From: a virus
Direction: 5' to 3' (one strand)
DNA length: 32,176 nucleotides
Virus record (IMG/VR): IMGVR_UViG_3300038701_001751
Coordinates: 1 to 32,176 of that record
Of this stretch, positions 1-32,176 are shown piece after piece (the stretch's first letter is position 1; the number at the start of each line of letters is the position of its first letter). The notes below the pieces were generated by a model. The model saw only the letters and a program-made list of their open reading frames with translations, was not told where the DNA came from and made no database searches. The position numbers were made by a program, and so were the translations under genes.

Positions 1-720
1 GGCAGCCGCCCCACCCAGATCAGTGACGCCAACTACCCGACCCCACCCGATGCCGACCCCGTGGTCGACGAGGAGCTGGATGACGACAGTTACTCCCGTC
101 CGACCCAGATCAGCGATGCGAATTACCCGGACCCTGCATCTGATTTGACGCCCGGGTACAAGTCATTCGGCAATAGCTCGCTTGGCGTTTCTCGGTCTGA
201 GATGCCTCAGATCAAAAGCACAGACCGCGGCGCTCTGGCCAACTTCCTGTCAGCCCGCGGCGTAACCAGCACTCGTGAGACAGTGCCTGCAGACACCCTG
301 TCCCCGACGCAGCGCGAATACTCTCCGGCCAAGGTGGCAAAAGCCAGAGAGATGGACAGCGGTCGTGCGGTTCTTGTGGCCAACGATGGTCGTATCATTG
401 ACGGCCACCACCAGTGGATGGCCGCCAAAGAGGATGGAGAACCCGTTGAGGTTATACGCCTCAGCACAGACGCCGAAAGCGCGCTCGAGTTGGCTGAAGA
501 GTTCCCCAGCAGCACGAAGGCGGCCGCCACTCGCATGGAGAATGCCAAGGCAACCAAGCGCCTTAATGACGTCCTGCGCAAGGTCTCTGGCACCATCACC
601 GAGCAGGTGCTTGATGAGGACGGGAACGTGGTCGAGGTCACCCGCCAGAAGTCCTCAGAGGTTCGGCAGCTGCAGAAGCGCATAGGGGTCCTTGGTGAGC
701 TGCTGGAGTGCATTGGATGA
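1..720 (+). CDS. ParB-like domain protein, 5' end outside window
   Basis: The reading frame is open to base 1, so the true start lies to the left; 239 residues are visible. The first 45 or so residues are acidic and proline-rich and carry the 12-residue motif SRPTQISDANYP twice. Residues about 95-160 resemble the ParB/sulfiredoxin fold: a SPTQ stretch, then an IIDGHHQW motif at 132-139 followed by PVEVIRL, the usual order in phage ParB-like nucleases. The C-terminal 60 residues look helical and basic. In ParB-like families this fold can bind nucleotide or cut DNA; activity here is inferred only. It precedes tail genes and its stop overlaps the next start (ATGA at 717-720), so it is probably a late virion or packaging-related protein, possibly the C-terminal part of a larger structural protein. 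Confidence 0.75.
   Translation, partial: GSRPTQISDANYPTPPDADPVVDEELDDDSYSRPTQISDANYPDPASDLTPGYKSFGNSSLGVSRSEMPQIKSTDRGALANFLSARGVTSTRETVPADTLSPTQREYSPAKVAKAREMDSGRAVLVANDGRIIDGHHQWMAAKEDGEPVEVIRLSTDAESALELAEEFPSSTKAAATRMENAKATKRLNDVLRKVSGTITEQVLDEDGNVVEVTRQKSSEVRQLQKRIGVLGELLECIG
4..129 (+). repeat. Repeated 12-residue coding motif SRPTQISDANYP
   Basis: The motif is encoded at 4-39 and again at 94-129 in the same frame. The two amino-acid copies are identical, but at least seven of the twelve codons differ synonymously. More copies may lie left of the window edge. Confidence 0.85.
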
Positions 721-1019
721 AGACTGTCACCAAAGCCGAGCTTGATCGCATGCGAGCCTCAGGCGCATCCATCAAGACGCTGAAGGCTGCTGAGAAAACA
801 GAGGCCCCCACGCCACCCCCTGACACCTCCAAAGAGGTGGTGTCTGCGCTTGAGAATTTATCTGAAACTCAGCGTGCGCTCGCCATGAGCGTAGTGTCCG
901 CGCTGGCAAAGATGGCGCCCCCTAAAGCGACCCCTGCGCCTGTATCATTTAAGTTCGATATCGAGCGAGACAGTCGCGGCCTCATGAAATCGATTCGCGC
1001 AACCCCGGAGCAATCATGA
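717..1019 (+). CDS. Small helical late-operon protein
   Basis: This 100-residue protein is not recognised. The ATG at 717 overlaps the upstream stop as ATGA and is preferred to the GTG at 708. Residues 1-30 look helical and charged, about 31-42 is proline-rich (TPPPDTSK), residues 45-68 are helical, and the C-terminus has a short beta-like stretch (VSFKFDIERD). There are no membrane segments or catalytic motifs. It lies between the ParB-like gene and the G8-domain protein and overlaps the next start (ATGA at 1016-1019). A structural connector or chaperone role would fit the position, but that is inference. Confidence 0.7.
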   Translation: MKTVTKAELDRMRASGASIKTLKAAEKTEAPTPPPDTSKEVVSALENLSETQRALAMSVVSALAKMAPPKATPAPVSFKFDIERDSRGLMKSIRATPEQS

Positions 1020-3328
1020 TTAAAGTTACGCTACCAGACATGGATCTCACCAAAGATGGTGAAACTATATCCAGTCATCGTTCTGCGGCTGAGGCGGTGG
1101 CATCCGCGTCAGAGGCTGGGGATGGTGAGTACACGCTGGTACGCCCGGACGCGACCATCGTGGTGGATTGCGCTGTGGTAGAGCCCGAGCCCGAACCGGA
1201 GCCCGAACCAGAGCCCGAACCAGAGCCCGAGCCTGAGCCTGATGATCCGATAATCCCGTCCGGCGCACTTTGGTCCGACCCGGCTTCATGGCCGGGTGGC
1301 TTTCCGTCTGAGGCTGACGACGTTGTGCTGGTTCAGGATATGACCATCGACGGCGGCACCTGTCGCCGCTTGACGATCCCTGAAGGCATTACAGCGACCA
1401 TCACCGGGACGCTGGACGCCCATGGCGCTGTCGTCGTTTACGGCACTCTGCAAGGCGAAACCGGCAGGCTCAGTTTCCACGTCGCTGACGATCAAGTATT
1501 GACTGAGATTACCGAGCACAGCCCCGAGCCCACTGAGACGGGCCTGTGGGCAATGACAGGCTCCACGGTGCGGCTGATCGGCGAGTACAAGCTGCCGTGG
1601 CTCAAGGTGAAAGCACGGGGGTCAGACCCCACGTTCACGCCGAGGACTATCGGTGGGCCGGGTCTTATGCAGGCCCCTGCGATCCAGAACGGCAACATCA
1701 ACGTGGACCGTCAGACCAAGCCTGATGGGTGGGAGGTCGGTGACACGATCCTCACGCACAACGAGGACGGCAACTGGGCGCTGGGTCGGATCAATCACCA
1801 GAACATCCACGGTGATGGTTCAGCGGGCTGGCACATCCGCTGGGACGTGCTGGACAGTTCTGGTAACGGCGAGACCGGCAACGTGGTGATGTTCGAGGAT
1901 ATGGTGGTCGCGGAGCCTGCTATCGCCAACCTGACCCGATCTTTCGTGATCGACTCACCGCTGTGCAAGCCGGGCGACACGAACCACCGCAGCTTCACGG
2001 TCCAGATGAACGGATCGAACGTCGAAATCAAGAACGTCGAGATTCGCAACATGGGGCCGAGGGGGCGTATTGGCCTCTACCCGCTGCACATCCACCACGG
2101 CATGCAGAACACCCCGGTCACGTTCGACTCTTGCTCGATCTGGCAGGACTGCGGCTCCCCCGGCAACCGCTGGGTGACGGTCCACCACACCAACAATGCG
2201 AAGGTTACCAACTGCGTAGGCTTCCGCTCTCGGGGCATGGGGTTCTTCCTAGAGACCGGCGTCGAGTTCAACAACACGATCACCGGGAACCTCGGCATCG
2301 CGGCGCTTGGTACCGAGGAGATACCCAACGTCATCGGAGACCCGGGGAGAAGCCGCATCAATATCGGCCACGCTTTCTGGTTGTGGGCCGGCAACATTAT
2401 CGGCGGCAACAGAAGTGCAGCCCCCGCCAGCTACGTCTCACACCCGGTCAATCCGTGGCGCGGCGACGGTGCCGGTCTGGTGGTCAAAGACCTTGAGAAT
2501 ATCGCGCAGGTCGTGGATGGTCACGAGCACTTTGGTGGCGAGGTCGGTGTCTGGAGCGAAGGTGAGGACAAAGAGTTTGTGAACCTCCGCACATTTTTCT
2601 GTACTGACGCAGCTGTGAAGCCCTCCAAGCCCCGGTCTGTTCAGCGAATTACGAACCCGATGATATTTGGTGGAAACGGCGGTGTGAGCGGATACGCCTA
2701 TCCGGGCCACATCATCACGGGCGGGATTATTCATTCCAACAAGGCGGTCTCCACGCAAGGCGGCACGACGGTCTTTGTGGACGGCACGCGCATCGTCTGC
2801 AACGCGGTGGTGGCCAACGAGGTCACTCGGGTGAGGGTCCTGTTCACCAACTGCGACATCCGGGCGGAGAACTACTTTGTCGGCCGGACGACCTTTGACC
2901 AGAACAATGTCTACCCGATCTTCCGCACGGTGAACTGCACGACCGACGTTCCCGGCGGGGATTTCGACAACGCGGTTATGACCACGATTGACGACTACCC
3001 GAAGGTTTACGGGTTTGAAGGCGTGGATGCTGGCGGGAATACGTGGCTGCTGAACAGCGAGCCACCTCGCGGCGGGCATCTGTCTATCCCGGCGAACGAG
3101 GCCTCAGTCACGCCGGTAGGGATTCCTGAAGTCAACGCCACGCGAACGCAGCTGGAGCGGACTCAGAGCATGCCTGACTTTGGCCGGGCCGATGCGGACC
3201 TGTTCTTGAACTACCCGGCATACCCGCCCGGTGAGTACGTGGTCCGTGCTCGCAACCGGTCTGGCGACCTGATATCTGAGGCTCAGGTGACAGTGTTGTC
3301 TGACCAGACAGTGCCGGTGGTGTTCTAA
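1016..3328 (+). CDS. G8-domain beta-helix protein, probable tailspike
   Basis: The protein has 770 residues. Residues 1-55 form a small N-terminal domain, residues 56-75 are ten uninterrupted Glu-Pro pairs, and about residues 82-165 look like a G8 domain (a WSDPASWPGG start, then VPSEADDVVL-like and GTLDAHG-like strands with conserved glycines). The rest is rich in Asn, Gly, Thr and Val and resembles a right-handed parallel beta-helix, ending in a short beta domain around GEYVVRARN. G8 domains occur in extracellular proteins and some carbohydrate-active beta-helix proteins such as CEMIP. In this late tail cluster the likely role is a receptor-binding or polysaccharide-degrading spike, with the N-terminal domain attaching to the virion and EP pairs acting as a stiff spacer. 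Enzyme activity is not shown by the sequence. The ATGA start overlap supports coupling. Confidence 0.8.
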   Translation: MIKVTLPDMDLTKDGETISSHRSAAEAVASASEAGDGEYTLVRPDATIVVDCAVVEPEPEPEPEPEPEPEPEPEPDDPIIPSGALWSDPASWPGGFPSEADDVVLVQDMTIDGGTCRRLTIPEGITATITGTLDAHGAVVVYGTLQGETGRLSFHVADDQVLTEITEHSPEPTETGLWAMTGSTVRLIGEYKLPWLKVKARGSDPTFTPRTIGGPGLMQAPAIQNGNINVDRQTKPDGWEVGDTILTHNEDGNWALGRINHQNIHGDGSAGWHIRWDVLDSSGNGETGNVVMFEDMVVAEPAIANLTRSFVIDSPLCKPGDTNHRSFTVQMNGSNVEIKNVEIRNMGPRGRIGLYPLHIHHGMQNTPVTFDSCSIWQDCGSPGNRWVTVHHTNNAKVTNCVGFRSRGMGFFLETGVEFNNTITGNLGIAALGTEEIPNVIGDPGRSRINIGHAFWLWAGNIIGGNRSAAPASYVSHPVNPWRGDGAGLVVKDLENIAQVVDGHEHFGGEVGVWSEGEDKEFVNLRTFFCTDAAVKPSKPRSVQRITNPMIFGGNGGVSGYAYPGHIITGGIIHSNKAVSTQGGTTVFVDGTRIVCNAVVANEVTRVRVLFTNCDIRAENYFVGRTTFDQNNVYPIFRTVNCTTDVPGGDFDNAVMTTIDDYPKVYGFEGVDAGGNTWLLNSEPPRGGHLSIPANEASVTPVGIPEVNATRTQLERTQSMPDFGRADADLFLNYPAYPPGEYVVRARNRSGDLISEAQVTVLSDQTVPVVF
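1181..1240 (+). repeat. Glu-Pro repeat linker in G8 protein
   Basis: Ten GAR-CCN codon pairs in a row encode (Glu-Pro)10, with a 12-base unit GAGCCCGAACCA recurring. Such tracts form stiff extended spacers and are prone to length change by slippage. Confidence 0.95.
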
Positions 3329-3931
3329 GTGGCGATACTACTCGTCAAGGTGGCTGACGCTCCGGTTCCAGATTCGCCCAATAAATGGCGAGCCGGGGAG
3401 ATCGTAGCGGCATTTGAGGACGGTCACGTTTTCGGAAACAAAGAGATCCCTTCAGCTGGTAATTTCTATCACGTTACGGTCACCAACAGGACCAAGGCGC
3501 AGGTAGAGGCCTACATCGAGAGGTGGCAGCACCGACCGACCCCCTCGGTGGTTGCCAGCCAGCCCCCTAATTACCGCATCCGCATCGAGTCTGACCGCGC
3601 CAGCGTCTCCGGTATGGGGGACATTCTGCGCCCGGAGATCGAGGCAATGCTTACAGAGCTGGGTGAGATGGTCGGCGGCTCCGCTACATACCATGATCGA
3701 GGCAGGAGCGGGAACACGATCTGGTTCGAGTTCGATGTCCTCGGTGTAGATCCCGAGGAGCGGGATATGGCGAGAGACTTTGTGAAAGATGCGGTGAGCA
3801 ATCTCAGCATCCGACGCCGGCGCTGGTACATCAATGGGGCGGGGATGAATTTTCTGGCGAACAACGGCGGGGTCGCCAGCGGCACTGCTGCACAGATAGC
3901 TGGGTTTCTCCGTGACGGGCTTGAGGACTAA
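3329..3931 (+). CDS. Unknown late protein, 200 aa
   Basis: The product is not recognised. The GTG start directly abuts the TAA of the G8 protein with no gap, and GGTGGTG just upstream may serve as ribosome binding site. The N-terminal half (residues 1-75) looks like a small alpha/beta domain with a KAQVEAYIERWQ helix. The C-terminal half has charged helices (PEIEAMLTELGEM and PEERDMARDFVKDAV) and a basic RRRRWYI stretch near residue 165. There is no signal peptide or membrane segment. Its place between two beta-helix proteins makes a tail accessory or assembly role likely; no reaction can be assigned. Confidence 0.75.
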   Translation: MAILLVKVADAPVPDSPNKWRAGEIVAAFEDGHVFGNKEIPSAGNFYHVTVTNRTKAQVEAYIERWQHRPTPSVVASQPPNYRIRIESDRASVSGMGDILRPEIEAMLTELGEMVGGSATYHDRGRSGNTIWFEFDVLGVDPEERDMARDFVKDAVSNLSIRRRRWYINGAGMNFLANNGGVASGTAAQIAGFLRDGLED

Positions 3932-3933
3932 AT

Positions 3934-4920
3934 ATGGCCACTGAGGTCACAGTCACAGTTCAGGCCACTGGTGGTGATTACACCAGCATCCAAAGCGCTG
4001 AGTCCAATGAACAGAAAAACCTCGTCACCGCTGACGAGATTCTCATCATCGACATCGAAGCGGGTACCTACAACGAGTCGGTTGATGTCGCCGGCTGGAC
4101 CACTGACTCCACCCGTTATGTGAGATTCAAAGCCCAGACTGGAGACGAGCACGGAGGGGTTCAGGGCGCTGGGGTGAAGATAGCCAGCAGCGTCAGTTTT
4201 AACTTCCCACTTGACTGTTCGCAAGACTACACCCAATTCTTTGACCTTGAATTTGAGCAGACAAACGGCTCCAACGCCGCTCTTTATTGCATCAACTGCA
4301 CAGGGGTGCGTGGCGAGCGATTAATAGCGGATGGTAACGGGTCTGGCTGCTTCGACATGCGAAATGCCAGCACGTCTAACCCGCACACCCTGATCAACTG
4401 TCTGGCGATAGGCGCGAATAAGGGCTTCGACCTTACCAACGGCAGCTCAAATAACTGGTATAACTGCACCTCCATAGACGCAGCCACCGTTGGGTTCCAG
4501 TGCCAAGCATTCGGAACAATGAATGTTCTGGTCCAGAACTGCGTTACCTACACCTCTATTGGTGATGGGTTCTATACCGGAGCGAAAACAGATTCAGCAA
4601 GCGACTACAACGCTGCCCATGACACACGTGCCCCCGGCGCAAACTCAGTAGACAACATCACCAGCGCAGCCTTTGAGGACTACGCTGGCGGCGACTACGC
4701 CCCCGCTGATAGCGGTGTTCTGGATGGGGCCGGAACGGACCTGTCCGGTATTCTTACGGACGACATCACCGGCACTACACGAAGCACGTGGGACATCGGC
4801 GCTTTCATAACGGCAGCCGGCGCACCTTCCGGACCTACGGTATCCCCTTTTGGAAAACAAAGCTTGCGGCAAGGGTATCAGCCTGTTGCAGCATCAAGAC
4901 TTAACGGAGTAATGCAATGA
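3934..4920 (+). CDS. Right-handed beta-helix tail protein
   Basis: The protein has 328 residues. It opens with VTVTVQATGGDYTSIQSAE, the first-coil pattern common in phage beta-helix proteins (GGDYTSIQ-A), then EILIIDIEAGTYNESV. Asn/Cys-rich rungs follow (NCTG, NCLAIGAN, YNCTSIDAA, QNCVTYTS), as expected for stacked coils. It closes with a GAGTDLSG / TRSTWDIGAF end-cap resembling beta-helix C-termini, then a flexible tail (PFGKQSL). It is likely a structural tail fibre or spike component binding surface glycans; no catalytic residues can be assigned. It starts two bases after the upstream stop, and its own end overlaps the next start (ATGA at 4917-4920). Confidence 0.8.
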   Translation: MATEVTVTVQATGGDYTSIQSAESNEQKNLVTADEILIIDIEAGTYNESVDVAGWTTDSTRYVRFKAQTGDEHGGVQGAGVKIASSVSFNFPLDCSQDYTQFFDLEFEQTNGSNAALYCINCTGVRGERLIADGNGSGCFDMRNASTSNPHTLINCLAIGANKGFDLTNGSSNNWYNCTSIDAATVGFQCQAFGTMNVLVQNCVTYTSIGDGFYTGAKTDSASDYNAAHDTRAPGANSVDNITSAAFEDYAGGDYAPADSGVLDGAGTDLSGILTDDITGTTRSTWDIGAFITAAGAPSGPTVSPFGKQSLRQGYQPVAASRLNGVMQ

Positions 4921-6191
4921 GAATTGCCAGCGGAGATACAGGTCGTGAGGTGGCGTTCGTTGCTGTAGACGCCACGGACTTTACTACGAGGGAGACGGGG
5001 CTCACCACTTTTACGGTTTACCGTATGCGGGATGGTGGGACGCCTGCCGCGATGACTACGCCGACGATCACAGAGGTCTCATCGGCCAATATGCCCGGTG
5101 TCTACACTCTGTTGCTTGATGAGGACACCACCATCGGCGCGGGGAACGATGAGGAGGAGATGGTTTTCCACATCACGCACGCTGGCATGGCCCCTGTAAC
5201 CCTTACTGTTGAGCTATTCAGGCCCAAGTACACCGAAGGTAGCACCCTGAGCGCGGCAGCCATCAACGCCGAGTGTGACACCGCGATCAGCGACGCATCC
5301 CTTGCAACTGCCGCGAATCTTGCGGTCGTCGATGCAAACGTGGACTTGGTTCTTGCGGACACCAATGAGCTGCAAACCAACCAAGGCAACTGGGTGACCG
5401 CTACAGGGTTCGCCACCGCTGCTGCGCTGGCGACAGTGGATGCGAATCTGGACGCGGTGCTACTGGACACCGGCACAACCCTTCCCGCAACCCTCTCGTC
5501 CATCGAAGGCAAGATAGACACGGTGGACACTGTAGCTGATGGCATTCAGACCGACCTCAGCAACGGCACAGACGGTCTCGGTGCAATAAAGGCAGCTGTC
5601 GACGCTATCCCGACCAGCAACCCCAGTGCAGCCAGCATCGCAGACGCTGTATGGACAGAAGCCATTGCGGATCACTCAGGCGGTGTGGGAAGCACAGCGG
5701 AGGCGCTGGATGGAGCCGGGGCTGGTGGCGGATTGGACGCCGCGGGCGTCAGGGCGGCCGTAGGCCTTGCTAGTGCTAACCTCGACACGCAGCTCGGCAC
5801 CATTGATGGTAATGTAGATTTGGTGCTTGTCGACACAGATACCACGATACCCGGCCTGATCGGAGGCCTGAACAATTTTGACCCCGCCACCGACACAGTA
5901 GACGTCGGGGCAATAAATGGAAGCGCTGAGGCGGCGGCTGACCTTGCGCTGTCGGCTGCAACGATTGTATCTGGCTCGGCAGCATCAGGCACTCTGTCCA
6001 CCACCGCCATGACGACAAACCTGACCGAGGTGACCGACGACCACTACAACGGCCGAATCATCATCTGGACATCTGGTGTGCTGAAGGATCAGGCCACCAA
6101 CATCACTGACTACGACGGAGCCAGCAAGCTCCTCACGTTCACCGCGGTGACAGAAGCGCCGACGGCTGGCGACACCTTCGTGATTGTGTGA
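4917..6191 (+). CDS. Tail/fibre protein with repeat-rich central stalk
   Basis: The protein has 424 residues. The N-terminal domain (about 1-105) is beta-rich, with TTFTVYRMRDGG, MPGVYTLLLDEDTT and APVTLTVELF, a pattern seen in phage tail proteins. The central part is low-complexity with an imperfect repeated unit: VDANVDLVLADT, VDANLDAVLLDT, IDGNVDLVLVDTDT. The repeats suggest a stalk, perhaps a trimeric coiled coil. The C-terminal 55 residues (around HYNGRIIIWTSGVLKDQ to AGDTFVIV) match in style a small beta domain that ends many marine phage tail proteins. A structural role in the tail tip or fibre is inferred from these features and the neighbouring beta-helix genes. Confidence 0.75.
   Translation: MRIASGDTGREVAFVAVDATDFTTRETGLTTFTVYRMRDGGTPAAMTTPTITEVSSANMPGVYTLLLDEDTTIGAGNDEEEMVFHITHAGMAPVTLTVELFRPKYTEGSTLSAAAINAECDTAISDASLATAANLAVVDANVDLVLADTNELQTNQGNWVTATGFATAAALATVDANLDAVLLDTGTTLPATLSSIEGKIDTVDTVADGIQTDLSNGTDGLGAIKAAVDAIPTSNPSAASIADAVWTEAIADHSGGVGSTAEALDGAGAGGGLDAAGVRAAVGLASANLDTQLGTIDGNVDLVLVDTDTTIPGLIGGLNNFDPATDTVDVGAINGSAEAAADLALSAATIVSGSAASGTLSTTAMTTNLTEVTDDHYNGRIIIWTSGVLKDQATNITDYDGASKLLTFTAVTEAPTAGDTFVIV
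5320..5850 (+). repeat. Imperfect VDxNxDxVLxDT repeats in tail stalk
   Basis: At least three degenerate coding copies of the unit Val/Ile-Asp-x-Asn-Val/Leu-Asp-x-Val-Leu-x-Asp-Thr are visible, near 5328-5363, 5436-5471 and 5799-5834. They are separated by Thr/Ala-rich spacers. The repeat is protein-level rather than an exact DNA repeat. Confidence 0.7.
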
Positions 6192-6194
6192 TGA

Positions 6195-6581
6195 ATGGTC
6201 ACCTCGCTACAGGTCACAGGAACACCGGGTCGCGGATACCACGTTGCGGTCGACAGTGGCGAGAAGCCACCGGATCGCGTCACAGCTTTATCTGGCATTG
6301 CGACGCCCGGTGGTCTGCGGTTATTCCAGCCCAAAGGGGTTTCGGAAGTTGTACGCGATCAGGTCACCGAGCTTGCGGCATGGGCCATTCCCGGAAAGCG
6401 CAGGCGCTTCGAGGCGAAGGCACCGGCGGTCGTTGTATTATTGGGGGAGGATGTCGGTGGCGGCGGCAGTAAATACAAGCGGTCCCTCAGGGATCATCGC
6501 CAAAGGCTGATCAAAGAAGATCAGGAAATTCTGGCCATCGTGATGGCCGCGACAAAGGTACTCCACGAATGGGGACGCTGA
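6195..6581 (+). CDS. Unknown small late protein, 128 aa
   Basis: Three overlapping frames start here. I prefer the one at 6195 because its end overlaps the next gene by 13 bases and its composition is protein-like. The N-terminal half has short beta-like segments (VTSLQVTG, YHVAVDSG, LRLFQPKG). The C-terminal part has a glycine-rich turn and a charged helix (KYKRSLRDHRQRLIKEDQEILAIVM, shown here only as its character: basic then acidic). No known motif is recognised. Its position directly upstream of the giant polyvalent protein suggests a virion or assembly role. The codon choice between the two alternative starts at 6191-6195 is uncertain. Confidence 0.6.
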   Translation: MVTSLQVTGTPGRGYHVAVDSGEKPPDRVTALSGIATPGGLRLFQPKGVSEVVRDQVTELAAWAIPGKRRRFEAKAPAVVVLLGEDVGGGGSKYKRSLRDHRQRLIKEDQEILAIVMAATKVLHEWGR

Positions 6582-9500
6582 CACAATGTATCCGCAGCGC
6601 TGGCAAAGCGCTCGACGCATCTGATGCAGCCGCAGTAAGAGCGCTTCGGGATGAGCTGAAAGCAGAAGGTCTCGAGGAGCAGGCTGCCGCGAGAGAAGCG
6701 GTTCTGGCCCAGATTGCGGAGCTTGTGCGTCAGCGCAATGAGCTGCTGGAGGGTTCAGGGGTTTCCCCTGACCAAATGCCCAGCCCTGAAATCGCCGAGA
6801 AAGCTGCCGACTATGAGGGCGATGGATATTCGGTCAGGCGCGATAAAAAGACCGGCGCAGTATCGGTTACAGGCGATATCGCGGCGGCGCGCGCCATGCT
6901 TCCGGACGGCCTGTCTGGCCGGGCAACGAAGGACGGACTCAAGTTTACGGGGTCAGCTGCTGCGCGGGCGTACAACTCCCTGACCGGCCGCACCTCTGGT
7001 TACAGCCGCGCCGGTGAGGTGACCAAGCACCCGATCAAAGACGGCAAATACGTTGGTGCGCCACCGAAGTTTAACACCCCGGCCAAGATCACTAGCCTCA
7101 GGAGGTGGCTCAAGGGTCTGGCTATGGAGGGCGAGCCCGGCCGCATGTGGTACGAGAACAGCAGCAAGGCTGTGCTTGACTTCGTCGGCGGTGACGCTCA
7201 GGAGGCCAAGAAGTTCGTGGCTCTGCTGGCGATATACTCGGCACAATCCACTGTGTCCGCCAACACCACGGCGGCTATCCGCGCGTGGGCTCAGCACAAA
7301 GCCGGGCAGCCCATACAGGTCATCAATCGCGTCAAAGACAAAAAGGCAACTGCTGCGCTTTCGGACGTCGAATCCTTCTGGTCGGGTGAGAAGACCGGGA
7401 ACTTCTTCAACAACCTGCTGATCGAGATCGATGAGGATGTCCGTCAAAGTCAGGGCGCCACCATCGACCTATGGATGATGCGCGCCGGGCAGTACCCGAA
7501 CGACGCGCCGAACAGGAGTCAGTACGCTTTCATGGAGGTGGAGACCAACCGCCTCGCTCAGGATCTGGGGTGGGAGCCTCATCAGGTTCAGGCTGCGATC
7601 TGGGTTGCGCTCAAGGCCCGCATGGAAAACAAAGGCGTCAAGCAGCGCGTCAATGCTCGCTCCGAAAAAAATGGATGGATTCGGTTTGATAGGGATAGCA
7701 AGGGTCGGAAGATTCTGGTCAAACTGGATGCAGAGAAGCACCGCAACAATTGGCTCAACGAAGCCCTGAAGCTGGAGGTATCTCAGAAGGATACCGATGT
7801 CGCGAAGTTTGACTACGCAGATGCGCTGCGTCGCCATATCGGCACGTCATCCGTGGAGGGTGGTGCGCAGGATGTCATCGAGGCGCTAACGGACGACGGT
7901 GGTTCAGACCTGCTGGCAATGAAGGTGGGGCTGCTCTCTGACTCGGGAGACCTCGTGATCGCCCCCGACAAGGGCGCTTCCGGCAAAAAGTCCGCAGACC
8001 CCTATCAGGTCGAGAGCCTGAATATTTACGCTGACACCCTGCGGCAGCTCTCCGGCTCTGATCGCGCGCACTGGTGGAGGCCTTTCTACAGCGCTCTCAA
8101 GGCTGACAAGAATGCGGTCATGATCAACTTGGACCGCATGGCCACAGACGAGGAGATGGATCTGATCGAGGCTGCCGTCGACGGCTACCTTGGTGATATG
8201 GAGTGGCGCTCCAGATTTGCTATCGTGAAAGATCGCGACGGCGCCGTGATGATCAACTATGGCGCGGTCGAAAACGAAGACCTGAAAAAGATCGCCTCCG
8301 CACTCCCGGACATGGGGGCGGAGTTTGAGCAATTTGCTGCAGATGGGCAGATACTGGGAGACAGTAATGAAGAACAAGTGGCGGGGCTCGGCTCCGAAAG
8401 ACAGTCCAATATTCTCGCGTGGGCCAGAGGTATCGTTGAAGGACCGAGCACCGAAGCCCAGTCAGAAGAAGGGCCGCAAGGCGAAATAGCAGATGTCTAC
8501 GATGCCATCGAAACCCGACCAGAAACCAGTGCGCAGCAGCAAACTGCAGGGCGGTCGGCGATTAGAGACCTACTCCGACGGCTCGACGCTATTGCTGAAG
8601 CATGGTCTGGTCGTGGGGTGGACGGAGAGCAAAGCACCCTACTCGGATCAAGGCTCGCCGCAGGATTCCGAGCAGGAGAGCCGCAGCAGCTGATCGGAAA
8701 GAAGGCCGACACCGGCGCAGACGTAGCGGCGCTGGCGCAGGTGTACCGTGACCCGCGCTTCGAGACCCTGAGGGCAGTGTTTGTGAAGGGCGGCAAGGTG
8801 GTTGGCGAGAGCGCCGTCACTTCCCGAATGCCGGGCGCCGTATCTTTCAAGCACTTCAAAGCCTACTCGGATCACATCCAGAAGCACATGGATAAGCTTG
8901 GCGCCGACGGCTACTACATGCTGCACAATCACCCGTCCGGGGTGTCCACGCCTTCGGCGTCTGACCGGAAGTTTACGCAAAACGTCACCAGCGCAGTGCC
9001 CGGGTTCGTTGATCACGTCATCATCGACTTCAATGAATTCAGCACCCTCAACGCTGACGGCAGCTCGGGCGTGGAGCGCAAGCAGGCGGACTTCGGTGCA
9101 GTGGACTTCTACGGAAATCCAGAGGTCGACAATGAGGTGCTCGGCGATACGATCACTGGACCTGATCAGGCTGGCCGGGTAGCCAGAACGGTAGCAGATC
9201 CAAACCGGCCTGTGGTTGTGATTGTAAACTCTCAAGGCAACGTGCAGATCGTCACCTCGCTGGCACCGAAGACGCTCGAGCTTCTGCACTCCAAGGGGCC
9301 CGCCGCTACGCGAGCTAAGGCCACGCTGCGCGCCATTCTGCGAGAGGGTGGGGCCGGCGGGCGCATGTTCCTCGTGATGCCTGAGAACTCTGATCGGGAG
9401 AGCCAGATCGACGTTGCGGCCTCTGATGGGATAGACCTGTTCGCCGACGCGTTCACTGCCGACGGCAGGTCAATTCCATTTGCGCAGAGCGGCAACGATG

Positions 9501-12500
9501 TAAACCAAAGGCTTAACAGAATCGCGCCGATTGTAGAGGAAAGGCTTGAAGGCCTTCCGGACACAGTCGTGGTAGACGGGCGTGAGGTCGCGTTCGAGGA
9601 CTTCCCGCCGGCGAAGGAAGCCGCCCGCAAGTACATGAAGTCTGCAGGACTCGAGTACAACGAGCCGACCGAGTACGCGCCTCTGGATCAAAGACGCGCC
9701 CGGAAGATCGCTCGCGAGTTCGAGGAGATGCAGCACGCCCCGAATGACCCTGCGGTAAAGGCCGCCTATCAGGCGATGATCGACGAGACACTTGCCCAGT
9801 ATCAGGCTGTTCTGGACACCGGTCTCACCGTGAGATTCATCACTGGCGCGGATCCTTACGGGAATCCTCGGAACGCCATTCTGGATGTGGTGGAGAACAA
9901 CAACATGTTCGTGTTCTCGACCCGCGACGGGTTCGGCAGCGACGAGAACTTCGATGCCAGCGAAAACCCGCTGCTGCAGGAGACGGAGTTCAAGACGGCG
10001 GATGGCGACCCCATGCTCGCTAACGACGTGTTCCGGGTCGTGCATGACTACTTCGGCCACATCAAGAACGGTGTTGGCTTCCGCGCCAGAGGGGAGGAGA
10101 ATGCATGGCAGTCTCACGCCGCTATGTACTCACCACTCGCCCGGCGCGCGATGACCACGGAAACCCGCGGTCAAAACAGCTGGGTCAACTTCGGACCGAA
10201 TGCTGAGCAGAACAGAACCGCCAGCGGCGCAGACACTGTGTACGCTGACCAGAAGATTGGCCTGTTGCCGATCTGGGTATCAGAGGAGGGACGCCTCAGT
10301 GAGCGCGACCGACAAAATGACAGACGATATACGGAAGGGCTTGAGGGCGCAGTCGATGAAGGCCGGGTCCAGCTCACGCACTTCAGCCGGCGAGAGTTCG
10401 ACCGCACCAACCCCGGGCTCGCAGGAACAGGGCTCGACCGCAAAGTCAGCGGCCGGCGCCGGATCCCGCAAGTCACCTACTTTGGCATCACACAGGCTAA
10501 TGAAAACCGGTATCGGCGGGAGGCGGGCCTCGGGCGAGTAGAGACTCAGTTCTCCCTCCCCGCGGAGTCTCTGTACCCCGCGGACGCAGATCCGGATGGC
10601 CTGTGGGATTCCGGTGACTATCGCAAGATGCAGGATGCCGGGTTCTCCGGCTTCTGGTCCGACAACCCCGCGCTCGGCAAGGTCGCCGTGGTGTGGGACC
10701 CCCTGCAGTCTGAGGACAGCGTCGCCGAGGAGTCGGCCGGCTATGATATCGCCCGTGACGATATCGACCGTTCGGGGCTTTACTCCAATATGGCTCGGGT
10801 CATCCAAGACGCTCGCATCCCCGGACTGAAACCCTCGAAGCGAAACCCAGCCGGCGCCATCCGTGCGTCCAGCTGGCTGCAGTACCTGCGCAACCGCGGC
10901 ATCAAGCAGGAGGAGTGGCTGTGGACTGGCATGCGGGAGATGCTGAACTCAGATCCGCGCCGACGCTTCACCCGCGATGAGATGCTGCAGGAGGCTCGCG
11001 CCCGGGCAACCGAGTTGGGCGACGTTGTGGCTGGCGAAAACGCAGAAGCTTACGGTCCGCAGTTTGAATCGATGCACTCACTCATGCGAGAAAATCCCAC
11101 TGAATACTGGATGCCCGGGGAGCAGCAAATCACCAAATCCATGATCGGCGTGATAGCGTCTCCGCTGATCGGGAGGCCAACCCACTCACAGTCTCGTGAA
11201 CAGATTAATGACGACCTCCGGGGATACGCTGGTGATGGTAGTGATGTAGGTTTTGAGGTATGGCGCCCAGAGGGAAGTGAGTACGCTATCATCGGAAATG
11301 CTAACACCGATCTATATGCGATTGCCAAGGTTGAACCCGATGGCGGTTACTCGCTCGTCAGTGACCGGGGTATCATCAGCTTCAACGAAGCAAAGGTTCA
11401 TCTGCGCTCCAACTTGATTTGGGCTGAGACCGCTAGGAGCGGCGGCGCCAACCCCATGGAGGCTCAATGGGAAGAGTACATCGACGACGGCGACTTCTCC
11501 AACTACCGTGAGATAAAGGTCACGCTGCCCAACATGCCGGGCGAGCCCTTTATGAAGCGTGACCACTTCCCTGACCGCAACCTCATAGGGTTCCTGCGCG
11601 TCACGGATCGCGACAATGGCGACCGCATGTACGTTGAGGAGCTGCAGTCTGACTGGCACCAACAGGGTCGTCAGTATGGCTACCGCCCTGAGATGAGCGA
11701 GGATGAGGCTGAGGCTCTCGAAGAGCAGGCCAAGCAGCGTCTGGTGGCGGCAAGAGCGGCGCTTGAGGTTGGCCTGAAGGATATTATAGAGGTTGAATTT
11801 CGACCGGACGTGAAAAGTATTGCGCGCACACTGGCGCACAAAGCCTCCAAGAAGGCCCATGAGAGAGCCGGCATCCTTCCGCCGAGGAGGGCGCCTGAAT
11901 TCAACACGTACCTAGCGCAGAGTTATAGAGATCAGCTCCCGAGTGGGTTGATGGAGGAGTTGGATGCCGCTGCTGATGAGGTCGCGCAGATGCGCAAGGC
12001 CCTGAGCTTCCAAGTCCCTGACGCGCCGTTCAAGAATGACGCGTGGATCAGCCTTCTGGCCAAGCGCGCTCTGGTGGATGCGGCACGAGGTGACTACAAA
12101 ACCCTCAGCTGGGCGACCGGAAAGACCGTGGAGGACCGCTGGAGTAGTGAGTATTCTCAGCTGTACTCAGAGACCTACGACAAGAAGTTTCCGGCCGCCA
12201 TCAAAAGGGCCGCTGGGGTCAAGCCAGAGAGGAAGCTGATACCCAAATCTGGCCCCACGGCTAGTGTCACAGAGTGGATGGTGGTCGACAAAAATGACCC
12301 CGAGGATAGCCGCACCCTCAGAGAAGTTGCCGAGTACGTGGAAGAGGACCGCATCACAGACTTTGAAAACCCTGATCCACAGATGGCAGGAGAAGTAGCG
12401 TTCGCTTTCAGTACCGGGGCTGACTACACCGCCATGAGCCCGCAGGAGTACAACCAGCGGGCCAACTTCACTGAAGTCTGGGAGATAGATATCACTCCCG

Positions 12501-15500
12501 ACCTGCGCGCTCAAGTCCTGAATGAAGGCCTGCCGATGTTCATGGCAGCTGAGGGTAGAACTGGGCGCACGGTAGAGCAGGTGAAGGCCGACATTGCTGA
12601 CCTAAACCTCGGTGACGTCAAGGTCATCACCTCTGACCAGATGCCGCAGAAGGTTAAGGACCTGATGCCCAGTCAGGGCGTGTTCGCCATCGCCGGGTAT
12701 TACGACCGCGCTACAGGCGAGATGGCATTGATCGCGGACAACATCCGGAACAAGAAGCACGCTCAGGCTACGGTGCTGCACGAGGCCGTCGGTCACCGCG
12801 GCATTGAGAACCTGCTCGGAGACCAGTTCCCTGACTTCCTGCGTCAGGTGATGTCTGCGCGCGGCAGGGATGAGGTTATCGACGCGGCGTGGGATCACGT
12901 GGAGCGCAACTATCCTACCGCTGGCCGGGGCACAAAGGCCGCTGAGGTTATCGCCAGAATCGCGGAGTCTGATCCGAAGCACACCTTCGTGCAGCGCATG
13001 GTGCAGTGGATGCGTCAGGCCCTGCGCAAGCTGGGCTTCAACGTGGCGTTCACCAACGGTGACATCATCGAGGCCCTACGCCGGGCCAAGCAGGTGGTGC
13101 AGAACGAGTCTCAGGGCGAGGGCGTAAGCCTAAGCAGTGAGACGGTCAACGACGATGCCGCCCCGGAGAGCGGCGACATCCTGTTCAGCTCCGCCAGCAA
13201 CAACCCTCCCTTCGAGGCCCCAGAGGAGCGCCCGAGGGACCGATTCATACGCGGCATTCAGGATAAGTTCGAGGTCCTGAAGCGTCTGCAGCGCAACATC
13301 TCGGACTCCGGCGGCGTGGTTGACGACAGCACCGACGCGTATGTCGCCGAGACCCTGTTCCACGGCAAGGCGGAAAATGATCTGCGGATCATGAAGGAAA
13401 CCTACGTCAAGGCTCTGGCCAACCTGCTGGCAAAAACCGGTATCAGTCAGCAGCAGCTCGACCAGTACCTGTACGCCATGCACGCGCCTGAGCGGAACGC
13501 ATACATCGCGAGCATCAACGAGAAGTTCCCTGACGGCGGGTCTGGCATGACCGACACGAAGGCCGGGACCATTCTGGCCCGGGTCAAGAAGTCAGGTCAG
13601 CAGAAGGAATACGAGGCCGCCGCTGCCATCGTGTACAAGATGATCGAGGAGCAGCGCCGCATGGTAGAGCAGGGCGGCCTCGAGGACGACGGCACCGTTG
13701 CGATGTGGCGAAACCAGTACAAGCACTACGTGCCGCTGAAGGGGTTCGCGGAGGACTCTCGCGAGTTCGACACCGGCCCGCGCGCAGGTCGCGGTTTTGA
13801 CATCCGGGGCAAAGAGACGAAGAGCGCTCTGGGTCGTGGATCCGAGGCGGCAAGCCCCAGCTCTCAGGCAATCGTCGACCTGACAGAGAAGGTCGTGCGC
13901 CGCCGCAAGAACGAGGTCGGCAACACGCTGCTGCGTCTGGTCGAGCAGAACCCCAACTCGGACTACTGGGAGGTGTTCACCGACGAGAACCCAGACACTC
14001 AGCCCACCCGGGTGGAGCGCGGTGGTGAGGTGATCGTGGAAGACCGAGCCGTCAGCATGCGCAACAACCAGAACTACTTCATGACCAAGCGCAAAGGCAA
14101 GGCGTACTTCATCAAGATCAAAGACAAGCGCCTCCTGACCGCTATGCAGAACCTCGGCGTCAATGAGATGGGCCCGGTGATCCGCAGCCTCGCCACCGTC
14201 AACCGGTGGATGTCTGCGCTGAACACCAGCTACTCTCCGGAGTTCATGATCAGCAACTTCTTCCGCGACATCCAGACCGCCATGCTGAACCTTCAGGCGG
14301 AGCAGTCCATGGGGCCGCAGGGCAAGGCCTACGCGAAGAAGATCGCTGCCAAGGCCGGCAAGAGTGCCCTGCCGCTGGGCCCCGCTCAGAGGGCCATCTA
14401 TGCGTCCCTGAGGGGCATGACCCTGAAGGGTGAGGGCGCCAAGTGGCAGAAGGCGTATGAGGAGTTCCGGGAGGCTGGCGCACAGACTGGATACTTCGAC
14501 ATGAAGGATGTCGCCGGCCAGCAGAAAGACATCGAGAGCCTGATGTCGATGGCGCAGGGTGGCTTCACCGGGACCTCGAAGAAGTGGGGCCTCGCTGTCA
14601 GAGATTGGGTGGAGGACATCAACCGCACGGTCGAGAACACCATCCGACTGACGGCCTACTATCACGCCCGGGAGGCAGGCATCAGCAAGACCAAGGCGGC
14701 CAGCCTCGCCAAAGACATGACGGTCAACTTCAACCGCCGTGGCGAATGGGGAAGCACGATGAACGCCCTGTACATGTTCGCCAACGCCAGCGTTCAGGGC
14801 ACCGCAAACTTCCTGCGCACGATGGCTACGCCGAAGCCCGGCGACGGTCCGGTGGTCACTCGCCTGAACGCAGCGCAGAAGATCGCCGCCGGACTGATGA
14901 CGATGTCGGCTTCACTGGCTTGGCTGAACTACTCGATGGGCGGCGAAGACGACGACGGCCGGAAGTGGTACGACAAGGTGCCGGACTGGGTGCGCGAGCG
15001 TAACCTCGTGATCATGAAGTCCGTCATGGGTGGCCCGCAGGATGGGTCCTACTGGAGCATCCCGCTGCCCTATGGCTACAACGTGTTCAACGTACTGGGT
15101 GACGGCGCGGCATCAGCGGCGCTCGGCGATGAGGGTACGCTGTACCACGCCGGCCGGGTCACGCTGGCGGCACTGGGCTCGTTCTCCCCCATCGGGTTTA
15201 CGATGTCCGACAAGGCTCCGGTGACTGGCACACTGGCGAAGATCGTCACGCCCAGTCAGTTCAAGCCGCTGGTCGAGCTGCCGCTCAACGAGAACTTCAT
15301 GAACGCGCAGATCCGAAGGGAGAATCTCCCCTTCGGTACGCCCATGCCCAACTCCTCGCTGGGCCGCAACAGCACGCCGGAGATGTACCGGATAATCGCG
15401 CAGTCCCTGAATCGGGTGACCGGCGGCAGTGAGATGCGCGACGGGATTGTGGACATCAACCCGGACGTCATGAGCTACTTCATCGACTACTACGGCGGGT

Positions 15501-15928
15501 CAGCGGCCGGCTTCGTGGAGAAGGGGCTCGACTACATCAACCGCGTCTCTCAGGATGTCGAGGTGGCTCCCCACAAGGTCCCGTTCTTTGGAAGGCTGGA
15601 CGGCAAGGTGCAGCCCTACGCTGACGTCGACCGCTACTACAAGCGGCGGGAGGAGATCGGTCAGGTGATGAACGAGATCACCAAGCACCCGGATCCTGAG
15701 GTGCGCCGTGAAAGCAGGAAGGAGCATAGCGGGCTGATCGGCATGGCCGGGATGCTGAAGGGCACGGAGAAGCAGATGAAGATGATCCGTCAGATGCGGA
15801 CCCGAGTCTACGAGGACGAGACCCTGAGCCTGAAGCAGCGGCAGGAGAAGCTGGACGAGATCGACCAGCGTCAGAAGGAAGTGATCGACCGGTTCAACCG
15901 GAGGTACGACGAGCGCGTCGGCGACTGA
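6569..15928 (+). CDS. Giant polyvalent (internal virion/ejection) protein, 3119 aa
   Basis: This single frame has regions that look like separate modules. Residues 1-70 are a charged helix. About 165-355 is a conserved helical block (around ENSSKAVLDFVGGD). About 700-830 is a RadC/JAB-like domain with E747 and an HNHPSG...D motif (H786, H788, D799). About 1000-1240 is a block with HDYFGH (1159-1164). About 1255-1390 starts LTHFS (H1271) and contains YFG (Y1304), possibly ADP-ribosyltransferase-like. About 1630-1720 holds EELQSDWHQQG. About 1990-2180 is a zincin with HEAVGH (2071-2076). From about 2540 the protein resembles LPD38, with a hydrophobic stretch near 2770-2790. Giant proteins of this build are the phage polyvalent proteins, thought to be packaged and injected to act on the host. 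Effector activities are inferred from motifs. Confidence 0.85.
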   Translation: MGTLTQCIRSAGKALDASDAAAVRALRDELKAEGLEEQAAAREAVLAQIAELVRQRNELLEGSGVSPDQMPSPEIAEKAADYEGDGYSVRRDKKTGAVSVTGDIAAARAMLPDGLSGRATKDGLKFTGSAAARAYNSLTGRTSGYSRAGEVTKHPIKDGKYVGAPPKFNTPAKITSLRRWLKGLAMEGEPGRMWYENSSKAVLDFVGGDAQEAKKFVALLAIYSAQSTVSANTTAAIRAWAQHKAGQPIQVINRVKDKKATAALSDVESFWSGEKTGNFFNNLLIEIDEDVRQSQGATIDLWMMRAGQYPNDAPNRSQYAFMEVETNRLAQDLGWEPHQVQAAIWVALKARMENKGVKQRVNARSEKNGWIRFDRDSKGRKILVKLDAEKHRNNWLNEALKLEVSQKDTDVAKFDYADALRRHIGTSSVEGGAQDVIEALTDDGGSDLLAMKVGLLSDSGDLVIAPDKGASGKKSADPYQVESLNIYADTLRQLSGSDRAHWWRPFYSALKADKNAVMINLDRMATDEEMDLIEAAVDGYLGDMEWRSRFAIVKDRDGAVMINYGAVENEDLKKIASALPDMGAEFEQFAADGQILGDSNEEQVAGLGSERQSNILAWARGIVEGPSTEAQSEEGPQGEIADVYDAIETRPETSAQQQTAGRSAIRDLLRRLDAIAEAWSGRGVDGEQSTLLGSRLAAGFRAGEPQQLIGKKADTGADVAALAQVYRDPRFETLRAVFVKGGKVVGESAVTSRMPGAVSFKHFKAYSDHIQKHMDKLGADGYYMLHNHPSGVSTPSASDRKFTQNVTSAVPGFVDHVIIDFNEFSTLNADGSSGVERKQADFGAVDFYGNPEVDNEVLGDTITGPDQAGRVARTVADPNRPVVVIVNSQGNVQIVTSLAPKTLELLHSKGPAATRAKATLRAILREGGAGGRMFLVMPENSDRESQIDVAASDGIDLFADAFTADGRSIPFAQSGNDVNQRLNRIAPIVEERLEGLPDTVVVDGREVAFEDFPPAKEAARKYMKSAGLEYNEPTEYAPLDQRRARKIAREFEEMQHAPNDPAVKAAYQAMIDETLAQYQAVLDTGLTVRFITGADPYGNPRNAILDVVENNNMFVFSTRDGFGSDENFDASENPLLQETEFKTADGDPMLANDVFRVVHDYFGHIKNGVGFRARGEENAWQSHAAMYSPLARRAMTTETRGQNSWVNFGPNAEQNRTASGADTVYADQKIGLLPIWVSEEGRLSERDRQNDRRYTEGLEGAVDEGRVQLTHFSRREFDRTNPGLAGTGLDRKVSGRRRIPQVTYFGITQANENRYRREAGLGRVETQFSLPAESLYPADADPDGLWDSGDYRKMQDAGFSGFWSDNPALGKVAVVWDPLQSEDSVAEESAGYDIARDDIDRSGLYSNMARVIQDARIPGLKPSKRNPAGAIRASSWLQYLRNRGIKQEEWLWTGMREMLNSDPRRRFTRDEMLQEARARATELGDVVAGENAEAYGPQFESMHSLMRENPTEYWMPGEQQITKSMIGVIASPLIGRPTHSQSREQINDDLRGYAGDGSDVGFEVWRPEGSEYAIIGNANTDLYAIAKVEPDGGYSLVSDRGIISFNEAKVHLRSNLIWAETARSGGANPMEAQWEEYIDDGDFSNYREIKVTLPNMPGEPFMKRDHFPDRNLIGFLRVTDRDNGDRMYVEELQSDWHQQGRQYGYRPEMSEDEAEALEEQAKQRLVAARAALEVGLKDIIEVEFRPDVKSIARTLAHKASKKAHERAGILPPRRAPEFNTYLAQSYRDQLPSGLMEELDAAADEVAQMRKALSFQVPDAPFKNDAWISLLAKRALVDAARGDYKTLSWATGKTVEDRWSSEYSQLYSETYDKKFPAAIKRAAGVKPERKLIPKSGPTASVTEWMVVDKNDPEDSRTLREVAEYVEEDRITDFENPDPQMAGEVAFAFSTGADYTAMSPQEYNQRANFTEVWEIDITPDLRAQVLNEGLPMFMAAEGRTGRTVEQVKADIADLNLGDVKVITSDQMPQKVKDLMPSQGVFAIAGYYDRATGEMALIADNIRNKKHAQATVLHEAVGHRGIENLLGDQFPDFLRQVMSARGRDEVIDAAWDHVERNYPTAGRGTKAAEVIARIAESDPKHTFVQRMVQWMRQALRKLGFNVAFTNGDIIEALRRAKQVVQNESQGEGVSLSSETVNDDAAPESGDILFSSASNNPPFEAPEERPRDRFIRGIQDKFEVLKRLQRNISDSGGVVDDSTDAYVAETLFHGKAENDLRIMKETYVKALANLLAKTGISQQQLDQYLYAMHAPERNAYIASINEKFPDGGSGMTDTKAGTILARVKKSGQQKEYEAAAAIVYKMIEEQRRMVEQGGLEDDGTVAMWRNQYKHYVPLKGFAEDSREFDTGPRAGRGFDIRGKETKSALGRGSEAASPSSQAIVDLTEKVVRRRKNEVGNTLLRLVEQNPNSDYWEVFTDENPDTQPTRVERGGEVIVEDRAVSMRNNQNYFMTKRKGKAYFIKIKDKRLLTAMQNLGVNEMGPVIRSLATVNRWMSALNTSYSPEFMISNFFRDIQTAMLNLQAEQSMGPQGKAYAKKIAAKAGKSALPLGPAQRAIYASLRGMTLKGEGAKWQKAYEEFREAGAQTGYFDMKDVAGQQKDIESLMSMAQGGFTGTSKKWGLAVRDWVEDINRTVENTIRLTAYYHAREAGISKTKAASLAKDMTVNFNRRGEWGSTMNALYMFANASVQGTANFLRTMATPKPGDGPVVTRLNAAQKIAAGLMTMSASLAWLNYSMGGEDDDGRKWYDKVPDWVRERNLVIMKSVMGGPQDGSYWSIPLPYGYNVFNVLGDGAASAALGDEGTLYHAGRVTLAALGSFSPIGFTMSDKAPVTGTLAKIVTPSQFKPLVELPLNENFMNAQIRRENLPFGTPMPNSSLGRNSTPEMYRIIAQSLNRVTGGSEMRDGIVDINPDVMSYFIDYYGGSAAGFVEKGLDYINRVSQDVEVAPHKVPFFGRLDGKVQPYADVDRYYKRREEIGQVMNEITKHPDPEVRRESRKEHSGLIGMAGMLKGTEKQMKMIRQMRTRVYEDETLSLKQRQEKLDEIDQRQKEVIDRFNRRYDERVGD

Positions 15929-16112
15929 TCATTTCGCTTGGCATCTGCCATAGGTGTGTGGCTACGACTGAGCCCATCATCACAAACATCAGCAGCAGGC
16001 ACCCGGACGCCGCAAGGCCGAAGGGTCGCCACCCAGTCAGGGTGTGCAGAAAGATAAAGGCCGGGCTCCCTAAGAACCCGGCCAGTCCTATGAGGTGGGC
16101 GATACGCTCCAT
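15894..16112 (-). CDS. Small two-helix membrane protein
   Basis: The protein has 72 residues from the ATG at 16112. Two hydrophobic segments (about residues 4-22, containing LIGLAGFLGSPAFIFL, and 33-55, containing CLLLMFVMMGSVVA) are followed by a basic tail (RRRARR). The pattern fits an inner-membrane protein with a cytoplasmic tail; size and topology are holin-like, but no lysis gene is adjacent on this strand. A GTG at about 16142, overlapping the upstream stop as GTGA, would add a Trp-rich N-terminus and is a credible alternative start. It is the last gene of the leftward operon and its 3' end overlaps the convergent giant gene by 35 bases. Confidence 0.55.
   Translation of the reverse strand: MERIAHLIGLAGFLGSPAFIFLHTLTGWRPFGLAASGCLLLMFVMMGSVVATHLWQMPSEMISRRRARRTSG
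16059..16083 (-). terminator. Hairpin with U-rich tail inside a CDS (candidate terminator)
   Basis: GGCCGGG at 16059-16065 pairs perfectly with CCCGGCC at 16077-16083 around an 11-base loop. Read leftwards the stem is followed by TTTATCTTT. It lies inside the small membrane protein gene, so it could be coding coincidence, an attenuator or a leaky terminator near the end of the leftward operon. Confidence 0.3.
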
Positions 16113-16138
16113 TGCGGAAGCGTACCACCACCCGGTGG

Positions 16139-16612
16139 TCACTCCATACCGTTGACCACCTCCCGGCGCAGGATGCGGTAGATGGCCTGCCACCCCTCGC
16201 CGTGAGGCTTGCGGTACTTCTTCTTCAGCCACCTCGTGACGGGGCCGTAGCGGTACTGCACGTGGTGCGCTACCTCGTGTGCGACCAGCGCCGCCAGTGC
16301 GCCCTCCGGCGTGGAGAACAGGCGGGCCCCGATGGTGGGATCATCCCTGACCGTTGCGTACTCCGTGAAGTATAGGTTCCCGGCCCGGTAGTGGCTGACG
16401 TCGATGCTGATGTACCGAGCGCAGCCGTAGCTGCCCTTGCCAGAGCAGTTGACGATGATCTTCTCCATCCGCTCCTGCGCCCGGGTGTAGCTGACCGGCA
16501 GCTCCCCCAGCTCCCACTTCTTCTTCGTGATCTCCCGCAGGCATCGCTTCGTGAGCTTCTCCACCAGCTTCGCCTCGGCCGCCTTCACTGCCTGTCGCTT
16601 CTCGATCTTCAT
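16139..16612 (-). CDS. SprT-like zinc metallopeptidase
   Basis: The protein has 157 residues. The HEVAH motif (H112, E113, H116) and a downstream HGEGW (H137) give the three zinc ligands and catalytic glutamate of SprT-like proteases, related to SPRTN. The N-terminal 55 residues are basic and helical. The core motif lies in a helix (ALAALVAHEVAHH). In cells SprT-like proteases cleave proteins bound or cross-linked to DNA. A phage copy next to recombination and SSB genes could clear protein roadblocks during replication, but that role is inferred. It starts one base before the next gene upstream ends and is part of the leftward operon. Confidence 0.75.
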   Translation of the reverse strand: MKIEKRQAVKAAEAKLVEKLTKRCLREITKKKWELGELPVSYTRAQERMEKIIVNCSGKGSYGCARYISIDVSHYRAGNLYFTEYATVRDDPTIGARLFSTPEGALAALVAHEVAHHVQYRYGPVTRWLKKKYRKPHGEGWQAIYRILRREVVNGME

Positions 16613-16613
16613 C

Positions 16614-16802
16614 TCACACCTCCCTCATGTAGCGACGCTCGGTCATCGGCACCCGGCGCAGTCGGCCGTCGGTGAACCTGACGTGCAGGCGCGTGCGTCC
16701 GACTTTCTCGATCCAGCAGGACAGCTGGCCATGATTGGTGTGGTAGACGACCGGGGTGAAGCCGGCGTTCCGTACCTTGCGTACTGTAGGTGACTTGATC
16801 AT
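16614..16802 (-). CDS. Short basic protein, 62 aa
   Basis: The product is not recognised. The ATG at 16802 is preceded by GGAGAGAG at good spacing, which decides the start over the upstream ATG at 16853. The sequence is basic with beta-like strands (GFTPVVYHTN, LSCWIEKVG, RLHVRFTDGRLRRVP), like a small SH3-type or beta-barrel fold. It is the first gene after the regulatory region at 16803-16985 and so probably begins a transcription unit that also includes the SprT-like gene. Nucleic-acid binding would fit its charge but is unproven. Confidence 0.65.
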   Translation of the reverse strand: MIKSPTVRKVRNAGFTPVVYHTNHGQLSCWIEKVGRTRLHVRFTDGRLRRVPMTERRYMREV

Positions 16803-16830
16803 ATCTCTCTCCGTTCGTTGAGTTAGCAAC

Positions 16831-16849
16831 CAACCAATCTGATTGGTTG
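16831..16849. promoter_or_regulatory. 19-bp palindrome, probable repressor operator
   Basis: CAACCAATC-T-GATTGGTTG is a perfect inverted repeat with 9-base arms and a single central base. It sits just downstream of the leftward extended -10 at 16855-16863, covering roughly the transcription start and the first 20 transcribed bases, the classic place for a repressor. Confidence 0.65.
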
Positions 16850-16854
16850 ACACC

Positions 16855-16863
16855 AGTATAGCA
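16855..16863 (-). promoter_or_regulatory. Extended -10 promoter, leftward
   Basis: On the minus strand the bases read TGCTATACT, an extended -10 element (TGn plus TATACT) of the sigma70 type. No good -35 is visible, as is common for extended -10 promoters. Transcription would run into the short basic protein and SprT-like genes. Confidence 0.5.
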
Positions 16864-16893
16864 AACCGGTTTTCACGAAACAGAGATTAACCC

Positions 16894-16982
16894 CTATATA
16901 CGTAGACTCCGCGGGCTGTAGGCCGCATAAACACTGGGGTAAAAAAAGTTGAAAAAAATACTTGACACTATAAACGTAGACT
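16894..16982. repeat. Paired 15-bp direct repeats in intergenic region
   Basis: CTATATACGTAGACT at 16894-16908 and CTATAAACGTAGACT at 16968-16982 match at 14 of 15 bases, 74 bases apart. Both lie in the AT-rich gap between the zinc-ribbon gene and the palindrome-controlled promoter. Each copy includes a TATAG/TATAT-like core on the minus strand. They may be binding sites for one regulator or two copies of a phage promoter element. Confidence 0.6.
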
Positions 16983-16985
16983 TTT

Positions 16986-17270
16986 CTAAGGCCCGTAACG
17001 TCGTCTCTCGTCTATGAATTCATCCTCGGTGGGCTCTCTCTCGCTCGCCCAGCAGAAAGGGGTGGAGGCCCGGCGGTGTGGGAATGGCATGCCTATGCAG
17101 TCGCACGTCTCTGTCCTCCTGCGCTTGATCCTTCGGTGGTACTCGTACATGTCGTAGCGGATGCGGGCACTCCCGCACTGCGGGCACCGGCGAGCCACCA
17201 CGTAGGTGTCGCAAATGCGCCGCAGTGAGAAGTGTTTACCGCAGTCCTGACAGCGGTGTGGTTTCTTCAC
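16986..17270 (-). CDS. Zinc-ribbon protein
   Basis: The protein has 94 residues from a GTG at 17270 that overlaps the upstream stop as GTGA. Two CxxC knuckles (CQDCG near residues 7-11 and CPQCG near 29-33) form a classical zinc ribbon. It is followed by a basic stretch (HRRIKRRR), a CDC pair and a further Cys, then an acidic EREPTEDEF tail. Zinc ribbons with basic tails usually bind nucleic acid. An upstream-extended frame exists but overlaps the PEP-CTERM-like gene heavily and is less likely. The product is otherwise unrecognised; it ends at the AT-rich regulatory gap. Confidence 0.65.
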   Translation of the reverse strand: MKKPHRCQDCGKHFSLRRICDTYVVARRCPQCGSARIRYDMYEYHRRIKRRRTETCDCIGMPFPHRRASTPFCWASEREPTEDEFIDERRRYGP

Positions 17271-17485
17271 CGCCGCAGGCGTCTCGCTGCCAGCAGGGCC
17301 ACGCCGATTCCGAGGAGCGGCAGGCTGCCCGGGACGGGCACGCTGTGCACCGGCGGCGGGTTGGACGGCGGCTGGTATTCCCAGCAGGGAATGTTCGGGC
17401 TCACCACGGTGCCGCGCTGGCACTTCGCGAAAGCCCCTGATGACATTGTCAGCGCAAGCGCCGCTACTACTGCGATCTTTTTCAT
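17267..17485 (-). CDS. PEP-CTERM-like exported small protein
   Basis: The protein has 72 residues. Residues 1-20 are a Sec signal peptide (positive MKK, hydrophobic core, AFA cleavage motif before K21). Residues 21-48 are a short proline-rich segment with two cysteines (C22 and C34). The end is VPVPG (49-53), then a hydrophobic helix (SLPLLGIGVALLAA) and a basic RRLRR tail. This tripartite end is the PEP-CTERM sorting pattern, with Val in place of the usual Glu. In hosts, exosortase anchors or processes such proteins in the cell envelope during exopolysaccharide-linked export. No exosortase is seen here, so processing would depend on the host. It overlaps genes on both sides as ATGA and GTGA. 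Confidence 0.75.
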   Translation of the reverse strand: MKKIAVVAALALTMSSGAFAKCQRGTVVSPNIPCWEYQPPSNPPPVHSVPVPGSLPLLGIGVALLAARRLRR

Positions 17486-17727
17486 GACTTACTCCCTCCG
17501 GCGAGCCGGATCTGGTTTATCCAGTGCCTCTTCAGCACTCGGTATTTGGTCTGGGATACGCGGTCCACGTCGTTCCTGTCGACCATAGAGTAGATCGCTG
17601 AGGCCACTATGTTCCTCGGCAGATCCATCATCTCAGCAACCTCATCCACTGAGAACGCGTTCCCGCTGTTCACCAGTGGCAACCTGCTGATCTGGCTAGG
17701 TATGCTGTTCTCCAGCTTCTGTCTCAT
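17482..17727 (-). CDS. Small winged-helix DNA-binding protein
   Basis: The protein has 81 residues. Residues 25-50 have a helix-turn-helix look (AFSVDEVAEMMDLPRNIVASAIYSM, shown as character: helix, turn, recognition helix), followed by a short wing (VSQTKYRVLK). GGAGAGAG before the ATG gives a good ribosome binding site and decides the start. It is probably a transcription regulator of the leftward operon. The upstream 213-base gap may contain its own promoter, although I cannot identify one. The next gene starts inside its stop codon (ATGA). Confidence 0.65.
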   Translation of the reverse strand: MRQKLENSIPSQISRLPLVNSGNAFSVDEVAEMMDLPRNIVASAIYSMVDRNDVDRVSQTKYRVLKRHWINQIRLAGGSKS

Positions 17728-17940
17728 TTCTCTCTCCGCAATCTGTAAAGTCGGGTGTGGTCTGATTTTCGGCAGTCCCTAATTACGCCGCCCTGCCATT
17801 ACCCTGATTCGAGTGACTGACTAATCTTTGGGGATCACTCTCACAGACATCAAACCCTTGAATCGGTGTGCTAACCCGGGCCACACTCTAAACCGTTGGG
17901 CCGAGGCCCGCCGGCTAGGAAATAGCGGCAACCCATTGTT
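17728..17940. other. Intergenic gap in leftward operon
   Basis: This 213-base gap is the longest in the leftward operon besides the control regions. It holds an inverted repeat GGGCC-GA-GGCCC near 17899-17910 and GAGTGA/TCACTC arms about 30 bases apart, but no tract of T, no tRNA fold I could complete, and no convincing promoter. Its function is not visible. Confidence 0.4.
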
Positions 17941-18378
17941 CTAGTTGAACGCTGCCGCGACTGCGCTCATAACGCCGAACCCTGTAGCTACCCCAGCCGC
18001 ATACGCGAGTGCGAAACCGTGCAGCCGCCTCTTCGTGTGAACCATGTGCACGATCTTCCCCTCCGCCTCTGCTTTAGGCGGGTGATCCACGAACATCACG
18101 CTACCCGGTTTCGGATGGGCGTTGACCGCACCCTTCTCCGTCTCAGCCATGCGCAGCAGCTCTTTCATCTGCTTCATCGCTTCGAGGTTTTTCTGGGTCT
18201 TCTTCACGCCCTTCGAGTGCCCCAGAATCCACGCCCTCAGCGTGTTCTCTGGCAGGCCTATGGTGCCTGCCACTCCGGACACGTTGTCGCCCGTGAGCGC
18301 CATGTAGCGCTGCGCCATGGACACCATCTGCCTGCACCTGCGGGCGTTGCCCTGCATCACTTCTTTCGAGTACGCCAT
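17941..18378 (-). CDS. HTH protein with C-terminal membrane segment
   Basis: The protein has 145 residues. Residues about 10-55 are helical with a helix-turn-helix-like stretch (VAGTIGLPENTLRAWI). A charged middle includes a KKTQKNLEAMKQMKELLRMA-type helix. The last 25 residues (GFALAYAAGVATGFGVMSAV) form one hydrophobic segment after a basic KRRLHG, as in a tail-anchored membrane protein. AGGAGACTG precedes the ATG. A DNA-binding head with a membrane tail could tether DNA or a repressor to the membrane. That is inference; the family is not recognised. Confidence 0.65.
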   Translation of the reverse strand: MAYSKEVMQGNARRCRQMVSMAQRYMALTGDNVSGVAGTIGLPENTLRAWILGHSKGVKKTQKNLEAMKQMKELLRMAETEKGAVNAHPKPGSVMFVDHPPKAEAEGKIVHMVHTKRRLHGFALAYAAGVATGFGVMSAVAAAFN

Positions 18379-18431
18379 GTCAGTCTCCTCTGATGGCTAT
18401 ATAGAATTGCATATCAAACCTCTCTGTTATG

Positions 18432-18908
18432 CTAGAAAGGTATATCATCCTCGTAGTCCGGCTGCTCGGTCGGCTGCTGAGGAGCGGGCTGTGCTGGCTC
18501 TGCAGGCGGGGCGTAGCTGTCGGCCTCAGGGTACGCGTCGTATCCGCCGCCGCCCTGCTGCTGACCGCCACCGCGGGAGTCCAGCATCTGCATTTCCTTA
18601 GCAACTACCTCCGTGGAGTAGCGGTCGGTGCCGTCCTGAGCCTGCCACTTGCGTGTCCGCAGCTGTCCCTCGATGTAGACCTTCGACCCCTTGTGAAGGT
18701 ACTCGCCCACCACCTCGGCGAGGCGGTTGAAGAACACGATGCGGTGCCACTCCGTGCGCTCCTGCTGCTGCCCGGTCTGCTTGTCCTTCCAGTTTTCGCT
18801 GGTGGCGATGCGGATGTTTGCAACCGACCCTCCGGACGGTAGGTTACGCACCTCTGGCTCTGCGCCCAGATTGCCCACCAGAATTACCTTGTTCACTCCT
18901 CTGCTCAT
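18432..18908 (-). CDS. ssb: Single-stranded DNA-binding protein
   Basis: The protein has 158 residues. Residues 1-110 are the bacterial SSB OB-fold (start [19 protein letters not shown], then [38 protein letters not shown]). A Gly/Gln/Pro-rich linker follows, ending in the acidic tip DYEDDIPF used to recruit partner proteins. It coats ssDNA during replication and recombination. Its partners here are probably RecT and the exonuclease encoded upstream in the same operon. The ATGA overlap with the DUF1351-like gene fixes the start. Confidence 0.95.
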
Positions 18909-19828
18909 GACTTGACCTCTATGCTTTGAATGGACTGAGAGACGCCGGCCTTCTGCAGGCGCTCTTTCAGCTGTCGTTCGACGATGACATCCGGCACCGT
19001 TACGGGGACCTCGACCAACAAGCTGATGGTCACGGCTACCTTTTTGCGGCCGGCCGGAGCAGGACTGCTCTTCGGCACAGGCACGTTCTCAATCTTCACT
19101 GGCTCGGCAGGGGGTGTCTCTATCTGCTGCTGCACAGCCTTCTCGATGTTTTTCTGGCGGTTCAGCTCCTCCTGCACCATGTCGTTGATGATCGAGTCGT
19201 ACTCGTCAGCTGACGAAGTCCTGAGGTGGCGCTCGACCCGCTCCCGAGGGATGGGCTCCGCCAGACCAGCGACATCACACAGCGTGCGCAATGCGTTCAA
19301 GCGGAACTTCACCTGCTCCTGAGTCTGGTAGCAATCCATGACCCGGGCCTCCAGCGTGCTCGTTACAGCTGACGTCAGGTTTCCGCCTGCTGTCATGGAG
19401 CCCAGCTTCCGCAGGTCGCTGATGTCGACGGTGCGGAAATCCGGAGATACTTCACGCGCATCCTGCAGCTGGTTCAGGGTGGAGACCAGCAGGTCGTTGA
19501 CCTTCTGCAGGCGCTCAGCCTCGAACCGTGAAAGCTGGCTTGTGATCTCCTGCCGCACGTCCTCGACGCGCTGCTCCAGCTCTTTCGCCGCGACCTCGAA
19601 GGCCTTGATGGGGGCCATAGCCTCGGTCGCCACAGCGCGCCTGCGCTCTGCGATCTGCTTCTTCACCTTGTTCAACTCGGTCGCCTGCTTGCGCGAGTCG
19701 CCGATGTTTTCGGTGGTAACCACGAGGCCGCGGAAGTCCTCCAGCAGGGCGTCCAGCTGCTTACCTACGGTGTCGAAGTTGTGCTTGATCGACGTCGTCG
19801 ATACTGAAATCTCGAGAGACGGTTTCAT
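18905..19828 (-). CDS. DUF1351-type phage protein, SSB/exonuclease neighbour
   Basis: The protein has 307 residues from the ATG at 19828, which shares one base with the upstream TAA (TAATG). The N-terminal 130 residues look like a long coiled coil ([19 protein letters not shown], then [16 protein letters not shown]), matching the DUF1351 pattern common in phages beside YqaJ exonucleases. The C-terminal 60 residues follow a proline-rich linker and form an alpha/beta unit ([23 protein letters not shown]). DUF1351 proteins have no firmly known activity. The gene context points to a recombination or replication accessory. Confidence 0.8.
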
Positions 19829-20544
19829 TAGAATTCCACCTGTATGTCCGGTAGGGTTTCGCCATATACCGAGGATTCCTCGGGGGTTATGGCGCCGCTG
19901 CCACGCATCTTGCGGACGGCTTCCTGCTTCTCCATGACGAGGTCGTTGAAACGGTCGATGTCGTCGTAGAGTGCGGTGATGTACGCATCGTCGCGGTAGT
20001 GCCGCTTCACCGTCAGGTGCAGTCCGATGCTCTCGAGCTGCGGCACGTATGTCACGAAGTCGCACCACTCGCGCTCAGCGATCAGCAGGCCGCCCTGAAT
20101 TTGATCCATGACGTCAGAGTCATCGTTGGCCATCAGGATGCGGTTGAGCTTGGACGGGGCCACGAAGCACTTGTACTCCGCCATCCCGTTGTCATCGATG
20201 AGGCCGTCAGCGCTGGCACCCAGAACCTCGCGGTCATCACAGATGAAGCCGACGGGCTGCACCAGAGTGCCCAGACGCTGCTCATGCAGCAGACGGGCAG
20301 GCTCCTCCATCTCTCTGCCCCGCTTCATGGCAAAGGTCTCAAACTCCTCGCCAGCGATCACGGTGCCGGCCTCTCTCTCCAGCGCCAGCTTGAACGCGTA
20401 GTCGTCAGCTGCTGCGCTGCACAGTCCCTTGCGGGGCCCGGACTTCAAGGTCTTGCGCACCTCAGCAAACATGCTCGCGGTAATCTTACCCGCACGCGCG
20501 GCAAACCATTCCTCGGTGCCCTGCTCCATCTCGAATACGATCAT
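19828..20544 (-). CDS. YqaJ/lambda-exonuclease family recombination nuclease
   Basis: The protein has 238 residues from an ATGA overlap at 20544. The N-terminus EQGTEEWFAARAGKITAS is the family signature. The PD-(D/E)XK centre is visible as GREMEEPAR near residue 76, D113 in GASADG, and E123-x-K125 in MAEYKC. The enzyme degrades one strand from dsDNA ends, producing 3' tails for the RecT-type annealase encoded three genes upstream. The length is normal for the family, and the gene set exonuclease-RecT-SSB is a complete annealing recombination module. Confidence 0.92.
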   Translation of the reverse strand: MIVFEMEQGTEEWFAARAGKITASMFAEVRKTLKSGPRKGLCSAAADDYAFKLALEREAGTVIAGEEFETFAMKRGREMEEPARLLHEQRLGTLVQPVGFICDDREVLGASADGLIDDNGMAEYKCFVAPSKLNRILMANDDSDVMDQIQGGLLIAEREWCDFVTYVPQLESIGLHLTVKRHYRDDAYITALYDDIDRFNDLVMEKQEAVRKMRGSGAITPEESSVYGETLPDIQVEF

Positions 20545-20906
20545 GATGTAATCCTCGTCTTGGGAAACAGCCGGTGGTACTTCTCGAGGCAGTCGTCTGC
20601 GATTGGAAGCCCGGCGTCGATGTATGCCTGCAGCGTGAGGCGAGCGGCTCGCCACTTGCTGCCGGTCTCTGCTATTTTGTCCAGCATCTTGGAGCGCACG
20701 CTGTCCGCGTTGAACCCGCTGTACCCGATGCGGTCGTCGGCCTTCCCGGAGAACAGGAACTCCGCCGCCGTGTATGAGTCAGGAGTCATCCCGTAAACCG
20801 CGCGCTCTCTGGCCTTCACCAAGCGCACCCTCTTCAGATCCTCCAAGGCCAGCAGCAGGACGGAGCCCCACAGCGCCTTGTACGCGTCTTCGCTGTTGTT
20901 CATCAT
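20541..20906 (-). CDS. Unknown protein of recombination operon
   Basis: The protein has 121 residues from the first of two ATGs in the ATGATG overlap at 20906; the second ATG at 20903 is equally possible. It is mostly helical, with a charged LEDLKRVRLVKARE stretch near the N-terminus and a TAAEFLFSG segment in the middle. There are no Cys clusters, signal peptide or catalytic motif. I do not recognise the family. Position between RecT and exonuclease genes suggests an accessory to DNA recombination or replication. Confidence 0.7.
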   Translation of the reverse strand: MMNNSEDAYKALWGSVLLLALEDLKRVRLVKARERAVYGMTPDSYTAAEFLFSGKADDRIGYSGFNADSVRSKMLDKIAETGSKWRAARLTLQAYIDAGLPIADDCLEKYHRLFPKTRITS

Positions 20907-21136
20907 GATCCCCTCAGTTGGCGGCACACGCGCCGCACTTCGCTACGGATGGCCCTCAGGGCCATGTCCTTGTTTCGTGGTGAGGACGCGGTGATGATGT
21001 ACCGGCTGGTGCCCTCAATGCTGACCTGCCACTTCAGGTGAGAGGTGCGACACACCTCTGGCCCGGTGAAGCTGGCGCCGAGAGACTCGGCCACCTTGGT
21101 CCCCTCTTTCTCAACGCTGCGCTGGAAGTGGTTCAT
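20903..21136 (-). CDS. Small dsRBD/HicA-like fold protein, putative
   Basis: The protein has 77 residues from an ATGA overlap with the RecT stop. The sequence HLKWQVSIEGTSRYIITASSPRNKD followed by a basic helix (RAIRSEVRRVCRQL) resembles small phage proteins with a beta-beta-beta-alpha, HicA-like or dsRNA-binding fold. The catalytic His of HicA toxins cannot be assigned with confidence. It may bind nucleic acid in the recombination module. The assignment rests on visual similarity only. Confidence 0.6.
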   Translation of the reverse strand: MNHFQRSVEKEGTKVAESLGASFTGPEVCRTSHLKWQVSIEGTSRYIITASSPRNKDMALRAIRSEVRRVCRQLRGS

Positions 21137-22026
21137 GCCGCAGCCTCCTCGAGGGGGAGCGACTTGATGTAGTTGCACACCGCCTCGTAGCGCTGAGGGT
21201 TGATGCCGCCCAGTGAATCGGCTCGCGCTTTCTTCACCAGATCCTCCTCGGTCAGAGTCGACTGTTCGAGCAGGGAGCGTATGTGATCCACCTGATCCGT
21301 CGACAGACCGGCCGGAGGCTCTGGCGCAGTGTCCATGCCCTCGTGCTCGTTCAGCACGGCGACCGCGGTGTCGAAGCGATCCCTACCGGGCGCCTGTGGC
21401 CACGTGTTCGACGCGCGCTTCAGCATGGACTTCAGTGCCATGGGGCGGAACCACTTCTTCCACGGCCCGTTCTTGGCCTTGCTCTCGTTGCGTATCTTGA
21501 GCAGCTCATCGGCAGGCAGGAAGTCGCAGATGATGGACCCGTCCGGGGTCTTGGCGACGCAGTACGCGCCACGCAGCCCCTTGGATCCGTCGTTCTGATC
21601 GACCCGGCTCTTGTCGAACGGGTCGAACGAGTGCTCGGGCATCGCGAACATGCCGTTCCACTTAAACTCGTCGCCCTCGTACACCAGCTCGGACTTCGCC
21701 CACGATATTGCGCCAGACTCTGTAGCCAGACGCAGCAGGCCGCGGTAGCTGATGTCCAGCCTGATCACGCCGCCACGCGGCACCATGTAGGCAAGCTTCG
21801 TTGCGGGATTCAGGCTGATGCCGATGGCGCCCACGTTCATGATCGCGGACTGTACGGCGCCCGGGTTGCTGCGGAAGGCGGTGATCGCCTGATCCGATGC
21901 AGTGATCTGCTGGTGGGCGAACAGGCACTCGGAGCGAAACTCCAGACCGTACTTGTTTACCTCGGCGAAAGGGTTGGCGACGCCGTGCAGGGTGTCAGCT
22001 ACCCTCGGGGTTTTGTTCTCAGACAT
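21133..22026 (-). CDS. recT: RecT-family single-strand annealing protein
   Basis: The protein has 297 residues. AGAGGAG precedes the ATG at 22026, which overlaps the upstream stop by 8 bases. The core (about 30-225) matches RecT: IGISLNPATKLAYMVPR, VIRLDISYRGLLRLA, WSGNP-like region replaced by SKLVYEGDEF-type strand, then KKWFRPMALKSMLKRA. The C-terminal 60 residues are a helical domain (around TEEDLVKKARADSL) typical of the part that contacts SSB. RecT anneals complementary strands exposed by the exonuclease and binds ssDNA. The gene set gives the phage its own host-independent recombination. Confidence 0.92.
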   Translation of the reverse strand: MSENKTPRVADTLHGVANPFAEVNKYGLEFRSECLFAHQQITASDQAITAFRSNPGAVQSAIMNVGAIGISLNPATKLAYMVPRGGVIRLDISYRGLLRLATESGAISWAKSELVYEGDEFKWNGMFAMPEHSFDPFDKSRVDQNDGSKGLRGAYCVAKTPDGSIICDFLPADELLKIRNESKAKNGPWKKWFRPMALKSMLKRASNTWPQAPGRDRFDTAVAVLNEHEGMDTAPEPPAGLSTDQVDHIRSLLEQSTLTEEDLVKKARADSLGGINPQRYEAVCNYIKSLPLEEAAA

Positions 22027-22315
22027 TATCGATCTCCTCTGCGTGTAGCTTGAGATTCTCAAGCAGGATATCTGCCAGCAGCCGACACTCGTTGCTGTCG
22101 TTGCCACCATTGTCCCGCTTCTCATTGATCGTAAAGAGCAGGGACCGGATTGCGTTCAAGGACTTCACCCACTCCGAAGGCTTATCGGTCGGGAACAGCA
22201 GCGCGTCTGATGCGCCGTCCTCGAACAGCTCGATGTTGGACAGGAACCGATTGACCGCCGTGTCCTCAAGGGGCGTTGGGGTCTGCGGATCCACGATGTC
22301 TATCGCTGCGCTCAT
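22019..22315 (-). CDS. Small acidic helical early protein
   Basis: The protein has 98 residues and is not recognised. It is acidic and largely helical (TAVNRFLSNIELFEDG, EWVKSLNAIRSLLFTINEK, CRLLADILLENLKLHAEEI, given as patterns). There is no signal peptide or metal site. It is the second gene of the leftward operon; start and end overlap both neighbours (ATGA upstream, 8-base overlap with recT). In lambda-like phages this position holds small host-takeover or anti-nuclease proteins, but nothing in the sequence supports a particular one. Confidence 0.7.
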   Translation of the reverse strand: MSAAIDIVDPQTPTPLEDTAVNRFLSNIELFEDGASDALLFPTDKPSEWVKSLNAIRSLLFTINEKRDNGGNDSNECRLLADILLENLKLHAEEIDNV

Positions 22316-22488
22316 GACAGCACCCCCAGACGGATAAGCTGCAGACGCTGCTCAGCACGACGCTCGCGCTGCATGCGCTGGCGTGCTGCCTCGCTGGCAA
22401 GGTCCTCTGCTTTTTGCTGGGTGTCGGCGATGAATTCGCCGTCGGTGGTGGTGAGGCGGTACTGGCCTCGCTCTCTAACTCTGGTCAT
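22312..22488 (-). CDS. First gene of leftward operon, 58 aa
   Basis: The ATG at 22488 is preceded by GAGGAGAGAGG and is preferred to the upstream in-frame ATG at 22524. The protein starts with a short beta hairpin (RGQYRLTTTDGEFIADT) and continues as a strongly basic helix (around ARQRMQRERRAEQRLQLI). Its place directly behind the leftward promoter is where lambda carries N. The basic helix would suit RNA binding, but I see no N-like or nut evidence beyond a small leader hairpin, so an antiterminator role is only a possibility. Confidence 0.65.
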   Translation of the reverse strand: MTRVRERGQYRLTTTDGEFIADTQQKAEDLASEAARQRMQRERRAEQRLQLIRLGVLS

Positions 22489-22512
22489 CCTCTCTCTCCT
22501 CGGGTTTTGAAA

Positions 22513-22529
22513 CGGCTCTCTCACAGCCG
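22513..22529 (-). promoter_or_regulatory. Leader hairpin at start of leftward transcript
   Basis: CGGCT at 22513-22517 and AGCCG at 22525-22529 form a 5-bp stem around a 7-base loop. It falls at the expected 5' end of the leftward transcript. It is too short to call a terminator; it could stabilise the message or be a regulatory RNA element. Confidence 0.3.
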
Positions 22530-22536
22530 AGTGCTC

Positions 22537-22565
22537 AGGTTAGTCTCTGGCCAGCCCCCTGTCAA
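22537..22565 (-). promoter_or_regulatory. Leftward early promoter
   Basis: On the minus strand TTGACA (22560-22565) is a perfect -35, followed after 17 bases by TAACCT (22537-22542), a weaker -10. The expected start is near 22530, giving a leader of about 42 bases to the ATG at 22488. Confidence 0.6.
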
Positions 22566-22603
22566 GCAAAAAGTTGGCACACAAAAAATGGGAAAGATTG
22601 ATG

Positions 22604-22626
22604 TGTAGCTTTTGGCTACATGTAGC
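22604..22626. promoter_or_regulatory. Operator-like inverted repeats between divergent promoters
   Basis: TGTAGC-TTTTG-GCTACA (22604-22620) is a 17-bp inverted repeat, the size of a lambda operator. It merges with a perfect 12-bp palindrome GCTACATGTAGC (22615-22626). A further GCTACA half-site at 22663-22668 overlaps the rightward -10. The neighbouring Cro-like protein is the obvious candidate ligand. Confidence 0.65.
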
Positions 22627-22641
22627 GCTCAAATTGGTTGT

Positions 22642-22670
22642 TTGCATAACTGAGTTCCAGTTGCTACAAT
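22642..22670 (+). promoter_or_regulatory. Rightward early promoter
   Basis: TTGCAT (22642-22647), a 17-base spacer and TACAAT (22665-22670), preceded by TTGC which adds an extended -10 TGC. Expected start is near 22677, about 32 bases before the Cro-like ATG at 22709, with GAGAGAGAGGG as ribosome binding site. Confidence 0.75.
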
Positions 22671-22708
22671 CGCCGTCCGGCACACCATCCACCGAGAGAG
22701 AGAGGGTT

Positions 22709-22963
22709 ATGCAGACAATAGAAGAGTTCGTAGCAGAGCGCGGCATCGAGCCGTCAGCTCGCCTGCTGGGGTTGACCGGCCAGTACATTGGCCGGGTCGT
22801 TAAAGAGAACAGGGCAATCGTCGTGATCCCGCACGGGAAATCGTACCGGGCGCTCGAGGTCACTCCGTTTGGCAGCAAGCACAATACACCGAAGGCTCGC
22901 CAGAACGAGGCGAGGAAGTATGCTCAGGTGCTGATTAAGGCGCTGCAGGAGGATGCGGCATGA
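22709..22963 (+). CDS. Cro-like HTH repressor
   Basis: The protein has 84 residues. The order TIEEFVAERGIEPSARLLGLTGQYIGRVV, then RAIVV...GKSYRALEVTPFG, follows lambda Cro closely in layout: first helix, helix-turn-helix (ARLLGLTGQYIGRVV), strand, then the EV-PF segment. It then adds about 20 helical residues, making it longer than lambda Cro. It is the first gene of the rightward operon and lies next to operator-like repeats. It likely binds them as a dimer to turn down early transcription. No CI partner is present in the window. Confidence 0.75.
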   Translation: MQTIEEFVAERGIEPSARLLGLTGQYIGRVVKENRAIVVIPHGKSYRALEVTPFGSKHNTPKARQNEARKYAQVLIKALQEDAA

Positions 22964-23493
22964 GGGCTCGCTTCATCAAGCCGGGGTTCTTCCGGGACTC
23001 TGCAGTGGCCAGCATAGACATCACCTCGAGGCTGCTTTTTATCGGCCTCTGGGGCCTCGCCGATTACACCGGCCGGCTCAAATGCAACCTCGCTGACATC
23101 AAGCTGGAGGTATTCCCTACAGATGATGTGGATATACAGCAATCGCTATTGTCTCTCAAAAAATCTGGATTGATAGATATTTACGATCACAGCGAGGTGG
23201 GCCCCATCATCCACGTCATCAACTTCGAGAAACACCAACATCCCCATAAAAATGAAAGACTTACGCGCAAAGGTGAGCCTCAACCACACCTCCCAGTGCG
23301 CCAAAATGGTGCAGTGCTCGCGAACATTCGCGAGCGCTCTACGAGTGCTCGGGCTGATTACTGTGTTCTGACTACTGACTACCTAAACCCCCCTAGCCAG
23401 AACAGAATTAATACTACTGAGGTTACTACAGGGAACAGGGGGCACATGCGCCTAGTGGCTACTAAGTCGGATGATCCGGAGGGGGCGGCATGA
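22960..23493 (+). CDS. Replication initiator (lambda O-like position), N-terminal winged helix
   Basis: The protein has 177 residues from an ATGA overlap. Residues 1-95 match the N-terminal DNA-binding domain of phage replisome organisers in pattern: KPGFFRDSAVASIDI, RLLFIGLWGLADYTGR, IKLEVFPTDD, LLSLKKSGLIDIYD, ending with FEKHQHPHK. The C-terminal 80 residues are low-complexity and probably flexible. It lacks an obvious helicase-loading domain, and the following helicase may act instead of a host one. In lambda-like phages the origin lies inside the O gene; no iterons are obvious here. Confidence 0.75.
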   Translation: MRARFIKPGFFRDSAVASIDITSRLLFIGLWGLADYTGRLKCNLADIKLEVFPTDDVDIQQSLLSLKKSGLIDIYDHSEVGPIIHVINFEKHQHPHKNERLTRKGEPQPHLPVRQNGAVLANIRERSTSARADYCVLTTDYLNPPSQNRINTTEVTTGNRGHMRLVATKSDDPEGAA

Positions 23494-24968
23494 AACTTCG
23501 CCCACCCCAGATCGCGACACTCGATTCTCTGGCCGGGAAGCTCCGGCAGGGCGAGCGCAGGATCGTGGTTCAGGCACCGACGGGATTCGGCAAGACCGTG
23601 GTCGCCGGCCGGATGATCAAGGGGCACCTCGCGAAGGGCGGTCGGCCCACGTTCGTGGCGCCAGCGATCAGCCTGATCGACCAGACCGTTCAGCGGCTCG
23701 TCGAGTACGGGATCCCGCTGTCGGACATCGGCGTGATCCAAGGCGACCACCCGATGACGGACATGAACCGCCCGGTGCAGGTCGCGACTGCACAATCTCT
23801 GGCCCGGAGAAACCCACGCCGGATGAAAACCACGATGGTGATCGTCGACGAGTGCCACCGGATGTTCAACTCGATTCACGAGTGGATGGCCAGCTGGTCG
23901 CTGGTCCCGTTCATCGGCCTGTCGGCAACCCCGTGGGCGAAGGGCATGGGCAAGCACTGGCAGTCGCTGGTGTGCGAGACCAGCATCGGCGACCTGATCT
24001 CGCAGGGATACCTGAGCCCGTACCGGGTGTTCGCCGCCAGCCACCCAGACCTGACCGGGGTCCGGGTGAAGCGCGGCGACTACGTCGAGTCCGAGTTGTC
24101 CGAGGCGATGCAGGCCGGCGCCCTCGTCGGTAACACGGTGAGCCACTGGCTCAAGCACGGGGCAGACCTGCCGACGCTGGCGTTCTGCGTTGACCGCGCT
24201 CACGCGAAGGCGATGCAGCGGGAGTTCGAGGCGGCCGGCGTCACCGCGGGATACGTCGACGCGTACACTGACCGCGACGAGCGGGAGGAAATCTCGAAGG
24301 CGTTCCACGCCGGCGACATGCGCGTCGTGTGCAGCGTGGGCTGCCTGACCACGGGTATCGATTGGGACGTGCGCTGCATCGTGCTGGCGAGGCCCACGAA
24401 GTCACCGATGCTGTACGTGCAGATCATCGGCCGCGGCCTGCGCACCGCTGAGGGCAAGCGCGACTGCCTGATCCTCGATCACAGCGACACCACGCTGCGC
24501 CTCGGATTCCCCGAGGAGGTCGAGGCCGAGCACCGGTATCTCGATGGCGGCAAGGAAAACCAGAGCGCCCGGCAGGAGCGCGAGGAGCCGCTGCCGAAAG
24601 AGTGTAACCAGTGTGGTTACATCAAGCCGGCCAAGGTTCACAAGTGTCCGAGCTGCGGTTTCGCCCCTGAGCGACAGCCAGAGGTCGAGCATGTCGACGC
24701 TGAGCTGGTGGAGATCGGCGGCACGAAGACACAGCGCAAGCACAACCGGGACACGCCGTCTGAGCAGAAGGCGCTGTGGTACGCCGGTCTCAAGCAGTAC
24801 GGCATGGAACGCGGCTACAAGCCCGGATGGGCTGACAACCAGTACAAGCAGCGCTTCGGAGTGTGGCCGAACCACTACAAAACCGTGCAGGCACAGGCGC
24901 CGACGCCAGAGCTGCTCAGCTGGATCAAGTCGCAGCAGATCCGTTACGCGAAGAGGCGCGCGGCATGA
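23490..24968 (+). CDS. Superfamily 2 DEAD/DEAH-type helicase with zinc ribbon
   Basis: The protein has 492 residues. Motif I is PTGFGKT (30-36), motif II DECH (120-123), motif III SAT (145-147), and motif VI appears as QIIGRGLRTAEGK. The helicase C-terminal domain is complete. Residues 372-391 carry a four-cysteine ribbon (C372, C375, C386, C389), followed by a basic region and a C-terminal domain around KQYGMERGYKPGW. Enzymes of this SSL2-like type unwind duplex nucleic acid using ATP. Coupled by ATGA to the replication gene upstream and the primase downstream, it is probably the phage replicative or origin-opening helicase. Confidence 0.9.
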   Translation: MKLRPPQIATLDSLAGKLRQGERRIVVQAPTGFGKTVVAGRMIKGHLAKGGRPTFVAPAISLIDQTVQRLVEYGIPLSDIGVIQGDHPMTDMNRPVQVATAQSLARRNPRRMKTTMVIVDECHRMFNSIHEWMASWSLVPFIGLSATPWAKGMGKHWQSLVCETSIGDLISQGYLSPYRVFAASHPDLTGVRVKRGDYVESELSEAMQAGALVGNTVSHWLKHGADLPTLAFCVDRAHAKAMQREFEAAGVTAGYVDAYTDRDEREEISKAFHAGDMRVVCSVGCLTTGIDWDVRCIVLARPTKSPMLYVQIIGRGLRTAEGKRDCLILDHSDTTLRLGFPEEVEAEHRYLDGGKENQSARQEREEPLPKECNQCGYIKPAKVHKCPSCGFAPERQPEVEHVDAELVEIGGTKTQRKHNRDTPSEQKALWYAGLKQYGMERGYKPGWADNQYKQRFGVWPNHYKTVQAQAPTPELLSWIKSQQIRYAKRRAA

Positions 24969-25900
24969 AGACCAAAACTGTTATCGCTGCGCGGAACCGC
25001 TGGCGTCCAATCCTCGAGAGCTTCGGCGCAACTCCGCGCATGCTCAGCGGCCAGCACGGGCCGTGTCCTGAGTGCGGCGGCGATGACCGCTTCAGGTTCG
25101 ACGACAAGGAGGGCCGCGGCACTTGGTTCTGCAACACGTGCGACCCTCAGGCCGGCGACGGGATGGACCTCGTGCGCAAGCTCACGGGCATGAGCTTCCA
25201 CGAGGCTGCCAACGCGGTCGATGAGTTTCTGGGAAATCACGACGTACCGGAGCAGGCGCCGGCGCCGCAGAAGGACCCTGCCGTGCGGCTGAAGTTAATT
25301 GGGCGGCAATCTGGTCCCGTGGTGGCGGATATCGACCCAGTGCGCTCATACCTGCGCTCACGCGCTCTCAGGCCATGTTCAGAAACCCGGGTGATTCAGG
25401 AGTGCGACTACTACGACGCCGGCAAGCACGTTGGAAAGTTCCCCGCGATGGTGCACCTCGTGCATGACGTCAACGGGAAGCCTGCGACGTGGCACATCGT
25501 GCACCTCACACGCGACGGCAAGAAGGCGCCGGTGCAGAACGTCAAGAAGATCCTGCCGCCGTCACGCCCGTGGAAAGGCGGATCCGTGCGCTTTGGCAAG
25601 GCGGCCGAGGTGATGGGCGTGGCAGAGGGCGTCGAGACAGCGATGGCAGCCAGCGAGCTGTACGGGATCCCTGTGTGGGCCGCGCTCAACGCCAACAACC
25701 TTGCCGAGTGGGTGCCGCCCCCGGTCGCGCAGACGGTGTACGTGTTCGGCGACAACGACCCCACGCTCGTGGGGCAGGCCGCGGCCTATGCCTGCGCGTC
25801 ACGACTGATCGTGAAGTACGGCAGGGTCGTGGAGGTGCACATACCAGACACGCAGGGAGACTGGAACGATCAACTAATCCGAGAGAGGGATGCAGCATGA
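24965..25900 (+). CDS. TOPRIM DNA primase
   Basis: The protein has 311 residues from the ATGA overlap at 24965; a longer upstream frame is rejected. A zinc-binding domain (C34, C37, C56, C59 in CPECGG and CNTC) is followed by a linker, and then a TOPRIM domain with the catalytic glutamate in VAEGVETA (E221) and the acidic FGDND (261-265). This is the layout of P4 alpha/T7 gp4-type primases without a fused helicase; the SF2 helicase next door may pair with it. It would make RNA primers for phage DNA synthesis using host polymerase, as none is encoded here. Confidence 0.9.
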   Translation: MKTKTVIAARNRWRPILESFGATPRMLSGQHGPCPECGGDDRFRFDDKEGRGTWFCNTCDPQAGDGMDLVRKLTGMSFHEAANAVDEFLGNHDVPEQAPAPQKDPAVRLKLIGRQSGPVVADIDPVRSYLRSRALRPCSETRVIQECDYYDAGKHVGKFPAMVHLVHDVNGKPATWHIVHLTRDGKKAPVQNVKKILPPSRPWKGGSVRFGKAAEVMGVAEGVETAMAASELYGIPVWAALNANNLAEWVPPPVAQTVYVFGDNDPTLVGQAAAYACASRLIVKYGRVVEVHIPDTQGDWNDQLIRERDAA

Positions 25901-26085
25901 TGGATCATCAGAAGGTGAGAATTCCGAACATTACCGTGGCCGAAGTCGATGAGGCAAAGCGCCTGCGCTTCGCCGGCCTAACGAACAAAGAGATCGCTCA
26001 GGTCATGAAGACCAGCCCCGGCCGCGTGGCGCGCATGCTGCGGCTGGAGGAGGAGTACGGGACGGAGGTATTCGCCCATGCTTAG
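25897..26085 (+). CDS. Small helix-turn-helix protein
   Basis: The protein has 62 residues, starting at the ATGATG overlapping the primase stop. Residues about 17-45 read EAKRLRFAGLTNKEIAQVMK, then TSPGRVARMLRL, a sigma-like or resolvase-like helix-turn-helix. It probably binds DNA; target unknown. A longer upstream frame lies inside the primase gene and is rejected. Its end overlaps the next small gene by 8 bases. Confidence 0.65.
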   Translation: MMDHQKVRIPNITVAEVDEAKRLRFAGLTNKEIAQVMKTSPGRVARMLRLEEEYGTEVFAHA

Positions 26086-26245
26086 CGAGATCCGGCCGCG
26101 AGTTTACGCGCGCGACATCTGCAAGCTCGCGACACGTCAGGAGCGCTCGCGAGCACTCGAGAATGTTCCAGAGCACTTGCGTGGTATGGTGAAGACCCAC
26201 GTTGTCAACACGTTCGCGATCAACGCAGCGAGGCGTCAGTCATGA
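26078..26245 (+). CDS. Small protein upstream of NinB, 55 aa
   Basis: The ATG at 26078 lies inside the end of the HTH gene and the stop overlaps the NinB start (ATGA at 26242-26245), so both ends fit the coupling pattern. The sequence starts MLSEIRPRVYARDICKLATRQER and continues with a helix ending VKTHVVNTFAIN. Very similar short proteins of unknown function (EIxPRVYAxxIC pattern, DUF-type) are common in front of ninB-like genes in phages. It has no catalytic motif; a role in recombination or replication would be a guess. Confidence 0.75.
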   Translation: MLSEIRPRVYARDICKLATRQERSRALENVPEHLRGMVKTHVVNTFAINAARRQS

Positions 26246-26685
26246 ACCAGCCACTACGGAAGTGGCGCCTCGGCAATCACAAGGCGCTCAGCAACTTCTT
26301 CGAGTTCGCCAGCGAGCAAATCAAGGAATCCCCGATCACCATCGAGATCGTGCCGGAGAAGCGCAACCTCGATCAGAACGCGATGATCTACGCCCTGTAC
26401 ACGCAGATCGCTTCGCAGAAGCAGGACATGACGGTCGGCGACATCAAGCGGCACTGCAAGCTGCACATCGGTATCCCCATCCTGCGGCAGCACGATGAGC
26501 AGTTCCGCAAGTTCTACAACGAAGCACTGCTGCACCGCGAATACGAGGTGAAGCTGGCGGCTATGGATTACATGCCGGTTACCAGCATCATGAACAAGAA
26601 AGTGTGCGCGGAGTACATCACCGAGCTGATGCGCTACTGGAGCGAGCAGGGTATCTACATCCAGCTGCCGGGGGACGAGGAATGA
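26242..26685 (+). CDS. ninB: NinB-like recombination protein
   Basis: The protein has 147 residues. Features of NinB/Orf are visible: the ITIEIVPEKRNLDQNAMIYALY segment (Arg..Gln-Asn), KRHCKLHIGIPIL, then the MNKKVCAEYITELMRYWSEQGI C-terminus. NinB binds single-stranded DNA and SSB and can stand in for RecFOR functions. It completes a recombination set with RecT, exonuclease and SSB on the other operon. Coupled on both sides by ATGA. Confidence 0.85.
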   Translation: MNQPLRKWRLGNHKALSNFFEFASEQIKESPITIEIVPEKRNLDQNAMIYALYTQIASQKQDMTVGDIKRHCKLHIGIPILRQHDEQFRKFYNEALLHREYEVKLAAMDYMPVTSIMNKKVCAEYITELMRYWSEQGIYIQLPGDEE

Positions 26686-27104
26686 GGCCGGTGTACGAGA
26701 CCGATGAACAGATCGCTGGCGAGGAGGGTTTTGCCCGACAGCTGTCCAAGCTATACGGCGCTGAGGTGATGCGGACCCCAAAGTTTTACCCATTCGATTT
26801 CACATTTGTCCGAGACAAGAAGGTCGCCGCTCTGGTGGAGCTGAAGACCCGCACAAACTCGATGGACGCCTACCCAACCTACATGCTGTCGGCCCACAAA
26901 TTTGTGTCTGCTCGCAGCTACTCGCACTACCTTGACCTGCCGGCTCTGCTGTACGTGCGCTGGAGCTGCGGCGCCATTGGGTGGCTGAACATGGGGAAGT
27001 CAGACCCCTGCAAGATTGCGCCCGGTGGTCGCCGTGATCGCGGAGACGCGCAGGACATTGAGCCAGTTGTGCACTGGCCGATCAGTGCGTTCATCAAGAT
27101 ATGA
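26682..27104 (+). CDS. PD-(D/E)XK nuclease-like protein
   Basis: The protein has 140 residues from the ATGA overlap at 26682. The pattern FYPFDFTFV (D39) and then VELKTR (E53, K55) is the nuclease core of the PD-(D/E)XK superfamily, followed by a YMLSAHKFV helix. It is a single small domain with no DNA-binding add-on. Similar phage proteins occur near NinB-like genes. Substrate is unknown; it may resolve or trim recombination intermediates. Confidence 0.75.
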   Translation: MRPVYETDEQIAGEEGFARQLSKLYGAEVMRTPKFYPFDFTFVRDKKVAALVELKTRTNSMDAYPTYMLSAHKFVSARSYSHYLDLPALLYVRWSCGAIGWLNMGKSDPCKIAPGGRRDRGDAQDIEPVVHWPISAFIKI

Positions 27105-27379
27105 GCAAGCTGCGCAAGGCCGCTCGCGGTCAGGACTGCATGATCCGCGTCCCGGGCGTGTGCAACGGGAACCCGGAGACCACGGTCCTCGCTCACCTCG
27201 GTGGCGGCGGCATGGGTCGCAAGCACCACGACCTGCTGGGTGCGTGGGCGTGCTCAAGCTGTCACGACTATGTGGACGGCCGCACCAAGGCCGGCGACGA
27301 CCCGCGGATGGTGAGGCTGGCTCATCTGGACGGGATGGTCAGGACCATCGATAAGCTCGCAGACATGGGCCTCATCTGA
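27101..27379 (+). CDS. DUF1364-type zinc-binding protein
   Basis: The protein has 92 residues. Cysteines C13 and C21, H32, then C51, C54 and H55 fit a treble-clef or HNH-like zinc fold (CMIRVPGVCNG, later CSSCHDYVDG). This is the pattern of the DUF1364 family found in lambdoid phages. HNH membership would suggest a nuclease, but the catalytic residues cannot be confirmed. It lies between two PD-(D/E)XK-type genes and is coupled by ATGA upstream and a one-base overlap (TGATG) downstream. Confidence 0.8.
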   Translation: MSKLRKAARGQDCMIRVPGVCNGNPETTVLAHLGGGGMGRKHHDLLGAWACSSCHDYVDGRTKAGDDPRMVRLAHLDGMVRTIDKLADMGLI

Positions 27380-27744
27380 TGGAAGAAAAAGAGCAGTCGG
27401 AGTTCGTGAAATGGTTCCGTGCCAAGCACCCGGATCTCGCGAAAGGGCTGCGGGTTTCCATGGCGGGAATGAAGCGCACCGGTCGTCGGGCTGGGGCCAT
27501 GATGTGGAACAAGATGAAGTCCCTCGGCGTCACGCGCGGGGAGCCAGACATTGCCATCCTGATCGCTCGGGGCGGATATCATTCACTCGTGATCGAACAC
27601 AAGGGCGAAGGTATGGCGCGTCAGCTCACGGATGAGCAGCAGGAGCACCTCGACTGGCACGCCAGTCAGGGTAACAAGGCTATCCAGACTCGCGGTCTGG
27701 ATGAGCTGAAGGAAGCTGTAGAGGAGTATCTCGATGCCGAGTAA
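27379..27744 (+). CDS. VRR-NUC-type nuclease
   Basis: The protein has 121 residues. G54-E-P-D57 followed by E73-x-K75 (in SLVIEHKGEG) is the VRR-NUC version of the PD-(D/E)XK active site, and the C-terminal helix (EHLDWHASQGN) is typical too. VRR-NUC domains in phages can act as Holliday-junction or flap-type nucleases. It starts by sharing one base with the previous stop and overlaps the next gene by 11 bases. Together with the two neighbours it forms a nuclease cluster. Confidence 0.85.
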   Translation: MEEKEQSEFVKWFRAKHPDLAKGLRVSMAGMKRTGRRAGAMMWNKMKSLGVTRGEPDIAILIARGGYHSLVIEHKGEGMARQLTDEQQEHLDWHASQGNKAIQTRGLDELKEAVEEYLDAE

Positions 27745-29323
27745 CTTTGATCCCATCGACGAGAATGAACAGCGCCCGGTGTGCTGTGGCAAAAAGATGT
27801 GGAAGCACCGCGGCAGGGCGCAGTCCGGGAGGCTTCGCTACATCTGTCGCAGCTGCCGCGCCAGTACAACGGCGAGCAGCACGGAGGAGTACGAGGAGCG
27901 CGCCGGTGGTGGTTACGATGAGGCTGTCGTTGAGGCCAACAATCAGCGGGTCCGGGATCTGGTGCGCAAGGGCCAGAAGCGTTGGGTGGTCACCTGCGCG
28001 CAGAACAACACGCGCACGCATCAGGGTCTGCAGGCGCTGAAGAACTACTGCGCAGAGACTGGCGCAGAGTTGCTGATCATCCCCATCCACTACAAGAACG
28101 TGAGCCTGTACACGGCGTCTCAGCAGTACAAGAAATCTTGGCCGGCCGACCTGCAGGTGCACATGGTGGACGCGCACCTGAGCCTCGGTGGCGGTGTCGA
28201 AGTGGCTGCCGAGCTGAAGATCGAGGCCACGGCATCGCGCCCGCTGTCAGGTATGCAGGCGCTAGGCGGCCCGAAGTGGCAGATCATCGGCAGCCCGAAG
28301 GTCCTGATGGAGCCCGTGGCAACGCCGTCCGACCTGCCGCCGAAGCGCCTGTACACCACCGGCGCCATCACGGTGAGGAACTACTCGAAAACGAAGCGCG
28401 GTGCTGTTGCGGAGTTCCATCACAGCGTCGGCGCTCTGGTAGTAGAGGTCGACGGGCGCGAGAGCTTTGTGCGCCACCTCGGGATAAGCGGAAAGTCTCT
28501 GTTCGATGTTGCGGGCGGCAAGCTGCGCGAGTACGGCCCCGACTGGGTGAAGGATCACGACAGGATCGCTGCCCTCACGACCGGCGACGAGCACGTGAAG
28601 TTCCACTCGAAGAGCGTATTCAAGGGTACATACGGGCCCAACGGGATGGCGACAAAGCTGCGGCCGAAGTACATCGTGCGCCATGATGTTCTGGACGGGT
28701 ACGCGGGAAGCCACCACCACGAGAAGGATCCGGTGATCCAGTTCAAGAAGTTCCACCGCGGAGACGACGACTACCGCGCGGAGCTGGATCAGGTGGTGAG
28801 GTTCATCGACGACACCACGCCAGAGGATGCGGTCAACCTCATGGTCGACAGCAACCACCACGACCACCTGTTGCAGTGGTTGAACAGGGTGGACGCCAAC
28901 AAGGATCACCGCAACGCGCTGCTGATCACGGAGCTGCAGGCGCTCGTGAGGGTCGCCGCGATGAACGGAGATGATGTCCCGGCTCTGGCACTGTACTGCC
29001 GGGACAAGCTGAAGTCAGACACCCGGTGGCTGGACCGCAATAAGCCATTCATCATCAAGGGCGTAGACTACTCGCAGCACGGCGACATTGGGGTCAACGG
29101 ATCCAGAGGTTCTGCAGCATCGATCAGCAAGACCACGTACAAAACCGTGATCGGTCACAGCCACACCGCGAGAATCGTTGACGGCTGCTATCAAGTTGGA
29201 CACAGCGCGTCAGACCTAGAGTACGCGCGAGGTATGGGGACATGGACTCACACCCACTGCATTCAATACCCGGACGGGAAGAGGACCTTGATCGACATCC
29301 GAAAGGGCCGGTGGCACCTGTGA
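27734..29323 (+). CDS. T5 A1-like phosphoesterase with N-terminal zinc ribbon
   Basis: The protein has 529 residues. Residues 14-45 hold a zinc ribbon (C17, C18, C38, C41). The rest has calcineurin-type metal motifs in order: GDEH (284-287), SNHHDH (373-378), a HGDIGVNG segment near 453 and GHSH (474-477). Layout and length resemble the T5 A1 family of phage DNA transfer proteins; T5 A1 is needed for host DNA breakdown and second-step DNA transfer. Here the likely role is a metal-dependent nuclease or phosphodiesterase acting on DNA. The name rests on recalled resemblance, while the phosphoesterase motifs are seen directly. Confidence 0.7.
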   Translation: MPSNFDPIDENEQRPVCCGKKMWKHRGRAQSGRLRYICRSCRASTTASSTEEYEERAGGGYDEAVVEANNQRVRDLVRKGQKRWVVTCAQNNTRTHQGLQALKNYCAETGAELLIIPIHYKNVSLYTASQQYKKSWPADLQVHMVDAHLSLGGGVEVAAELKIEATASRPLSGMQALGGPKWQIIGSPKVLMEPVATPSDLPPKRLYTTGAITVRNYSKTKRGAVAEFHHSVGALVVEVDGRESFVRHLGISGKSLFDVAGGKLREYGPDWVKDHDRIAALTTGDEHVKFHSKSVFKGTYGPNGMATKLRPKYIVRHDVLDGYAGSHHHEKDPVIQFKKFHRGDDDYRAELDQVVRFIDDTTPEDAVNLMVDSNHHDHLLQWLNRVDANKDHRNALLITELQALVRVAAMNGDDVPALALYCRDKLKSDTRWLDRNKPFIIKGVDYSQHGDIGVNGSRGSAASISKTTYKTVIGHSHTARIVDGCYQVGHSASDLEYARGMGTWTHTHCIQYPDGKRTLIDIRKGRWHL

Positions 29324-29586
29324 GGCCTATGCTCACTTTCCCTATTGACACAAAGCACGGTCCCGGTGCTGTGCTTTTGGTTGAGATCCGTTCTATCATG
29401 CCGACGATGTCCGAAAAGGAGCTGGGCTGGAGCCTGATATACACGGACAGCATGCCAGAGGGGCTTTTGATTAGGGGCAACCCCAGAGACTTGGTGGCGC
29501 GATGGGAGGTGCAGCTTCAGGTTCTGGAGAACGGTGGTTGCGAAGACGAAGACGAGGAGGATGAGGAATGCGAGGAGCAGGAGTAG
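29320..29586 (+). CDS. Small protein with acidic C-terminal tail
   Basis: The protein has 88 residues from a GTG at 29320 overlapping the stop upstream (GTGA); ATG 29329 is an alternative. The first 65 residues look globular (GAVLLVEIRSI, LGWSLIYTDSM, LVARWEVQLQVL), followed by an extremely acidic tail with runs of Glu and Asp and one Cys. Acidic tails on small phage proteins can mimic DNA or bind a host protein, but I see no match to a known anti-restriction family. The end overlaps the lipoprotein gene by 19 bases. Confidence 0.65.
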   Translation: MRPMLTFPIDTKHGPGAVLLVEIRSIMPTMSEKELGWSLIYTDSMPEGLLIRGNPRDLVARWEVQLQVLENGGCEDEDEEDEECEEQE

Positions 29587-29753
29587 TATTACTGGCAGTG
29601 GTTCTGGGTGGGTGCGCGGCTGCGGCCCCGTCGCCACTACCGCCGTGCGTGCAATGGTCGACCCAGTACAACACCTATCAGCGGAAGATTGGTATGGAGA
29701 CCATCGTGGTGCGCGAGCCCGTGAAGGTGTGTCTCGAGAGGGCAGAGCAATGA
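29568..29753 (+). CDS. Small lipoprotein, possible outer spanin
   Basis: The protein has 61 residues. Residues 1-16 are a signal peptide ending in LGGC (C16), a lipobox for lipid attachment, followed by AAAAPSPLPPC. The mature part is only 45 residues with Cys at 27 and 55. Size and Pro-rich start resemble Rz1-type outer spanins, but an Rz partner in the overlapping frame is not seen. Alternatively it may be a lipoprotein that blocks superinfection. The lipobox is clear; the function is not. Confidence 0.65.
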   Translation: MRGAGVVLLAVVLGGCAAAAPSPLPPCVQWSTQYNTYQRKIGMETIVVREPVKVCLERAEQ

Positions 29754-29917
29754 CGGGCTGGCTGTTCGCTGCCGCGCTGTGGGTTGTCGGCATGCCGATG
29801 ATGAACGCCATCATGCATCACATTGCGGTCACTGATCGCGAGCACTCGCTGGCTCGCCTACTCGTTGTGGTCTGGCCGCTTGTTGCGCTGTTCGTGGTGC
29901 TGCCGGAGCGCGAGTGA
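29750..29917 (+). CDS. Two-helix membrane protein, 55 aa
   Basis: The protein starts with an ATGA overlap at 29750. Hydrophobic segments at about residues 3-21 and 36-52 flank a short HHIAVTDREHS loop, the profile of a small inner-membrane hairpin. It sits between a lipoprotein and another membrane protein. This could be a lysis group (holin or pinholin) but there is no charge pattern that proves it. Confidence 0.65.
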   Translation: MTGWLFAAALWVVGMPMMNAIMHHIAVTDREHSLARLLVVVWPLVALFVVLPERE

Positions 29918-30174
29918 GCACGCAGACCAGACTCGTCAGCCTGATCGAGACCTGCATCAACACGGGTCTCGGCTTTTGCGTGGCGTTCATGATCTGGCCG
30001 CCGGTCGCCATGCTGTACGGATTCGACTACTCGGTGTCCACCAATCTGGGCATCACTTCCATTTTCACGGTGTCGAGCATCGCCCGCGGCTACATGGTGC
30101 GCCGGCTGTTCGCCAACCGGATTCACGAGGCAGCCATTCGCATGGCGAGGAGGTTCGTAGGTGCAGAGCAATGA
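29914..30174 (+). CDS. DUF7220-like membrane protein
   Basis: The protein has 86 residues from a GTG overlapping the previous stop (GTGA). The pattern ETCINTGLGFCVAFMIWP, then a loop, then NLGITSIFTVSSIARGYMVRRLF is the two-helix signature of small phage membrane proteins I recall as DUF7220, ending with a basic RRLF and an amphipathic helix. Function is unknown; a holin-like role has been suggested by topology only. The end overlaps the next gene by 14 bases. Confidence 0.7.
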   Translation: MSTQTRLVSLIETCINTGLGFCVAFMIWPPVAMLYGFDYSVSTNLGITSIFTVSSIARGYMVRRLFANRIHEAAIRMARRFVGAEQ

Positions 30175-30808
30175 TGTGCTTTGTGAGCACGGCGTTCCGC
30201 TGGGGGGCTCGAGGTTCTGTGGAGGGTGCTGGCCTAGCCCTGAAATTGCTAATTACCTGAGAGTGAGGGAGAAATACATGCCAATCGGTGACGTAAACAG
30301 CAGCGAGCGTGGATCTGGGGCGCGGGACAACGACGGCAAGGCGCCGATGCACCAGATCCCGGCCATCTACTGGAAGGCGAGCTGGGTGAGCTTGGGCTTG
30401 CTGCCAGAGTTTCTTGATCCAGATCCGCCCCGCGTCTCAAATGATGTTCTGCTTGCCAGCGACATCATGACTGCGCTGTGCAGGCTGCAGAATGGCAACC
30501 CCAGTGTCGAATGCAGCCCGTTCGCTGAAGTGCTTCAGGACCCCGACCATCTCGAGATGGCGATGGATGTCTTCGCCTTCGGTGAGAAGAAGTACGCGCT
30601 GTACAACTGGACTAAGGGCATGCCGTGGAGTGTCCCCACCGCATGCGCTCTGAGGCACGTCAAGGCGTTCCTCGATGGCGAGGAGAATGACCCGGAGTCG
30701 GGCCTACCTCATCTGGGGCACGCGCTCTGCAACATCGTGATGCTGGACTGGTACTGGCGTCAATATCCGGAGGGCGACGACAGGCCGTCGACGCGACACA
30801 GCAAATGA
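30161..30808 (+). CDS. dATP/dGTP diphosphohydrolase-like protein with Cys cluster
   Basis: The protein has 215 residues. GAGGAGG sits seven to eight bases before the GTG at 30161, favouring this start; an ATG at 30278 with GAGGGAG upstream is a second possible start. Residues 8-23 form a small CEHG...CGGC zinc-knuckle-like patch. From about residue 50 the sequence follows the DUF5664 (dATP/dGTP diphosphohydrolase) pattern: NDGKAPMHQIP, then FGEKKYALYNWTKGMPWS, then RHVKAFLDGEENDPESGLPHLGHALCN. Such enzymes lower dATP/dGTP pools. S-2L uses one with PurZ to make 2-aminoadenine DNA, but no PurZ is seen here. Confidence 0.8.
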   Translation: MQSNDVLCEHGVPLGGSRFCGGCWPSPEIANYLRVREKYMPIGDVNSSERGSGARDNDGKAPMHQIPAIYWKASWVSLGLLPEFLDPDPPRVSNDVLLASDIMTALCRLQNGNPSVECSPFAEVLQDPDHLEMAMDVFAFGEKKYALYNWTKGMPWSVPTACALRHVKAFLDGEENDPESGLPHLGHALCNIVMLDWYWRQYPEGDDRPSTRHSK

Positions 30809-31032
30809 CTGACACAGCAACCCGAGTACGCAACATCATCACCAACGAGCCCGGCATCTCGTGTGCCGAGCTGGCGAAGCGTCTGAACGTCACGCCGGGG
30901 CGCGTCAGTCAGGTCCTGAAGTACCTGAAGGACAACGACGTCGTGACCCAGAAGCATGTCGGCAAGACGAGGCAGCTCCACCTGTCTGACACCGCGGCCC
31001 GCCGCCGGCTGCTCAGCCAGAAGTGGCGCTAA
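30805..31032 (+). CDS. Winged-helix regulator
   Basis: The protein has 75 residues from an ATGA overlap. The order RVRNIITNEPGISCAELAKRL, NVTPGRVSQVLKYLKDNDVVT, then KHVGKTRQLHLS is a MarR/IclR-style winged helix with no effector domain. As the last gene before the late genes, with a promoter-like element just downstream, it could control late transcription in place of a lambda Q protein. That is inference from position. Confidence 0.75.
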   Translation: MTDTATRVRNIITNEPGISCAELAKRLNVTPGRVSQVLKYLKDNDVVTQKHVGKTRQLHLSDTAARRRLLSQKWR

Positions 31033-31049
31033 ACTGTCGGTGTTCGATG

Positions 31050-31055
31050 TAAAAT
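31050..31055 (+). promoter_or_regulatory. Possible late promoter -10
   Basis: TAAAAT, preceded by ATG/TG, lies in the short gap before the lysozyme gene. No good -35 is seen 16-18 bases upstream, so activator help would be expected. The support is weak. Confidence 0.3.
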
Positions 31056-31076
31056 AGGGGCGACCAGCCATACACC

Positions 31077-31098
31077 GCGGCCTCAAGGATGGGGCCGC
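31077..31098 (+). other. GC-rich hairpin in leader of lysozyme gene
   Basis: GCGGCC (31077-31082) pairs perfectly with GGCCGC (31093-31098) around a 10-base loop. No T-run follows, so a terminator is unlikely. It lies between the putative -10 and the lysozyme ATG and may be a leader structure. Confidence 0.4.
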
Positions 31099-31114
31099 CC
31101 ACCAGAGGCCACGG

Positions 31115-31543
31115 ATGGGCGACCCTTCAGACTTCAAAGCCTTGCAGATAGCGTCGAGAATTCTCAGGCAGCACGAGGGCCTGAGGCTTTTCCCGTACCG
31201 ATGCACGGCAGGTAAGCTCACCATAGGCTACGGCCGCAATCTCGAAGACGTCGGCATCAGTGATGACGAGGCGCAGCTGATGCTGAGCGCCGACATCAAG
31301 TCCGCGTATTCCGACGTCTCCGTATACAGCTGGTGGCCTGATCTCAGTGACCGCCGAAAGGCCGTCCTGATCGATATGCGGTTCAACCTCGGTGGCGCAG
31401 GCTTCCGTGGGTTCCGCCACATGCTGGGCGCGATCAGCGCTGGGGACTATGACGCTGCCGCCAATGAGATGCTGGACTCTCTGTGGGCCACTCAGGTCGG
31501 ACAGCGCGCAACCACGCTGGCGGAGATGATGCGCGATGGCTGA
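31115..31543 (+). CDS. T4-type lysozyme (GH24 endolysin)
   Basis: The protein has 142 residues. The catalytic pattern Glu-8-Cys-5-Thr is visible: E21, C30 and T36 (HEGLRL, PYRC, GKLTIGYG). The Asp position is Cys, an accepted variant in phage GH24 enzymes. The later NLGGAGFRGFRHM and WATQVGQRA segments agree with the family. There is no signal peptide, so release through a holin is expected; candidates are the small membrane proteins nearby. It cuts the peptidoglycan glycan chain at the end of infection. The stop overlaps the next gene by eight bases. Confidence 0.92.
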   Translation: MGDPSDFKALQIASRILRQHEGLRLFPYRCTAGKLTIGYGRNLEDVGISDDEAQLMLSADIKSAYSDVSVYSWWPDLSDRRKAVLIDMRFNLGGAGFRGFRHMLGAISAGDYDAAANEMLDSLWATQVGQRATTLAEMMRDG

Positions 31544-32176
31544 TTATCCAACAGAGGTAGGAAACCTAAGCCCGTTCCTGTACTGGAAGATTGATGAGGC
31601 CAGCGGGGCTCTGGCCGACTCCTCTGGTAACTCTAACGCTTCAGTCGCTCAGTCGATCACGACCTACCAAGACACGGACATAATCTCGGAGGCTGGGGCG
31701 GCGGAGTTCAACGGGTCCAGTGACTACGCGAAAGACACCGCGGCGTCCGCCTATGTTGTAGATGGCGTGATGAGCGCGGTGTTTGCGTTCCGGTACAACG
31801 ACACCCTGCCGGCCAGCGGTACGCTGTTTCATATTGGCGACTTCGGTAACGGATCCAATCGCGGCTTCCGGTTTTACTTTGCAGCCGGTGTGACGACGCT
31901 GCAGGGCTGGGCTTCCAGTAACTTCAGGACTGTCAACATCGCGTGGCAGCCCACTATCGGCGTCGACAGCCTCGTCGCCATCGTCCTCACCACCACAAAC
32001 GTAAAGATATATGTGGACGGGACTGAGGTCGCCAGCACCAATCACTCTTGGACCTTCAACAACAACACTACAACCCCGCCCGTCACGCTGGGGTCCGCTC
32101 AGTCTTCAGGTGAGTCCGACTTCATGCAGGCGGACTACGGGCACTTCGCGCTCTTCAATCAGGCGCTAACGCCGGT
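31536..32176 (+). CDS. LamG/concanavalin-like virion protein, 3' end outside window
   Basis: The ATG at 31536 lies inside the lysozyme end; the frame is open to the right edge, giving 213 residues so far. The pattern PFLYWKIDEASGALADSSGN, AAEFNGSSDYAKD, then VKIYVDGTEVAS and GHFALFNQALTP is the LamG/concanavalin-like jelly-roll fold used for glycan binding. In phages these domains decorate capsids or tails. It begins the late region that presumably continues with structural genes. Confidence 0.8.
   Translation, partial: MADYPTEVGNLSPFLYWKIDEASGALADSSGNSNASVAQSITTYQDTDIISEAGAAEFNGSSDYAKDTAASAYVVDGVMSAVFAFRYNDTLPASGTLFHIGDFGNGSNRGFRFYFAAGVTTLQGWASSNFRTVNIAWQPTIGVDSLVAIVLTTTNVKIYVDGTEVASTNHSWTFNNNTTTPPVTLGSAQSSGESDFMQADYGHFALFNQALTP

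Follow-up and report, generated by a model that had tools for sequence, protein, structure and literature searches.

The window, by which we mean the whole 32,176-base stretch of an IMG/VR virus record that was analysed, encodes on its minus strand (17267..17485) a 72-aa protein, P0001, which is a small, predicted secreted protein of PEP-CTERM-like design. From the N-terminus its translation reads MKKIAVVAALALTMSSGAFA/KCQRGTVVSPNIPCWEYQPPSNPPPVHS/VPVPG-SLPLLGIGVALLAA-RRLRR; the first slash stands at the predicted signal-peptide cut (after residue 20), the second at the start of the motif. We propose that P0001 may be a phage accessory protein made early, which is exported and sorted by host exosortase so as to alter the envelope, and we hold this proposal to be evenly poised between right and wrong.

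Inspection and hydropathy showed that the N-terminus of P0001 has two lysines (KK), a hydrophobic core and an AFA cut site, and thus the kind of signal peptide found in PEP-CTERM proteins; at the other end, a C-terminal motif is followed by a hydrophobic stretch of about 14 residues and a basic end, as in PEP-CTERM tails. The exported part between them, 28 residues long, contained no domain recognised in NCBIfam and Pfam profile searches. A single-sequence structure model, which was of low confidence (pLDDT 63) and was consulted for helix positions alone, placed helices at residues 5-12 and 55-71. The original prediction had described a tripartite PEP-CTERM-like design with the Glu changed to Val, and all of its elements were recovered: predicted signal peptide, 28-residue part with two cysteines, VPVPG, helix and basic end. 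GC by codon position was like that of the neighbouring genes, with a GC3 of 0.79. The possibility that P0001 is a phage o-spanin (Rz1-like lipoprotein) was rejected, as the cut region reads ...GAFAKC, with Lys before the Cys, and there is no lipobox after the signal peptide. A lipobox (VVLGGC) is found in a 61-aa ORF at 29568-29753, overlapping ORF 29534-29917, upstream of the endolysin gene; it resembles an Rz1-type spanin, and with this candidate present P0001 is not needed as the spanin.

Features of P0001 and of the leftward gene set around it (positions in the window)
Feature	Coordinates	Strand	Basis or remark
Predicted Sec signal peptide, residues 1-20 (MKKIAVVAALALTMSSGAFA)	17426..17485	-	sequence inspection and hydropathy
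Mature segment, 28 residues, C22 and C34, Pro-rich linker	17342..17425	-	translation
VPVPG, hydrophobic helix, basic end RRLRR	17270..17341	-	matches TIGR02595 positions 1-24
Shine-Dalgarno region of P0001 (GGAGGGAG), strong	17486..17500	-	sequence
Upstream partner gene, 81-aa winged-helix-like protein	17482..17727	-	TGA overlaps P0001 ATG
Downstream partner gene, 94-aa zinc-ribbon-like protein	16986..17270	-	GTG start overlaps P0001 stop
SSB	18432-18908	-	leftward gene set, upstream of P0001; collinear in G004
DUF1351 protein	18905-19828	-	leftward gene set, upstream of P0001; collinear in G004
RecE-like exonuclease	19828-20538	-	leftward gene set, upstream of P0001; collinear in G004
RecT	21133-22029	-	leftward gene set, upstream of P0001; collinear in G004

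The NCBIfam profile TIGR02595 gave P0001 18.9 bits, above its curated cut-off of 16, with profile positions 1-24 aligned to residues 49-72, the latter being the last residue of the protein; the Pfam profile PF07589 gave 19.4 bits, just below its gathering score of 20.7. When the whole window was searched in six frames, the tail of P0001 was the sole TIGR02595 match above the cut-off (E 7.6e-5). Across 50 other phage records two matches exceeded the cut-off, and both were real C-terminal tails; two relatives (L086 and L087) also gave matches under the cut-off, which inspection showed to be false. An independent profile, for which 22 distinct C-terminal tails were taken from other phage contigs and the window was left out, scored P0001 at 22.1 bits (E 1.8e-4), whereas in controls with 33,805 ORF segments (2.7 Mb) unrelated segments reached at most 9.8 bits and shuffled ones at most 10.2. 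The six-frame search and these controls ruled out a chance motif. The original prediction had offered PEP-CTERM HMMs as a check, and the TIGR02595 and phage-tail profile scores stood above background, with PF07589 just under its own gathering score. Because the profile scores are far above those of unrelated and shuffled segments, we conclude from sequence that the tail is genuinely PEP-CTERM-like. Pro-Glu-Pro is near-invariant in PEP-CTERM (Haft et al. 2006, PMC1569441), and in P0001 the Glu is replaced by Val, giving Pro-Val-Pro; for this reason we label P0001 PEP-CTERM-like and do not file it as a canonical PEP-CTERM protein, and we consider it likely that it works like one.

P0001 lies within a leftward gene set that runs in the order RecT, RecE-like exonuclease, DUF1351, SSB, a 145-aa gene, the 81-aa winged-helix-like gene, P0001 and the zinc-ribbon gene. 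Its two overlaps are of 4 bases each, ATGA with the upstream ORF 17482-17727 and GTGA with the downstream ORF 16986-17270, so that the gene is embedded in the operon from both sides, as had been claimed; together with the collinearity of this gene set with record G004, which itself bears a VPVPG gene, the overlaps upheld the earlier view that P0001 is a gene of the phage. The rightward genes include those for a helicase, a primase, a T5-A1-like DNA transfer protein and the endolysin. There were no tRNA genes and no exosortase gene in the window, and no near relative of it was found among sequenced isolate phages. A 157-aa ORF at 16139-16612 has a HEVAHH motif and a weak match to SprT-like metallopeptidases (21.7 versus 25.6 bits).

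Searches reaching only close relatives recovered no homologue of the 72-aa protein from isolate phages, plasmids or GTDB genomes; in IMG/VR there was none besides that of G004. The neighbour genes used as bait found nothing, and the two-sequence alignment (A1) gave poor search patterns. G004 (IMGVR_UViG_3300040801_004012, 56.6 kb) emerged from a gene-by-gene comparison of 16 virus records, of which 15 were connected by the polyvalent protein, as the sole record whose matching genes follow the order of the window over most of its length, at protein identities of 28-71%. At 50025-50456 (-) it encodes a protein of 143 aa that consists of a hydrophobic signal at the N-terminus, an exported part of about 95 residues with two cysteines, and the tail NPVPVPGTIALIVIGLALLWRIKR. 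This gene is the best match of P0001 in the whole G004 genome (E 8e-4); the alignment spans residues 30-65 and thus begins before the tail, and VPVPG is its best conserved stretch. We regard the protein as a probable homologue of P0001 by sequence, and the proposed search of related phages for the same gene has thereby yielded one, with VPVPG kept. Its tail scored 18.7 bits with TIGR02595 in six frames, over the cut-off, but by hmmscan 18.0 bits as a tail segment and just 14.4 bits for the whole protein; on the latter account the PEP-CTERM-like call is weaker for it than for P0001. The phage-tail profile gave it 6.8. No match to it was found in the 50,697-record collection of isolate phages.

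The VPVPG gene is placed differently in the two genomes. In G004 it too belongs to a leftward operon, where its stop overlaps (ATGA) the start of the homologue of window 20903-21139; beside SSB, G004 encodes instead a 183-aa protein (37862-38413, -) with a signal peptide (MKKTLIALAMIAHSAGSFA) and without a sorting tail. A difference in place fits the behaviour of accessory genes. The 183-aa product, which had no Pfam match, is another putative exported protein in a leftward gene set. The polyvalent gene also differs: the 4180-aa G004 protein, encoded by one ORF, corresponds to two pieces of the window that lie apart, 61-720 and 6569-15928, the first matching G004 25168-25659 and the 3119-aa ORF of the window resuming at G004 25765. 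Between these pieces (window 708-6191) lie about 5.8 kb of genes without a match in G004, among them one for a 770-aa protein with an EP-repeat (1016-3328). The split reflects an insertion into the polyvalent gene or else an assembly join.

A DNA pattern search of all IMG/VR for VPxPG[TSA]LxLLGxG found 39 contigs in 14 clusters. The motif began 22-35 residues before the ORF stop in 38 of the 39, the remaining sequence (L174) ending inside the tail, and the third motif residue was Glu in 37, Ser in two and Val in none. The tails of L161, L166, L172, L185 and L194 were over the NCBIfam cut-off. We examined the neighbour genes at five loci from four clusters. The L194 gene (9237-9986) directly follows that for the major head protein, upstream of which lies the portal gene; that of L191 adjoins a terminase gene and that of L166 is about 1 kb from one; that of L185 adjoins a DNA methyltransferase gene and is itself some 1 kb away from one for a RecE-like exonuclease; and that of L161 is flanked by SSB and an annealing protein with a DNA polymerase beyond, the same kind of place as that of P0001. 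In L173, as in L194, the PEP-CTERM gene stands right behind the major head protein in an apparent phage structural operon. A canonical family of about 245 aa recurs in L082, L160, L164, L185, L191, L193 and L196, with weaker links to L172 and L180; it is found once beside a terminase gene and in another case near RecE-like exonuclease and DNA methyltransferase genes. Among the remaining clusters there may be some that represent host flanks within virus records. The three surveyed proteins that were used as queries had no relatives in the isolate-phage collection of 50,697 records. P0001 is no lone oddity, since PEP-CTERM genes are also present on other phage contigs, almost always with the canonical Glu; the recurrence of PEP-CTERM-type labels in several unrelated uncultivated phages may mean that phages use the sorting machine of the host. 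Exosortase (PF09721) was found in none of 40 virus records, either related or PEP-bearing, that were checked, and therefore any sorting would need a host enzyme.

The mechanism that we favour would run as follows. The P0001 gene would act as an accessory gene of the leftward gene set, which serves recombination and is probably expressed early. The product would be exported through Sec and lose its signal peptide, while the C-terminal helix would anchor it in the inner membrane with the basic end inside. Host exosortase would then recognise the VPVPG-helix-basic tail despite the Val for Glu and cleave near the motif, releasing a 28-residue peptide with two cysteines to the periplasm or the cell surface, where it might modify the infected cell's envelope so that, for instance, superinfection is limited or surface polymer altered. 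The TIGR02595 score, the independent profile, the G004 homologue and the canonical PEP-CTERM genes of other phage lineages support sorting of this kind; counted against it are the Val, seen in none of the 39 surveyed tails, the PF07589 score below gathering, the operon setting and the weak scores of the G004 tail. The Val may be a dialect of the host's exosortase, or it may make P0001 a poor or non-cleavable substrate.

P0001 might instead be a plain inner-membrane peptide with a Sec signal, a short periplasmic segment, an anchor helix and a positive-inside end, which would work at the membrane, for instance in superinfection exclusion, with VPVPG just a linker rich in Pro and Gly and no sorting enzyme involved. 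The absence of the acidic residue makes this a serious rival to exosortase sorting, and we rate it a substantial possibility, though we would not expect it to be true. Its architecture would suit any signal-anchored peptide with a positive-inside end, both VPVPG phages have Val for Glu, and PF07589 scores under its cut-off; yet the profiles recognise the entire tail and not just its hydrophobicity, far above unrelated ORF ends and shuffles, and VPVPG is the part best conserved between P0001 and its G004 homologue. If the Val makes a poor or non-cleavable substrate, a decoy can also be envisaged, in which a near-minimal substrate made early jams the host exosortase and blocks the maturation of surface proteins and polymer. 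The exported part, so short and without a recognised domain, leaves little besides two signals, the tail is intact apart from the exchange of its key acidic residue, and the gene sits in the leftward recombination gene set. We nevertheless think a decoy unlikely: the G004 homologue has a larger exported part (about 95 residues) with the same tail, which suggests cargo, and phage PEP-CTERM genes elsewhere are full-size with Glu intact.

Two further explanations would deny P0001 a role of this kind. The lack of homologues outside G004 could mean that the PEP-CTERM resemblance is chance or that the ORF is no gene, which we find very improbable given the strong ribosome-binding site, the two 4-base overlaps, the typical GC3, the profile scores and the probable homologue. 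Least credible of all is that a host gene without any role in the phage came in through recent transfer or an assembly error; PEP-CTERM is a feature of bacteria and no sequence-close copy was found in other phages, but the overlaps embed P0001 in a phage gene set whose collinear counterpart also includes a VPVPG gene.

No description of phage-encoded PEP-CTERM substrates was found in the open-access papers that were searched, although an earlier one may exist elsewhere. Accounts of PEP-CTERM and exosortase have treated them as a system by which bacteria sort proteins to their surface, with ties to exopolysaccharide and to floc formation (PMC9850573 for the latter). Were phages to send proteins through the host exosortase, or to jam it, they would have a new way of remodelling or guarding the cell surface, and VPVPG would serve as a probe of the poorly understood specificity of exosortase, namely whether the acidic residue is needed.

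Several known systems invite comparison. An exosortase-associated tail with an aliphatic residue at the position of the PEP-CTERM Glu is that of VPLPA-CTERM, which would be a precedent for VPVPG; its profile (TIGR03370) was absent among the NCBIfam matches of P0001 up to E 10. MYXO-CTERM (TIGR03382), known together with myxosortase (PMC11980579), has a tripartite tail in common with P0001, but an assignment to it was rejected, as the score was 13.8 bits against a cut-off of 15.85 and the invariant motif Cys is absent from the tail. Bacterial PEP-CTERM proteins have signal peptides, co-occur with exosortase and are linked to exopolysaccharide production (PMC1569441, PMC3237569). With PEP-CTERM (TIGR02595 / PF07589) and exosortase EpsH (PMC1569441), P0001 shares the C-terminal position of a short Pro-rich motif, a hydrophobic helix of about 14 residues, the basic end and the predicted N-terminal signal peptide, and it resembles that system also in that the exported parts are diverse and unrelated. 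It differs in having Val for the near-invariant Glu, in being phage-encoded and in exporting 28 residues only; and whereas most bacterial PEP-CTERM genes form single-gene operons behind large intergenic regions (PMC1569441), that of P0001 lies inside an overlapping operon. No sequence relation to the canonical PEP-CTERM proteins of phage contigs (L161, L166, L185, L191, L194 and others) was detected outside the tail. Their exported parts, at about 140-220 aa, and their VPEPG motif set them apart from P0001; like it, they are phage-borne and combine a signal peptide with a sorting tail.
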